The notes below the pieces were generated by a model. The model made no database searches. It was not told where the DNA came from and worked only from the letters and a program-made list of their open reading frames with translations. This document shows, piece after piece, positions 1 to 64,000 of a stretch of 64,000 nt of DNA. Numbering within the stretch: the stretch's first letter is position 1; every line of letters begins with the position of its first letter. This stretch comes from Gammaproteobacteria bacterium (GTDB lineage: Bacteria > Pseudomonadota > Gammaproteobacteria > S012-40), in contig JAOUMY010000007.1 in NCBI GenBank assembly GCA_029881255.1, positions 62,001-126,000 of the forward strand, written 5' to 3'. The position numbers were made by a program, and so were the translations under genes.

Positions 1-1
1 T

Positions 2-940
2 TACGTTAATCACAGTATTGCCGTTGAGCCGCCACATGTCCTGCACGTGGAGGAAAGCGGAAATCCTGAGGGCATACCGGTTGTGTTTCTACACGGCGGT
101 CCTGGTTCGGGAACGGAAAGTTATCATCGACGTTTTTTCGATCCGGAAGTCTATCGAATTATATTGTTCGATCAGCGTGGCTCTGGTAAGTCTATCCCTC
201 ATGCCTCATTGGAAAACAACACCACGCAAGCACTGGTCGCGGACATGGAACATATCCGAGAGCATCTGGGCGTGGACAAATGGGTGGTGTTCGGAGGTTC
301 CTGGGGTTCAACACTGGCACTTGTCTATGCGGAAACTTATCCGCAACGGGTGTCAGGCCTGATCGTACGCGGCATATTCCTGTGTCGTCCCAAAGAAATT
401 CATTGGTTTTATCAGGAAGGGGCGAGCAAGCTGTTTCCCGATTACTGGGAAAGCTATGTCAAAGTGATTCCGCCGAAAGAGCGCGGTGAAATGGTTAAGG
501 CATTTTACAAACGACTCACGGGTAAGAATGAAATTGAGCGTATGGCTGTAGCCAAGGCCTGGTCAATTTGGGAAGGGCGTACCGCGACCTTGCTCAATCG
601 CAAAGAAGTGGTGAATCACTTCGCAGACCCTCATACGGCACTATCACTGGCGCGGATAGAGTGTCATTACTTTATGAACAACGCCTTTCTGGAAGAGGAT
701 CAGATATTGCGCGATGCGCATAAACTGAAACACATACCCGGCGTGATCGTACATGGTCGTTACGATGTGGTGTGTCCAATTGAAAACGCCTGGGATCTCC
801 ACAAGGCGTGGCCGGAAGCGGAGCTGAAAATCATTGCTGAAGCGGGTCATGCCGCGTCAGAACCAGGGATAATCGACGCCCTGGTGCAAGCGGCCAGAGA
901 CATGGCAAAGCGTTTAGGAAAAGTGAAAGAACCGAGTTAG
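2..940 (+). CDS. pip: Proline iminopeptidase, alpha/beta hydrolase (5' end cut by window)
   Basis: Peptidase family S33 enzyme that removes N-terminal proline from peptides in the cytoplasm. The reading frame is open back to base 2, and the residues before the GTG at 47 still match the family N-terminus, so the true start lies just outside the window. Visible motifs are HGGPGSG (oxyanion region), GGSWGS (nucleophile serine), the acid in GRYDVVCP and the catalytic histidine in EAGHAASEP. About 312 residues are present; the family runs about 310-320. It converges on the next gene, with a hairpin terminator between them. Confidence 0.93.
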   Translation, partial: YVNHSIAVEPPHVLHVEESGNPEGIPVVFLHGGPGSGTESYHRRFFDPEVYRIILFDQRGSGKSIPHASLENNTTQALVADMEHIREHLGVDKWVVFGGSWGSTLALVYAETYPQRVSGLIVRGIFLCRPKEIHWFYQEGASKLFPDYWESYVKVIPPKERGEMVKAFYKRLTGKNEIERMAVAKAWSIWEGRTATLLNRKEVVNHFADPHTALSLARIECHYFMNNAFLEEDQILRDAHKLKHIPGVIVHGRYDVVCPIENAWDLHKAWPEAELKIIAEAGHAASEPGIIDALVQAARDMAKRLGKVKEPS

Positions 941-953
941 AAAAAAAGAAAAT

Positions 954-981
954 GCGGGAAACAGCTGACGCCATTTCCCGC
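954..981 (-). terminator. Rho-independent terminator of the minus-strand barrel gene
   Basis: Perfect 8-bp stem, GCGGGAAA/TTTCCCGC. Read on the minus strand it is followed by a T-rich tract (complement of the A-run at 941-953). It lies just past the stop of the gene ending at 990. Confidence 0.75.
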
Positions 982-989
982 GCGATTGC

Positions 990-2099
990 TTACATCATCA
1001 TGTATTCCAGGGAGACCTGGAGTATGCCGTTAGTCTTCATTTGTGGGCCATTCAGGTACTGACGCACCGGTATAGCGTAGTCGGCATGGATATTAAAACC
1101 AGAGAACTGCTGACCAATGCCGAGTTGTACGTCAAGACGTGACCCGCCGGTATAACGTGTATTGTCCGTCATACGATCATCACGACCTTCAACACGCCCA
1201 CGGACAGTTTGCATGACCTTGGAACGAAGCTGTGTGCCCGAGGCGAAGCGATAACGCAGCCATGTGCTGAGTTCGACAACATCTCCACGATTATAGTACG
1301 CACGATTATAGCCAGTTCGTGAAATACGGTAGACCTTGGCACCGGCGGTCAAATTGTTTTCGTCACGCTCGATTTGCAAGGCAGTATGGATATCGTAAGT
1401 TCCTGTACCGGTTTGCATGATATAGGGCGCAATACCATATCCCTGCGTCATGGTATCGAAAATTCCATCCGAGTTGTCTATGCTGCCAGTGGGGAGATTA
1501 ATACCGGTCTTGATCGTAAAATCAAACCAATTGGTGCGAGCAAAGGTGTAGTTTAGAAATACCTGCGTATCGCCAACACCTCTGGTCGTCATCGGAAATT
1601 CGGTGAGAATGCCTGTTTGTGACATTTGATCGTACATGGTCATGTTGTTGTAAAGATAATTGAGCATGACTTCCCAGGACAGGCGGCTGGTTTGGTTATA
1701 CATCAACATCAACATATGCATGTCCATGATCATGTTTTTGCCTGAGTTGGTTATAGGCTGAGCCCCGTTGAGATAAGTACGGTCTTTTGTATAAAGAGGC
1801 GAATTGTTCAAGATCGCTGTCGGATCAAGGAAATTGTTTCCATCCAACATGTCTCTTTGAAACATGCGTTCGTAGGAATAGGCAAACATCCAGGCGCCAG
1901 CATGATATTTGTGGCTACTGTCGGAGCTGTCAGTGGCTTTATCGCCCATATGTTCGCTGTGATCCATATTTGTTGCTGGTAAGCGAAGCGGGGAATGATC
2001 CATTTCCTGAGCCTGAACCAGGGAAAACGCGGTTGTTAACCAGATTAAAACCAGAATGGTCGATAAACGACCCGTAAATTGAATGGGTGCTATTTTCAT
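990..2099 (-). CDS. Exported Met/His-rich protein, probable outer-membrane beta-barrel
   Basis: About 369 residues. A signal peptide (roughly residues 1-30, ending LVQA) is followed by a His/Met-rich segment (NMDHSEHM) and a long body of alternating aromatic/polar stretches typical of outer-membrane barrels of the 'transporter'/phenol-degradation MetA type. One segment is very Met-rich (MIMDMHMLMLMY). The ATG at 2099 is chosen over the upstream start at 2141 because a strong Shine-Dalgarno GGGAGG lies 5-6 bases before it. Divergent from a cytochrome c. The Met/His clusters suggest copper or another soft metal, but this is inference and the substrate is unknown. Confidence 0.6.
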   Translation of the reverse strand: MKIAPIQFTGRLSTILVLIWLTTAFSLVQAQEMDHSPLRLPATNMDHSEHMGDKATDSSDSSHKYHAGAWMFAYSYERMFQRDMLDGNNFLDPTAILNNSPLYTKDRTYLNGAQPITNSGKNMIMDMHMLMLMYNQTSRLSWEVMLNYLYNNMTMYDQMSQTGILTEFPMTTRGVGDTQVFLNYTFARTNWFDFTIKTGINLPTGSIDNSDGIFDTMTQGYGIAPYIMQTGTGTYDIHTALQIERDENNLTAGAKVYRISRTGYNRAYYNRGDVVELSTWLRYRFASGTQLRSKVMQTVRGRVEGRDDRMTDNTRYTGGSRLDVQLGIGQQFSGFNIHADYAIPVRQYLNGPQMKTNGILQVSLEYMMM

Positions 2100-2221
2100 A
2101 CTACCTCCCCCACAATGTATCTTATTGTTTTTTTTAAACAATACTCTAAATTCGCTGTATACTGCTTGTTGTCCGGCGAATTACGCAATAAACATAACCG
2201 CATGAAGATAAACCCTCCTTA

Positions 2222-2238
2222 AATCATTGACAATGATT
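2222..2238. promoter_or_regulatory. Perfect 7-3-7 palindrome, candidate operator
   Basis: AATCATT GAC AATGATT is a perfect inverted repeat between two divergent genes (barrel protein and cytochrome c). AT-rich palindromes of this size suit a dimeric metalloregulator or similar factor. The regulator is not identified. Confidence 0.45.
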
Positions 2239-2344
2239 ATTTTTTGTCCGATTTAGGGGGGGTGCTTAATTAGCTTGGAAATCAAAAACATATGAAATTA
2301 TTACGAATTAGCCATTGTTTCTCGTGTAAAGGATTAAATTGAGT

Positions 2345-2719
2345 ATGAACAAAGCGATGCGTTGGATGTTGATAGGGTTAAGTGGCTTGCTGATGGCGTC
2401 CTGCGGTCTGGAAGACGATACCCGAGAGAAAGTGGCCAAGCGCTCGGAATCGGCAGGGGTTACAACCATTGCTTATATAAATGGTTGCGCCGAATGTCAT
2501 GCCATTGGTTCATCGATAGAGGGTCCATCCTGGAAACACGTGGCCGAACATTATAAGAACCGTCCGGACGCCAAGCCCTATCTTATTGAGCGCATCAAAC
2601 ATGGTGGCGAACCCAACTGGGCCAGGATCACTGGCGGTGCGGAGATGCATGCCTACGGAAATCGCGTCTCAGACGAACATCTCAATCGCCTCGTAGACTA
2701 TATTTTGTCCGCGAAATAG
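2345..2719 (+). CDS. Small c-type cytochrome, lipoprotein
   Basis: About 124 residues. The N-terminus has a charged start, a hydrophobic stretch and a lipobox-like LLMASC, so the mature protein should be lipid-anchored in the envelope. A single heme site CAECH is present; the likely axial methionine is in GAEMHAYG near the C-terminus, followed by an amphipathic helix (HLNRLVDYIL) typical of class I cytochrome c. The ATG at 2345 is preferred to the TTG at 2339 because AAAGGA sits about 11 bases upstream. It probably carries electrons in the periplasm; the partner is unknown. Confidence 0.8.
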   Translation: MNKAMRWMLIGLSGLLMASCGLEDDTREKVAKRSESAGVTTIAYINGCAECHAIGSSIEGPSWKHVAEHYKNRPDAKPYLIERIKHGGEPNWARITGGAEMHAYGNRVSDEHLNRLVDYILSAK

Positions 2720-2826
2720 CAGCGACTGGCAAATACTTTTCGAACCTATAGGGTGTGGTGTTGTGGGGATCAAATCTGCCCGACTAAGCTGAGTCTGGAG
2801 CTTTTGTTCCAGCCAATATGATGAGC

Positions 2827-4155
2827 TTACTTTGAGGACGGTAAGTCGATTATTTTACCGTACAGGTCATGCTCATCTGCAGACACGATTTCCACTTCGA
2901 TGATATCGCCAATCTCAACATCGGCATCGTCGTCGATGATGACATTGCCGTCGATTTCCGGTGCGTCGTATTTACTGCGGGCGATGATGAGATTGTCCTC
3001 AAAATCGTCGATCATCACCGGCATACGCGCGCCGATTTTGTCATAAAGTTTGTCACCGCTGACCATGGCCTGTACTTCCATAAAGCGTTCGAGGCGATCT
3101 TCTTTCTCTTCCTCGTGCACTTGTCCGGGCAGTTCATTTGCCGCCGCGCCATCGACGTTGGAATAAGTGAATGCACCGGCGCGATCGATTTTCGCCTCTT
3201 GCAGAAAATCCAAAAGCATTTGGAAATCTTCTTCCGTTTCGCCGGGAAAACCGACGATAAAGGTACTGCGCAAGGCGATATCCGGACAAATTGCCCGCCA
3301 CTGTTCGATACGTTTCAAGACTTTTTCCGCATGGGCAGGTCGTTTCATCGCCTTGAGTATTGACGGACTGGCGTGCTGAAACGGGATATCGAGATAGGGC
3401 AGTATTTTGCCCTCGGCCATTAGAGGTATGACTTCATCGACATGTGGATAGGGATAGACATAGTGCATGCGTACCCATATTCCAAGTTCACCCAGTGCGG
3501 TAGCCAATTCAGTAAAACGGGTCTTTACCGGGCGCCCGCCCCAGAAACCGGTACGGTATTTCACGTCGACACCATAGGCACTGGTGTCCTGGGAAATCAC
3601 CAATAATTCTTTCACGCCTGCGCGTACCAAATGTTCGGCTTCCTGTAACACATCACCAATCGGGCGACTGACCAGATCACCACGCAGACTCGGAATAATG
3701 CAAAAGCTACAGCGATGATTACAGCCTTCGGAAATCTTTAAATAGGCATAGTGTTGCGGCGTGAGCTTCACCCCTTGAGGGGGGATAAGACTGGTATACG
3801 GATTGTGTTGCGGGGGCAGATGTTTGTGTACCGCCTGCATCACCTCGGGCGTGGAATGTGGACCGGTCACTGCCAATACATTGGGAAAGTTATCCAGTAT
3901 TACATTGTCTTTTGCACCCAGACAGCCGGTCACGATTACCTTGCCGTTTTCGTTCAGCGCTTCGTTAATGGCTTGCAGCGACTCCTCTTTGGCCGCATCG
4001 ATAAAGCCGCAGGTATTGACTACGACCAGGTCAGCATCATTGTATTCCGGGCTGATCTCATAGCCCTCGGCGCGTAACTGGGTGATGATTTGCTCTGAAT
4101 CGACCAGGGCCTTGGGGCAACCCAGGGAGACAATACCGACTTTACGGGTGGACAT
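2827..4155 (-). CDS. rimO: Ribosomal protein S12 methylthiotransferase
   Basis: Radical-SAM enzyme that adds a methylthio group to an Asp of ribosomal protein S12. 442 residues, normal family length. The N-terminal MTTase domain carries the three cluster cysteines C13 ([11 protein letters not shown]), C49 (NTCGFID) and C78 (TGCLG). The radical-SAM CxxxCxxC is at residues 145-152 (CNHRCSFC), and a C-terminal TRAM domain is present. The SLGCPK and [10 protein letters not shown] motifs separate RimO from MiaB. Confidence 0.96.
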
Positions 4156-4197
4156 AGAGGTGTACTCAAAAAAGAGCGGATTCTACCACAGCTATGA

Positions 4198-4905
4198 CTA
4201 AGCCCGCCGTATCGGATGGAAAAACGTGACGTGGGAGTACTTAAAAAACGGGATCAAGGCCATGCCGACGAGAAAACCGCCGATATGCGCATACCAAGCG
4301 ACACCGCCGCCCTCATCACCGCTCATGGCACTATTAATGAACTGCAACAAAAACCAGAATCCAATGACGACGCCGGCCGGTAAACGCATGGTATGAAAAT
4401 AAAAGCCGAGCGGTATTACGACTAGTATTCGCGCATGCGGATAGATTAATAAATAGGCGCCTAACACTCCGGAGATAGCCCCGCTCGCACCGACCATGGG
4501 AATCTCAGACGCAGTATTGGTGAGCGCATGCGCGAGAAATGCGCCGAGACCACAAAGTATATAAAACACGACAAAGCGCACATGTCCCATGCAGTCCTCG
4601 ACGTTATTGCCGTATATCCACAGATACAACATATTGCCGATTAAGTGCATCCAGCCACCGTGCATAAACATCGACGTCACCATCGTCGCCCACGAAGGGA
4701 CGATCTGTAACTCGGGTGGTAATAACTTATTCTCGAAAATAGTCGCCGGGACAGCGCCGAGCATATAGATGGCTTTTTGCATCTCTTCGCCATAGCTGAT
4801 CTCCCAGAAAAACACCAATACGCAGGCGATGATAAAGCCAATGGTGAGATACGGAAAAATTTGGGTTGGATTGTCGTCGTGGAGTGGGATCATTGATGTT
4901 CTCAT
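4198..4905 (-). CDS. Rhomboid family intramembrane serine protease
   Basis: About 235 residues with six or more hydrophobic segments. The catalytic serine is in GASGAISG and the partner histidine in HIGGFLVG. GGWMHLIGNMLYL is the conserved TM2 region of rhomboids. Three in-frame ATGs cluster at 4920, 4905 and 4893; 4905 has AAAGGA at close spacing and is chosen. The much longer reading frame back to 5082 lacks family similarity in the extension. It cleaves membrane proteins inside the bilayer; the substrate cannot be inferred. Confidence 0.9.
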   Translation of the reverse strand: MRTSMIPLHDDNPTQIFPYLTIGFIIACVLVFFWEISYGEEMQKAIYMLGAVPATIFENKLLPPELQIVPSWATMVTSMFMHGGWMHLIGNMLYLWIYGNNVEDCMGHVRFVVFYILCGLGAFLAHALTNTASEIPMVGASGAISGVLGAYLLIYPHARILVVIPLGFYFHTMRLPAGVVIGFWFLLQFINSAMSGDEGGGVAWYAHIGGFLVGMALIPFFKYSHVTFFHPIRRA

Positions 4906-5096
4906 TGTTCCTTTTGGCATAACTATACCAGAGGAGTGTGGTGAGAGCGCAGCGTATTGATGTCGTGCTGGAAAGTGAAGCCGATGGTTTTTTTTGCGTT
5001 TAAATCTAATTTCTTTGCGTACGGCAGACGTAATTGAAACCTTTCCCCAATTCGCGTAGCGTTTACCCCCTCTGCTGTGCATAGAAAGGACGAAGC

Positions 5097-5885
5097 ATGA
5101 CCTCCTGGGGGAAAATCATCGGCGCCATACTCGGCTATATGGTTTGGGGATTTTTTGGCGCACTCATGGGATTGATTATCGGACACTGGTTTGACCGAGG
5201 ACTGCAACGGGCGCGTGGTTATGCTATCCCCGGCGCAGCCGATCCCCATCATGTGCAGGAGATATTTTTCAAGACATCGTTTCAGGTCATGGGGCATCTG
5301 GCCAAAGCAGACGGGCGAGTATCGGAAGCCGAAATTGCCATGGCCAATCAGGTAATGCAGCAGATGCGTCTTGATGAGACGCAACAAGTCCGCGCACGAG
5401 AATTCTTCCGCGAGGGTAAGGCCGATGACTACGATCTCGACTTCGCCCTTGATCAGCTCAAATATGTTATTTGGCGTCGCAGCAATCTAATCGCCATGTT
5501 TCTCGAAATCCAGATCGCCACGGCCCTGGCCGATGGCAAAATCGAGGAATCCGAACGCGATATTCTTACCAAGATCGGTTTGCGACTTGGACTGTCGCCA
5601 TTTGAAATCAATCGTATTCTGAAAATGGTCGAAGCCCAGCAACACTATGGCAGGGGGCAGGACCGCTCCGCCCCAAGTATCGACGATGCCTACCAGGTGT
5701 TGGGTGTAGACAAAGAGGCCAGCGACGGCGAAGTAAAGCGCGCCTATCGCAAGCTTATTAATCAGCATCACCCGGATAAACTTGTCTCCAAAGGCCTGCC
5801 CGAAGAGATGATGGAGATGGCTAAGGAGAAAACCCAGGAGATCCAGAAGGCTTACGAACAGGTCATGAAGACGCGGGGAAAGTGA
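5097..5885 (+). CDS. djlA: Co-chaperone DjlA (membrane-anchored DnaJ-like protein)
   Basis: 262 residues: an N-terminal hydrophobic anchor with many glycines (GAILGYMVWGFFGALMG), a central helical TerB-like domain (about 60-190) and a C-terminal J domain (about 195-262) with the HPD tripeptide in NQHHPDKL. This is the DjlA order. It should stimulate the ATPase of DnaK at the inner membrane. Confidence 0.95.
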   Translation: MTSWGKIIGAILGYMVWGFFGALMGLIIGHWFDRGLQRARGYAIPGAADPHHVQEIFFKTSFQVMGHLAKADGRVSEAEIAMANQVMQQMRLDETQQVRAREFFREGKADDYDLDFALDQLKYVIWRRSNLIAMFLEIQIATALADGKIEESERDILTKIGLRLGLSPFEINRILKMVEAQQHYGRGQDRSAPSIDDAYQVLGVDKEASDGEVKRAYRKLINQHHPDKLVSKGLPEEMMEMAKEKTQEIQKAYEQVMKTRGK

Positions 5886-6520
5886 CAGTTTATTGATTCG
5901 ACATCTGTAGTCAAACCACAACAAAATTGAAAAATCCGTATATCAATTTATTCTATTCCTTGAATGTGCCCTTCTTAACATCTATAACTAAATGAAACTA
6001 AAGGCTGTATAGCAAAACGATTGCGCAGCCTTCATGTCAAAATAGCCAGAATACATCTCCTGTGGGCAGGGCGGGCACGGAGTTTGCCTACTTCCAACAA
6101 CGTCAGATTTTGTCGACTTTTTGTCAGGAAGAACTGGGGACCTGTTGCAAGTGAAGGAAAACTGTAGGGAGGCACATATACAGGGATGGCCTGAGGGGCA
6201 TTCTTGTCGTCATTGGTATTTAATGCCAGTCCTAACTAACCAGCAGAATTTCAAACACCTTTTAGATTGAAAACAGGGAGAGGTTGTGCAAATATTTGTT
6301 GGGAATTTGTGACCAAAGTCAAAGATAGCAAATACTTACCTAAAGTATTCTAGGCCCTGGGTCGATCAATAGCGCGACATAGTTTTACCGGGGGATTTGA
6401 AACGAGGGGTTTCCGGGGAATAAGAATGAAGCGGGAAATGGAGTTTCACACAGATAACGAATTTAGGATTGTTTTCTAAGTTAGCTATTTACATTACGTA
6501 GTCCATAAAAGGAGAGTGCA
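5886..6520. other. 635-base intergenic region, no gene seen
   Basis: No coding frame with a ribosome binding site was found between djlA and the large lipoprotein gene. The region holds a palindrome at 6331-6349 and an unusual G-rich stretch near 6385-6440. I looked for c-di-GMP (GEMM) riboswitch signatures and saw none. It may be a long promoter or leader. Confidence 0.5.
6331..6349. promoter_or_regulatory. Perfect 7-5-7 palindrome upstream of the lipoprotein gene
   Basis: AATACTT ACCTA AAGTATT, about 170 bases before the ATG at 6521. Candidate binding site for a dimeric regulator. Confidence 0.35.
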
Positions 6521-8341
6521 ATGCAAAAATTTGCAAAAACGAGAATCGCCGCGCTGGCAACGCTAGTGCTTAGCGGCGGTATGTTGGTGGGTTGTGGTGA
6601 TGACGTTCAGGTGCCTAAGGCTAGTGCGACTGATAGCGTTATCGTCAATCCTGTGGCGACCGTTACTGGTCAAGTCACAGATGCAATGACTAATCAAGGC
6701 GTAGCTGGTGTAAGAGTTATCCTTGAAGGAGTCAACATGAGTGCTACCACGGATAGTCGTGGTTATTACAAGATTGAGGGTGTTCCTGCTTCTCAAGGCG
6801 TTAATGGTGCCGGTGGTACCACGTATGACGTAACATTGGATGGCAGCGGTGCGACTGGATACCCTGGTATTGTACCGCAAGGCCCTTCTATTACCGTTAG
6901 GGCTTCTGCTTCTAATGGTGGTGCTGTTGGCGAAACAGGGTTGGTAGTTGCTGGCCAAGATTTTCAAATTGGTCAAGCAATCGTTTCCATCACTGGTAAT
7001 GTCTACGATGAAGACAACGTTACGGTCTACGCGGGTACCGATACGATTTCAGTAGAACTGTACAAGAACGGTGTTCTTTCAGAAATTAAATCGGTATCAC
7101 CAGGTAGCAAATTCAGCTTTACTAAAGTTGAAATGCTAGGCGGCGGTCAATATGACTTGGTTGCCAAGACCAAGACGATGATGGGTGGTTTGACTATCCA
7201 GGCTGCACACATTCAGGAAAAGCGCGATTATGACACCGATACAGGTGGTCATCTCGCGCTGCAAATGTCTATCAAGAACGTTGCGCCTGATATCGCAAAA
7301 GTCTTCCCACCAAATGGCCATGACTTTGGTTCGACCGACACAGTTACTGTAACTCTACACTTCAGTGAACCTATGGGTGCTGATGCCGCTAGTTACCGCG
7401 ATTCTACCTCAGTTGGCGGCGCCTTGTATGAAGACATTATCGTTACTTACGATGGTCCAAAAGCAGGTGAGATTTCCAAGACTTTGACTTGGAATACTGC
7501 AGACTATTCAGAGTTAGCGGTAACGATTGACAGTGCAGCTCCTGGCCGCATGTACACCATCGACTATGCTGGCCTCCACGGAAACCTGGAAGATGAATAC
7601 GAAAATACATTAGACCTGACTGGTAGTGCTACCGCAGCAACCTATACGGTTGCATATGGTGACACGGCTCCCACTGCACCTACAACTGTTGCCGTCGTTG
7701 ACGATATTTCTGCCGCTGACAGTAATTCATTGGGCGCAGGTGTCGGTATAGATTTGTATTGGACTAGAGTCGATGGTGCTAATAGCTATAAGGTATTTAG
7801 AACAGCAAGCGTTGATGGAGTTGACCACACTGTTCAGGTCACCACAGTGGTTGGTGCTAATACTTTCCACGACACTCTAGTAGATGCTACCGCTCATAAC
7901 GGTGTTGACGTACTGGTTGATGACGACAACAATGCCGTAAGTTACAAGTGGAGTGTAATGTCTGTAAACGGTGATGGTCTTGTCAGTGCTATGTCTGGCG
8001 ATTCAAACAAGACGTTAGCGGATGTAACTGCACCAGCGAGCATCACTGCAACATGTATACTTAACGCATCCGGCTACGGTGGTTCGGTGATTAGAATTTC
8101 ATTCGCTGAGCCTGTAGTTCAAGCGGCAGCAGAAACATTTGCTAACTACACAGGTTTACCAAGCGGTCAGAAATATTTGGAGTATGATATCGTCAACGCA
8201 CGGGTAGATATTGGGTACGATGACGCAACGGCTCCTGTTTGTACCGTAGGTGGTGGTGACGACAACGTGACTGCCGGCGTAGCTATAACCGACGTCGCAG
8301 GTAATGCACCAGGTGCTGGCTTGGCCGCACCAGCGTTCTAA
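6521..8341 (+). CDS. Large lipoprotein with carboxypeptidase-regulatory-like and Ig/FN3-like domains
   Basis: 606 residues. The signal peptide ends in a lipobox (GGMLVGCGDD), so the mature N-terminal Cys is probably lipidated. Residues about 48-130 form a carboxypeptidase-regulatory-like beta-sandwich (VTGQVTDAM, GVAGVRVILEG, DSRGYYKIEGVP), possibly repeated at 155-235. A bacterial Ig-like part (about 255-370; VFPPNGHDFG, HFSEPMG) and a fibronectin-III-like part follow. RBS AGGAGAG precedes the ATG. No enzymatic motif. Likely a surface or periplasmic adhesion or scaffold protein. Confidence 0.7.
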   Translation: MQKFAKTRIAALATLVLSGGMLVGCGDDVQVPKASATDSVIVNPVATVTGQVTDAMTNQGVAGVRVILEGVNMSATTDSRGYYKIEGVPASQGVNGAGGTTYDVTLDGSGATGYPGIVPQGPSITVRASASNGGAVGETGLVVAGQDFQIGQAIVSITGNVYDEDNVTVYAGTDTISVELYKNGVLSEIKSVSPGSKFSFTKVEMLGGGQYDLVAKTKTMMGGLTIQAAHIQEKRDYDTDTGGHLALQMSIKNVAPDIAKVFPPNGHDFGSTDTVTVTLHFSEPMGADAASYRDSTSVGGALYEDIIVTYDGPKAGEISKTLTWNTADYSELAVTIDSAAPGRMYTIDYAGLHGNLEDEYENTLDLTGSATAATYTVAYGDTAPTAPTTVAVVDDISAADSNSLGAGVGIDLYWTRVDGANSYKVFRTASVDGVDHTVQVTTVVGANTFHDTLVDATAHNGVDVLVDDDNNAVSYKWSVMSVNGDGLVSAMSGDSNKTLADVTAPASITATCILNASGYGGSVIRISFAEPVVQAAAETFANYTGLPSGQKYLEYDIVNARVDIGYDDATAPVCTVGGGDDNVTAGVAITDVAGNAPGAGLAAPAF

Positions 8342-8373
8342 ACCTAGTTTCTATAGCTGGTTAACGAGATATA

Positions 8374-8402
8374 AACGGCGGGCTTTGCCCGCCGTTTTTT
8401 TT
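8374..8402 (+). terminator. Rho-independent terminator
   Basis: GC-rich stem AAACGGCGGGC/GCCCGCCGTTT followed by a run of Ts, 33 bases after the lipoprotein stop. Confidence 0.9.
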
Positions 8403-8461
8403 ATAGATAACGCTCTATTATCGTGTTACGGTAATTCTCACTGCACGAACTCGGTACATCA

Positions 8462-9706
8462 ATGATACGTTCAATCTTTTTAATTCTCGTCTCAGTTGTT
8501 TCCCTATCCAGTTGCTCTTTCTTTTCCAAAAACTGGACCTTCATCGTCTATCTCGACGGAGACAACGATCTCGCGCCATATAATCTTCAAGACCTCGAAG
8601 AGATGAAGACAGGCATACAAGTGGACAATATCCGTGTACTCGTGCAATTCGATCAACCCGATGGCGTCACCGCCAAGCGTTATGAAATCACCGAGAAAGG
8701 AATGACCGAGTTAGAGGACATCGGCGAAGTCAATATGGCCGATGAACAAACTCTCACCGATTTTCTGGTGTGGGCAAAAGGAAGATTGAACAAGCCGGAT
8801 CATACCATTTTGATTTTGTCCGATCATGGCAATGGTTGGGATCAGACTATCGGTCCATCGCCAGCGGAAAAAGTTGGTCCACGATCTTTGTTTAATGACT
8901 GGGACAACGGCGTAATCAAAATGGCAATGCACAATCATCGCGTGCGTACCGCTATCGAAGCCTCTGGCATCAATATCAATGTTCTCGGCCTGGATGCCAG
9001 CATCATGGGTACTATCGAGGCTATCTATGAATTTTCCGATTTGGCGGAAGTCGTCATCTCTTCGCAAGAAGTGGGATACCAAATCGGCTGGGACTACACC
9101 AATGTCTTTGCGCGCTTATCAAAAGATCCGAAGATGAGCATAGACGAATTCTCTTCGATAGTCGTCGACAGCTATCGTCGCCAATTTGAAGAAGTGCTTT
9201 ATCCATCAGGCATCGAAACCAACGACAAGCTCTACACACTTGCCGCGCATCGCAGCGAAGGTGTCAAAGCGCTGGCAACCGCATTAGGTGACTTTGCGTC
9301 CAGCACCAAAGCGGCGCTGGCAGATACAGCGAATAATGCAGAACTCATCACCGCACTGCAAACCGCGCGCGAAAATGCACAGCATATCGATTTTTATAAC
9401 CAGCCACGGGTCTATGTCGATATCAAAGATTTCTTTGCCAAATACGATAACACCAGCAATATTCCGGCACTGTTAGATCAAGCGACAATTGCGAGCTACC
9501 ACGGCGCAGACCGACCAGACGCAAACGGGCTATCCGTAGTGTTTTTCAAACTACGCAGTGACGGCTCGAACAACACCTATGACGTGAATTATAAAAACTG
9601 GGATGCAGACACAGCGACGGGTAACAAAGGACGCTTCATTAATGAATTTGAGTGGGACGAAATGCTCTATCTATACAATTCTCAGTCATACCCGACGTTG
9701 TTCTAA
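8462..9706 (+). CDS. Clostripain-like (peptidase C11) protein with Ser at the catalytic Cys position
   Basis: 414 residues with a hydrophobic, lipobox-like N-terminus (SLSSCSFF). The clostripain fold is shown by WTFIVYLDGDNDL, the catalytic-His block ILSDHGNGW (His about 122) and LGLDASIMG. In active C11 enzymes the last block is DACxMG; here the codon at 8999-9001 is AGC (Ser180). The remaining conserved parts (SSQEVGYQIGWDY) are intact, so this is either a pseudoenzyme or a Ser-variant. It follows the large lipoprotein gene after a terminator, so it is probably transcribed separately. Confidence 0.8.
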   Translation: MIRSIFLILVSVVSLSSCSFFSKNWTFIVYLDGDNDLAPYNLQDLEEMKTGIQVDNIRVLVQFDQPDGVTAKRYEITEKGMTELEDIGEVNMADEQTLTDFLVWAKGRLNKPDHTILILSDHGNGWDQTIGPSPAEKVGPRSLFNDWDNGVIKMAMHNHRVRTAIEASGININVLGLDASIMGTIEAIYEFSDLAEVVISSQEVGYQIGWDYTNVFARLSKDPKMSIDEFSSIVVDSYRRQFEEVLYPSGIETNDKLYTLAAHRSEGVKALATALGDFASSTKAALADTANNAELITALQTARENAQHIDFYNQPRVYVDIKDFFAKYDNTSNIPALLDQATIASYHGADRPDANGLSVVFFKLRSDGSNNTYDVNYKNWDADTATGNKGRFINEFEWDEMLYLYNSQSYPTLF

Positions 9707-9953
9707 AAGCCGTTCTGGTGAATTGTGAACGTTATTTGATTCCAGTGGGTCGCACTTTTTCTCTCCAGCATATGTGGCAACTTTTCGCTGGTAAGCTAAT
9801 GTTGTCTGGTTTCTATACACCATATTCATACAGTGCATAGTCAATTGCACGGAAAGCATGTCTGCAATGAGTGGCATAGGAATTCTTTGTTCCCAGGCAA
9901 ACAAGATCAAATAGCTGTGATGACGGTAAAAGGGAAATACATGTGAAGAAAGA

Positions 9954-10029
9954 TGGCTCCCCGGGCCGGACTCGAACCAGCGACCCAATGGTTAACAGCC
10001 ATTTGCTCTACCGACTGAGCTACCGGGGA
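9954..10029 (-). tRNA. tRNA-Asn (GTT)
   Basis: 76 nt on the minus strand, CCA encoded. The cloverleaf is readable: acceptor TCCCCGG, D-arm GCTCAGTCGGTAGAGC, anticodon GTT in the loop CTGTTAA, and T-loop TTCGAGT. Confidence 0.96.
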
Positions 10030-10078
10030 ATAGGACGCGTATACTAACGATGCTTTTCGCGTCGGTCAACCAGAAATT

Positions 10079-11251
10079 TTAATTAAGGGCTTTTTCCAAA
10101 CGATCTAAGGCCTTGTTTAGGTTATCTAAAGACGTTGCAAAAGACAGACGCATATATCCCGGTGCACCAAACGCTGAACCGGGCACCAAGGCCACTCCAG
10201 CTTCTTCCAATAGCCATTCAGCCAGCTCCAGATCGTCTTTCATACCCTTGGCCTTGATTGCACCACTGAAGTCCGGAAACAGATAAAACGCGCCCTGGGC
10301 TGGGATGCAGCGAACACCTTTCAAGTTATTAAGACGCTTCAGGACCACGCCATGGCGTTCTTCAAAGGCCGTTAACATCATCGTTATACATGACTGATCG
10401 CCCTCTAGCGCGACCTGTGCCGCGACCTGGGAAATCGATGTCGGGTTAGATGTGCTCTGCGACTGAATCGTCTTCATACCTTTAATGATATCTTTGGGTC
10501 CAGCGGCATAGCCGATACGCCAGCCTGTCATGGAATAGGCCTTGGACACGCCATTGAGCACAATCGTCTGCGATAGTAGTTCAGGGCAAACACTCAATAT
10601 ATTGGTATATGGCGTACCTTCCCAGGCGATGGCTTCATAGATATCGTCAGTGACGACCAGCACTTTGGGGTGTTGTAGTAGCACATCGGCCAGGGCTTGT
10701 AGCTCTTGTTCTGAATAAATCGCGCCTGTCGGGTTGGAAGGGCTGTTGATGACAACCATGCGCGTACGATTGGTAATCGCGGCCTTCAATTGTTGAGGCG
10801 TGATTTTAAAACCAGCGTCGATACCTGCCTCGACTATTACGGGTGTTCCCTCTGCCAGTTCCACCATCGGTGGATAGGATACCCAATAGGGAGCAGGGAC
10901 AATGACCTCGTCTCCGGTATCGAGTACCGCCTGACACAGGTTATAAAAACTGTGCTTGCCGCCGCAGGATACCAGTATTTGGTCAGGCGTAAAGGTAAGT
11001 TTATTGTCTCTTGCGAATTTGCTGATGATGGCCTTTTTCAGCTCTGCTGTCCCGTCCACCGCCGTGTATTTGGTAAAACCGTTGTTAATGGCCGCAATCG
11101 CCGCGTCTTTGATATGTTGCGGGGTGTCAAAATCCGGCTCACCGGCACCCAGGCCTATGATATCCTTGCCCTCCGCGCGCAAAGCGGCGGCTCGAGCGGT
11201 GACTGCCAATGTCGGCGAAGGTTTGAGGTTTTTTGCGCGTTGGGAGAGCAT
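10079..11251 (-). CDS. aspC: Class I aspartate aminotransferase (type 1b)
   Basis: 390 residues. PLP-dependent transfer of the amino group between aspartate and 2-oxoglutarate. The N-terminal GLGAGEPDFDTP, the NSPSNPTGA block and the PLP lysine in SKAYSMTGWRIGYA match the prokaryotic type 1b subgroup, and the length is normal. Close paralogues include other aromatic or LL-DAP transaminases, so the substrate is the least certain point. Confidence 0.88.
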   Translation of the reverse strand: MLSQRAKNLKPSPTLAVTARAAALRAEGKDIIGLGAGEPDFDTPQHIKDAAIAAINNGFTKYTAVDGTAELKKAIISKFARDNKLTFTPDQILVSCGGKHSFYNLCQAVLDTGDEVIVPAPYWVSYPPMVELAEGTPVIVEAGIDAGFKITPQQLKAAITNRTRMVVINSPSNPTGAIYSEQELQALADVLLQHPKVLVVTDDIYEAIAWEGTPYTNILSVCPELLSQTIVLNGVSKAYSMTGWRIGYAAGPKDIIKGMKTIQSQSTSNPTSISQVAAQVALEGDQSCITMMLTAFEERHGVVLKRLNNLKGVRCIPAQGAFYLFPDFSGAIKAKGMKDDLELAEWLLEEAGVALVPGSAFGAPGYMRLSFATSLDNLNKALDRLEKALN

Positions 11252-11366
11252 TGGGGGCTATGAGTCCTCTAGTCAAATTGTCCAGTACAAAACTGGCGTA
11301 ATATAGCAAGACTCGTAATCAAAGTGCACTATAGATTCAGCCTTATCGACAATACGGGGATGCCGC

Positions 11367-13382
<2,016 letters not shown>

Positions 13383-13460
13383 TCGTATTTGTTCGTTCTT
13401 ATTTGCCAGCGATTTCTTTCGCATGGCAACTCAAAGTAACTCAGAAGATTGTAGACGAAA

Positions 13461-13487
13461 AAAACGGCTCCTAAAAGGAGCCGTTTT
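13461..13487. terminator. Bidirectional Rho-independent terminator
   Basis: Perfect stem AAAACGGCTCC/GGAGCCGTTTT with a 5-base loop, and A- and T-rich flanks on both sides. It lies between convergent uvrB and the PEP-CTERM gene. Confidence 0.9.
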
Positions 13488-13509
13488 CATTTGAAACGAA
13501 TCGCGAGAA

Positions 13510-14805
13510 TTACTTCTTAGATTTTCTTCTTCTTGCGGCAACCGTCATACCGATTAAACCTGCACCAAACAATGCAAGTGAAGCGGGCTCTGGCGCGTTC
13601 GCATCAGGTACGAATACACTGATTGGGTTTTGCGTCATTGTGACATTGCCAACGCCCATAAAAGAAAGACCAGTTACGAAAGCGGTTGGATCAGCAGGAT
13701 CAAGGCCAGCAGAAATCTCTATGCCACGAATGCTGAAACGGCTCAGACCGGCGGCATCGATGGTAGTTAGGTCGAAAGTGACACCACCTTCAATATCGTA
13801 GCCGGAGTCAACATATTCTGTGCCGTTCCAAAAGTATAGATCATAAAAGTTGTCGCCATAACCCGCTGGCAAAGTAACGCTAGCGAAGTTTGGTCCAGTA
13901 GTGATTTCATAATCATAACCAACGGCGATGTCCGGATCGATCCAGATAGTCTGGTTTGGTACTGTAATTTCGAAGTCAAACACAAAACCTTCATCGACAA
14001 TAACGATTTGAGGTAGCAAAGGCGCGTCCGCAGATGAACCATCTGAGGTAACGCCATTGCGTATCGCCATCGTCCACAAACCCGGTGATAAGACGCTTAC
14101 ATTACTCGTTGCAGCTAGATTCAAAATGTCAGCACTTAAAGAACCAGGGAGGGAAAGAAACTGACCCGCGCCTGAATCATAACCGGCTGATGCTGGCGTA
14201 CCACCGAACCCATTTGAACCGCCGCTGAAATCACCAGTTGTCCACTGCAACTGGTTATAACGGAACTCGATGTCAAAATCCCCGGTATTGATATCGGAAC
14301 GATCATGAAGAATCATCTGGAAATCGTTAAGCTTGTCTACATGGTTAGAGTAGTAGCCAACATTGCTCCAGGTAATGACCATAGTCTCCGCGTTGGGTGC
14401 GGCAACGTAGATTTCTCCACACGTGGCACAGCGAGTATCAACGTCTGCCCAGAAAGGCGCAATGATGGGTGTTGCGGTGCTTGCACCGGTAAATGCGCTT
14501 GGCGTAAAGGTGCTGAGCGAATTCCCAAAAGAGATGTTTCCGTTGGTATTGATGAAGAAATTGTTATAGGCGGTGCCAAAAAAGTTAACCTCGAATAGCG
14601 ACCTTGATGAACTTGAGCCATCATCGTTACGCCAGAAGGTTGCTCCCTCATCGAGCGTTAAGGCATAGTCACCATACCCCGTCGGACCACCTAAACCATC
14701 AAGCAATGCAATCGCATGACTTGTCGAAGGTAATACAAAGCCAGCAAACGCAAGCGCGCTTAGCGACAATTGCGTTAGCAGCCTTTTTGGACTTTTCTGT
14801 AGCAT
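13510..14805 (-). CDS. PEP-CTERM surface protein with nidogen-like (NIDO) domain
   Basis: About 431 residues from the ATG at 14805, which has GAGGAG upstream; the extension to 14919 lacks signal-peptide character. The signal peptide ends at about PSTSHA. Residues about 40-190 resemble a NIDO domain (FFINTNGNISFG, PIIAPFWADVDTR, ITWSNVGYY). The C-terminus is a PEP-CTERM sorting signal: PEPASLAL, a hydrophobic helix, then ARRRKSKK. Proteins of this class are cut by exosortase and displayed at or shed from the surface. A sigma-54-like promoter lies upstream. Confidence 0.88.
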   Translation of the reverse strand: MLQKSPKRLLTQLSLSALAFAGFVLPSTSHAIALLDGLGGPTGYGDYALTLDEGATFWRNDDGSSSSRSLFEVNFFGTAYNNFFINTNGNISFGNSLSTFTPSAFTGASTATPIIAPFWADVDTRCATCGEIYVAAPNAETMVITWSNVGYYSNHVDKLNDFQMILHDRSDINTGDFDIEFRYNQLQWTTGDFSGGSNGFGGTPASAGYDSGAGQFLSLPGSLSADILNLAATSNVSVLSPGLWTMAIRNGVTSDGSSADAPLLPQIVIVDEGFVFDFEITVPNQTIWIDPDIAVGYDYEITTGPNFASVTLPAGYGDNFYDLYFWNGTEYVDSGYDIEGGVTFDLTTIDAAGLSRFSIRGIEISAGLDPADPTAFVTGLSFMGVGNVTMTQNPISVFVPDANAPEPASLALFGAGLIGMTVAARRRKSKK

Positions 14806-14844
14806 TTTGCACTCCTCTATTGATTGTTGATTTTGTATGATGAT

Positions 14845-14860
14845 AGCAATTTGTGAACCA
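14845..14860 (-). promoter_or_regulatory. Sigma-54-like promoter of the nidogen PEP-CTERM gene
   Basis: On the minus strand TGGTTCACAAATTGCT has the GG-N10-GC layout of -24/-12 promoters. Its -12 element is about 40 bases upstream of the chosen ATG. Confidence 0.5.
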
Positions 14861-15045
14861 AGCAATAAATGACAATAAAAACAAATGGTTGTAATGCTCA
14901 TGTGATTCTTGGAGTTCAATTATGTAAAATTACCCGACAAACAGAGATGGATATATTTTATATGGGTAGAAAAAATTCCTATGTTGGCAATATGAATCAA
15001 TAGCAAGTATCTTTCGTGCACAGGCTTGCTGATCAAGAGGGAATT

Positions 15046-15438
15046 GTGTTGAAAAAACTGATAATGATTTGTTGTTTGTTTTTCATTCAATCAAGTGCGT
15101 TTGCATTCACTGCAGGAGAGTTGGCTGAGCAGTGTCGGGTTACTCAGCAGAAGTTGCCCGAGAAAGAGGCGGGTGAGAAGGCTATAAAGCGCTTTCTGGA
15201 TACCGGAACTTGCGCTGGTTATGTTGGCGGCGTCATCGCCGGTGTGAACCTGGCTGGTGCGATGATGATGGAACAGAAAGTCATGAAGACCAATTTCATC
15301 TGCATGCCACGTAAATATCATGCACAGCAACTGGTGAAAATGTTTTTGGACTATATGGACGAAAATAAGAAATATGCCAAAGAGTCTGCACAGCTTACGG
15401 TTTACAACGTATTTCGCAAGCGCTTTCCATGTAAATAG
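15046..15438 (+). CDS. Secreted Rap1a/Tai-like protein
   Basis: About 130 residues. The signal peptide runs to about SSAFA. The mature part carries spaced cysteines and the pattern FLDTGTCAGYVGGVIAG ... FICMP ... FLDYMDENKKYA, as in the Rap1a immunity-like family (Tai type). The start is a GTG (15046) or TTG (15049) after AGAGGGA; the longer reading from 15016 is unlikely because it puts charged residues before the signal peptide. Family members can be immunity proteins for T6SS amidases, but no effector gene is adjacent, so the role here is open. Confidence 0.6.
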   Translation: MLKKLIMICCLFFIQSSAFAFTAGELAEQCRVTQQKLPEKEAGEKAIKRFLDTGTCAGYVGGVIAGVNLAGAMMMEQKVMKTNFICMPRKYHAQQLVKMFLDYMDENKKYAKESAQLTVYNVFRKRFPCK

Positions 15439-15495
15439 TCTGGCGAAGCTATTGTGTAGCCTCTGGGCATATGTTATTTTTCGCCCTCAATTTTT

Positions 15496-15572
15496 AGGCG
15501 CGTAGCTCAGTTGGTTAGAGCACCACCTTGACATGGTGGGGGTCGTTGGTTCGAGTCCAATCGCGCCTACCA
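15496..15572 (+). tRNA. tRNA-Val (GAC)
   Basis: 77 nt with encoded CCA. Acceptor AGGCGCG/CGCGCCT, D-arm GCTCAGTTGGTTAGAGC, anticodon GAC in CTTGACA, T-loop TTCGAGT. Confidence 0.95.
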
Positions 15573-15655
15573 GACACCAAGGCATCGCCCACAAAGCGGT
15601 GCCTTTTCATTTTCACGCGACCCCTCGTATAGGTCGCCACTGATAGGAGTATGTA

Positions 15656-17581
15656 ATGCCCGTTATTACCCTTCCCGATGGTTCCCAACGTTCTTTTGAT
15701 AAAGCTGTCACTATCCACGATGTTGCTGCGGATATCGGACCTGGTTTGGCAAAAGCCGCGCTGGCTGGCAAGATCGACGATAAGCTACTGGATACTTCTC
15801 ATCTGATCGAATCCGATGTGACGCTTAGCATTATCACTGAACGCGATGAAGATGGCCTGGATATCATTCGCCATTCATCTGCGCACTTGCTGGCCCAGGC
15901 GGTCAAGCAGCTCTTCCCTGAGGCTCAGGTGACCATAGGCCCGGTAATCGAAAACGGTTTTTATTACGACTTTTCCTTCGAGCGTGGTTTTACGCCGGAA
16001 GATCTGGAAAAGATCGAAAAGCGTATGCAGGACATCATCAAGCAAGATATTCCGGTGCATCGCAAAGAAATGAAGCGCGAAGAGGCGATCGAATTCTTCA
16101 AGAACATGGGCGAGGTCTATAAGGCCGAAATCATAGAATCCATCCCTAAAGGCGAAACGATTTCTCTGTATGAACAGGGCGACTTTATCGACCTGTGTCG
16201 TGGCCCGCATATTCCGAGCACCGGCAAGATCAAGGCGGTCAAGCTGATGAAAGTCGCGGGTGCCTATTGGCGCGGCGATTCACGCAACGAAATGCTGCAA
16301 CGCATTTACGGTACTGCCTGGAATAACAAGAAGGATCTGAAAGACTATTTGCACCGTCTTGAAGAAGCTGAAAAACGTGATCATCGCAAGATCGGTAAGC
16401 AACTAGATCTTTTCCATATGGAAGAATTGGCGCCAGGCATGGTGTTCTGGCATGACAAGGGCTGGATAGTCTATCAAGTCATCGAAAGCTACGTGCGTAA
16501 AACGATACGCGAAGCCGGTTATACCGAAGTAAAGACACCGACTGTCGTTGGGCGCACTCTATGGGAAAAGTCTGGGCACTGGGAAAAATTCCACGAGGAC
16601 ATGTTCACCACCCACTCGGAGGAGCGTGATTACGCAATTAAGCCGATGAACTGCCCGTGTCATATCATGATCTTCAACCAGGGGCTGAAGAGTTACCGTG
16701 ACTTGCCCTTGCGCATGGCCGAGTTCGGATCCTGTCATCGCAACGAGCCGAGTGGGGCCTTGCATGGGCTGATGCGTGTGCGTGGTTTCGTGCAGGACGA
16801 CGCGCATATCTTCTGTACAGAGAATCAGATTCAGGATGAGGTCGCGGCATTTATCGACCTACTATATAGAGTATATGCGGATTTCGGCTTCGACGAGGTT
16901 ATCATCAAGCTTTCAACTCGCCCGGAAAAGCGCGTCGGTTCCGACGAGATCTGGGATAAATCCGAGCATGCGCTAGAAACAGCCTTGAATAACAAAGGCC
17001 TGGCTTGGGATCTGCAACCGGGTGAAGGGGCTTTTTACGGGCCCAAGATTGAGTTCTCACTCAAAGACTGTATAGGCCGGGTATGGCAGTGCGGCACCAT
17101 CCAGGTAGATTTCAATACTCCGGGTCGTCTGGGATCAGAATACGTTGACGAAAATAACGGTCGTCAGGTGCCGGTAATGCTTCATCGCGCTATATTGGGT
17201 TCTTTGGAGCGTTTTATTGGTATTTTGATCGAGAACTATGCCGGCGCTTTTCCTCCCTGGTTGGCTCCCGAACAGGCGGTAATTGTCAATATTACCGACA
17301 ATCAGGCAGATTATGTTGTCGAAGTCGAGGAAACACTGAAAAAACAAGGCTTCAGGGTTAAATCCGACTTGAGAAATGAGAAGATCGGATTTAAAATTCG
17401 CGAGCACACATTACAGCGTGTGCCGTTTATTTTGGTTACCGGTGACAAAGAAGTCGCCGATAGGACTGTGGCCGTGCGAACCCGCGGCGGGAAGGATCTG
17501 GGTGCCATGAGTATTGAGGCATTTGGTAAACTCCTGCAAGAGGCGGTGGATCAGCGCGGTCGTTCTGTTTTGGAGGAATGA
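15656..17581 (+). CDS. thrS: Threonyl-tRNA synthetase
   Basis: 641 residues, normal for the bacterial enzyme: N-terminal TGS domain ([12 protein letters not shown]), the editing/SAD domain with [10 protein letters not shown] and DLCRGPHIP, the class II catalytic core with the zinc site in [10 protein letters not shown] and motif 2 [15 protein letters not shown], and an anticodon-binding domain. RBS TAGGAG. First gene of the translation cluster; the next start overlaps its stop. Confidence 0.98.
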
Positions 17582-18108
17582 GTATCTCAGGCAAGAAGCG
17601 CGAAGTTCGCATGAACGCTGAAATTACATCACCACAGGTTCGCCTGATTGGTGCTGATGGGGAACAGGCAGGGGTTGTGCAAATTGCAGAAGCACTGGCT
17701 GTTGCAGCAGAAGCTGGAATGGACCTCGTAGAGATCTCACCGAATGCCGAACCACCGGTATGTCGGGTTATGGACTACGGCAAGTTTCTGTTCGAACAGA
17801 ACAAGAAACAGCAAGCCGCCAAGAAGAAACAGAAGCAGATACAAGTTAAGGAAATCAAGTTCCGTCCAGGAACTGAGGAAGGCGACTATCAGGTAAAACT
17901 ACGCAACCTGATTCGCTTCCTAAACGATGGGGATAAGGCCAAGGTGACATTACGTTTCCGCGGTCGTGAAATGGCCCACCAGGAACTCGGCATGGACTTG
18001 CTCAAGCGCGTTGAAACTGATCTCAGTGAAATCGGCGCAGTAGAGCAATATCCAAAGATGGAAGGCCGACAAATGGTGATGGTTATTGCCCCGAGAAAAA
18101 CCAGATAA
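17578..18108 (+). CDS. infC: Translation initiation factor IF-3
   Basis: 176 residues. Binds the 30S subunit and controls start-codon selection. The N-domain has [14 protein letters not shown] and CRVMDYGKF, then a basic linker ([17 protein letters not shown]) and a C-domain ending in [10 protein letters not shown]. The start is an ATG overlapping the thrS stop (ATGA) with GGAGGA upstream, not the AUU start known from enteric bacteria. A second ATG at 17611 is possible. Confidence 0.95.
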
Positions 18109-18124
18109 GTGAATAATTAACGTC

Positions 18125-18143
18125 GCCAAACATGTTGTTTGGC
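18125..18143 (+). promoter_or_regulatory. Hairpin in the infC-rpmI spacer
   Basis: GCCAAAC ATGTT GTTTGGC just upstream of the rpmI ribosome binding site (GGAG). In related operons L20 represses rpmI translation through structure in this region; whether this hairpin is that site is inference. Confidence 0.4.
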
Positions 18144-18162
18144 CAAATGCGGAGTGTATTAA

Positions 18163-18360
18163 ATGCCTAAGATGAAATCGAACAGCGGCGCGAATAAGCG
18201 TTTCCGTCGCAAGTCTAGTGGTGCCGTCAAGCGTGGCCAGTCTCATCGTCGCCACATACTGACCAAGAAGAGCACCAAGCGTAAGCGTCAGCTGCGTACT
18301 CCTTCTTGCATCGCAAGTACAGATATCGTGTTTATCGATCGTCTGTTGCCTTATAAATAA
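18163..18360 (+). CDS. rpmI: 50S ribosomal protein L35
   Basis: 65 residues, very basic ([29 protein letters not shown]). Normal length and normal position between infC and rplT. Confidence 0.97.
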
Positions 18361-18380
18361 GTTGGAGAGGAGTCGAAGCT

Positions 18381-18737
18381 ATGCCAAGAATTAAACGTGG
18401 TGTTCAGGCCCGTCGCCGACACAAAAAGGTTTTAAAAGCCGCCAAAGGTTATTATGGTGCCCGCAGTCGCGTCTATCGCGTTGCCAAGCAGGCTGTAACC
18501 AAGGCAGGTCAATACGCCTATCGTGACCGCAAGCAGCGCAAGCGTCAGTTTCGCGCGTTGTGGATTACCCGTATCAATGCCGCAGCACGCGCCAATGGTA
18601 TTACCTATAGCCGTATGATCAATGGTCTGAAGAAGGCCAGTATTGAAATTGATCGTAAGGTATTAGCGGATATCGCGGTATTTGATAAGGACGGTTTTGC
18701 CAGGATCGCAGAAGCGGCAAAATCCGCCTTGTCCTGA
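18381..18737 (+). CDS. rplT: 50S ribosomal protein L20
   Basis: 118 residues, with a basic N-terminal tail ([18 protein letters not shown]) and the globular rRNA-binding C-domain ([22 protein letters not shown]). Binds 23S rRNA early in 50S assembly; in related bacteria it also represses its own operon. RBS GAGAGGAG. Confidence 0.98.
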
Positions 18738-18768
18738 TAACGATACGCGTTTTTACAGTGTCAACGAA

Positions 18769-18799
18769 AAGGGAAAGGTGTGATGCCTTTCCCTTTTTT
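18769..18799 (+). terminator. Terminator or attenuator between rplT and pheS
   Basis: Stem AAGGGAAAGG/CCTTTCCCTT, 7-base loop, then a T-run. pheS starts about 50 bases later on the same strand, so partial readthrough or attenuation is plausible. No Phe-rich leader peptide was seen. Confidence 0.75.
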
Positions 18800-18843
18800 G
18801 TTTTGAGTATCTCGGCGTAAGCCACGCGCCCCACGAGAATTAG

Positions 18844-19869
<1,026 letters not shown>

Positions 19870-19959
19870 ACGGTAAGTGAATAAAACGCGGCGGCTATTG
19901 TGCCGTCGAGGGTTGGATACGACGCAACACGCGTCTTACAAAGAAGTTAAACAGCGACT

Positions 19960-22335
19960 ATGAAATTCAGCGAAAAATGGTTACGTGAATGGGTGAATCC
20001 CAATGTGGATACCGCCACTCTGGCGGAAGGTTTTACCATGGCGGGTCTCGAAGTAGACAGCCTGGAGGCAGCAGCGCCACCTTTTAACAATGTTGTCATT
20101 GGGGAAGTGTTAACCGTCGAAAAACACCCGGAAGCGGACAAGCTGAATCTGACCACGGTGAATGTCGGAAGCGAGACGCTGAAAATTGTTTGCGGTGCGA
20201 GCAATGTCGCGCCCGGTATACGCGTACCCACCGCCATGGCAGGTGCGACGCTGCCTAATGGTATGACGATCAAGAAGGCCAAGCTACGCGGTGCGGAGTC
20301 CCACGGTATGTTGTGTTCCGAAGCGGAAATCGGTCTTTCGGAAAGCGCAGAAGGTTTGATGATTTTACCTGGTGATGCACCTGTTGGTATGTCGATCCGC
20401 GAGTATCTCGATCTCGACGATACCATAATTGAAGTAGATTTCACCCCAAATCGCGGCGATTGCCTGAGTGTTGCCGGTATGGCGCGAGAGGCGGGGGTAT
20501 TAAACAATACTGTAGTAAATGTGCCGTTAGTGAATAAAGTTGCCGCGACAATAGACGAAACGCGTGAAGTCGTAGTGCATGCCACTACGGATTGTCCGCG
20601 CTATCTCGGTCGCGTCATACGCGATATCGACGCAAGTGCTAACACACCGCTGTGGATGGAAGAACGCCTACGTCGCGCCGGATTGCGCTCGATCAGCCCG
20701 ACTGTTGATGTGACCAATTATGTTTTACTCGAACTCGGCCAGCCGATGCACGCCTTCGATCTGGATAAACTCAGCGGCAAAATCATCGTGCGTCGTGCCG
20801 AGAAAAAAGAAAAACTGAAATTGCTGGATGACAGCGAAGTCGAGTTAGACGAACAAGTGTTAGTCATCGCCGATGAAAAACAGGCACACGCATTTGCTGG
20901 TGTAATGGGCGGTCTGGAATCTTCTGTTACCGAATCCACACAACATATATTTCTCGAATGCGCCTTGTTCTCACCAGATGCGATACGCGGCAAAGGTCGA
21001 CGTTTTGGTTTGCAAACCGATTCATCTTATCGCTTCGAACGCGGTGTCGATTTTGAATTGCAGGCACGAGCGATGGAGAGAGCCACAGCGCTGATTATTG
21101 AAATAGCCGGAGGTAATGCCGGTCCTATTGTTGAAGCGGTGTCACAAGCTGACATGCCGCGTCGTGATGCAATTGCGTTGCGTACCTCGCGTGTTGAACG
21201 CGTGTTAGGAATAACAATCGACAACAAACAAATCGAAAATATTTTGCAAGGTTTAGGCATGACGGTGTCGTCAACTGCAGACGGTTGGCAAGTGACACCA
21301 CCGAGTTATCGCTACGATATTTCTATCGAGGCCGACCTTGTGGAAGAGGTGGGACGCGTCTATGGTTATAACAATATTCCGACTCACATGCCGTTAGGCG
21401 AATTGAAATTAACTGATGAGTCTGAAGCAGAACTCGGTATGCCGCGTCTCAAGGAGATCTTGATCGACTCCGGTTACAACGAAGTCATTACCTATAGTTT
21501 CGTTGATGCAGATATTCAGAGTTTGCTTGATCCGGAAACCGAAACTGTCGCTATCTCCAATCCGATCTCGGCAGAGATGTCGGTGATGCGCACCACATTG
21601 TGGTCTAGCCTGTTAAAGACATTGGTTCACAATCAAACGCGACAGCAAAACCGGGTACGCATTTTTGAGACCGGAATGCAATTCAGCCAAAAAAGTGGCG
21701 TTGTCGCGCAAGACCTGATGGTGGCCGGTTTGGCCTATGGCGATGCCTTACCCATAAATTGGTCGGAAAAACCGCGTAAAGTGGACTTTTATGATGTGAA
21801 AGCGGATTTGGAGCGCCTGTTTTGCGCTACTGGTGGACTCAATGGCGTGGTATTCGAAAGTGCGCAACATCCGGCCTTACACCCCGGACAATCTGCAAGG
21901 GTTTACAAAAACGGCATAGAAATTGGATGGTTAGGATGCCTGCATCCGGTTGTGCAGAAAAAACTGGACCTTCCAACACCGGCATATGTGTTCGAACTGT
22001 CCTACGCTGCACTGAAAACCGGTAGCGTTCCGGGGTTTCAGGCGATTTCCAAGTTTCCATCCATACGACGGGACTTGGCCCTGGTGGTAGATGAACAGGT
22101 CACCGCCCGGAAAATTGTTGAAGAAGTTGAAAAAACTTCTCCACAGTTACTGAAAGATATTGATATATTTGATATATATCGCGGGAAAGGTGTCCCCGAG
22201 GGAAGTAAGAGTCTTGCAATAGCGATAACCTTGCAGGATGATACGCAAACCCTCACGGACGATAGGGTAGAGGCTGTAGTCCGAACAATCTTAAACTCAT
22301 TGAAGGATTCAACGGGCGCAACACTAAGAGAGTAA
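19960..22335 (+). CDS. pheT: Phenylalanyl-tRNA synthetase beta subunit
   Basis: 791 residues, full length. N-terminal tRNA-binding domain (ADKLNLTTVN, VCGASNVAPG), B3/B4 editing domain, B5 domain, core-like domain, and a C-terminal FDX-ACB anticodon-binding domain (KFPSIRRDLALVVDE). 90 bases after pheS. Confidence 0.98.
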   Translation: MKFSEKWLREWVNPNVDTATLAEGFTMAGLEVDSLEAAAPPFNNVVIGEVLTVEKHPEADKLNLTTVNVGSETLKIVCGASNVAPGIRVPTAMAGATLPNGMTIKKAKLRGAESHGMLCSEAEIGLSESAEGLMILPGDAPVGMSIREYLDLDDTIIEVDFTPNRGDCLSVAGMAREAGVLNNTVVNVPLVNKVAATIDETREVVVHATTDCPRYLGRVIRDIDASANTPLWMEERLRRAGLRSISPTVDVTNYVLLELGQPMHAFDLDKLSGKIIVRRAEKKEKLKLLDDSEVELDEQVLVIADEKQAHAFAGVMGGLESSVTESTQHIFLECALFSPDAIRGKGRRFGLQTDSSYRFERGVDFELQARAMERATALIIEIAGGNAGPIVEAVSQADMPRRDAIALRTSRVERVLGITIDNKQIENILQGLGMTVSSTADGWQVTPPSYRYDISIEADLVEEVGRVYGYNNIPTHMPLGELKLTDESEAELGMPRLKEILIDSGYNEVITYSFVDADIQSLLDPETETVAISNPISAEMSVMRTTLWSSLLKTLVHNQTRQQNRVRIFETGMQFSQKSGVVAQDLMVAGLAYGDALPINWSEKPRKVDFYDVKADLERLFCATGGLNGVVFESAQHPALHPGQSARVYKNGIEIGWLGCLHPVVQKKLDLPTPAYVFELSYAALKTGSVPGFQAISKFPSIRRDLALVVDEQVTARKIVEEVEKTSPQLLKDIDIFDIYRGKGVPEGSKSLAIAITLQDDTQTLTDDRVEAVVRTILNSLKDSTGATLRE

Positions 22336-22338
22336 TCT

Positions 22339-22656
22339 ATGGCGTTGACGAAAGCGGATATGGCGGAAAAGCTTTTTGAGGAATTGGGCCTCAATAAGCG
22401 AGAAGCAAAAGATCTGGTAGATCTCTTTTTCGAAGAAATTCGCGCGGCACTGGAAACCGGTACTTGCGTGAAGTTGTCGGGTTTTGGCAATTTTACACTC
22501 CGGGATAAAAATCAACGTCCTGGTCGCAATCCGAAGACTGGAGAAGAAATTCCCATTTCTGCACGGCGCGTGGTAACCTTTAGGCCGGGACAAAAACTTA
22601 AAGCTAGAGTGGAAGCATACAAAGGCAATGGAGAGCAACAACAAGAACAAGGTTGA
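22339..22656 (+). CDS. ihfA: Integration host factor alpha subunit
   Basis: 105 residues. DNA-bending HU/IHF family. The alpha-type features are [35 protein letters not shown] and the arm [19 protein letters not shown]. It starts three bases after the pheT stop, the classic gammaproteobacterial order. Confidence 0.97.
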
Positions 22657-23026
22657 ACTGCCGCCGATACCGGGAAAACGCTACTTCACCATTGGCGAAG
22701 TGAGCGATCTCTGCGCAGTCAAACCTCACGTATTACGATACTGGGAACAGGAGTTCCCGCAACTGAAACCTGTCAAACGTCGAGGCAATCGACGTTACTA
22801 CCAGCAGCATGACGTACAGATGGTGCGTACCATACGCAGCTTGCTTTATGAGCAAGGTTTTACCATTAACGGTGCCAAGCAGCAGCTGTCGCGACGAGAT
22901 TCCAAAAAGAGCAAGGCCGTTGAGGCCGAGACAACGGCAGCAACAAGCCCGGTCTCAGGTTCTCAGGATCTGGTAAAGGCGTTGCGTACGGAGCTGGAAG
23001 ACCTTCTGGAAAACCTAGCTGATTGA
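22628..23026 (+). CDS. MerR-family transcriptional regulator
   Basis: 132 residues. The N-terminal winged helix has [21 protein letters not shown] and [10 protein letters not shown], then a helix ([19 protein letters not shown]). The start lies inside the ihfA coding region (29-base overlap). This small MerR protein follows ihfA in many gammaproteobacteria; its targets are not known from the sequence. Confidence 0.93.
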
Positions 23027-23116
23027 TTCTTCAGGGGTTTAGTACCTGGTTTTAGTCGTTTATCTGGAACCTTTTTTAGGGTACCATAGGCGCCTCTTTG
23101 ACATTGGTCGGACATT

Positions 23117-23345
<229 letters not shown>

Positions 23346-23499
23346 ATTTACTTGAATTCTGAGTCCTTGCCCGTTAGATACTCCGTGTTTATACCTTTCT
23401 ACGCTTCGAGGATTCCCGGCCAACCTGCGGTTGGCGTTCAGCCAGCTGCGAAATGACATTAGGTCATTTCGGTCTGGCTTCACCCTCTCGCCCCGACCA
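23346..23499 (+). repeat. tRNA-Pro-linked repeat, unit 2 (hairpin type B)
   Basis: 154-bp unit in tandem with unit 1. First hairpin GCCAACC TGC GGTTGGC (perfect); second hairpin GAAATGAC ATTAG GTCATTTC at 23450-23470, extended by GCCAG/CTGGC. It shares the linker and the tRNA-Pro 3' end with unit 1, but the stem sequence of the second hairpin is entirely different. Confidence 0.85.
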
Positions 23500-23554
23500 A
23501 TAGATTCAAATTCTTATTATCATTCTAAGGATGTCGGCTTTTTCTTCTTGAAAA

Positions 23555-23577
23555 ATATTATCGAATTCCGATAATAT
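23555..23577. promoter_or_regulatory. HigA operator, perfect 9-5-9 palindrome
   Basis: ATATTATCG AATTC CGATAATAT, ending 6 bases before the toxin start. Antitoxins of this family usually repress their own promoter by binding such a palindrome. Confidence 0.65.
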
Positions 23578-23583
23578 CTGTAT

Positions 23584-23874
23584 ATGATAATTTCGTTTGG
23601 GAATACGTTAGCTGAGGACCTGTACTTCGATAAGAAGTCGAAGGAGGTTCGAAAATTTCCAAAGGATATTCACCGGGTTGCGAGACGCAAACTGCTCTAT
23701 TTGCATGATGCGGGAGACCTAGACGATTTGCGTGTGCCGCCTGGAAATCGATTGGAGAGACTGAAGGGAGATTTGTCAGGGTTCCATTCGATACGAATCA
23801 ACGATCAATGGCGGGTGATATTCAAGTGGGAAAACGGGAATGCAAGTGAAGTTACCATCGTTGATTATCATTGA
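23584..23874 (+). CDS. higB: HigB-type toxin (RelE/ParE superfamily)
   Basis: 96 residues. Ribosome-dependent mRNA interferase type, recognised by LKGDLSGFHSIRINDQWRVIFKW and the C-terminal VTIVDYH, with matching length and the toxin-first gene order. The ATG lies only 6 bases after the operator palindrome and has no clear Shine-Dalgarno. The antitoxin gene follows 20 bases later. Confidence 0.92.
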   Translation: MIISFGNTLAEDLYFDKKSKEVRKFPKDIHRVARRKLLYLHDAGDLDDLRVPPGNRLERLKGDLSGFHSIRINDQWRVIFKWENGNASEVTIVDYH

Positions 23875-23894
23875 AGAATTAAAGGTGATACGAA

Positions 23895-24164
23895 ATGAAA
23901 GAACCTAAGAATCCATTTCATCCTGGAGAAATTCTACTAGAAGAGTTTCTTGAGCCAATGGAAATGTCACAAGCAGCCTTTGCTAAGAAGCTGGGTTGGA
24001 CTACAACACGCCTCAATGAACTGATCAAAGGGAAGCGTGGGATTACGGCCGAATCAGCCTTGGATCTAGCTCAGGTATTGGGTACTACTCCGAAGCTATG
24101 GATGAATCTGCAGGCAACATGGGATTTGGCTAAGGCGGTAGAACGTCGGAATAGGGCGGCGTAG
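23895..24164 (+). CDS. higA: HigA-type antitoxin (HTH Xre family)
   Basis: 89 residues. HPGEILLEEFLEPMEMSQ begins the HTH domain, and LNELIKGKRGITAESALDLA covers the recognition region. It neutralises the upstream toxin and represses the operon. RBS AAAGGTGAT. Confidence 0.94.
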   Translation: MKEPKNPFHPGEILLEEFLEPMEMSQAAFAKKLGWTTTRLNELIKGKRGITAESALDLAQVLGTTPKLWMNLQATWDLAKAVERRNRAA

Positions 24165-24275
24165 AGACTAGTAGAATGGACATGTAAATTATTGTTCCTT
24201 GTCGCACGATATTGTCTGATATTGCAATTCAGTGAAATAATGAAAACAAATAGATAGAGTGATGTAGTCGCCTAA

Positions 24276-24308
24276 ATGGGGTTGTGGGGGACGGAGGATC
24301 AAATCCTC
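24276..24308 (+). pseudogene. Degenerate tRNA-Pro 3'-half remnant
   Basis: ATGGGGTTGTGGGGG then ACGGAGGATCAAATCCTCT aligns with the anticodon loop to T-arm of the intact tRNA-Pro, with a few substitutions. It then jumps into the middle of the repeat (GTTAGATACTCCG). It is a trace of an older tRNA-plus-repeat duplication. Confidence 0.75.
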
Positions 24309-24313
24309 TGCAA

Positions 24314-24438
24314 GTTAGATACTCCGTGTTTACGTCTTTCTTCGCTTCGAGGATTCCCAGCCAACCTGCGGTTGGCGTTCGAAGAACTGCGTTTGTCCAC
24401 TGGACAAACGGTTTCTTCTCACCCTCTCGCCCCGACCA
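24314..24438 (+). repeat. tRNA-Pro-linked repeat, unit 3 (type A, 5' truncated)
   Basis: Same as unit 1 from GTTAGATACTCC on. Hairpin 1 is GCCAACC TGC GGTTGGC; hairpin 2 GTTTGTCCA/TGGACAAAC is at 24391-24409. It ends with the tRNA-Pro 3' end at 24422-24438. Confidence 0.85.
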
Positions 24439-24592
24439 TTTTACCCGAATTCAAATTCCTGCACGTTAGCGAAACCGAGTATACGACTTTCTTCGCCTCG
24501 AGGATTCCCGGCCAACCTGCGGTTAGCGTTCAGCCAGCTGCGAAATGACATTAGGTCATTTCGGTCTGGCTTCACCCTCTCGCCACGATACA
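24439..24592 (+). repeat. tRNA-Pro-linked repeat, unit 4 (type B)
   Basis: Same as unit 2, with hairpin 2 GAAATGAC ATTAG GTCATTTC at 24542-24562. The terminal tRNA-like end is decayed (CTCTCGCCACGATACA). Units 3 and 4 repeat the A-then-B order of units 1 and 2. Confidence 0.85.
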
Positions 24593-25606
24593 CAAATCAA
24601 AGTGTGTGCAATGATCTGCTACTAACTGGGCCCCACTTCCGGCTACACTCTAGAGTTCTAGGGCAAATAACTTCCAGCGTGCCTATGTAGTCTCACTCGT
24701 GATAGATCGCATAGATACCGACTGGGTATATAAGGCTGTGTTGTAACAATCAATATTGTCTAGTGGGAATGTAGACAGTCCCCAGATTCATTTTTGAAAT
24801 GAACCGAACGCGGGAGGCTAGTTCTAGCTATAAAAGTATTAAGTCAGGAAAGCCGAGAATCTCTTCCCTTATTAATGGTGGGTGCGCAACAGGCGGCAAC
24901 AATGCTAAAGATGGCGTGATAAAAAATTCGCGGTATAAGTCCGCAGTACCATGGGCCAGTACTAGCGTTTATCGCTAAAACACGAATCAGCTGAGCCTAT
25001 CCGATTTGACGGATACTCAAGCCATGGGAAATTGGCCGAAATAAGAATGTTATATTTGAACGAGAATTCGACACCGCTATTTTGACGAAGAAATATAAGA
25101 TTGAGGCGGTAAAACAGGGTACAAACAGCAGCAAAAAGGCTCGACAAATGATCATGGGCGAGATGCAGAATACATTTATGGCTGACCCAGAATCCCTCAT
25201 CTTTCAGCCAGTCACGGAAATGATGATTACGGTAGAAGGAAGGATTAAATTGTTTGTCTTGCTCGACTTCGATCCTAACTAAAACGGAGTAATAGTTCCT
25301 AAGCAGTAGAATTATCTCCGTTATATTGCAATAAGAAAAATGAATAGAAATAACGTCTTTAAACTATTCAAGAAAAATTATCGCGCTGATATAATCCACC
25401 CAGAATGGGGCTATTCTGAAAATTATAAGCATAACTTTTAGCTGCATCCATAGAAGAAGCTAGATAAAAATAAAGTCACGGATGCTGTATTGTACTAGGT
25501 AGTATGGCTGCAACTTCAAATGTTACAAGGTATATTGCTTGCCTGTTCCGGCGCGTGGATATTAGTACGCGTTGGTGCAACTCAAAACACATAATGGACT
25601 AGGTGT
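24593..25606. other. 1-kb region without a convincing gene
   Basis: No frame with good start context and protein-like composition. A palindrome TTCATTT TTG AAATGAA lies at 24787-24803. A 66-codon frame at 25082-25282 begins like an IS3-type OrfA but does not continue as one. This may be decayed mobile DNA. Confidence 0.4.
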
Positions 25607-26365
25607 GTGGTGAGTATTATTGCAGGCTTTAACTATCATAATCTTACTCCTGTTGTCGGGGAGATCACACCGACGTTCGCACGATTTTTATATCTGAGTG
25701 AGATTCCCTGCCGCGTAAGCGCATCAAGCGCTGCCTTAAGCGCATTTCTATATCACCTAACCCCGGATACTGTTGGTGATGCCTACATGGTTGCATTGAC
25801 GACATTCAATCGACTGTTTCCCGAAACTCCTGTATTTGTTACCGCAGATTTTAATAACCAGAATTTAATACTAAATGCATTTCGTGCCACCAAGGTCTAT
25901 GAGTTTGGCATTCTGCCTATGGAAATTGAATTTCTGCGTCAAAGTATAAGCAGGGTGATAGAGCATGAGCCATCAACAGTGGTAGAGCGGGACAAGGAGT
26001 CTGATACTATTCTGGTTACTGGTCTAAGCAAGGAAATACAGCAAATAGTCCTATATATTGACCAACACTATCAGAATAGAATGCCGGTTGAATTTATCTC
26101 GAGTCTTTTCAATATGAGCCCAGATAATTTTTCACGAAAATTCAGCAAAGAACTAGGTATGTCTTTTCGAGAGTACCTCAAGACGATTCGTCTACAACAA
26201 GCACACTATCTATTACATAACACCTCCCTGTCTATTGAGGAAATTGCATTTCGGGTTGGTTTTAGTGATCCCTCACTGTTTTCGCGTATGTATTATGCAA
26301 AATACATGATACGACCTTCAATTTGTCGTCGTGACAAACGTTTGGCTGCTTCTTCAGGAAGTTAA
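25607..26365 (+). CDS. AraC-type regulator with degenerate receiver-like N-terminus
   Basis: 252 residues, GTG start. The C-terminal half is a double-HTH AraC domain: VEFISSLFNMSPDNFSRKFS, then SLSIEEIAFRVGFSDPSLFSR. Residues about 50-120 resemble the second half of a response-regulator receiver (FPETPVFVTA ... VYEFGILPMEIEFL), but no clear phospho-acceptor Asp block is seen, so phosphorylation is doubtful. Its 3' end overlaps the convergent barrel gene by 4 bases. It may control the neighbouring minus-strand cluster; this is inferred from position only. Confidence 0.75.
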   Translation: MVSIIAGFNYHNLTPVVGEITPTFARFLYLSEIPCRVSASSAALSAFLYHLTPDTVGDAYMVALTTFNRLFPETPVFVTADFNNQNLILNAFRATKVYEFGILPMEIEFLRQSISRVIEHEPSTVVERDKESDTILVTGLSKEIQQIVLYIDQHYQNRMPVEFISSLFNMSPDNFSRKFSKELGMSFREYLKTIRLQQAHYLLHNTSLSIEEIAFRVGFSDPSLFSRMYYAKYMIRPSICRRDKRLAASSGS

Positions 26366-26943
26366 TACCAGTAGTTTAAAGATAGACCCAGTGCAGCGAC
26401 ATAATGCTCAGATCGTTCGCCATTGTTGACATTTTCACCATTGGGGAAATAGCGAAACTGGTAAAAGCGACCATACCCTGAGAGAGAAAGGCGTGAATGT
26501 AGCGAAACATCTACGCCGAGGCTAAAGTTGGCGTCACAACAAGCACTCTCCTCTCCGGAAAAACCAAGGGTTTCGATGGAATTCAGTGCATCCAACAAGT
26601 CAATGGCGAATTTTGCATACGGTGCTATTCGATTAGGCCCCTGAACTAAAAAAATGCCATAAAGTGGATAGTAATTGTTTTGCGTAAAGTCCAGTGGTTT
26701 GTTGTAAAAGTGGATTCGACTAAGGCCAAGGCCAACTGCTGCCTTCATGTATTCATTGCGGCCAAACCAAAGTTTCGAAGCGCCAAAAGTATTGATTCCG
26801 CTTCCAGATTCATAAAAAATATCGATGCCTTGTGTTAATTCGGTCGGTGCTTTGGTAGTCGTTAGCAAGGTATCCGCAGCGAAACAGGTTTGTGATGTTG
26901 TGAAGATAATGACTAGTATAATTGGTACAAATACGCGCATCAT
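26362..26943 (-). CDS. Small outer-membrane beta-barrel candidate
   Basis: 193 residues. Signal peptide ending about TCFAAD; the body has alternating strands with glycines and aromatics (GLGLSRIHFYN, YGRFYQFRYF) and ends in an aromatic C-terminal strand (ALGLSLNYWY), as outer-membrane barrels do. Last gene of the cluster, 15 bases after the upstream lipoprotein. Family not recognised. Confidence 0.55.
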   Translation of the reverse strand: MMRVFVPIILVIIFTTSQTCFAADTLLTTTKAPTELTQGIDIFYESGSGINTFGASKLWFGRNEYMKAAVGLGLSRIHFYNKPLDFTQNNYYPLYGIFLVQGPNRIAPYAKFAIDLLDALNSIETLGFSGEESACCDANFSLGVDVSLHSRLSLSGYGRFYQFRYFPNGENVNNGERSEHYVAALGLSLNYWY

Positions 26944-26958
26944 ATTGCTGTCTAGATC

Positions 26959-27999
26959 CTACTCTTTTGTTTGTTCAACCGTAGCAAACCCTACCTGCTG
27001 GTTTAATGAATTAGTTGGTAGCAAATGCTGTAGCAGGCTATCCATAGCAGTTTTCCAGGGATAAGTATTTAGATCACCCAATTCCTCAATGTTATAGTTT
27101 TGTTGTGAGGCACCGCTGACTAAGAAGGTATTCTGTTCTATCGTAGTGAGAGCTGCAATACCCTCTACAGCCCCGGCAATCACATTTCCTTTCCGGTCAT
27201 ATATCAAACCCTTGAGCGCAACTGTAGTGAAAGGGGATACCCCACTAACGGGGCTCGGAGTTTGTAACTTTGAGCCAAGATAAAGCGTGTTGCCAGCATT
27301 GGCAGCTACTTGCTTCAGCTTATCCCGGATTGAATTTTTTGCATCTAACCCTTCAAGCAACATATTTGGCTGAGAAGAGACATCAATGATACCGATACTT
27401 ATATCAAGAATATATTCAGGTATATCGTCATGGTAATTCTCTAAAAAATACCGATACCATTTACCTGAACCTTTGACGAGGGTTAGCATGGATTCCGTGC
27501 TATCAGGCGCGCTACCTGAGCGTCGCCAATCGGGCCCCAATACATGTTCAGGCCTGCCATAGTGAATTCTTGGTAGATCGATTAGTAAAAGTGAATTGGT
27601 GTTCTCGGGACTATATGTTTCAACAAGGCCATGCTGAGGCCACTTTGGCCATTGATGAGTATAGCGCTCAAGGACTCGCCCCGATAATTTCTGTTGCAAG
27701 TATTGGGACAAGAGGGGTAGCGCATTTGAAAGATAGTTGTACATATTGGAGTCACGTAATGATTCAACTTCAATCAGAGGATCTACATGCACTGGAAAGT
27801 AGCCCACCTCCCCGGCGGCTGTTCCCATCGGAATATAATATGGAGGACGTAGGACTTTTCTGTTGAATACGAGTCCACTATCTGATGCATTTGACCACTG
27901 CAGAGTGCAGGCGTTGAGTAGTGTCAAACATCCTAGCATTGCGATACCAGTAATTCTATTGGTGCCTTTCTCAAATTGAGTTTGGATCAGGTGAAACAT
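26959..27999 (-). CDS. Putative lipoprotein of the envelope cluster
   Basis: 346 residues. The hydrophobic N-terminus ends in a lipobox-like TLLNAC (a start at the internal Met before LGCLTLLNAC is possible). No known domain recognised. The 5' end overlaps the 3' end of the 654-aa gene by 29 bases, indicating translational coupling. A likely outer-membrane-anchored partner of that protein. Confidence 0.55.
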   Translation of the reverse strand: MFHLIQTQFEKGTNRITGIAMLGCLTLLNACTLQWSNASDSGLVFNRKVLRPPYYIPMGTAAGEVGYFPVHVDPLIEVESLRDSNMYNYLSNALPLLSQYLQQKLSGRVLERYTHQWPKWPQHGLVETYSPENTNSLLLIDLPRIHYGRPEHVLGPDWRRSGSAPDSTESMLTLVKGSGKWYRYFLENYHDDIPEYILDISIGIIDVSSQPNMLLEGLDAKNSIRDKLKQVAANAGNTLYLGSKLQTPSPVSGVSPFTTVALKGLIYDRKGNVIAGAVEGIAALTTIEQNTFLVSGASQQNYNIEELGDLNTYPWKTAMDSLLQHLLPTNSLNQQVGFATVEQTKE

Positions 28000-29935
28000 A
28001 TTTAAATATCCTTTCTTTTACTTTCAGTTCAAGCTTCTGATTAGCGATACTTAGTAGGAAAGATTCGTTTTCCGGGTAAATCGATGTGGCGTTTGCGATG
28101 ACATCGATCAAAGCGATTTGTAAGGTTGCTGACTCTGCTCCTTGATCAATTTCTTTTTGTAATTGATCTTTTGACCAATTACTAATTTCTAAATTCCCAC
28201 TAAAAGGAACCAAGGCCAATACGCCTGCCGCTTTTACGCTATAGCTTTTTTCCTGGCTAAAATGCGCTGTAAAGGTGTCAAATGCGTCGCTCGACTCTAT
28301 CGTAGCAATGGCCTGGTAGGCCGCACTTCGTACATCTTCGCTGCTATGTCCTAAAAAAATGGCAATTGTCGATATAGACGCAGGGTTTTGTGAATTCTTC
28401 AAACTATGTAGCAATACTACTAACTGCTCTTCGTCGCTACTTTGTGCTAGTTTGTTGCTGAGTTGGTCGACAATATGTTCTGGATTAGACTCCACCGATG
28501 CTTTGGACGGATGGGCTAAGGATCCTAGTGCGAACAGTGTAATATCTTGGTATTCGACAGAATTTTCACTGAGTTGCCAGAGTCCATCAATAGTTAGTTT
28601 ACTGGGAACGTCAATTGAATGCATGGCGGCCAGAGCGCGGGATCGGGTGGAGTCGGCGGAGTACCTATCCATGGCAGTAGCAAGCAGAGCTGCCTGATTT
28701 TCCTTCATTCCAGCTTTAGCAATCGCATACCATAGAAATAGTTCTTCTCGTTGTACAAGACCAGAGTTCTGCATGTTTAGTTTGGTAATTATTGAGGTAC
28801 TAGCATCAGGGTTTTTTCGGAGATAGTTAATCATAAAGTCACGGGCAAGGTTTTCAAAATTGGGGTCCAATAGCTGACTGATATAGAATTCAATGGCCTC
28901 ATCGGGCGACTTTCCTAGGGCAAGTGCATCCAATTCAGGAATTGTCTTAAGACTACTAAAATCTAATGTTTTAGTTTTGTTTAGCGCACTATTCAATTGG
29001 GTAAAGCTATCTGGAAACTTAAAGGCAGCATAGCGTTGAGTTCGTTTAGCTGTGAACTTTCCTTTTACTTCGCTGAAAATTGTGCCATCTACGAATGTTT
29101 GGGTTTTCTCTTCACCTTTGATGGCGTTTATCCAACCAGTTTTTGTGTCAATTTGCAAGTTTGTTAAGGATTCGGGAATTTCGATATTGGTGCGGGCAAT
29201 ACCGTTTGAAAACAATTGCAAATATTTTGTTCTTTGTTTTTCCATTTGCCAAAGTTGATCTTGATGAATATTGAAATTCTTGTACGAGGCGACATATTTC
29301 CCTAGATGGTCGCTTTCCTGTACTGCCCACTGACTTCGTTTGTCGATCGGGCTGATGAATTGAAATTGACGAATGGTTTGTTGAATATACTGTGACGCAT
29401 CAGCGGTAGCCTCGTTATGTATATTAATAGCATAAATTTCGCCGTTGTTTTTTAATTTGAAGGAAAATGGGTTTGCAAGATCGTCAATATATGATACTGG
29501 AGCATTGTTTATGTTTAGAGTACGAATGCGGATAAAACCACCAAATTCCCAGTATTTTTCGTGCTTCTCATAAACATGAAGGATGAGTACGCCGTATGAA
29601 TACAAATCAATATCTGATTGTGTGCTAGTACTATTCCCGATAATCAGTTTTGAGGAATCCAACCAGCCATTGGCTTGAGACACAAAATCAAACGCCAATT
29701 CTTCATTTTTATTAAAGTTTGGTTTGTATAGAAGATCTGAAGAATTCAATCCTACTGACACTGGTTGGATATCTATATTGGTAAAAGTATTTGGAGTAGT
29801 TTGAATGTTTGGTTTTTGTTCATTTTTTGAGAATTCGGTAGGTATTTCCTCTTCGTAATACACAAGATAGTACGCTGCGGCCACAAAAGCTGATGCGATT
29901 AGAGTAACTCGAGCTAAATTTTGATATTTTTTCAT
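27971..29935 (-). CDS. Membrane-anchored protein with large-lipid-transfer-like (vitellogenin N-type) architecture
   Basis: 654 residues. One N-terminal membrane segment (VTLIASAFVAAAYYLVYY) is followed by a beta-rich region (about 60-310; LQLFSNGIARTNI, DTKTGWINAIKG) and a long helical, HEAT-like region (about 330-650; EEQLVVLLHSLKN, FLGHSSEDVRSAAYQAIATI, SVKAAGVLALVPF). This beta-barrel-then-superhelix order and wording (lists of LKN..., vR.aA..al..i) resemble the N-terminal module of vitellogenin/MTP-type lipid transfer proteins. A generic HEAT-repeat protein is the alternative. No RBS oddity. Confidence 0.5.
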   Translation of the reverse strand: MKKYQNLARVTLIASAFVAAAYYLVYYEEEIPTEFSKNEQKPNIQTTPNTFTNIDIQPVSVGLNSSDLLYKPNFNKNEELAFDFVSQANGWLDSSKLIIGNSTSTQSDIDLYSYGVLILHVYEKHEKYWEFGGFIRIRTLNINNAPVSYIDDLANPFSFKLKNNGEIYAINIHNEATADASQYIQQTIRQFQFISPIDKRSQWAVQESDHLGKYVASYKNFNIHQDQLWQMEKQRTKYLQLFSNGIARTNIEIPESLTNLQIDTKTGWINAIKGEEKTQTFVDGTIFSEVKGKFTAKRTQRYAAFKFPDSFTQLNSALNKTKTLDFSSLKTIPELDALALGKSPDEAIEFYISQLLDPNFENLARDFMINYLRKNPDASTSIITKLNMQNSGLVQREELFLWYAIAKAGMKENQAALLATAMDRYSADSTRSRALAAMHSIDVPSKLTIDGLWQLSENSVEYQDITLFALGSLAHPSKASVESNPEHIVDQLSNKLAQSSDEEQLVVLLHSLKNSQNPASISTIAIFLGHSSEDVRSAAYQAIATIESSDAFDTFTAHFSQEKSYSVKAAGVLALVPFSGNLEISNWSKDQLQKEIDQGAESATLQIALIDVIANATSIYPENESFLLSIANQKLELKVKERIFKYVSPDPNSI

Positions 29936-30028
29936 GGTGTAATATAAATAGTTTGAATTTAATTTGTCCGAACAGACAAAAATTGTGTGGCTTAGGTGTA
30001 ATTTTGAGAATTATTTCTGCTTTTTGAA

Positions 30029-30057
30029 TGAAGTGCCGCTTGACTAGCGGCACTTCA
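30029..30057. other. Strong intercistronic hairpin
   Basis: TGAAGTGCCGC/GCGGCACTTCA, perfect 11-bp stem with a 7-base loop, between the 310-aa and 654-aa genes. Neither strand has a following T-run, so it may stabilise or partly terminate the message rather than act as a full terminator. Confidence 0.6.
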
Positions 30058-30090
30058 GACAACAGGACATAGCGTCTCAAAAAGATATTG

Positions 30091-31023
30091 TTACGCTGCG
30101 CCAAACGACTGTGAATATTGTTTCAAATTCCACTTTTGAACTATGCCGCCAAAACTGATCATGGTTGCCTTGTAGATAGTCGTCCAATAAGTACCACAAG
30201 GGTATTTGATACCCCATTTAGAACAAAGTTTAACATTCTTTACGTCTCCAAATACGCCAATTTCGCCTTTCAGCGAATTGACTTGCCCCGGCAGTCCTGC
30301 GCTCAATGTGGCGCCTGTAACATTGACTAGCGCACTTGCTGCCATGTTCTGCTCGATACCTAGCAAAGTAAGCCACCCATAAATACCACCCCTGGCAAAA
30401 GCCAAACTGACATTACCGTTTACAATGGCGTCTAGTTTGGCATAGGGGCCGTAGTTGAAAGTTAGTTGTGAGGAAGCTAACTGTTTAAAATTCAGGGATC
30501 CTTTAGCACCAGCTTCACCTCGCAGCCCCGCTTGGATATTAAACGGAATTGGACCAAGAGGAATTGGAATGGACGTTGTCGTTTGTGTCCATAGTACCTG
30601 TGTTTCCTTTCCTAAAGCATCTTTGGTGCTCCAATCTGAACCACTTAGTATGTCTTTGTTGGCGCTCCAATAGGTCTTAGACAGAATTTGAACGTTGTAG
30701 TCGTAGTGTGCAAGTGCGGTAGGGGAAAAGATATTAACAGCAGCTTTTCCACTGACATTCGCAACACTCCAGTCTTTCAATACTTTAACGTTAACGAAAT
30801 TATTTGTTCCAGCATGAAAGGCATAGGGAATTCCAGCTTGTTGTGCGTAGCTTATATCAAATCCGGTTTCGTAGTTCGATCCAAAATATTTGTTTCCGAA
30901 TTTATCTGCCTTTTTTGCTGTAGTAATTTTGACGTCATATGGCCCGAAGTGACTAACCGCTACTGCAAAAGCGTTCTGCACGGATGCTATGACCAATACC
31001 AAAAGCAATAATGTTTTATACAT
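30091..31023 (-). CDS. Secreted beta-rich protein of unknown function
   Basis: 310 residues with a clear signal peptide (ending QNAFA). Mature part: long amphipathic beta stretches rich in Gly/Ser/Asn (GLRGEAGAKGSLNF, ATLSAGLPGQVNSLKGEIGVFG) and one Cys pair near the C-terminus (KLCSKWGIKYPCG). No family recognised. Second gene of the cluster, 71 bases after the first. Confidence 0.55.
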   Translation of the reverse strand: MYKTLLLLVLVIASVQNAFAVAVSHFGPYDVKITTAKKADKFGNKYFGSNYETGFDISYAQQAGIPYAFHAGTNNFVNVKVLKDWSVANVSGKAAVNIFSPTALAHYDYNVQILSKTYWSANKDILSGSDWSTKDALGKETQVLWTQTTTSIPIPLGPIPFNIQAGLRGEAGAKGSLNFKQLASSQLTFNYGPYAKLDAIVNGNVSLAFARGGIYGWLTLLGIEQNMAASALVNVTGATLSAGLPGQVNSLKGEIGVFGDVKNVKLCSKWGIKYPCGTYWTTIYKATMISFGGIVQKWNLKQYSQSFGAA

Positions 31024-31094
31024 TTAAATCCCTCTCTATTATTCTAAAGACAATGCGTCAAACACAAAGTAAGTTATGAGTTACCGATTGCGAA

Positions 31095-32063
31095 CTAATC
31101 GGCATCCAAGGCGATTCTCCAAATCTTATTGTCTGTTTCACTAACTTCGTCTACTAAGTTACGAGAATCTACGCGAGCGTATACGTGAAAATAGCCAAAG
31201 TATTGATTGAGTGCGGTTCTCAAAGGTTCTGTAATCTTTAAACGTAGCGCACCACTGCGGCTCTGTTGTTTTGGAATAACAGGACAATCTACACAACTAG
31301 GTTCAATTTCCCAGCTTTCAGAGTATGTCGTTGATTCGTTTCCTGCAGGGTCTTCGATAGCGACAAGCAGCGGGAAGTCCACACCGTTAATTGTTGCGCC
31401 GAAATCAATAGACACACTTCCAACAGAGTATGGAATATCTTGAACATCCGTTGAAACTTCTAAATTCACCCGGATTTCATCCGTGTCGCTACGCACAACT
31501 CCGCCATTTCCTCCGAATGAAAACTCCGTGGCGCGCAAATTAGGCTTGTCAAGTTGTACTACCTGGACAACATTGGGAAAAAACTTCCAAGATAGGTTGT
31601 TTGGTGTTGTGGTACCATCTGCCAAAATAATTGCATCACCTGAATCTGTTGTTTCAATGTCCACGGGTTGTACGTTTATAGTAAAGATGTAGTTGTCCGG
31701 ATCGACATTATTCGGAAAAGCGAAGGCTGGTGGTCGAACTTTGGCACCATACGTAGAAATATTATCCATTTGAAAGCTCAAAACTACCCTTTGCGGTTCG
31801 ACGCTGTCGTAGTTGGCAAGGTTTTCTTCAAATGTTAGATCTGGGGAAGCCCAGTTAACTCCCACGGTTACTAAAGCATGGGGGATGTCTTGCGTCGGCT
31901 TAATAAAGAATTCGATATCTGTTGGCATTCCTATATAAAAAGTGGTCGATTTAATATAGAAATTTTTGATTTGTATTTCTCCACCTTCCGGAACGATGCT
32001 CCCCTCTGCTATCGCGCATAGCGGTAAAATCAATCCTACGATACAACCTAGTATTTTCCTCAT
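31095..32063 (-). CDS. Secreted protein with CARDB-like beta-sandwich domains
   Basis: 322 residues. The signal peptide ends about CAIAEG. Two similar beta-sandwich regions are suggested (IKNFYIKSTTFYIGMPTDIEFFI and DKPNLRATEFSFGG), plus a closing VDEVSETDNKIWR segment typical of CARDB-type Ig-like domains, and a CVDC motif. First gene of the minus-strand cluster; an inverted repeat lies upstream. Confidence 0.55.
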   Translation of the reverse strand: MRKILGCIVGLILPLCAIAEGSIVPEGGEIQIKNFYIKSTTFYIGMPTDIEFFIKPTQDIPHALVTVGVNWASPDLTFEENLANYDSVEPQRVVLSFQMDNISTYGAKVRPPAFAFPNNVDPDNYIFTINVQPVDIETTDSGDAIILADGTTTPNNLSWKFFPNVVQVVQLDKPNLRATEFSFGGNGGVVRSDTDEIRVNLEVSTDVQDIPYSVGSVSIDFGATINGVDFPLLVAIEDPAGNESTTYSESWEIEPSCVDCPVIPKQQSRSGALRLKITEPLRTALNQYFGYFHVYARVDSRNLVDEVSETDNKIWRIALDAD

Positions 32064-32185
32064 TTGTTTCTCCCTGTACTAGACATGAAATAGAAGTCGT
32101 TGCAAGCGATGGGGTGATATTCGACAGGTTTTCCTTGGGTGCAGCAATAGTCCGCAGTTTGCCTGGTGGTATTACCCTATCCTCT

Positions 32186-32227
32186 CAAAGTAACTAGAAT
32201 CGGTTTTCATAACGGGAAGTTACTTTG
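32186..32227. promoter_or_regulatory. 10-bp inverted repeat upstream of the envelope cluster
   Basis: CAAAGTAACT at 32186-32195 and AGTTACTTTG at 32218-32227, perfect arms 22 bases apart, about 125 bases upstream of the first gene. Candidate operator for the AraC-type regulator or another factor. The remaining sequence from 32064 to 32540 shows no gene. Confidence 0.4.
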
Positions 32228-32542
32228 TGCAAAGGGTATGCACTTTAACTTGCACTCTATGCTGAACTGATTACTTCAGTCCTCAAAGTTTGTTGCACGA
32301 TGTTGCTAACTTAGCCCATGAATGCTGTATTCCGTTGAAGACTGAGAGAATGCTAACGCAAACAAGAAATCTCAAACCAGGACTTTTCTGGGGTAAAAAG
32401 AGGACTTACTTGGGAGGGAGGGAAACTTATTTTTACAGGTAAGAAGCCCTCTCGTTTTTCAGGGCTGGAACGGAATTGTGTTTTTGGTGAAAAGTGAATT
32501 GGTAATTTAGGTGGGTTTTATTTATTTAGGTCGACGAGATTT

Positions 32543-32640
32543 TCTCGCCCCGACCAATTACCTGAATTCTGAGTCCTTGCCCGTTAGATACTCCGTGTTT
32601 ATACCTTTCTACGCTTCGAGGATCTCCGGCCGACCTACAG
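32543..32640 (+). repeat. tRNA-Pro-linked repeat, unit 5 (truncated), right border
   Basis: TCTCGCCCCGACCA followed by about 80 bases nearly identical to the linker of unit 2 (TGAATTCTGAGTCC ... GCTTCGAGGAT). It degenerates within hairpin 1 (GGCCGACCTACAGTC) and lacks hairpin 2. Confidence 0.8.
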
Positions 32641-32690
32641 TCTGCTTTCGTTAACGTGTCACTCGCTTCTTAGAAATTTCATTTATATAA

Positions 32691-32719
32691 AAACAGCGGG
32701 CCAGAAAAGTCTGGCCCGC
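32691..32719 (-). terminator. Rho-independent terminator on the minus strand
   Basis: GCGGGCCAG/CTGGCCCGC, perfect 9-bp stem. On the minus strand TGTTTTTATA follows. It probably ends the phospholipase-D-type transcript after it runs through the lplT fragment. Confidence 0.75.
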
Positions 32720-32769
32720 CATCTCTTATTTCTCCCAATTTAAAAACTGCGTTTTCATCGCGATCATCC

Positions 32770-33054
32770 GTGTTTTTATCGTCGCGCCTTTGGCTTCAAT
32801 CATCGATTGTGTTGTCGGCACTGATCGCGATAACCAATAAACACAAGCTGATAGTTAGCAGCGGTGGAGCTGTTGCGATTCAAAAATTTTTCGAAAATGT
32901 TGCCATGCTTCTGGCCTCTGGTGTTTATGCCTTGGTAGCGGGAATCGGTGCAGATCCCGCTAATACGATGATATGGCTTGGTGTGCTCGTGCTCATTGCC
33001 ACCACGATAGTGTCCTGGCGTTTGCCTCGGGATACCGGTGAGTTATCTCAATAG
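32770..33054 (+). pseudogene. lplT: 3' fragment of lysophospholipid transporter gene lplT
   Basis: About the last 70-95 codons of an MFS transporter of the LplT type: SSGGAVAIQKFFENVAMLL matches the conserved (V)Q-F-EN segment, followed by two membrane helices and a normal C-terminus. Intact LplT has about 400 residues; the remainder is missing. It lies just outside the last island repeat, so the 5' part was probably lost at island insertion or rearrangement. Confidence 0.65.
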
Positions 33055-33073
33055 TAAGTTGGTAGAGTCGCGA

Positions 33074-34582
33074 TTACAAAAGTGGCTCAATCGGCATCAA
33101 CTGCCAAAACAGGGTTTTACTTCGTTTCCAAAACGAGTTGTGTTTGTCCGCGTCTTCGGATGCGGCGTTCCAGCTGTTTTCCGGCAGCATGTCATTCAAT
33201 ATTTGCTGCGTGACCTGGGAGGCAATTTTCTCACTATGGATGATCGCCCCGATTTCGGTATTTAGATTGATCGAACGGGGGTCCAGATTAAAGGTGCCGA
33301 TATAGCTTATCTGCTTGTCGATCACCATAGTCTTTGCGTGTAGTGCAAAAACAGGGAAATCTTTTTGCTGCGTTATTCTCCGCTCCATCAACGAGGTTTG
33401 TATTACGGGCGCGCTTTTATATTCAAATATCTCCATACCGAGTGCTAACAGTTCCTCACGTTGACTTTTATAGCCGCTAAAGGCCGGTAAATTGTCGGTG
33501 GATGAAAGCGAGTTTGTGCTTATCTTTATTGATACTCCGCGACGGAGGAGTTCGCCAAACAACAAAATTGCCTCGTCTGTCATTACCAGATAGGGCGACT
33601 GTATGATGATCGAATGTTTTGCAGATTGAATTAATTTGGCTAGCGCCTGTGTCGCCTGTCCACCCCCACCTAAGGTAAATGTGGAGGCGTTTTTTCCCGG
33701 TAGATCGGAGATAATATCAACTTTACACCACTCCAGTTCTTCAATCAGCTTCGGAAAATAGCTCGGAATGTCTTCTACCGCTTGACGAATTTCCGGGGCA
33801 TAGTTTTCCCTGTCATTGGCGTAGGCGTGTAAATCACCATATACGGTTTCAATTTGACGATTATCGACGCTGACATTTTTTTGCATTATGCCTAACCCGT
33901 CATACAACTGTTCAACGGAAACGCTTATGGGATGCTGCCAATACTGTTCAAAGCTAGCGCTCATCTGACCTGCTGCGTCCCCGAGTAATAACACGTCGCG
34001 GTCACGGAAGTTGTATTGGTGATCAAAGTCGTAATATTCATCGGCCATGTTCCTGCCGCCTGTTATCGCTGCTACACCATCGACGATGAAAGTTTTGTTA
34101 TGCATTCTTTGATTGAAGCTTCGAAAGCCGGTGAACATATTGAATACGCGCTTGTGTAACGGGGTGCCAACAGAGTGTTTTGGATTGTAGATCTTGATCT
34201 GAATATTGGGGTGTTTGGCGAGGGCCAATAAGGACTGGTCAGGGGCATCAATCAGCAGGTCATCGACAATGACCCGTACCGTGACGCCGCGCTCGGCTGC
34301 TCGTAACAGTGCCTCTGCGGCCAGTATGCCGATGTTGTCGCTACTCCAGATAAAATACTGGACCTCAATCGAAACTTTTGCATGATCGGCTAACCAAGCT
34401 CTGCTGATGAGGGATTCTTCGCCTTTTTCCAGAACATATGCGCCTGTATGTGGCGACTTTTCAGTGATGAGATGCTTGAAATAGGTATAGTCTATGTTGT
34501 TCTCGGAGGCGGCATGGCAAGCGAAGGCAAATATGGAGAAAAAACAGGCAAACCAAGTGGCGGTGGCCGTCTTTTTAGTCAT
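33074..34582 (-). CDS. Phospholipase-D superfamily protein, cardiolipin synthase C-like
   Basis: About 502 residues. Two HKD motifs: HNKTFIVDG ... GGRN and HAKTMVIDK ... GTFNLDPRS. The first half includes EVQYFIWSSDNIG, typical of ClsC (YmdC)-type enzymes. A hydrophobic signal-like N-terminus (FACFFSIFAFACHA) favours the ATG at 34582; a start at 34633 is possible, and neither has a strong RBS. Could make cardiolipin or exchange phospholipid head groups at the envelope. Confidence 0.85.
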   Translation of the reverse strand: MTKKTATATWFACFFSIFAFACHAASENNIDYTYFKHLITEKSPHTGAYVLEKGEESLISRAWLADHAKVSIEVQYFIWSSDNIGILAAEALLRAAERGVTVRVIVDDLLIDAPDQSLLALAKHPNIQIKIYNPKHSVGTPLHKRVFNMFTGFRSFNQRMHNKTFIVDGVAAITGGRNMADEYYDFDHQYNFRDRDVLLLGDAAGQMSASFEQYWQHPISVSVEQLYDGLGIMQKNVSVDNRQIETVYGDLHAYANDRENYAPEIRQAVEDIPSYFPKLIEELEWCKVDIISDLPGKNASTFTLGGGGQATQALAKLIQSAKHSIIIQSPYLVMTDEAILLFGELLRRGVSIKISTNSLSSTDNLPAFSGYKSQREELLALGMEIFEYKSAPVIQTSLMERRITQQKDFPVFALHAKTMVIDKQISYIGTFNLDPRSINLNTEIGAIIHSEKIASQVTQQILNDMLPENSWNAASEDADKHNSFWKRSKTLFWQLMPIEPLL

Positions 34583-34633
34583 TTGCAAACCGTTTGCAGA
34601 AACCAAAGAATTTATTCTAGATTGATGCGGCAT

Positions 34634-35141
34634 GTGCTTGATGACTACCTATGTGAAAAGTTTGATTGCGTTAGGCATGGTTTTTTATAGATAGAAATGA
34701 TTTTAAACAAAAACACAAAGACGTGGTAGCAGGAATCACTCCACAAGCCTAGCAATATAGACTTCTATAGTGATGCAATCTCTTGGTGCAGTTCTATATA
34801 GCTACGACTTGGTTTGTGAGTCATTCTATGTCAAGAACAGGCAGGAAATCGTCCGTCTGAAAAACGGGTTTTAGTATTCTGATGAATGGTTCGGTGAGGA
34901 ACCGTGGCTGATTAAAATGCACGCGAGCTAGTGGCTTGTTCATATAGCTTGCAAGTATGTTAGGGCTGCGGCTGCTGATTGGCGGAAGGTATGATAATTT
35001 GACAGCCTACTTGGTATATGGCTTGGATTCACGGGCTTGTTTAAACACAGATCTGAATTTTTATACTAAATTCTCACGTTTGTTTTGACAGAGATAGGCT
35101 ATATACTTACCATTCCTCAGACTATCTAGGGAGAAATACGC
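34634..35141. other. Intergenic region with a promoter, no gene
   Basis: 508 bases with no convincing coding frame. The only clear element is the promoter at 35085-35113 next to the peptidase gene. Confidence 0.5.
35085..35113 (+). promoter_or_regulatory. Sigma-70-type promoter of the fused peptidase gene
   Basis: TTGACA, 17-base spacer, TACCAT, about 29 bases before the GTG start at 35142; AGGGAG serves as RBS. Confidence 0.5.
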
Positions 35142-38100
35142 GTGAGGCTGACCTACTCATACATTTTTCCGGTTCTTCTCTGTGCAATATTTCCAACAGT
35201 AGTTCATAGCGCCGTCACCCACAAACTCAATGTTAGCCTGGAACCCACCGCGCACAAGATTAAGGCCGTTGATGTGGTGCAGTTGCAGAAACCGGTTAAT
35301 GAGCTAGCGTTTCTTCTTCATGGAGGTCTAAAACTCACGTCACCCGATAGTTCACTGCGGATAGCTGAAACTATCAAGAACTATGTCATTCCATTGAATC
35401 GATATGTAGTAAAACTACAGGCGGGGCAGTCGCAGTTTACGCTGAATTATGAGGGTGAAATTTATCATCCCGTTGAACAGCAAAGCGAAGAATATGCCCG
35501 TAGTTTCAGTGAGACACCTGGACTGATTGGTGCTCAAGGTGTGTTTTTGGCACAAAGTACCTATTGGTATCCGGTTGTTGAAAATGAGTTCGTACATTTT
35601 TCGCTGGAAACACACCTGCCGACGCAATGGCAGTCGGTATCACAAGGCACTCGCAAACATCACGATGTTGGGAAAAAGTTCACCGTCACGCGTTGGGAAG
35701 AGTATTCCGACCAGGAGGAAATCTATCTGACGGCAGCGCCGTATAAAGTGTATCAACAGTCGGCAGGTGCGGTGGCGGCGATGGTTTATTTGCTACAAGC
35801 AGATGATGCTCTGGCGCAAAAATACCTCGATGCGACTGCACAATATGTCGAGATGTACCGAAGCCTGATTGGGCCGTATCCGTACGATAAATTTGCACTG
35901 GTGGAAAATTTTTGGGAGACAGGTTATGGCATGCCTTCGTTCACGCTTTTGGGTTCTACGGTAATACGTTTGCCATTTATCGTCAGCACGTCTTATCCGC
36001 ACGAAATATTGCATAACTGGTGGGGCAACAGCGTATATGTGGACTACACGACCGGAAACTGGGCCGAGGGTTTGACTGCCTATCTTTCGGATCATTTGAC
36101 CAGTGAACAACGAGGGCAGGGTGACCAACATCGCCGACAAATTCTTCAACATTATACGGATTTCGTTGACGCCAATAAGGACTTTCCATTGTCTGAATTT
36201 CGCTCCCGGCATAGCTCGGTAACAGAAGCGATTGGATATGGAAAGACGCAGATGTTCTTTCATATGTTACGCCAGCAATTCGGAGATGACGTTTTCGAGA
36301 AGGCACTGCATCGCTTTTATCGCAAATACAAAGGAAAGATTGCAAGCTTCGAGGACTGGAGAAAAACATTTGTCGAGATAACAGAAAAGGATTTATCGAA
36401 CTATTTTGATCAATGGATTTCACGCACGGGAGCACCACAGCTACAAGTAAAAGCCGCGACAGCTTATCAGAAACCCAAGGGTTTTGAGTTGGAATTGGAT
36501 ATTGTGCAGATACAAAATGCAGATGCCTATCAACTGGAAGTACCCGTGGCGATTACGGTGGAAGGAGAGGATCAAGCCATAGTTGAGCGCGTCAAAATTG
36601 ATAAGAAGCAACAAAAGATAAAGCTGCTTGTGGTCAAAAGACCACAGGCTGTAAATGTCGATCCACAGTTCGACATCTTTCGTCGAGTGGACCTCAATGA
36701 GATTCCCCCCGCATTGTCTCAGGCCTTTGGCGCGGACGAAGCCTTATTTCTAATTCCGAGCATGGCCTCTTCAGATTTGGTTTCGGCCTACAGGCAATTG
36801 GCAGAAGACTGGCAAAAGACACAAAGTTCAGGAATTGAAATAAAGCTTGATAGCGAGGTAAAGACCTTGCCTGATGATAGGGCCGTCTGGATTTTTGGCA
36901 GTGAGAATGTGTTTTTCGACCAGCTTGCGAAAGTCGCGGCTCAATACCAGGATACGTTGAATAGCAGTAACATCAGTCTAGACAAAACAGATCTGCAAAA
37001 AGGTGATCAATCGCTGATATTTGTTACCCGCAATCCTACCAATATGAAGAATGCCATCGCGTTTGTCACTACGGCGAATAGTCGCGCCTTGCCAGGTTTA
37101 GCGCGTAAGTTACCCCACTATCGAAAGTACAGTTATCTTGCCTTTGAGGGAGATGAACCCTCTAATACCGTGAAAGGGCAGTTCCCCGTTAATAGATCAC
37201 CAATGCAATTGGTGGTTACACAAGCGGATGGGCATGCTGCCCAATCACGGTTTGCCGCAGTTACGCCACAAAATCCGCTGACTCAAATTCCGACCGTATT
37301 TGATGAAAAACGCATGCTCAGTGATGTCAACGCTTTAGTGGACAAAAAAATGGCCGGGCGTGGCTTAGGGAGTACTGAGATAGATCTCGCTGCAGACTAT
37401 ATCGCAAACGCATTTAAGGAAGCTGGTTTAACTCCGGGTTTTCCAGATTCCAATACCTATTTCCAAACGTGGTCACAGTATATCGATGGACTCGACCGCG
37501 ATGTGGCAATGAAAAATGTGGTCGGATTTATTCCAGGTATTAATCCGCAAATGAAAGGAGAAAGCGTCGTTATCAGTGCACACTATGATCACCTAGGTCG
37601 AGGGTGGCCTGATGTTCGAAAAGGCAATGAAGGAAAGATTCATTCTGGAGCCGATGACAACGCTAGTGGTATTGCGGTGATGTTGGAGCTCGCGCGACTT
37701 GCCGCAAAAAAGTGGAGGCCTGAGCGGACGATTGTTTTCGTAGCGTTTACCGCCGAGGAAAGCGGCAAATTGGGTTCTTCATACTACGTCAAAAATTATC
37801 GTCGACTACCAGCTGAAAAAGTCATTGGCGTGCTGAATCTTGATACTGTGGGGCGACTCAAAGATTCACCGGTAAGCATCTTTAATAGTGGTTCGGCAAC
37901 TGAGTGGCCACACATTTTTCGTGGCGCTCAGTTTGTGACTGGGGTCAATATAAAAACTCCCTCGAGTGCGATTAGTGCCAGCGACGATTCCAGCTTTATA
38001 GACATAGGTATTCCTGCCGTACAGTTATTTGGTTCTGTACACGAAGATTTTCATTCTCCCGGCGACACAATTGAGAAGATAGACAGCGCTGGGATGGTAA

Positions 38101-38486
38101 AAGTGGTTACCGTATTGAAAGAAGCCGCGGAGTACTTGTCCTCACGTCCGGAACCTCTGACTTCGACAATTTCGGATGCGAAAACGACAGCTACGAACAA
38201 GTCTGAGATTAAGCCTCAAGGTCGGAAAGTAAGCGTTGGTACCATTCCAGATTTTGAATACTCGGGGGAAGGCGTGCGTATTACCGGTGTCACGCCAGAT
38301 TCTCCAGCACAAAACGCGGGTATGAAAGCGGGGGACATCATTACCAGCTTAAATGGAAAGTCGATAAAAAGCCTAGGCGACTATGCAAAACTTCTGCGAT
38401 CCCTGAAACCAGGAGACCACATTAAATTGGGATATCAGCGCGCGGGGCAGAATACGTTAGTGGAGTTGGATGTGTCTTCTCGTTAG
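35142..38486 (+). CDS. Exported M1-like / M28 peptidase / PDZ fusion
   Basis: 1114 residues, signal peptide to about VVHSA. The N-terminal half is M1-like with zinc motif HEILHNWWGN (about residue 287) and the third ligand in NWAEGLTAYL; the exopeptidase GAMEN motif is replaced by GYGMPSF. Residues about 740-1020 are an M28 aminopeptidase: SAHYDHLG, GADDNASG, AFTAEESG, LNLDTVG and the final His in VHEDFHSPGDT. Residues about 1040-1114 form a PDZ domain (SPAQNAGMKAGDII). Both zinc sites look intact. Probably a periplasmic peptide-degrading enzyme with two active sites. Confidence 0.88.
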   Translation: MRLTYSYIFPVLLCAIFPTVVHSAVTHKLNVSLEPTAHKIKAVDVVQLQKPVNELAFLLHGGLKLTSPDSSLRIAETIKNYVIPLNRYVVKLQAGQSQFTLNYEGEIYHPVEQQSEEYARSFSETPGLIGAQGVFLAQSTYWYPVVENEFVHFSLETHLPTQWQSVSQGTRKHHDVGKKFTVTRWEEYSDQEEIYLTAAPYKVYQQSAGAVAAMVYLLQADDALAQKYLDATAQYVEMYRSLIGPYPYDKFALVENFWETGYGMPSFTLLGSTVIRLPFIVSTSYPHEILHNWWGNSVYVDYTTGNWAEGLTAYLSDHLTSEQRGQGDQHRRQILQHYTDFVDANKDFPLSEFRSRHSSVTEAIGYGKTQMFFHMLRQQFGDDVFEKALHRFYRKYKGKIASFEDWRKTFVEITEKDLSNYFDQWISRTGAPQLQVKAATAYQKPKGFELELDIVQIQNADAYQLEVPVAITVEGEDQAIVERVKIDKKQQKIKLLVVKRPQAVNVDPQFDIFRRVDLNEIPPALSQAFGADEALFLIPSMASSDLVSAYRQLAEDWQKTQSSGIEIKLDSEVKTLPDDRAVWIFGSENVFFDQLAKVAAQYQDTLNSSNISLDKTDLQKGDQSLIFVTRNPTNMKNAIAFVTTANSRALPGLARKLPHYRKYSYLAFEGDEPSNTVKGQFPVNRSPMQLVVTQADGHAAQSRFAAVTPQNPLTQIPTVFDEKRMLSDVNALVDKKMAGRGLGSTEIDLAADYIANAFKEAGLTPGFPDSNTYFQTWSQYIDGLDRDVAMKNVVGFIPGINPQMKGESVVISAHYDHLGRGWPDVRKGNEGKIHSGADDNASGIAVMLELARLAAKKWRPERTIVFVAFTAEESGKLGSSYYVKNYRRLPAEKVIGVLNLDTVGRLKDSPVSIFNSGSATEWPHIFRGAQFVTGVNIKTPSSAISASDDSSFIDIGIPAVQLFGSVHEDFHSPGDTIEKIDSAGMVKVVTVLKEAAEYLSSRPEPLTSTISDAKTTATNKSEIKPQGRKVSVGTIPDFEYSGEGVRITGVTPDSPAQNAGMKAGDIITSLNGKSIKSLGDYAKLLRSLKPGDHIKLGYQRAGQNTLVELDVSSR

Positions 38487-38613
38487 TCGTGGTAGAACGG
38501 TTTGCTCTGCTGGTCTGGTTTCAAGCTTGGGACATACAAATTTATTGTCGGCGTTATTTACAGTAGTTTCTAGCTTATTTAAAAATCTTTAAATAAATCA
38601 ATAAGAAAAAATA

Positions 38614-38629
38614 TGGCAATGTATTTGCT
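38614..38629 (+). promoter_or_regulatory. Sigma-54-like promoter of a PEP-CTERM gene
   Basis: TGGCAATGTATTTGCT has GG-N10-GC spacing (-24/-12), about 63 bases upstream of the ATG at 38692. Confidence 0.55.
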
Positions 38630-38691
38630 TGGGTGGGTTTTATAACAATATAGAATTACACAAAGGGCTGCATCACTTTGTGGAGTATACA

Positions 38692-39492
38692 ATGAAGAAG
38701 TTGATGTTCGGCGCCGCAATGCTGTTGGCAAGCAGCAGCGTTATGGCAATTCCTACCCTCCAGGTCCATGCTCTTGGATCTACTGCCTACGATGGAACGG
38801 GTGACGATGATACTTGGTTAGTTTCAACAGACGGTTCAGTCGAGTTGGAATTAATCGGTACCTATAGTCCGACGACTGTTGTCAGCATTGATAATGCCTA
38901 TTTGGTTATGACAGTGGCCGCGCATAGCGGCGATTTTGCAAGTCAAATCGGTCCATTTGCGACTAGATATGATGACTCGACAGCGTTTGAAACCTTTCTC
39001 TCAACGTTGGATTCTGACGTGAGCCTGAATAATCATGCACCATATGGTTATCCGGATGATCAAATCGATATCTATGCGTTGGAACTGGATTTGATGCTCC
39101 CGCCGTCAAATACGGGGATTGGATTCGGTACGTTCTCCGACATCATGGAAACCAAGGACTGTAATGCTGATATCGCTGGAACGACTGATTGTGCCAGCAC
39201 AACAGCGACCGGTGAAATCAAGACTGTGACAATGTCGCCATCGTCATTAGTCGGCATTGACTGGGTTCATTATGACTTGGTTGCACTGGTAACTGACCAA
39301 CATGGTAACCAGAGTATTGTGACTACTTGGGATATAAATCCAGGTTCACATGATTCAACCTGGACCAGAGCGAGTTGTACTGTTGACTGTGGAGTTACAC
39401 CTCCCCAGGAATTACCCGCGCCACAAACACTCATGCTGCTTGGCTTGGGACTTGTTGGTATGGTAGCCGCACGTCGTAGGCAGTCTGTGTAG
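38692..39492 (+). CDS. PEP-CTERM-like exported protein (variant PAP motif)
   Basis: About 266 residues from the ATG at 38692 (GGAG just upstream); the in-frame start at 38629 adds a non-signal extension. The signal peptide ends SSVMA. No recognised domain in the mature part; Cys pairs TKDCNADIAGTTDC and ASCTVDCG. The C-terminus LPAPQTLMLLGLGLVG then ARRRQSV has the PEP-CTERM layout but with PAP instead of PEP. Confidence 0.75.
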   Translation: MKKLMFGAAMLLASSSVMAIPTLQVHALGSTAYDGTGDDDTWLVSTDGSVELELIGTYSPTTVVSIDNAYLVMTVAAHSGDFASQIGPFATRYDDSTAFETFLSTLDSDVSLNNHAPYGYPDDQIDIYALELDLMLPPSNTGIGFGTFSDIMETKDCNADIAGTTDCASTTATGEIKTVTMSPSSLVGIDWVHYDLVALVTDQHGNQSIVTTWDINPGSHDSTWTRASCTVDCGVTPPQELPAPQTLMLLGLGLVGMVAARRRQSV

Positions 39493-39518
39493 TAGGATTG
39501 CTTTTCAAACGCAGTTGA

Positions 39519-39547
39519 AAAAGGCGCTCGCAATGAGCGCCTTTTTT
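39519..39547 (+). terminator. Rho-independent terminator
   Basis: GGCGCTC GCAAT GAGCGCC flanked by AAAA and TTTTTT. Confidence 0.92.
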
Positions 39548-39805
39548 CTGAGTTCGTTTTTCACGCCTGGATTATATTTTCGCCAAATCCAAATACCTGT
39601 GAACTGGTTCATAGGTGACGACGACCCGCTTGTTAGAATTTCCTTTAATTGGATGTTATGTCATACCCAGTGTGTGCTGCCGGTGGGAGTAGGGTGTGTT
39701 TGTCTCTCACATGTGGTAATTCAAGTAGGTATGCATTAATGTTTAATTGCTGTACTGGTGGGTTTTAAGCCCTATGAAAATAACGAGTTTAACGAGAGGA
39801 CAGAT

Positions 39806-40801
39806 ATGGAAATTCAGAAGGTTCCAATTCGAAAGGCTGTTACGGTTCCCCTGGCGGCATCGCTATTGGTCTTTTTAGCACCGCTTGCGCATGCTGTACC
39901 AACGATTAATGCCGAGGTTCAGTACAATGTTGGCACTATATCGGGAACAGATCAGGATGGTCCTTTAACAGCGAGTAGCGGCGGTGTTGATGTTTTGGCG
40001 CAACAACAGGATGGATACTATAACAATGTTTTCTACCATACCTATGGAACTGCAGGCGGAAACTTCGGTTCCCGCGTGAGCGGCGGTGGTGAGTTCGATA
40101 TTACTGGGGTGTTTACTTACTCCGATACACTGGTTAATACAACTTCCGCGACTCAGCAATACATCTTCGAATTTGATGTCGTTGCGGGTGAGCTTGCAGC
40201 GTCTGGTTATAATTTAGCGGCGGGTGAATTCGTGCAGGCGTCATACAATATCGATATTAGTATCGATACCGGTGCAGGATTGTACACCGTATGGAGTAGT
40301 AGTGCCGCGGTCCAGATGACAGACGCCGGTGGGACCCTAAGTGAGGGTGGAAACTTACTTGATGGTGCCACGCTGACTAGCGATGGTAGTAGTGGTTACA
40401 TACACTATGACTGGGACAACACCATGCGTAACGTGTTCTTGGGGGAGTTTGCGAGTGGGTCGTCGTTTGATTTTGTCTATACCTTGAGTGCCAGCGCTTC
40501 TTCAAATTTCAATCCATTTACAGAAAGCAGTTGTGAGCCCAAGGACTTTGGCGAAGGCGCGGGCTTTGACTTTGGCGAAGTGTTTATAGACTTTGTTGAA
40601 ACCGATCCGCGTTGTATTGGAAACAGTGCAATTGCACGTAGCGGTGATCCATTCTACTTCAATAATTTTGGTTACAATCCTCATACGTTGACAATTTCGC
40701 AGCGTGCGGTATCAACTGGCAATGTTCCAGAGCCTGCCAGTATCGCTTTGCTAGGACTCGGAATTGTTGGACTAGTGGGTGCGAGAAGAAGAAAGAGTTA
40801 A
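39806..40801 (+). CDS. PEP-CTERM surface protein
   Basis: About 331 residues from the ATG at 39806 (GAGAGGAC upstream); the ATG at 39758 would add residues before the signal. The signal peptide ends LAHA. The mature part is Gly/Ser/Thr-rich beta without a recognised domain. The C-terminal signal is VPEPASIALLGLGIVGLVGARRRK. It shares a GTGGGTTTTA block in the upstream region with the previous PEP-CTERM gene, but no clean GG-N10-GC promoter was found here. Confidence 0.8.
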   Translation: MEIQKVPIRKAVTVPLAASLLVFLAPLAHAVPTINAEVQYNVGTISGTDQDGPLTASSGGVDVLAQQQDGYYNNVFYHTYGTAGGNFGSRVSGGGEFDITGVFTYSDTLVNTTSATQQYIFEFDVVAGELAASGYNLAAGEFVQASYNIDISIDTGAGLYTVWSSSAAVQMTDAGGTLSEGGNLLDGATLTSDGSSGYIHYDWDNTMRNVFLGEFASGSSFDFVYTLSASASSNFNPFTESSCEPKDFGEGAGFDFGEVFIDFVETDPRCIGNSAIARSGDPFYFNNFGYNPHTLTISQRAVSTGNVPEPASIALLGLGIVGLVGARRRKS

Positions 40802-40810
40802 AAAACAGAG

Positions 40811-40850
40811 CAGGGGTGAGACGGCACTCGTCTCATCCCTGTTCGTTTTT
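40811..40850 (+). terminator. Rho-independent terminator
   Basis: CAGGGGTGAGACG/CGTCTCATCCCTG with a short loop, followed by TTCGTTTTT. Confidence 0.88.
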
Positions 40851-40923
40851 CATTTAACGTAGGTCGATATTTTCGTGCGAGTATCAATCGGCTGCTTTAA
40901 TTGAAACCGATATTGTAAGCACT

Positions 40924-41811
40924 TTAGTCACAGCTGTAGCGATAGCTGTCGTCCAATTCCTTCGAGAACACCACGGTACGTATATTTTCCTGAGTTGCCT
41001 TTGCGCAAAGTGTTGTTTGTCCGCTGGGAGTTTTGTAATCAGCAAGGTATTCAGCATTCAACACCGGTTTGTTGTCGTTCACAAATACTGCGAGAGCTTC
41101 ACACTCATCGAACTCATGACATTCTTCGCTGACGTGAAAATCGAAATAATCGACCAAATCCGCAGCTTGGTCATTGTCGTTTTTCAGCCCGACGCTTAGC
41201 CCTTGTTTGTGTGCCTCGTTGGCCAGCCAACGGTTATAGGCAAGTTGGACTTCAGCCGTAATTGGTTTCCCTGAATCGTTTTCAAATATATTGACGTTGT
41301 CGGGTTCGACACCATCGCAGCCTAATGTTTTGAACGCGCTCAACCTGGCCTTCATGATATTGTGTACATTTTCCGAACGAACATCTAGCCAGCGTTCATT
41401 GGCATAACCATCCATGGTATTTCCCAAATCGGCCTCTTGAAAATCTGCTGCGTCATTGCGCCAGCTTTCATAGCTACCGGCAGAAAAATAACAAATTACC
41501 TTCCTGCCATCATTATGTAGTTGATTGATTAATGACTGGGCATCGCTAAGGTCAGGGGATAATGGGTCAATATCATAAATCTCGACGTCATAGCTTGTGT
41601 TGATTGTCTCTCCTTGTATCTGCCATTGCCAGGTTGCGGAGACGCCGGGCTTATACCAGCCGCCGCTGGTGATGGGAAGAATTTCTGACGCATCAGGTAA
41701 GGCATTCACTATATCAGGTTCATCGTCGCCACACGCGACGACCATTAGCGAGACAGAAATAACGCAAAACAATTTGAAGGCAATTGAATGGAATGTTGAA
41801 GGCGATTTCAT
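40924..41811 (-). CDS. GH114-type glycosidase (endo-alpha-1,4-polygalactosaminidase-like), lipoprotein
   Basis: 295 residues. Lipobox LMVVACGDD. GH114 fold signatures: WQWQIQGE, YDVEIYDIDP, KVICYFSAGSYESWR, ERWLDVRS, GCDGVEPDNVNIF and NAEYLADY. The expected acidic residues (VEPDN) are present. It may hydrolyse galactosamine-containing exopolysaccharide at the outer membrane. Confidence 0.83.
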   Translation of the reverse strand: MKSPSTFHSIAFKLFCVISVSLMVVACGDDEPDIVNALPDASEILPITSGGWYKPGVSATWQWQIQGETINTSYDVEIYDIDPLSPDLSDAQSLINQLHNDGRKVICYFSAGSYESWRNDAADFQEADLGNTMDGYANERWLDVRSENVHNIMKARLSAFKTLGCDGVEPDNVNIFENDSGKPITAEVQLAYNRWLANEAHKQGLSVGLKNDNDQAADLVDYFDFHVSEECHEFDECEALAVFVNDNKPVLNAEYLADYKTPSGQTTLCAKATQENIRTVVFSKELDDSYRYSCD

Positions 41812-42001
41812 TTTCTACCCTTTAGTTCAGTGCTATACAGTCGCCCTAGTTTAAACGATATAATTTTGTCTACATAGTGAGTTAAATCACGGGAATTGCA
41901 AAATCTGGGAGTGAGAGGCCTCGAAGGGAGAAATAAGGTATAGCGCCCTCCAGGAGAGCGCATAAAAGTATAGAGTCACTACATCTGTGAATGGGTGCAA
42001 A

Positions 42002-42832
42002 CTATCTTCGCGTACTTGGTCCATTTAACGGAAGCCCATTACCCATATAGGTTAAAAAGTATTCAAGGTTCCGATACTCTTCACTTTGGGCTTCAAACGG
42101 CTTGGCGCGTACTTGATTGTTGCAGCCGATAAAACGACGATGAAGAGTGCCAAGCTCATTCCATTTTGATCGATAGACCGGCCAGTTGGTGTGTTGCCCC
42201 AGGCTGGGGCTCAAGGATTCCGTGCGCAAGAATTTTCCTGCTGCTACCTGATGACAGTGTGCGCAGGAAAAATTAAGTTGTCCGCGGCGCGCGTAGTAAA
42301 AGTGTTTTCCTTTTTCGTAAGCTGATAGTGCACCTGGATCATTAGGAATCTCGACTTTAGTCAGCTGGCCACGAGATTCGTAAGCCATGTATGCGAGTAA
42401 ATCCGCTATATCTCCTTTTAAATACTTTAAGGGCTTCTCACCATTGGACTCGCGACATTGATTAATGGCTAAGGGGAGAGTGATAACAGACTGTTGTTCT
42501 TTGTCCCAACGCGGGAATTGATTGGTCACGCCAGGTTTTTTAAAGCACGAAGCATAGCTTTTGCCATTACTAAATGGTGCATTCCATAGGCGCTTTCCTG
42601 CATCGATATTGGTTTCATAGGGAGGGAACTCTTCAATCAGTTCCCAGTTTTCGCGTGCAACGTTGTCCCACATATAGACACCGTCAGCAAAGTCCTTTTC
42701 CGCGACCTTGGGAAAGAGTTTAAAGTAGTAATTCCTAAACGCGTGACGGTCGCTTTCTGGGCTGGCAAATGCCGCAGGCAAACAAGACAAGAGTACCGTT
42801 GTAATGATAGTCAGAGTAAAGTATTTGCGCAT
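42002..42832 (-). CDS. soxA: SoxA-like c-type cytochrome, sulfur oxidation
   Basis: About 276 residues from the ATG at 42832 (AAGGTGAT upstream); signal peptide ending AAFAS. One heme site SCAHCH in the C-terminal half. The first heme site of diheme SoxA is absent (SCFKKPG, with CRESNG possibly giving a disulfide). GCNNQVRAKPF is the conserved segment with the heme-ligand/active-site cysteine. SoxA works with SoxX to attach thiosulfate to SoxYZ; no other sox gene is in the window. Confidence 0.82.
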   Translation of the reverse strand: MRKYFTLTIITTVLLSCLPAAFASPESDRHAFRNYYFKLFPKVAEKDFADGVYMWDNVARENWELIEEFPPYETNIDAGKRLWNAPFSNGKSYASCFKKPGVTNQFPRWDKEQQSVITLPLAINQCRESNGEKPLKYLKGDIADLLAYMAYESRGQLTKVEIPNDPGALSAYEKGKHFYYARRGQLNFSCAHCHQVAAGKFLRTESLSPSLGQHTNWPVYRSKWNELGTLHRRFIGCNNQVRAKPFEAQSEEYRNLEYFLTYMGNGLPLNGPSTRR

Positions 42833-42929
42833 GGCGATCACCTTCTTTGTTGTGCTTTGAAAAAACAGAAGAATTGAGTTTATATGAAGGTGATAAGCGC
42901 TAGGAATGACCAGAATTGCAAATCTGTAG

Positions 42930-42943
42930 TGCATTTGTGCAAA
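42930..42943. promoter_or_regulatory. LysR-site candidate upstream of soxA
   Basis: Read on the minus strand it is TTTGCACAAATGCA, the same core as the site at 43863-43878 near the LysR gene. About 100 bases upstream of the soxA start. Confidence 0.5.
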
Positions 42944-42954
42944 ACGAAAATTGT

Positions 42955-43842
42955 TTAGCGAAAATGCTTTCCGCTAATCAAGTCCTGTTTGGTCGATAGT
43001 TCGGCATGCAGAAAATCCAATAGGGTCCGAATGCGGGTAGAATTGCGTAGATCAGGATGTGTGAGCAGCCACAATTGAAGTACGAGTTCATCGGGTGGAC
43101 TGATGATACGGCGCAATGAGGTCTCCGCATCTCCGAGAAAGCAAGGCAAAGGTGCAACACCCATGTGTCGTTTTACGGCATCGAGTATGATCTGCGTGCT
43201 ATTGCTGCTCAATGAGACGCGACTTTGAATCTGTGAAAACTTTTTCCAGATAGATTGTGGAAACCAGGCACTGCTATCATCAGTGAGAATCCAGCTGTGC
43301 TCGCCGAGAGACTTGTGTTGATTTTCCTGTATGTATTTTTTGCTGGCATAAAAACCAAAACGAAAATCACAGATCTTGCGGCCTATACTAAGATCCGGTG
43401 GCCTGGCAGTCACTCTAACCGCAATATCCGCCAGCCGTTTCGACAATTCAAGCGCGCTACTGGTAACGATTAAGTCGATGTGTATATCCGGGTGCAGACG
43501 CGTAAACTTCGCTAAGCACGGCGTCAGCAAATGTAGTGATACGCCTTCCGCGGCAGTGATGCGTATCGTACCCTGAAGTCTGGTATCTTTGCCGAGAAGC
43601 TCTCGGCTGAATTCGCTTACGCGCTCCTCTATATCCTGTGCAGCTTTGACGGCTGATTCACCCTCATCGGTCAAAACATACCCCGTGGGCAAGCGCTCAA
43701 AGAAACGGACTTTGAGTGTTTTTTCGATGGCATTGATATGTCTGAAAACCGTGGTGTGATTTACGCCCAATAGTTCGCCTGCGCCAGCAAGACTGCCCGC
43801 TCTGGAAATCGCCAGTATGGTCTTCAGGTCATCCCAAAGCAT
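42955..43842 (-). CDS. LysR-family transcriptional regulator
   Basis: About 295 residues from the ATG at 43842. The N-terminal HTH (LKTILAISRAGSLAGAGELL, VNHTTVFRHI) is followed by the periplasmic-binding-like effector domain. Same strand as soxA, 122 bases upstream of it, and divergent from the alpha/beta hydrolase. Confidence 0.92.
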   Translation of the reverse strand: MLWDDLKTILAISRAGSLAGAGELLGVNHTTVFRHINAIEKTLKVRFFERLPTGYVLTDEGESAVKAAQDIEERVSEFSRELLGKDTRLQGTIRITAAEGVSLHLLTPCLAKFTRLHPDIHIDLIVTSSALELSKRLADIAVRVTARPPDLSIGRKICDFRFGFYASKKYIQENQHKSLGEHSWILTDDSSAWFPQSIWKKFSQIQSRVSLSSNSTQIILDAVKRHMGVAPLPCFLGDAETSLRRIISPPDELVLQLWLLTHPDLRNSTRIRTLLDFLHAELSTKQDLISGKHFR

Positions 43843-43862
43843 CTTCCAATGTCCTTTTTGTG

Positions 43863-43878
43863 TTTGCACAAATGCAAA
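43863..43878. promoter_or_regulatory. Palindromic LysR operator candidate
   Basis: TTTGCA CAAA TGCAAA, perfect 6-4-6 inverted repeat in the LysR/hydrolase divergent region, 21 bases upstream of the LysR start. Confidence 0.55.
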
Positions 43879-43968
43879 ATGTGATTGCAGTAATGTTTGT
43901 TGATATTGCAGCTTTACAATTTATAAACTGAAGACACATCGCTTGTCCAGTACTCAAAGGAGTGTTTT

Positions 43969-44871
43969 GTGAAACTAATGAGAAACGTGAGTCGGTCCAT
44001 TGTGCTATGTCTATTTGCTCTATCCAGTACAGTCGTTGTTGCCAAAGAAATTGTTCTGGACTTCAAGGGGCGATTGTTGAACGCGGATCTTCAATTCGTT
44101 ACAAACAAAACATTAAAAGACGGGGTAATTCTCATTACGCATGGCGGCCTGGCACATAGAGACCAGGAAACCATTGCCCACATGAGCAGTTTACTCAATG
44201 AGCGAGGATATAACACCCTGGCTATCAATCTTAGTCTCGGTATTTGCAATCGACATGGCATGTACGATTGCGAACAAGCTCACCGACACACGAATGACGA
44301 AGTCATGGACGAACTGGCTTCCTGGTTCGAATGGTTGTCAAAACAAGGCGCGACGGACATCGTTGTCCTTGGCCATTCACGAGGTGGCGCGCAGGTTGCG
44401 AGATTCGCCGCAAGACATTTGCCTCATAAGGCACATGCCGTGGTCTTGATGGCGCCATCGACTGCCATGAATGCGGGTAAGGGATATGTAACGCGGTATC
44501 AAAAGCCTCTGGATCCTTTACTGGCTAGGGCCAAGGCCTTACAAGAACAGGGTAAGGGTGAGACGCTTATTCATAATACAAACATGATGCACTGCCGAGA
44601 TACAACGGTGAGTGCAAACTCTATTGTTTCGAACTACGGTGAGGACGATTTGCTCGATGCGCCGACGATGCTTAAAGAGATCAAGGAACCAACTCTTATT
44701 GTCATCGCAGGCGATGATGAGGTTGTGATTGATTTGGGCAAAGAGTTAGTTGAGCTACAGAAACGACCGAATATAAAGGTCGAGGTCGTCGATGGCTCAG
44801 GGCATTTCTTTCGCGATCTTAACGGGGAAGATGCCGCCGATATGGTAGATGCATTTTTATCTACTCTTTAG
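43969..44871 (+). CDS. Exported alpha/beta hydrolase
   Basis: 300 residues, GTG start with AAAGGAG 6-7 bases upstream. Signal peptide about 1-25. Oxyanion region ITHGGLAHRD; nucleophile elbow GHSRGGAQ; acid in AGDDEVV; catalytic His in GSGHFFRD. Divergent from LysR and probably co-regulated with soxA through the shared motif. Substrate not deducible. Confidence 0.83.
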   Translation: MKLMRNVSRSIVLCLFALSSTVVVAKEIVLDFKGRLLNADLQFVTNKTLKDGVILITHGGLAHRDQETIAHMSSLLNERGYNTLAINLSLGICNRHGMYDCEQAHRHTNDEVMDELASWFEWLSKQGATDIVVLGHSRGGAQVARFAARHLPHKAHAVVLMAPSTAMNAGKGYVTRYQKPLDPLLARAKALQEQGKGETLIHNTNMMHCRDTTVSANSIVSNYGEDDLLDAPTMLKEIKEPTLIVIAGDDEVVIDLGKELVELQKRPNIKVEVVDGSGHFFRDLNGEDAADMVDAFLSTL

Positions 44872-44892
44872 TATTTATGTAGAAAGAATAGC

Positions 44893-46989
44893 TTAATCGG
44901 CTAAAGATACTTCCCGTTCATCCATTGCCATCAACTCATCGGCGAACAATAGTTCAACGAGCGGGAATGGCTGCATAAAATGATAGCCCTGGGCATAATC
45001 AATTCCCAAAGACACAAGTTTTTCTACTATGGATTCGGTTTCTACAAACTCGGCGATAGTCTTTTTACCCATTACATGACAGATATCATTTATTGACTTC
45101 ACCATGGCGTAGTCAACCGGATCTTTGTCTATGTCCCTAATAAAAGTTCCGTCTATCTTTATATAGTCGGCCGGTATCGATTTAAGATAGCTGTATGATG
45201 ATAGACCACTTCCAAAGTCGTCGAGATAGAACTGGCAGCCGTGTAATTTCATTTCACGCATGAATCGCAAAGCCTGTGGTAGTTTTTGAATAGCGGCTGT
45301 TTCTGTGATTTCTATTCCAATGCTACCCATAGGTGGTTTATAACGATTAAACAACTGTTCAATCTTTTTCAGAATATTGGCGTCTCCTAACGAGACACCG
45401 GATAGATTGATAGACAATCGTATAGCATCGGTTCGATTTGGATTACTGTAGTATTCGTTCAGCAATTTGAGTGTATTGACTACCACCCACAGATCAATTT
45501 TCGAAATGATGTTGTAGCGTTCCGCAGACTGTATGAATTTGTTTGGTGTAACGATAGTCCCGTTGTTTTCCTTCAGGCGTAGAAGGACTTCATAGTGTTG
45601 CGCAGGGCGACTCTCTCCATTGCTTATTCTGTGTACAGGTTGGCAATAGAGCACGAATCGATTCTCCTGCAGACCCTGTATGAGCCTTGTTACCCACAGC
45701 ATTTCCCCTTTGCGTCGGTTTAATTCCTTGTCTTCGGGTTTGAATACTTGAATACGATTGCGTCCCTGGTCTTTGGCCGAATAGCAGGCAGAGTCCGCAG
45801 CAGAGAGTATGTAAAAATAGTCACCTGTCTGGGCGGTGAACTCGATAGCGCCAATCGACGCGCCTATGCTAAATAGCTTGTTTTCCCATTTGAAACGAAA
45901 TTCTCGGGCAGTGTCCAATAGCAATTCTGCAATTTTTATAGCGGCTCCCATATTGCAATATTCGAACAATATGCCGAACTCGTCCCCACCGAGTCTAGCG
46001 AGTGTGTCATGCTGGCGAACGCGTTCTTGTAGAAGGCTGGATAGTTGGCGCAGCAACATATCGCCTGCGACATGACCACAGGTATCGTTGACGATTTTGA
46101 ATTGATCAAGATCTATATAAAGCAGAACATGGGAGCTACCATCGCTGCGGGAAAGATCTAAGGCATTATTGACGCGCTTTTCAAACTCACGACGATTGAT
46201 GAGTCCAGTGAGGGCATCATGTGAAGCCTGATACGATGCCTTCTCCTTTTGTTTGATCAATTCGTCGGTGGTTTGTTTGTGGTTGTCGATCTCGCCTTTG
46301 AGCTTTTCCTGGTAGGCCTTGATGGAGTCGCGCATGTTTTCAAAACTATGAATGAGATCACCAATTTCATCCTGCGTCTGCCCCGGTATGTTTGAATGGT
46401 AGTCTCCCATTGAAAGCCTGGAAGATGCATACGCGAGTGCTTGTATAGGTCGGCGTACGACAAACTCAACTATAGTACCAATGGAGATAATAACGACGAC
46501 CAGAAAAGAATACAGCGTTAGTAGAAATTCGTGTTCCAATTGCTTTACATGCTGTATAACTTCTTTGACGTCCACGAAAAGCGTTAGCATGCCTAAAGCG
46601 GGTCCGTCAAAACGCACTGCCTGATTATACCGAAATACGGTATCGGAAAGCTCAATAGGCTCTGGTTCATCAATGGGGTAGAGCAATGTTTTGTCGCTGC
46701 TGTATAACGTAATGCTTAACCATTTTTCGTTCTGGTGAAGCAATGCATCCAGGTTGTCATAGATGTTTGCCAAACGATCCTCAAGCAAGGATGGAATGAG
46801 TCCCTCGGCGGCGGTCTTTAAATGGGCCTTAGTATTGGTTTGATATTCATTCAGGACGGCGTCAGTATACTTCGGTAGCCAGATAAAATGGGAATATCCC
46901 GCCAGACACAAACAAAACAATGCCAGCGGAATAAAGAGCTTTGCTCGCAGTTTCATTTTTGGACGAAAATTACTCGTTGGTAGAAACAT
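44893..46989 (-). CDS. Membrane GGDEF-EAL protein with HAMP domain
   Basis: 698 residues: signal anchor (about 15-35), periplasmic sensor region, second membrane helix (about 155-180), HAMP, GGDEF domain with intact RLGGDEFGILFE, and EAL domain in which the signature reads EVLLRL and the metal residues are in LSINLSG, EITETAAI and LDDFGSGLSS. Either diguanylate cyclase or c-di-GMP phosphodiesterase activity is possible. Its start overlaps the upstream PhnD-like gene by 20 bases; an ATG at 46956 is the alternative start. Confidence 0.9.
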   Translation of the reverse strand: MFLPTSNFRPKMKLRAKLFIPLALFCLCLAGYSHFIWLPKYTDAVLNEYQTNTKAHLKTAAEGLIPSLLEDRLANIYDNLDALLHQNEKWLSITLYSSDKTLLYPIDEPEPIELSDTVFRYNQAVRFDGPALGMLTLFVDVKEVIQHVKQLEHEFLLTLYSFLVVVIISIGTIVEFVVRRPIQALAYASSRLSMGDYHSNIPGQTQDEIGDLIHSFENMRDSIKAYQEKLKGEIDNHKQTTDELIKQKEKASYQASHDALTGLINRREFEKRVNNALDLSRSDGSSHVLLYIDLDQFKIVNDTCGHVAGDMLLRQLSSLLQERVRQHDTLARLGGDEFGILFEYCNMGAAIKIAELLLDTAREFRFKWENKLFSIGASIGAIEFTAQTGDYFYILSAADSACYSAKDQGRNRIQVFKPEDKELNRRKGEMLWVTRLIQGLQENRFVLYCQPVHRISNGESRPAQHYEVLLRLKENNGTIVTPNKFIQSAERYNIISKIDLWVVVNTLKLLNEYYSNPNRTDAIRLSINLSGVSLGDANILKKIEQLFNRYKPPMGSIGIEITETAAIQKLPQALRFMREMKLHGCQFYLDDFGSGLSSYSYLKSIPADYIKIDGTFIRDIDKDPVDYAMVKSINDICHVMGKKTIAEFVETESIVEKLVSLGIDYAQGYHFMQPFPLVELLFADELMAMDEREVSLAD

Positions 46990-47827
46990 AAAACCTATCC
47001 AATCCCCATTGGCGAATTACTGTGTAGTCGCTAATCTCAGCAGGAATCGCTTTATTCAGCGGTATTTGCGATAACATCAAAGCGCCTTGCTGCGTTTTGG
47101 AAAGATCAAGCAAGGCCTTCCGTAATAATTCGCGGTGTTTAGCGGGAACACGCGGGTGCGCTGCAATGGGATGTGGTGGGATGGGGCGCGTAGTGTATAA
47201 AATTCGAAGTTTGTTTTTTATTTCGGGTATTTGAGAATCAAACGTGCTGAGAACCCCGCCGCCAGCACTTGATAGACCCTTTGCAACATGTAAATAGACG
47301 GAGCTGTGAGTCTGCACATACTTGGGTTTAACGCTAATCTGAAATAGATTGACAAAGTCGGCGCGCATAATCAACGATGCGCCAAGCGCATTGGGCGCTG
47401 GAAATGCGACGGTTTTGCCTTGAAGTTCACGTATGTCGCTAATATCACTATCTCTGTGTACGACTAAAATCCCCTGTAGTGAACGTTCACCATCTCGAAC
47501 CAAAGGCACGTAGCCCTGAGACTTATGCGCGAGCGTAATGTGATAGGGGTTCATATACGCGAAATCGAATTCGCCAGCCAGAAAACTGGTTTCGAAACTT
47601 GATATCTTGGGGCTTCCTTTGATTTTAAAGCGTAGTCCCGTCTTTTCCTCGATTTGGGTAAGAATAGGCTGCCAGATACGAAACATTTTTCGCTGTTCGA
47701 ATTGTGGCACGATACCGAAACTATAAACTCTATCCTGTTTGATAGGATTCTGAGCTGCCGGCGCGCTCTGAAAACAGAAAAACATGCAGACTAAAACGTA
47801 GCCAAACCGTCCGATGGTAAAACGCAT
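46970..47827 (-). CDS. PhnD-like periplasmic phosphate/phosphonate-binding protein
   Basis: 285 residues. Signal peptide to about APAA. Conserved FGIVPQFEQRKMF, EFDFAYMNPYHI, LQGKTVAFPAPNALGASL. No ABC transporter genes adjoin; instead it is coupled to the GGDEF/EAL gene, so it probably senses rather than transports a ligand. Confidence 0.85.
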   Translation of the reverse strand: MRFTIGRFGYVLVCMFFCFQSAPAAQNPIKQDRVYSFGIVPQFEQRKMFRIWQPILTQIEEKTGLRFKIKGSPKISSFETSFLAGEFDFAYMNPYHITLAHKSQGYVPLVRDGERSLQGILVVHRDSDISDIRELQGKTVAFPAPNALGASLIMRADFVNLFQISVKPKYVQTHSSVYLHVAKGLSSAGGGVLSTFDSQIPEIKNKLRILYTTRPIPPHPIAAHPRVPAKHRELLRKALLDLSKTQQGALMLSQIPLNKAIPAEISDYTVIRQWGLDRFYVSTNE

Positions 47828-48274
47828 GGCTCCTTCCTATCATGATGAGTTACCAGCATACGCAAGGTTTCTGCTTACTGGGGATTTAGCATTTCTCACG
47901 TAAAAAAGAAAAACTTACGATTGTTTTCTTTTATACCGTTTTCTTTCTGGTTTTCCAAGGGGTTGCGAACTAAATCTCGCGAGAAAAATTTATAGTGACA
48001 TCGGAAAATCTTTTAGATCGTTTACTTTTTTAGCTGGTGCACCGAGACAAAATGAGATGATTCAGTCGATCAACAAAAGAACCTAATACATGCAGTGTGG
48101 GATAGGCAGTAAGTGAGTGTTTCCTGTGGTCGTTGTTTTATGCTAAAGCAAGTGACGAAAGCAACCGCCATATTGGTGTTAGGCAGAGGACTGTTGCGTT
48201 TGCTACGTATAGTGAACTTGCTGGTTATTATTTGGACAAACTCTTAAGCAAAATATCAAATAACAGGAAAAGTT
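47828..48274. other. Intergenic region, no gene seen
   Basis: 447 bases between divergent genes. A 10-bp palindrome TCTCGCGAGA is at 47975-47984. A 35-codon hydrophobic frame near 48141 lacks an RBS. Confidence 0.4.
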
Positions 48275-48589
48275 ATGATCATCACCAATCTTGAAACCGT
48301 TCCCGGTAGGACAATAATTGAGCACTTTGGTCTTGTTCAAGGCAACACGATCCGAGCAAAGCATATTGGGCGTGACATTTTCGCCGGAATAAAAAATATT
48401 TTTGGCGGAGAGCTAAAGGGCTATACCGAGTTGCTGACTGAAAGTCGGGAAGAGGCAACGCAGCGCATGATACAACAAGCGGAAAGTTTTGGTGCGAATG
48501 CTATCGTCAACGTGCGCTTTAGTACGTCATCTGTCGCTCAGGGCGCCGCTGAGTTGTATGCCTATGGCACGGCAGTGCGAGTTGAATGA
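48275..48589 (+). CDS. YbjQ/UPF0145 family protein
   Basis: 104 residues. The family pattern is VPGRTI, FGLVQGNTIRAKHIGRDIFAGIKN split by short gaps, GGELKGYTELL, and the closing GANAIVNVRF ... AYGTAV. Predicted to form pentamers; function unknown, annotated as heavy-metal binding. RBS AGGAAAAG. Its stop overlaps the next start. Confidence 0.9.
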   Translation: MIITNLETVPGRTIIEHFGLVQGNTIRAKHIGRDIFAGIKNIFGGELKGYTELLTESREEATQRMIQQAESFGANAIVNVRFSTSSVAQGAAELYAYGTAVRVE

Positions 48590-49056
48590 TGATAGATTTT
48601 GCCATATTTCTCACCTTGCTAGGATTAGGTTTTGCCTTTGGTCGCTATGCGGAAAGTCGCCATTTTGTATCGATAATACAGCGTGAAAAGGAAAGTCTCC
48701 ACTGTCCGGTCGTGACCCTCGACAGCTATCCTGATATGCATGACAAAACTGAGTCGACGCTGGTTACCGGTAGTGTCGTGGTATCGATTGATTACTTCAA
48801 GCGCTTTCTTGCGGGGCTGAGAAATATCTTTGGCGGCCGTATGTCCTCTTACGAATCGCTGCTCGATCGAGCCAGACGTGAGGCTATTTTGCGCATGAAG
48901 GAGGCGGCGATGGAAAAAGGCGCGGTTGCCGTTATCAGTACTCGTATCGAGACTTCTTCTATCAGCAAGAATGCGGCAAAGGGCTCTGTTGGTTCGGTAG
49001 AGGTGTTGGCCTATGGCACTGCTCTTATCTCTGGAGGGGAAAAAGCCGAGTCGTGA
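48586..49056 (+). CDS. Second YbjQ-type protein, membrane-anchored
   Basis: 156 residues. One N-terminal membrane helix (FAIFLTLLGLGFAFG), then a YbjQ-like domain (FKRFLAGLRNIFGGRMSSYE, VAVISTRIETSS, VLAYGTAL). Overlaps the first gene by 4 bases and the next by 4 bases. Confidence 0.85.
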   Translation: MMIDFAIFLTLLGLGFAFGRYAESRHFVSIIQREKESLHCPVVTLDSYPDMHDKTESTLVTGSVVVSIDYFKRFLAGLRNIFGGRMSSYESLLDRARREAILRMKEAAMEKGAVAVISTRIETSSISKNAAKGSVGSVEVLAYGTALISGGEKAES

Positions 49057-49874
49057 AGTACACACCCAAACAAGCGCCAGAAGGTATCAACTATTCCCAG
49101 GAAAATCCTTTAAAAGAGCTGGTTCTGTTGTTATCGACAGCAACCATGATCATTGCGCTTGTCGTCTATGTGCTTTTTGTTTCGTCAGATATTCTCGTCA
49201 GGTTCATTCCTTTTTCCGTAGAACAGCAATTGTTTCAGCAACACCTGGTGGAAAAAGAGTTAGGGATGGATGCCACTCAGGCCTGGCAGGACCAGGAAGC
49301 CTATATGCAAAGCCTGGTGGAAAGACTGCAGGCCGCTAATGGAGACAAGTCGTTTACATTTAAGGTCCATATTATCGATATTAAGACGCCGAATGCCTTT
49401 GCTTTTCCAGGTGGCCATATTGGTGTTACCCCAGAATTGCTCAACATTATAGAAAGCGAGAATGGACTCGCCATGGTGCTCGGTCATGAGATGGGGCATC
49501 ACTATGCACGTGATCCGATCAAGGGCTTAGGTAAGGCGGTTCTCTTGTCTATGGTGATGTATGCGCTGACGGGGCTTGGTAATGATGAATTTTTACCATC
49601 ACTTGTTGGGCAGGTAAGCCTGTTAGGAATGAGTCGATTTTCACAGGATCAGGAAAGACTGGCCGACAAAACTGGAAAAGATCTTCTGATGAAAGTCTAT
49701 GGACACGCGGGTGGGGCGACAGAGTTTTTCGAGAAAATGAAAGATCTACGTGATGGTAAACAGAGCGAACTCAGTTTCTTTGAAACACATCCGCCGACAG
49801 ACGAACGCATACAATCTCTTGGACAATCTGAACATCCTGCGCTGGTCCCACTTCCCGAATTTGTTCGTCGCTAG
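49053..49874 (+). CDS. M48-family metallopeptidase
   Basis: 273 residues, GTG start. A membrane helix (LLLSTATMIIALVVYVLFV) precedes a peptidase with zinc motif HEMGHHYARDP and third ligand in SQDQERLADKTG; ETHPPTDERI is a conserved M48 tail. Third gene of the coupled cluster. May process damaged membrane or periplasmic proteins. Confidence 0.9.
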   Translation: MKYTPKQAPEGINYSQENPLKELVLLLSTATMIIALVVYVLFVSSDILVRFIPFSVEQQLFQQHLVEKELGMDATQAWQDQEAYMQSLVERLQAANGDKSFTFKVHIIDIKTPNAFAFPGGHIGVTPELLNIIESENGLAMVLGHEMGHHYARDPIKGLGKAVLLSMVMYALTGLGNDEFLPSLVGQVSLLGMSRFSQDQERLADKTGKDLLMKVYGHAGGATEFFEKMKDLRDGKQSELSFFETHPPTDERIQSLGQSEHPALVPLPEFVRR

Positions 49875-49974
49875 CAGCGCAATGCCTTGTGCCGCTATTG
49901 TAATGTGAGATGAACACCGTGCGTAACGCAGCCGGTGTATATTAACCCGAATTCATAGGCGCTCCGGTGGCACC

Positions 49975-50742
49975 CTAGAATGATAGCTGCTGATACACAT
50001 TGTTAGCCACATTGAGCATCTGTTGCCGCTGAAAATCGCCACTTAATACATAACCTAGATTGCCGTCAATCCAGTAAAAGCTATTGGTGTTGTCTTGTTG
50101 ATGAAAACGAAAAGCAGTGTTTTGTTCGTCGTTATGTTTGTTTCTCACATAGAGCGTCATACGGCTACCCGATTCGTCCTGGTACATAAACTGTGCTGCA
50201 GGACCGTTATCGCTGGGTAACAATCGACCACCTACCAGAGAAAAGCCAAGTTGAGCAAGATTTGGGGCGGCGATTTCATTTCCCAGGCGCTTGGATAACC
50301 AGGCGATTAAATGTTGTTCCTGATCTGCGCCAACCTCAACAGGGTGTTTCACTTCGGGGGAATACACCGCGTGTGCGAATGCGGCAGGTTTTGCGAGGCC
50401 CTCTACAGCATCATAGTGTGCCAATTGGGCCCCATTGATGGTCCAGCCTAGCGTGCCACCGGTGAACAGCAAGCCTATGCTGGCGGCAATATTAAACCAA
50501 AGAGGCCTGCGCGCGACTGGATGGGTCTTGAGCAACAGTTTAGCCGGGACGGGCTCTTCTAGTACGCCGTCAAAGGCCTGATGCAGCATGTCGTTCTGTG
50601 TTTGATAATGTTCAATTGTGGCTTTGAGTTCAGGGTCTTTAGCCATTTGTTCTTCTACAAACGCTCGTCGTTGTGGCGTGAGCTGTCCATCCACGTAGGC
50701 GTGAATTTCATCCATGCTGATTGAGTGAATAGAGTTTTTCAT
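49975..50742 (-). CDS. Transmembrane anti-sigma factor
   Basis: 255 residues. N-terminal cytoplasmic helical part (MDEIHAYVDGQLTPQRRAFVE) without the HxxxCxxC zinc motif, one membrane helix near residues 85-105, and a periplasmic C-terminal domain. Overlaps the ECF sigma gene by 4 bases (ATGA type). Confidence 0.85.
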   Translation of the reverse strand: MKNSIHSISMDEIHAYVDGQLTPQRRAFVEEQMAKDPELKATIEHYQTQNDMLHQAFDGVLEEPVPAKLLLKTHPVARRPLWFNIAASIGLLFTGGTLGWTINGAQLAHYDAVEGLAKPAAFAHAVYSPEVKHPVEVGADQEQHLIAWLSKRLGNEIAAPNLAQLGFSLVGGRLLPSDNGPAAQFMYQDESGSRMTLYVRNKHNDEQNTAFRFHQQDNTNSFYWIDGNLGYVLSGDFQRQQMLNVANNVYQQLSF

Positions 50743-51245
50743 TTAATCGGTACTACCTTGGCTTGCTTTTGTTCAGACAATAGTTCGCGCAGTTCTTCTC
50801 GTCCCCTGGAGAGACGTGACATGACCGTACCTGGTGGCGTATCGGTGATCTGTGCGATCTCCTTATAACTTAAACCTTCTAGCCCCGCCAATATGACGAC
50901 TTCGCGATACTCAACGCGCAACTGTCTGAGTGCGTAATGAATGTCCCGTATCATATAGCCGGTGTCTTCCTGCGCCTGTATTTGTTGTTGGCGCAGGCTT
51001 TCCGCATAGTCAGAGGCGAGTTTATTGCGTCTTATGGAATTAACGAATGTGTTGTGCATGATACTGAATAGCCAGGCGCGAAGATTACTATCCAGACGCC
51101 AGGTACGGCGCTTGTCCCAGGCGCGTTCCAGACTATCCTGCACCAGGTCATCCGCCTGTGTCGGGTCTTGAGTCAGCGCCATGGCATAGCGCCTAAGATT
51201 TGGTATTTGCTCGTTTAACCGCTGTTCCCAGTCTATATCATTCAT
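50739..51245 (-). CDS. ECF-family RNA polymerase sigma factor
   Basis: About 168 residues from the ATG at 51245 (51272 is an alternative). Region 2 LTQDPTQADDLVQDSLERAW and RAWLFSIMHNTFVN; region 4 LAGLEGLSYKEIAQITDTPPGTVMSRLSRGRE. Controlled by the overlapping anti-sigma factor. Confidence 0.93.
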   Translation of the reverse strand: MNDIDWEQRLNEQIPNLRRYAMALTQDPTQADDLVQDSLERAWDKRRTWRLDSNLRAWLFSIMHNTFVNSIRRNKLASDYAESLRQQQIQAQEDTGYMIRDIHYALRQLRVEYREVVILAGLEGLSYKEIAQITDTPPGTVMSRLSRGREELRELLSEQKQAKVVPIK

Positions 51246-51319
51246 GTAATTTGTTCTGTTCCAGGTCCACATTAGGGAAAAATTGAGAGCATGGAAGCCC
51301 TATTCTCCAGTTTCACTTC

Positions 51320-51348
51320 ATAGACAAACAAGCTGTGCGCATTATTCC
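51320..51348 (-). promoter_or_regulatory. Candidate ECF promoter of the sigma operon
   Basis: On the minus strand GGAATA, 17 bases, GTCTAT, about 75 bases upstream of the sigma ATG. Confidence 0.4.
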
Positions 51349-51372
51349 CAAATGAAAAAAATATATTTCCCC

Positions 51373-51400
51373 GGAATATTCGCCTCTGCCAGGCGTTATT
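51373..51400 (+). promoter_or_regulatory. Candidate ECF promoter of the secreted protein
   Basis: GGAATA, 16 bases, GTTATT, about 48 bases upstream of the ATG at 51448. Similar to the motif before the sigma gene. Confidence 0.45.
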
Positions 51401-51447
51401 GAAACAGGACCCTTGGAGGGTATATCCACTATTACAGGAGAAATTCA

Positions 51448-51975
51448 ATGAGTAAACACCTTATTGTTAGTTGCTTGATGGGATGCATGGTCGCTTCCGC
51501 GTCGCTCGCGATGGCGCACGAAGAAATGGGACAGGAACTGGAGTTTAAGCTCCATAGTCTCAATGATTCCGGCGTGGAAGGGGAGGTCGAGCTTAAACTG
51601 CGCGGGCACACATTGTATGTCGAATTAGAAGTGTCCGGTTTGGAAATTGGCAAACCCCATCCACAACACATACATGGCCACGAAAATCAAAGTGTGCCAG
51701 CCAGTTGCCCGAGTATCGATGCGGACGCCAATGGTGACGGCCTTGTTTCTGTAGCCGAAGGTCTTCCGAACTATGGTCCAATTATACTTCCACTCACCCC
51801 TTTTAATCTTGTCGATGCGGGAGGGGAGTTAAATTATCGGGCAAGTTTCGAAATTGAGGTAGACAAGCTTCAACCACTGAACAAGCGAGCAATTGTGGTT
51901 CACGGTATGACAGTTGGGAGTGTGTATATTCCCAGTCTGCCTGTCGCCTGTGGTGTTGTTGAGTTAGACGACTAA
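51448..51975 (+). CDS. Secreted CHRD-like protein with EF-hand-type loop
   Basis: 175 residues. Signal peptide ending LAMA. Beta-rich body resembling CHRD/SOD-like domains (LRGHTLYVELEVSGL, HPQHIHGHE) with a calcium-type loop DADANGDGLVSVAEG. RBS AGGAG. Divergent from the ECF sigma pair and probably its target. Confidence 0.7.
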   Translation: MSKHLIVSCLMGCMVASASLAMAHEEMGQELEFKLHSLNDSGVEGEVELKLRGHTLYVELEVSGLEIGKPHPQHIHGHENQSVPASCPSIDADANGDGLVSVAEGLPNYGPIILPLTPFNLVDAGGELNYRASFEIEVDKLQPLNKRAIVVHGMTVGSVYIPSLPVACGVVELDD

Positions 51976-51982
51976 GGTGTGA

Positions 51983-52028
51983 GTGCTGGACTCCTGATAT
52001 GCCGTAATGGCATTCAGGAGACCAGCAC
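51983..52028. terminator. Long hairpin between convergent genes
   Basis: GTGCTGG-A-CTCCTG ... CAGGAG-A-CCAGCAC with an inner ATGCC/GGCAT. No T-run, so a terminator role on either strand is likely but not proven. Confidence 0.5.
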
Positions 52029-52064
52029 CGCTCAAACGTTCATTGCAAGACAATTACCCTAAAT

Positions 52065-52781
52065 CTATTTTTCAGCGCCAACAACGAGTTCGAGATATTC
52101 GATTACGTTATCTGACGAATGGACGATATCGTGGTTGAGAGTTTGCAGCCGATCTGCAATGACCTTGAATTGTTTACCAGCGTCACCGGCACGCGAGGCG
52201 ACGATTTTGGAATTGATGGAAATAATGTCCATCTGATGGCTAATCTTTTTAATACTTTGTATAGCGGTTAGAACGGTCTCGCTTTGTCGAACCAGGTCTG
52301 AGCGTTGGTAGGCACTGTATTCGTGAAACGCAGATTCAAATATCTGGGTGATTTCGTTGAGACAGTCAAGTACTGGGTTAGCCGTATATAGGACCATTTC
52401 ATCCAATGTTTTCTGAGAAATCGGAATAGCATTCGATAAATCTGAATGAAAGCTCTCTACGTCGCGTATAAAGTTGTTAATCAGCTTCTCTGCACCTCCC
52501 TTGTTTAGCTTTTCCACGAGTCGTTCATGACGGATACAGGGGATTTTTTCACCTTGGTTACCGTTTAATATATTGTTTTGGCATGTTATGAATAAATTAA
52601 TGGTAGTCCGTAGGAGCGACAGAGAAGTGCTGAGTTTGTCACCCTTATCGTGTTCGAGAAGCATGTGACAGTGCAGAACAAGTAGGATGATGCGTTGCGA
52701 CAGCATGCGTTGTCTGCCGCTGATATTGATCAGTGTGCTGAAGGCTTCGCTCGTTAAATTATCAACATCTTTCCAGTTCAT
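52065..52781 (-). CDS. Soluble PilJ-like sensor/signalling protein
   Basis: 238 residues, no membrane helix. The N-terminal part has the PilJ/NIT-type motif INISGRQRMLSQRI, and the C-terminal part resembles a short methyl-accepting signalling tip (MDIISINSKIVASRAGDAGKQ). A cytoplasmic stand-alone version; no chemotaxis genes adjoin it. Confidence 0.65.
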   Translation of the reverse strand: MNWKDVDNLTSEAFSTLINISGRQRMLSQRIILLVLHCHMLLEHDKGDKLSTSLSLLRTTINLFITCQNNILNGNQGEKIPCIRHERLVEKLNKGGAEKLINNFIRDVESFHSDLSNAIPISQKTLDEMVLYTANPVLDCLNEITQIFESAFHEYSAYQRSDLVRQSETVLTAIQSIKKISHQMDIISINSKIVASRAGDAGKQFKVIADRLQTLNHDIVHSSDNVIEYLELVVGAEK

Positions 52782-53103
52782 AAGAATACGGGTACAAGGG
52801 TTCTGAACATTGAGTCATTATTACCTGTGTAGATAGATCTGTTTTAAGAATGAATACATCAATCTATTCAAGGTATCTCTATTTTTATATAGCGGTATTG
52901 TTTACATGTAGATTGAGTAATTCAGCAGAGAAATAGGCGTCTGCGATAACCAGGCTATAGACTTTGGGATTTTCCGTATAGCCAAGAGATAGGAAACAAC
53001 TTAAAACAGGTCTTGATAATCAAAACGGAGTCTTGGGCCAGGTTTGTGTATTGTTAAGCGCAGTAAAGGCGAGGTGGATACACTCAACAGGAAAATATCG
53101 GGA
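52782..53103. other. Intergenic region, nothing recognised
   Basis: 322 bases without a coding frame or clear regulatory element. Confidence 0.5.
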
Positions 53104-54090
53104 CTAACTATTATCGGCGTAGCTGGTGCGGACTATGACATTCCCTGTTTTGCGGTGGCTACCTACATACTCATAGGCAGCGACAATATCGTCTAAAGCG
53201 TATTCGCGATCTATGAGTGCAGAAAATTTTCCTTGAATCATCAAATCGACGATCACTTTTAGCGTGTCGGCTACATCTGATGGAAACGGAAATAGTGTTT
53301 CACGAAATCCGATGAAAGGCTTGATTATGCTAGTTACGGCTGGTAGCCAGATGTTTTCTCGATGGTCACCAAGGTCTGACGCGATAAATTTGCCGCCGCG
53401 TTTTATAAGACGAAAACATTTAAAAAACGATGTGCGTCCTACAGCATCAAATACAAAATCATATTGAATCTCATCCTGAGTGAAATCCTCCTTCGTATAG
53501 TCAACTACCTTGTCTGCGCCAAGCTGACGCATGAGATCCACGTGGCGAGTGGATACTACCGCAGTCACGTGGAGGTCCATCGCCTTAAGCAGTTGGACAG
53601 CGGCAGAACCGATGGCACCGGAAGCGCCATAAACCAAGGCATTTTGACCGGCTCTCAGACGGATCTTTTTTATGCCGCTATAGGCATAGTGCGCACCTTC
53701 ACTACAAGCGACCGCCTGACGGCAGTTAATTCCTTCCGGGATTGAAGTGAGAAAGCGGGGATGGATACATGTGTATTCAGCCTGAGTTGCACCACCAATA
53801 TCTTTAAATCCAAATACCCGTTGCCCAACTTGATACCCTCGAACATTTTCACCCACAGCTGAAATAACACCGGAAAATTCGCCTCCAGGTATAGCAAATT
53901 TGGGTTTGAACAAACCGGTAATCATGCGTCCTAAAAAGGGGATAGCTTGAATTGCGGCGCTATCGGTGCGATTGACGGTGCAGTAGTGTATTTGAATCTG
54001 TACTTCATCTTCTTCTGGTGACGGTACATCACGTTCTTCGATAAGAAGAACTGAGGGTGGACCGTATTTGTAGTGAACGGCGGCTTTCAT
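53104..54090 (-). CDS. MDR-family NAD(P)-dependent oxidoreductase (quinone reductase-like)
   Basis: About 328 residues from the ATG at 54090 (a TTG at 54102 is less likely). GroES-like domain with PGGEFSGVISAVG, then a Rossmann domain YGASGAIGSAAVQL. No structural or catalytic zinc cysteines, so the zinc-free quinone oxidoreductase branch. Substrate unknown. Confidence 0.9.
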   Translation of the reverse strand: MKAAVHYKYGPPSVLLIEERDVPSPEEDEVQIQIHYCTVNRTDSAAIQAIPFLGRMITGLFKPKFAIPGGEFSGVISAVGENVRGYQVGQRVFGFKDIGGATQAEYTCIHPRFLTSIPEGINCRQAVACSEGAHYAYSGIKKIRLRAGQNALVYGASGAIGSAAVQLLKAMDLHVTAVVSTRHVDLMRQLGADKVVDYTKEDFTQDEIQYDFVFDAVGRTSFFKCFRLIKRGGKFIASDLGDHRENIWLPAVTSIIKPFIGFRETLFPFPSDVADTLKVIVDLMIQGKFSALIDREYALDDIVAAYEYVGSHRKTGNVIVRTSYADNS

Positions 54091-54336
54091 ATGATCGCGC
54101 AATTCTACAGCGCTCTCCAGACAACAACAAGCCCGACCCAGCCGAAGTTATCTCTAATGCGAATTGTAATAGGCACGTTTGTGAAATCAATCATCGACGT
54201 CAATATTGGGTTGTAAATATTTGTAAATAGATGATTCCCTTACATCATAAATACTATTTATTGAGCCGATATACCCTGATAACGTTTCGCTTAATTTGTC
54301 GTATGCAAAACAGACCATCGACCAGGCAAATATATT

Positions 54337-55209
54337 ATGACCAATAATAGTGCATTAGTAATTCGCGAAGTAGCCCATAGAAGAAAAATTCTATTCGTAG
54401 ACGACGAGTTGAACATAATAAATTCTCTCAAGCGCTGTTTTAGAGGGGTTGGCTATGAAATACATTCCGCAACGTCAGCTAGAGAAGCACTTGAGATACT
54501 GAAGTTGCATGAAATTGGTGTGGTTTTGTCTGACCAACGAATGCCGCAAATGACAGGGGTAGAGTTTTTAAGTCAGGTTAAAGAACTATATCCGGAAACC
54601 ATCAGAATAGTGCTAAGTGGGTATACTGAACTAGACTCCATTACAGACGCGATAAACAAAGGCTCAGTTTACAAATTTCTTACAAAGCCTTGGGATGATG
54701 ATCTGTTAAAGAGGCGCGTTGAAGAGGCATTTCAAGCCTATGAAATGAGCCGGGAAAAAGATCGGCTGGGTAAAGAGCTGGCAGACGTAAACATGGAACT
54801 GAAGGCCTACAACAAACAGCTGCGAAGGCTCGCAGATGAAAAAACTGTTGAGGCTATGCGTAGCGTTTATGCACTATCGCTTTCACAGGAAATATTGGAG
54901 GCACTTCCTACAGGCATCATTAGCGTTGACAGTTTGGGATTTGTTTCGATGGCTAATGAAGGACTGCTGTCAATGTTTGATCTGCAGCAATACAGGCTAC
55001 CGGGAATGTCAATGGAAAATATCCCGGGCCATTTGAAGTCACTAGTAAAGAAGATGTTCTCCATGGAAGAACTTGATAAGAAATTTCGAGTAAGGGATCG
55101 AATTTATCGGGTAAGAGTAAACAGTTTTGGAGAGAAAGATGATGTCGGAAAAATATTTATGATTGATGTGGAAAGTGGAATTACATCTGATGTTAGGGAA
55201 ATAGGATGA
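54337..55209 (+). CDS. Response regulator with PAS-like C-terminal domain
   Basis: 290 residues. Receiver with FVDDELN, phospho-acceptor Asp66 in LSDQRMP, and the KPW motif (FLTKPWDDD). A coiled linker (about 145-175) leads to a PAS-like domain (ILEALPTGIISVDSLGFVS). First gene of a three-gene signalling operon; the next gene starts 6 bases later. Confidence 0.88.
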   Translation: MTNNSALVIREVAHRRKILFVDDELNIINSLKRCFRGVGYEIHSATSAREALEILKLHEIGVVLSDQRMPQMTGVEFLSQVKELYPETIRIVLSGYTELDSITDAINKGSVYKFLTKPWDDDLLKRRVEEAFQAYEMSREKDRLGKELADVNMELKAYNKQLRRLADEKTVEAMRSVYALSLSQEILEALPTGIISVDSLGFVSMANEGLLSMFDLQQYRLPGMSMENIPGHLKSLVKKMFSMEELDKKFRVRDRIYRVRVNSFGEKDDVGKIFMIDVESGITSDVREIG

Positions 55210-55215
55210 AGGCTA

Positions 55216-57471
55216 ATGGTTGAGAATGTGTCGACCTCAATAACCTATGATCCTCTGCTTTTTTCAGCATCATTTGCGATCGCATTGCTTATTTCATTGG
55301 CCTCAGTGCATTTGGCTTATGTGCTAGAAGGATCTGGAAAAGTACGATATGTGCTAACAGGAGTTGTTTTCGGGATTGGTGTTTGGACGACACACTATAT
55401 AGGAATGGAGGCAGTTAACGGTAGCATGAGGATGGACTACAATGTGTCACTAACCGCAGTTTCTTTACTGCCTGCAGTATTTGTATCGATGTTTGCATAC
55501 CGAGAATTGTTTGTAGGCTTTAGCTATCGCGGCCGTATGATACGTTCTGCTATGCTATTCTCGTTGGCAATTTCCAGCATGCACTATTTAGGTATGTACG
55601 CAGTAGAGCTGAACGGAGTCACAAATTATTCGGCACAAATGGTCATTCTTTCGGTTCTGATCCCCATTTTAATTTGCGGTGTTACTTTTTCCTATTTTTC
55701 GAAACGATGGGAAGGAAAAGCGATAAGGTTTCCACAGAAGATACTGTTGTCGGTAGCATTGTCCCTAGCAATCGGTTCAATGCATTATATTGCAATGGAA
55801 TCGATAGAATATATTCCGCATGAAATTGATAAAAAGGGTGATGGACTTGTTGGTGAATCTGAAAACGTAGAAAATATTATGCTGTTTGTAGATGTGGCCA
55901 TAATTGGCACTCTTATTGTGGTGTTAATGTTTATCTCAAGCTATTTCAGATTTGTCAGAAACAAGTATTCGACAGAAAATAGGAAATTAGAAGAAATTGT
56001 TAAAAATAGAACAGAGGACTTAACTCAACTCCTTCTCGCTAACGATGAACAAATGATGCGCCTAGCCCAAATTAATGTGCGAATGACTTTGTTGAACGAG
56101 ACAGCGAGAAATCTAAGACAGGCTGACAAGATCTATCAGGAAACTGAGGACGAAGGTGTTTACTATAAATTTGTAATAAGAAATATTCAAGAAGCAACCA
56201 GCGCAGAAATGGGAGCTCTTGTTTTACTCGATAACGATGGGCGATGTAGCGAAATTGTAACTGCAGGTGTGGCTGATCAAATAGAGAGCAAGATTGGCGT
56301 GTTTCCAACGGGATCTGGGATGTTTAAAGATTACGGACAGTATGATATGGCAGTAAGAATTTCGTCAGAGGAAGCAAAGGACAAGTTTTCACCAGTGCCT
56401 GATGGTCATCCGCCCGTCAGAAATCTGATGTTACAGGCAGTTACTCTCAATGACTCTGTTTGTGGAATTATCATGCTTGCAAATAAGGAGGGGGGTGGAG
56501 ACTTTAGCGGAGACGATGAAAAGATGTTGTCTTTCTATGTAGCGGAGGTAGCCCAGTCTTTTCATATTAATTTGCTGATGCAATCGATTAGGCAGAGTAA
56601 TGACGACTTGATACTGGAAAAGCAAGAGCAGCAATCGCTTATTAACAGATTGCAGCAGGCAAAAGAACAACTATTGCAGTCAGAGAAAATGGCTTCCATA
56701 GGTCAGTTGGCAGCCGGCGTCGCGCATGAAATTAATAATCCAGTTGGTTATATCAACTCAAATATTAGTAGTCTAGACCAGTATGTGAAGGACCTGTTTT
56801 CTATATTAAAGATATACGAGTTGGCGGAATCCTCAATATCGGATGTAGATTTGATCTCGGAAATCGAAAGAAAGAAACGTGAGTATGATCTGGAATTTAT
56901 AAAGGAGGATATTGTTAATCTCGTTGATGAGTCACTTGAGGGTGTTACGCGAGTTAAACAAATAGTACAGGATCTGAAAGAGTTTTCTCATGTTGGGGAT
57001 GGCGAATGGCAGTGGACTGATCTGCACAAGTGTATAGATAGTACAATAAATATTGTTAACAATGAAATTAAGTACAAGGCAAAGGTTGTTAAGGATTACG
57101 GGAACCTGCCTTTAATAGAATGTTTTTCTTCTCAGTTGAATCAGGTGATTTTGAATCTTCTCGTCAATGCTGCGCACGCGATTGAGGATAGAGGAATTAT
57201 CAAAATCAAGACACGTGCGGAAAAAGAATATGTTGATATTGAGATAAGTGACAATGGAAAGGGAATAAAGAAGGAAAATATTAATCGTATATTTGATCCG
57301 TTTTTTACAACAAAACCTGTGGGTAAAGGTACAGGTTTAGGGCTGTCGCTTTCTTACGGTATTGTTCAAAAGCACAACGGAAAAATTCGTGTAAAAAGTA
57401 TTCTAGGCAAGGGAACGAAGTTCGCGATACGTCTACCAATTAACCAAACACAGCAAAGACTGGCTAGCTGA
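55216..57471 (+). CDS. MHYT-domain sensor histidine kinase
   Basis: 751 residues. Seven-helix MHYT sensor with THYIGM (about 59-64), MHYLGM (122-127) and MHYIAM (189-194), a motif linked to binding of copper or diatomic gases. A GAF-like domain follows (about 300-460), then HisKA with phospho-His504 in AHEINNP and an HATPase domain (NLLVNAAHAI, KGTGLGLSLS). Probably phosphorylates one or both neighbouring response regulators. Confidence 0.9.
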   Translation: MVENVSTSITYDPLLFSASFAIALLISLASVHLAYVLEGSGKVRYVLTGVVFGIGVWTTHYIGMEAVNGSMRMDYNVSLTAVSLLPAVFVSMFAYRELFVGFSYRGRMIRSAMLFSLAISSMHYLGMYAVELNGVTNYSAQMVILSVLIPILICGVTFSYFSKRWEGKAIRFPQKILLSVALSLAIGSMHYIAMESIEYIPHEIDKKGDGLVGESENVENIMLFVDVAIIGTLIVVLMFISSYFRFVRNKYSTENRKLEEIVKNRTEDLTQLLLANDEQMMRLAQINVRMTLLNETARNLRQADKIYQETEDEGVYYKFVIRNIQEATSAEMGALVLLDNDGRCSEIVTAGVADQIESKIGVFPTGSGMFKDYGQYDMAVRISSEEAKDKFSPVPDGHPPVRNLMLQAVTLNDSVCGIIMLANKEGGGDFSGDDEKMLSFYVAEVAQSFHINLLMQSIRQSNDDLILEKQEQQSLINRLQQAKEQLLQSEKMASIGQLAAGVAHEINNPVGYINSNISSLDQYVKDLFSILKIYELAESSISDVDLISEIERKKREYDLEFIKEDIVNLVDESLEGVTRVKQIVQDLKEFSHVGDGEWQWTDLHKCIDSTINIVNNEIKYKAKVVKDYGNLPLIECFSSQLNQVILNLLVNAAHAIEDRGIIKIKTRAEKEYVDIEISDNGKGIKKENINRIFDPFFTTKPVGKGTGLGLSLSYGIVQKHNGKIRVKSILGKGTKFAIRLPINQTQQRLAS

Positions 57472-57485
57472 CAGAGTATATATCT

Positions 57486-58874
57486 ATGAGTAATACAGCA
57501 GAAAAAATGGACTTTGATGATAAGGATGTCAACAAGGCGACAATATTGTTTGTAGACGATGAGAAAAATATATTGTCCTCGCTAAAAAGGCTGTTTAGAG
57601 GCTCAGGTTACCAGGTATACACAGCAGAAAGCGGCGCTGATGGTTTGAAGATAATCGAGCAGCACAATATAGACCTTGTAATTTCAGATATGCGTATGCC
57701 AAAAATGGATGGTGCGGAGTTTTTGGCAAAGGTAAAGGAATATAACTCGGAAATAGTAAGAATACTTCTTACCGGATATGCGGATATGGAGTCAACCGTA
57801 GATGCAATCAACAAGGGAGAAATATTTAAATATGTCAACAAGCCATGGGTAGATAGCGACTTGCTGCTATCTGTCAAAATCGGCCTCGAAAGAAAACGCA
57901 TGAAGGCCGAACAGGATAGGTTGCGTAAGCTAACACAACGACAAAACAAGGAACTAAAGTCCTTTAACGAAAGATTGGAGAAGAAGGTAAAAGAAAGAAC
58001 GCTGGATCTAAAAAAAGCAATGAAAAAACTTGAGGCTGCCAATGTGGTGCTAAAAGGCAGTTTTATGTCGTCTGTTCAGATGTTTAGCAGCTTACTGGAA
58101 CTACGCGGGGGAAAAAGAATGATAGGCCACTCAAGAAAGGTGGCTGAACATGCACGAGAAATTGCACTTGCAATGGGTATGGACCAGGAAGAGGCTCAGA
58201 CAATATTGTTTGCCGGGCTTTTACACGACATAGGGGAAATCGTATTGCCAGACTCACTGCTAAATAGGCCAACCCAAGCTATGAACACAGATGAAAAGCG
58301 TGAATTTGCCAAGCATGTGGTTACCGGGCAGGGAGCATTAATGAATCTCGCCACTTTCGAGGAAGTGGGAACGATAGTCCGCAGTCACCATGAGTTATAT
58401 GATGGTAGCGGTTACCCAGATGGATTGAAGGGTGACGAAATTCCGGTAGGTGCGCGCATAATATGCCTCGTGAGCGACTATTACGCTTTGCAGGAAGGAG
58501 GGATGATGTCGCATAGGCTACCGGCTTCCGAAGCAAGGGAATATATACACCGAAATAAGATTAAACGCTATGATCCAAAAGTTGTGACTATATTCATGGC
58601 CCCTTATCAGGATCAGACTAAAACGGTACAAACCGGCTCGAATGAGATGGATGTTCCGACTGATAAACTCAAACCGGGAATGTTACTTGCCAAAGATTTG
58701 TTAAGCCCTGAAGGAATGTTGCTCATACCAAATGGGACTAAGCTCGATAATCCACTGATAGATCGTATTCGGAATTTCGAGAAATCCATAAATAGAAGCA
58801 TGAAGGTTTGTATTCTACTGGAAAAATTTGATAGTGCAAAAGACGTGAAAGATTTTATGGTAAGAAAGCGCTAG
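57486..58874 (+). CDS. Response regulator with HD-GYP domain
   Basis: 462 residues. Receiver with FVDDEKN and Asp68 in ISDMRMP; coiled linker about 145-190; HD-GYP domain with GHSRKVAEHA, the metal pair H247-D248, HH in VRSHHELYDGSGYP. The motif reads HDIGE where HD-GYP enzymes normally have HDxGK. RpfG-like c-di-GMP phosphodiesterase is the likely role, with activity uncertain. A C-terminal PilZ-like or other domain is not clear. Confidence 0.88.
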   Translation: MSNTAEKMDFDDKDVNKATILFVDDEKNILSSLKRLFRGSGYQVYTAESGADGLKIIEQHNIDLVISDMRMPKMDGAEFLAKVKEYNSEIVRILLTGYADMESTVDAINKGEIFKYVNKPWVDSDLLLSVKIGLERKRMKAEQDRLRKLTQRQNKELKSFNERLEKKVKERTLDLKKAMKKLEAANVVLKGSFMSSVQMFSSLLELRGGKRMIGHSRKVAEHAREIALAMGMDQEEAQTILFAGLLHDIGEIVLPDSLLNRPTQAMNTDEKREFAKHVVTGQGALMNLATFEEVGTIVRSHHELYDGSGYPDGLKGDEIPVGARIICLVSDYYALQEGGMMSHRLPASEAREYIHRNKIKRYDPKVVTIFMAPYQDQTKTVQTGSNEMDVPTDKLKPGMLLAKDLLSPEGMLLIPNGTKLDNPLIDRIRNFEKSINRSMKVCILLEKFDSAKDVKDFMVRKR

Positions 58875-58988
58875 AAATCGCTGGCGCTGATGAAATGTCA
58901 GGTTATAGAGTAAGTGACCCCATGACATCAGCCACAAAACAGACCAATGCATCGAGCCACCTATCTACCGCCGCCCCCGTAATACGAC

Positions 58989-60254
58989 TTATTTAATTAT
59001 AAACTCCTTATCAAGTTTCTTAGGTACTGCGACGTTTTTAAGAGTGACATATTGGGGCAGGCCGTCTTTGTATTTAGGATAATCCTCACCTTTTATCAGC
59101 GGCTGTAAATACTCGCGACATTTCTTGGTAATACCGAAACCGTCTTTGCTGATATAGTCTGCAGGCATCATCTTCTCGACGTTAGCGACTTTTGAAAGCT
59201 CTGTTTTGCCAACAGTCCACTTGTAAGGTTTGTTTGATTTGCGAACTATTGTCGGCATTACCGCGTTTTCGCCTTTAAGCGCCAGCTCAACTGCGGCTTT
59301 ACCCATGGCATAGGCCTGATCGACGTCGGTCTTTGATGCGATGTGGCGTGCTGCGCGCTGTAGATAATCGGCCACGGCCCAGTGATACTTGTAGCCGAGT
59401 TTATCTTTGATCAATTGTGATATCACTGGCGCGACACCACCGAGTTGCGCATGACCAAAAGCATCTCTCAAGCCGGTTTCGGCGAGGAATTTTCCGTCGG
59501 CGTTACGCACACCTTCGGATACCACGATGGCACAGTAGCCATATTTCTTGACCGCTTCGTCGACCTTGGCGAGGAATTTCTTTTCGTCAAAAACGACTTC
59601 AGGAAACAAAATAACGTGTGGCGCATCACCTTCGTTTTCTGCGGCGAGACCACCGGCTGCGGCAATCCATCCGGCGTGACGACCCATAACTTCCATGACG
59701 AATACTTTTGTTGAGGTTTTGGCCATTGATGCGACATCAAAGGCCGCCTCACGTATCGATACGGCAACATATTTTGCAACCGAACCAAAACCAGGGCAGT
59801 TATCTGTTATGGGAAGATCATTATCCACGGTTTTGGGAACGCCGATACAAGTGATGGGATAGCCAAGCGTCTGGCCGATTTGCGAGACCTTGTGCGCTGT
59901 GTCCTGTGAATCACCGCCACCATTGTAAAAGAAGTAGCCGATATTATGTGCCTTGAATACCTCGATCAAACGCTCGTATTCGGCGCGATTCTGGTCTATG
60001 CCCTTCAATTTGTAGCGGCACGAGCCGAATGCGCCAGAAGGTGTATAGCGTAAGGCAGCAATTGCGCTGGCTGATTCCTTGCTGGTATCAATTAAGTCTT
60101 CGGTTAGCGCGCCTATGATGCCATTACGTCCGGCGTAGACTTTTCCTAGTTTGTTTTTGTTTTTTCGCGCGGTTTCGATAAGTCCGCATGCGGTGGCGTT
60201 GATGACGGCAGTTACACCGCCAGATTGGGCATAGAAAAGATTTTTTTTGCTCAT
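58989..60254 (-). CDS. pfp: 6-phosphofructokinase, pyrophosphate-dependent type
   Basis: About 421 residues from the ATG at 60254 (GGGAG upstream; the frame to 60311 adds no family sequence). Motifs NGGGDSQDTAHK and GVPKTVDNDL: Asp before the Ser and Lys in PKTVDND are the residues that mark PPi-dependent enzymes, where ATP-dependent ones have Gly in both places. MEVMGRHAGW binds fructose-6-phosphate. Would allow reversible glycolysis. Confidence 0.9.
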   Translation of the reverse strand: MSKKNLFYAQSGGVTAVINATACGLIETARKNKNKLGKVYAGRNGIIGALTEDLIDTSKESASAIAALRYTPSGAFGSCRYKLKGIDQNRAEYERLIEVFKAHNIGYFFYNGGGDSQDTAHKVSQIGQTLGYPITCIGVPKTVDNDLPITDNCPGFGSVAKYVAVSIREAAFDVASMAKTSTKVFVMEVMGRHAGWIAAAGGLAAENEGDAPHVILFPEVVFDEKKFLAKVDEAVKKYGYCAIVVSEGVRNADGKFLAETGLRDAFGHAQLGGVAPVISQLIKDKLGYKYHWAVADYLQRAARHIASKTDVDQAYAMGKAAVELALKGENAVMPTIVRKSNKPYKWTVGKTELSKVANVEKMMPADYISKDGFGITKKCREYLQPLIKGEDYPKYKDGLPQYVTLKNVAVPKKLDKEFIIK

Positions 60255-60855
60255 TAAAGCACACTCCCTGGGTTCGAAAAGAATTCTTTTCCACAGAGGC
60301 GTAAAGGACACGACTTGATCGACGCGTTAGTGTTTTGGTGTCCTTTTTCTCTCCGGTCAAATCGTTGTGTGAGCACAACGTCGTTGTATTCGTGATTGGT
60401 CATAGCTGAGAGAAGCTGGTTTTCCCTGAGCCATATCAAATTGAAATCATTGTAAAGAAAATGACTCGGTGAGAATAGTCTTGTCACCAATAGAAATATT
60501 AATAGCGGAATTAAATCAGGTTGTAATGAACGCAATTAAGTCTGAATTGATGTTGGTGGTTACTGAGAGACGCATTTTCTATCTTCGGCTAATGGAGGAA
60601 TACCAGAGTCCGTGAATGAATTCGCCTGTAAAGTTTCTTATCGATTAAGCCTGCCTCCATGCGGTCGCGTACACGAAGAAAAATAGTGTTGGGAGTAAAC
60701 ACCAATTAGTGGGGGATTACACCCATTTTTACAGTCGATATTGATCTATTGGAATATCTTTCGGTACCAAGCTATTGGAAAAACAACAAAATACCAGATT
60801 GGCACGAATAGTGGTGTATGGAAAATTCCTATAGTTAAGTTTGAAAGGAATAAAA
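60255..60855. other. Intergenic region, no gene seen
   Basis: 601 bases between the divergent pfp and exported propeller genes. No RNA motif recognised. Confidence 0.45.
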
Positions 60856-63069
60856 ATGAAAGATAGCGCGAGATTTGAAAAAAACACGCGTCGGGTGCAG
60901 AACTGGCTTAAGGCTTTCCTGATGGGTGGCATTATCGGTCTGGGTTTTGTCTCCACAGCGCAATCAGGCATTGTATTGCAGCAGCAATTTCTGGATAACT
61001 ACACCTGGTTCTCCTCATATAGCAATGGGTCTGCTTCAGCAGAGGCTGCTGACGATTTCACGATAGTTGGTGATATCGACCGTTTGACGTTTAATGGCAG
61101 AATTTGGTCGGGCACCGCGATTCAACAAGTCATTGTGCGATTCTACGACGCCAATCCTGCCGGTGGTCCAGGTAATCTGTTGCGTGAATATCTCACGAAT
61201 TCCGGTGATGCAAACCTTCGCGTCAGCTATGACTGGGTTGACGTCGTGTTGCCGACCGTATTTTCCGCTACGGGTAAACACTTTGTCTCCGCACAAATAG
61301 TCACTGACTCGACCTGGGAAACAGGCTCGGCCAATACATCGGTGTCGAGGGTGATAAATGGGGAACGGGCGTATACACGAGCAGATAATGGTACCTGGTC
61401 GATTGTGTCGACGAAAGCAGACCTTGCCTTCACGCTGTATGGTACGTCGACTGGACAACCACTCGCGACCGGTTTGTCGACAAATAGCACAACCCGTAAT
61501 GGATATTTTGAAGTGTTGGGTAGTGCGTTTGGTGATAGCGGTCAGGTAATTGTTGGTGGAGTGCCTGCCCACATTGCCTTATGGACAAACTACCGCATCA
61601 AGGCATACGCCGACAATGCGACGCCATTGGGCGACAACGCCGTGGTGGTTGAGACTATCAACGGAAGTAGCGCCCCACTCACACTTTCCGTAGCAGAGCA
61701 AATCTCCTCAGGCCGAATCAACTGGCAGTTCCGGTTGGTTGGTTCTTATTCCATGGAGTCACCTGAGGTCGGTCCGGATGGAAACATCTATAGCGTCGAT
61801 GTCAGCGGTTACCTCTATTCATTAACGCCTGCAGGCGTTCTACGTTGGGTACGCGCCGCAGGTGCTAATGGTTTTGATGTGGCACCCGATGGTCGGATTT
61901 ATTCCATGAACAGTCAGTTCGTTTTTGCGCATAACGCGAACGGCGATCTGCTCTGGCGATACGCCATGCCAGCTTATGCCTATCGTGCCTTCGATGTCGC
62001 TGTGGGTCCGGATGGCAATATCTATGTTGGCACTTCAAGCGACTTTGGTATTTTTGCGCTAGACCCTGCAGGAAATCTGTTGTGGAACACGCCTCTGCCT
62101 GCAGATGCTTCCCATGAGGAAAGCGGTTATGAGATGACTTTCGGTTACAACGGCTCCAACTTACAGGTCTATATTGATACTGGTAGGGGAGTGCGTGCCT
62201 ATAGCAGTCGTGGAAATTTTCTTTTCAGTGCCGCGGGTAATGGCCCGACAGTTTCGGCCAGCCAGGCCTTGCATACACGCAGTGGCATCTACTTGCCAGA
62301 CGGCACGCGTACCTGTTTCTTACTCGACGGATACAACGGTTTTACGGTGTCATCGAGTCAGATTCATTGGGGTTATCGTCTCGACATGATTGGATATGAT
62401 GAAAGCTGTAACGAAACTGATCGCTTTGCATTACCACAATACGCAAATCAGTGGCCGCGATTCGACTCGGCAGAGACATTCATGTTGCTGGGTAGCACGG
62501 TAAACGGACAGCAGGTCAGTTACGCGATAGATTCACGCAATGGTAGTCAGCTGTGGCAACAGACGTATCCACTGGTTGAAGGACAGGAGCAGTGGGTGCA
62601 GTCAAATGCTGTGCTTGCCTCTGATAATAGCTCGGCCTATTTTCATACCGGTACGTCAGGCGCCGTTATTCGTGGTTTTCTAACAGCGCTGAATACCGCG
62701 ACCACCAATGGTGGAGGAAACACTGATCCAACACCGACGCCGACGCCGACGCCGACGCCGAATGCCGCGCCCGTCGCCGTCGATGACAGTGTTGAGATGC
62801 TGCAAAAGACTTCGCTAAAAGTCGATGTACTGGCAAATGACTCAGATCCGGAAGGTGACACAATGGTGATAGGTGTGGTGGCCACCGATGCCAATCTGAA
62901 TGTTCAGGTGAACACAGACCAGACGTTGATGATTAAGCCAAACCGCTCCTTCTTTGGTACAAGCACGTTCACGTATAATGTGATCGACAGCGCAGGTAAT
63001 GTCAGTAATAACGCCACGGTGACAGTTGTCGTTATTGAAGACACGTCCAAGCCAGGTAAAAAGCGTTAG
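60856..63069 (+). CDS. Exported beta-propeller protein with cadherin-like C-terminal domain
   Basis: About 737 residues from the ATG at 60856 (AAGGAAT upstream). Signal region to about TAQSG. N-terminal beta-sandwich with NYTWFSSYS and IVRFYDANPAGGPG-type wording; central PQQ-like propeller with repeated VGPDGNIY, VAPDGRIY and VGPDGNIYVG blades; Pro-Thr linker; then a cadherin/tandem-95 domain (NAAPVAVDDSVEML, LANDSDPEGD). No PEP-CTERM. Likely cell-surface or secreted. Confidence 0.78.
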   Translation: MKDSARFEKNTRRVQNWLKAFLMGGIIGLGFVSTAQSGIVLQQQFLDNYTWFSSYSNGSASAEAADDFTIVGDIDRLTFNGRIWSGTAIQQVIVRFYDANPAGGPGNLLREYLTNSGDANLRVSYDWVDVVLPTVFSATGKHFVSAQIVTDSTWETGSANTSVSRVINGERAYTRADNGTWSIVSTKADLAFTLYGTSTGQPLATGLSTNSTTRNGYFEVLGSAFGDSGQVIVGGVPAHIALWTNYRIKAYADNATPLGDNAVVVETINGSSAPLTLSVAEQISSGRINWQFRLVGSYSMESPEVGPDGNIYSVDVSGYLYSLTPAGVLRWVRAAGANGFDVAPDGRIYSMNSQFVFAHNANGDLLWRYAMPAYAYRAFDVAVGPDGNIYVGTSSDFGIFALDPAGNLLWNTPLPADASHEESGYEMTFGYNGSNLQVYIDTGRGVRAYSSRGNFLFSAAGNGPTVSASQALHTRSGIYLPDGTRTCFLLDGYNGFTVSSSQIHWGYRLDMIGYDESCNETDRFALPQYANQWPRFDSAETFMLLGSTVNGQQVSYAIDSRNGSQLWQQTYPLVEGQEQWVQSNAVLASDNSSAYFHTGTSGAVIRGFLTALNTATTNGGGNTDPTPTPTPTPTPNAAPVAVDDSVEMLQKTSLKVDVLANDSDPEGDTMVIGVVATDANLNVQVNTDQTLMIKPNRSFFGTSTFTYNVIDSAGNVSNNATVTVVVIEDTSKPGKKR
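62731..62761 (+). repeat. CCGACG hexanucleotide microsatellite
   Basis: Five near-perfect CCGACG units coding for Pro-Thr repeats in the linker of the propeller protein. Unit changes would keep the frame, varying linker length. Confidence 0.85.
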
Positions 63070-63080
63070 ACCATAGCGAA

Positions 63081-63117
63081 AAGAGGTGGATATCAGTAGT
63101 GATGTCCGCCTCTTTCT
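63081..63117 (+). terminator. Rho-independent terminator
   Basis: AAGAGG-T-GGATATCA and its complement TGATGTCCGCCTCTT flank a three-base loop, T-rich tail. Confidence 0.75.
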
Positions 63118-63656
63118 TAACACATAAATTCGTTTCAGGCATGGGCTATCTGGTGAACGCGAAGTTTTTTTGCAATGGGGAATAGTCGACTGTGCAGAAA
63201 CATTGTTGTCCATGGGATAGTTTTTTAAAATGTCGACTGAAACGGACGGGTATCACGAGTTCTTTGTAAATAATTGTAAATGATTTGCCGAAGTCGGATT
63301 GCGTGCACAAAATAAAATTTATCAGTTATTCCTTCTCATAAAATTACGCGCTGTTCTACAAGCAATTGAAAACCTACCTTAATTCTATTTTTTCTGTCAT
63401 CTCATATCGCTGTACTCAACAATTCTGAAAACATAGCGGAAAAACATAATTCAACGCTCAACTAATAGTGTCTAGCCTGTTGATTAATAGGTGTGCATTT
63501 ACTTTCTCCAATACGTCATCTATATCTTTAGGTGTGGGAGCAAGAGGGGAAAGTGCCGGTGAATAAATAGGTTATATCGATAGAAGTACGATCGTGCCTG
63601 GAAAAGAATTGCAACTCGCTTGGGTATGTTAATTGGGACCACGAAGGAGGAGTGTC
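63118..63656. other. Upstream region of ccoN, no gene
   Basis: No coding frame. I searched for an FNR site (TTGAT-N4-ATCAA) and found none. AAGGAGG precedes the ccoN start. Confidence 0.5.
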
Positions 63657-64000
63657 GTGAATTCTACGAGCACAGGTCAGCAGTACAATTTTGAAATTGT
63701 GAAATGGTTTTCGGTCGTATCGGTGATTTATTTTGTGGTTGGCACACTGGCAGGTGTCTATGTGGCATCGGAGCTTGCCTGGCCGGCGTTGAATTTTGAT
63801 ATTGCAGAGTTGAGTTTTGGGCGCCTGCGGCCTCTGCATACCAACGCCGTAATCTTTGCATTTGGTGGCTGTGTATTGATGGCGACCGCTTTTTACAGCG
63901 TGCAAAGAACCTGCGGTGTGCGTCTTTGGAGCGACAAACTCGCCTGGTTTACCTTTATTGGTTGGAATCTGATCATTGTGTCAGCGGTTATTACTCTGCC
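63657..64000 (+). CDS. ccoN: cbb3-type cytochrome c oxidase subunit I (3' end cut by window)
   Basis: GTG start with AAGGAGG about 7 bases upstream; 114 codons visible. First membrane helices (VVSVIYFVVGTLAGVYVA) and the conserved FGRLRPLHTNAVIFAFGG segment with the heme-ligand-region histidine. Core subunit of the high-affinity terminal oxidase; the other cco genes should follow outside the window. Confidence 0.92.
   Translation, partial: MNSTSTGQQYNFEIVKWFSVVSVIYFVVGTLAGVYVASELAWPALNFDIAELSFGRLRPLHTNAVIFAFGGCVLMATAFYSVQRTCGVRLWSDKLAWFTFIGWNLIIVSAVITL

Follow-up and report, generated by a model that had tools for sequence, protein, structure and literature searches.

The DNA analysed here, referred to as the window, is a stretch of 64,000 nucleotides, in which five minus-strand genes lie one after another at 26362-32063 (Table 1). 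The first-pass annotation had reported these reading frames with an export or anchor signal in each, and both their positions and their signals read as it described. In order of transcription, the genes encode proteins of 322, 310, 654, 346 and 193 amino acid residues. Sec-type signals are found at the N-termini of the 322-, 310- and 193-residue proteins, and a lipobox-like LLNAC at that of the 346-residue protein. The spacing of the genes suggests one transcription unit: 71 bases separate the first two and 155 the next two, the genes for the 654- and 346-residue proteins overlap by 29 bases, as reported earlier, and a gap of 15 bases precedes the last. Promoter and terminator scans of the cluster gave matches at chance level only. 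NCBIfam holds no family for any of the five proteins, and in Pfam the 654-residue protein alone scores, with HEAT_2 and Vitellogenin_N. The last protein is putatively a small outer-membrane barrel, judging solely from its signal peptide, its size and its C-terminal aromatic residues.

Table 1. Features of the locus, in window positions.
Feature	Positions	Strand	Basis or remark
Left direct repeat (tRNA-Pro 3' end plus about 90 bases)	23332..23439	.	90.7% identical to the right repeat over 108 columns
193-aa putative outer-membrane barrel, local accessory	26362..26943	-	not conserved with the system
346-aa putative lipoprotein, local accessory	26959..27999	-	not conserved with the system
654-aa LLTP N-module protein (Vitellogenin_N-like)	27971..29935	-	PF01347, AF2 model, Foldseek
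Predicted helical horseshoe, residues 311-647	27995..29005	-	model; lipovitellin alignment over model 73-642
Asn514 codon	28394..28396	-	invariant in 44 bacterial members; aligns to the lipovitellin LGN Asn
Predicted beta-barrel with inner helix, residues 79-299	29039..29701	-	model; match to apoB barrel 9bd8
Predicted membrane anchor helix, residues 2-27	29855..29932	-	model; N-terminal positive residues; no clear cleavage motif
310-aa secreted beta protein, putative lipid-binding half of a split LLTP	30091..31023	-	linkage; Haur_5045 one chain; model
322-aa CARDB-like secreted protein, N-terminal neighbour domain of the partner	31095..32063	-	relatives fused to a 310-like domain elsewhere
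Right direct repeat, probable island boundary	32543..32649	.	flanks the cluster together with the left repeats

The alignment of the two direct repeats scores 87, compared with at most 14 for random segments of the window. The sequence CTCTCGCCCCGACCA occurs at 23179 (in the tRNA), 23331, 23485 and 24424, and with one mismatch at 32542. The repeats enclose the five-gene cluster together with a HigBA-like pair and the gene of an AraC-type regulator at 25607-26365; an integrase gene was not seen in this interval, and Rfam matched the tRNA only. The GC content of the cluster region is 41.7%, versus 46.2% for the whole window. As the cluster is flanked by repeats derived from tRNA-Pro, it is probably island cargo. 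An island would explain both the sporadic distribution (3 of 144 relatives) and the genes for the 346- and 193-residue proteins being private. The host genome itself has a size of 5 Mb and falls in the same class as the Beggiatoa relatives, which points to a gammaproteobacterium.

Fold of the 654-residue protein

Pfam, an AlphaFold model and Foldseek agree in giving the 654-residue protein the fold of the N-terminal part (N-module) of large lipid transfer proteins (LLTPs), which is how it had been read from the sequence alone. The PF01347 (Vitellogenin_N) match reaches 26.1 bits against a gathering cut-off of 24 (E 4e-6). HEAT_2 scores 30.2 bits (cut-off 27.7), and this match is confined to the helical domain. 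Relatives of the protein score 49-56 bits with PF01347, and in two of them the match forms a single stretch (profile positions 79-567 and 76-526 of 590, 52 and 49 bits, respectively). Because this stretch crosses both the barrel and the helical parts, it indicates more than mere HEAT similarity. A single-sequence search of the PDB returned lipovitellin as its sole match, a weak one (E 0.37). With a profile of the 654-type family, lipovitellin was found at E 2e-7 and MTP at E 0.0015, the latter colinear across 230 residues.

The AlphaFold model, built from 12 aligned sequences, has a mean pLDDT of 81.9 and a pTM of 0.52. It is laid out as an anchor helix (residues 2-27), a flexible linker, a beta domain (79-299) in which helix 178-189 sits, and a helical superhelix (311-647); the N-terminal anchor is present in nearly all relatives. 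When 350,542 PDB chains were searched with this model using Foldseek, the first eight places were all taken by LLTPs (E 2e-14 to 1e-6), namely lipovitellin, three chains of MTP, two of honeybee vitellogenin, apoB and the apoB barrel, followed by unrelated armadillo and HEAT proteins from E 1e-5. The lipovitellin match (E 2e-14) extends across 650 columns. VIA aligned 525 residues with lipovitellin over model residues 73-642 (Z 18.4), and the apoB barrel 9bd8 with model residues 69-416 (Z 16.9). The rmsd is high (11-18 A), which means that barrel and horseshoe are either arranged differently from those of the known structures or poorly predicted in their relative placement.

These matches bear directly on the possibility that the protein is an ordinary HEAT-repeat scaffold to which an unrelated beta domain is attached, and that its match to vitellogenin is a by-product of HEAT similarity. 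HEAT_2 is the top Pfam match in several members of the family, and when HEAT regions are compared by sequence, designed alphaReps outscore LLTPs. A profile of the helical part alone ranked alphaReps first, ahead of lipovitellin (E 1e-5), and VIA gave alphaReps a Z of 17.7 against that part of the model. With the whole model, however, every HEAT and armadillo protein falls below the LLTPs, the apoB barrel is matched on its own, and PF01347 reaches into the barrel, which contains no HEAT repeats. As far as the model goes, it is the whole-length alignment together with the barrel match that sets LLTPs apart from alphaReps. A plain scaffold is thus already disfavoured, and we consider it very improbable. 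The structure predicted for the 654-residue protein is that of an LLTP N-module and goes beyond generic HEAT repeats.

Among 44 bacterial members, five residues show no variation (Y218, G471, N514, R536 and A539). Lipovitellin, aligned directly with the protein, has the same residue at G471 and at N514, the asparagine being part of the motif ALGNAG. Going only by this motif and an approximate register, N514 may correspond to MTP N479. If so, the split proteins would retain the contact that joins the two halves.

A conserved partner encoded next door

The beta lipid-binding domain of LLTPs is absent from the 654-residue chain, and the candidate for it is the 310-residue protein, a member of a beta-domain family without a name, which we call the core. 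Full-length relatives of the 654-type protein (VitN) occur in the family of the host (31% identity), in other Gammaproteobacteria, and in Magnetococcales, Desulfobacterota and Anaeromyxobacter. Among Myxococcota, the 654-type profile matches 82 of 195 genomes, many with several copies, of which the weak matches may represent HEAT repeats only. A scan of genome contigs with a single protein and a plasmid search with the window protein gave no match. Eukaryotic contamination, considered as a source of the DNA, was ruled out by the bacterial neighbours of the genes and by dozens of bacterial relatives.

The 310-type and 654-type genes are adjacent in nearly all loci examined in Gammaproteobacteria, Magnetococcales, Desulfobacterota and Myxococcota. 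Searches with the core profile placed it in a gene adjoining VitN in 19 of 22 testable loci outside Myxococcota and in 19 of 20 loci within that phylum. In Myxococcota, the core lies upstream of VitN in some loci and downstream in others, so that linkage is kept while gene order changes. Across 116 genomes around one carrier, the core was found in exactly the 8 that have full-length VitN (Fisher p 1.4e-11, a value that overstates significance, related genomes not being independent); the single carrier without a core lies at a contig end. A few VitN loci have no detectable partner, and one Halobeggiatoa locus carries an extra gene between VitN and the core.

What recurs in other genomes is limited to the 322-, 310- and 654-residue parts, and the earlier suggestion of a system of five co-occurring genes was not upheld. 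No relatives of the 346- and 193-residue proteins were found in 27 other genomes (12 from the host's own family and 16 that carry the system, with one in both groups) or near any other copy of the system. Five contiguous genes on one strand, all with export or anchor signals, could be taken for a bridge across both membranes, as the first-pass annotation proposed; the evidence for such a bridge comes down to those signals. With two of the genes missing from every tested carrier of the core, a five-gene bridge is largely refuted as a conserved system and has, in our estimate, only a slight chance of being right, while a local function is possible. Of that annotation, then, the LLTP N-module and its 310-residue partner stand, and the five-gene system does not.

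The 322-residue protein had been called CARDB-like, a label that is weak. The protein itself has no match to PF07705, and its fused relatives score 19.8-21.2 bits, just under the cut-off of 22.7. In a sister genome, the 322- and 310-residue proteins are syntenic with the 654-type family. In other Gammaproteobacteria, they are fused in one lipoprotein of about 780 residues, and in Magnetococcales, Parabeggiatoa and Desulfamplus, the combined region is continuous inside proteins of 2,471-3,299 residues. Since its relatives are fused to the 310-type domain elsewhere, the 322-residue protein is counted as part of the partner. Around the core, large partners carry modules that depend on the host: aspartyl-protease-like, PD40, carboxypeptidase-regulatory, LamG, PA14, crystallin and I36. 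An outer-membrane barrel was also considered for the 310-residue domain, since such barrels turn up among its fold matches; it is disfavoured because the domain occurs in lipoproteins and in central positions of chains of 2,471-3,299 residues.

Partners of several thousand residues with variable C-terminal modules are also what an adhesin or toxin system might contain, in which the HEAT protein would confer immunity to, or process, a secreted polymorphic protein; HEAT-like proteins are mentioned in connection with polymorphic toxin loci (PMC3482391). However, the modules found are lectin- or adhesin-like and none is a toxin domain, the conserved element is the central core, and the 654-type family is membrane-anchored. 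We therefore judge such a system highly unlikely.

A lipid-binding beta-sheet had been raised earlier for the 310-residue protein, and its model (8 aligned sequences), consisting entirely of long strands, is compatible with one at low confidence (pLDDT 52.5). Foldseek against the same 350,542 chains placed two MTP chains first (E 8e-5 and 1e-4), with the third place at 7e-3, lipovitellin fifth and another MTP tenth. VIA aligned 222 residues to MTP 568-882, the lipid-binding part of MTP; outer-membrane barrels reached similar or higher Z over shorter stretches. Core profiles found no LLTP among PDB sequences. An MTP-like fold of this domain, as predicted, is the weakest link in the argument. 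The 310-residue protein can nevertheless be regarded as the conserved partner of the 654-residue protein and plausibly as its lipid-binding beta half.

Both bacterial parts are found together in Haur_5045 (ABX07675.1), an 862-residue protein encoded on plasmid pHAU01 of Herpetosiphon aurantiacus (Chloroflexota). It scores 56 bits with Vitellogenin_N and 92 bits with the bacterial 654-type profile. Its residues 628-858 match an enlarged core profile at 56 bits, and the C-terminal part alone at 60, compared with 9.5 bits for the best of 4000 shuffled sequences. On these profile matches, Haur_5045 is one chain with the order barrel, helical, beta. This single-chain architecture was seen in Haur_5045 alone; the window and nearly all other hosts have separate genes. 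A phmmer search with Haur_5045 gave nothing useful, and no study of the protein was found in the open-licence PMC literature. Databases thus already contain bacterial members with an automatic lipid-transport annotation, that of Haur_5045 reading 'Lipid transport protein domain'.

A proposed split lipid transfer protein and its possible origin

In animals, apoB, LDL and the yolk proteins receive lipid through LLTPs; lipid traffic in the bacterial periplasm is an open field. Domain order, size, co-occurrence and the match of the partner model to MTP agree, and we therefore read the pair as a bacterial split LLTP, in which the 654-residue N-module and the 310-residue lipid-binding half dock as a lipid-binding unit (probability about 0.62). 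The 654-residue protein would be tethered in the inner membrane with its barrel and horseshoe facing the periplasm. The 310-residue protein, with its 322-residue companion domain, would supply the third LLTP domain, the lipid-binding beta-sheet, as a separate exported polypeptide. After docking in the periplasm, the horseshoe would cradle the beta-sheets of the partner, as in single-chain MTP, and the pair would complete a lipid pocket at the outer face of the inner membrane, from which lipid may be drawn. This lipid might be loaded onto the exported partner or leave with it, or be moved towards the outer membrane or the cell surface. In hosts whose partner is a lipoprotein or a very long chain with lectin-like modules, the lipid-binding unit would lie within an outer-membrane or surface protein.

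The same arrangement could also describe a docking platform or export chaperone, the tethered barrel and horseshoe serving a beta-rich partner while no lipid is carried. The barrel and helical domain of MTP mediate protein-protein contacts with apoB and PDI (PMC3337244), and the secreted partners, which are often very large and carry modules such as LamG, PA14 or crystallin, may depend on a chaperone of their own. Against this, what is conserved in the partner is its MTP-like beta domain, the modules vary and the partner in the window has none, and the 862-residue chain of Herpetosiphon holds both parts, which leaves nothing else to chaperone. We regard a chaperone as the less probable explanation, at perhaps one chance in a few, and retain the split LLTP as the preferred one.

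LLTPs are treated as an animal superfamily in the open-licence PMC literature, where we found no report of bacterial LLTPs; a 2012 review that discusses MTP as a forerunner of lipid transport outside the cell nowhere mentions bacteria (PMC3337244). The breadth of the bacterial family and the low identity between its clades (15-30%) suggest, at the level of sequence, that its age in bacteria is considerable. The direction of evolution is a matter for more tentative argument. It is conceivable, if rather doubtful, that the animal LLTPs (MTP, vitellogenin and apoB) arose from a bacterial lipid-loading system of two genes, which animals acquired in a fused form like Haur_5045. The ancestral system would have been the one widespread in Myxococcota, a tethered N-module and a secreted partner, sometimes of thousands of residues, forming apoB-like lipid carriers. 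A bacterial split LLTP could place the origin of the animal lipid-loading machine among bacteria. If this is true, the two-gene form and its one-chain homologue would give the LLTP superfamily a testable origin, make small and soluble stand-ins for MTP available and extend the bacterial envelope by a lipid-handling system.

Comparison with known lipid transfer proteins

The window proteins are classified here as LLTP-like split parts, distinct from a canonical LLTP. Compared with apoB-100, whose N-terminal region (PDB 9bd1, 9bd8) matches the 654-residue protein in both barrel and helical domain, the downstream lipid-belt region is not seen, and large partners with lectin-like modules occur instead. 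Lipovitellin/vitellogenin (PDB 1lsh, 9ens) is the best fold match for residues 73-642 and shares G471 and the LGN asparagine, Asn514. Unlike lipovitellin, to which identity is 15%, the window has no single-chain lipid cavity, and further parts of vitellogenin are not seen.

Human MTP has domains at residues 22-297, 298-603 and 604-894 (PMC3337244). The window proteins differ from MTP in being bacterial, in being encoded by two or three genes, of which that for the beta half comes first, and in having an N-terminal membrane anchor; no PDI-like subunit was identified. They resemble it in the fold of the N-module and in the match of the partner model to MTP 568-882. Haur_5045 is homologous to both the 654- and the 310-residue proteins, whereas it is a single chain, comes from Chloroflexota and starts with a signal-peptide-like segment in place of a long membrane anchor. 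It has the same domain order as the MTP large subunit (PDB 6i7s, 8eoj) and nearly the same length, 862 versus 894 residues.

Repeats bounding the cluster and neighbouring genes

The five-gene envelope cluster lies in a 9.3-kb segment of the window enclosed by tRNA-Pro-derived direct repeats of about 150 bases (23179-24600 and 32542-32649), each of which starts with the 3' end of tRNA-Pro and which contain near-perfect palindromes. The segment resembles a tRNA-Pro island in which no integrase is visible. A candidate HigB/HigA pair, read by eye, also sits within it. The gene for an AraC-type regulator, possibly that of the cluster, is convergent with the 193-aa gene and overlaps its end by 4 bases.

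Features in and beside the repeat-bounded segment
Feature	Window position	Basis
Direct-repeat copies	23179, 23331, 23485, 24424, 32542	
HigB/HigA-like toxin-antitoxin pair (two small adjoining genes)	23584-24164	read by eye
AraC-type regulator	25607-26365	HTH_18

Partners of the 654-type gene in other genomes

At locus L075, a single relative of the 654-aa gene has a large partner bearing the core beta domain of the 310-aa protein on each side (1-3318 and 5731-15492), and the genome has five matches to this core. Secreted proteins of unusual size are also linked to the 654-type gene, namely core-bearing open frames of 6,563 codons (G716:C11, around 672687-686661, partly L061) and 4,276 codons (G739:C195, around 56826).

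Surroundings of L076 and of Haur_5045

In frames downstream of the 654-type gene at L076 (11617-14882, the same region as L052), a repeat that reads SPHMRGN / GSIPAHAGEP recurs many times; it may be a CRISPR-like repeat array translated as if it were coding. An IS-type integrase frame is found there too. Within 810-11989 of L127 (Herpetosiphon pHAU01), integrase and transposase genes border Haur_5045, the one-chain bacterial large lipid transfer protein gene; this is again a mobile setting.
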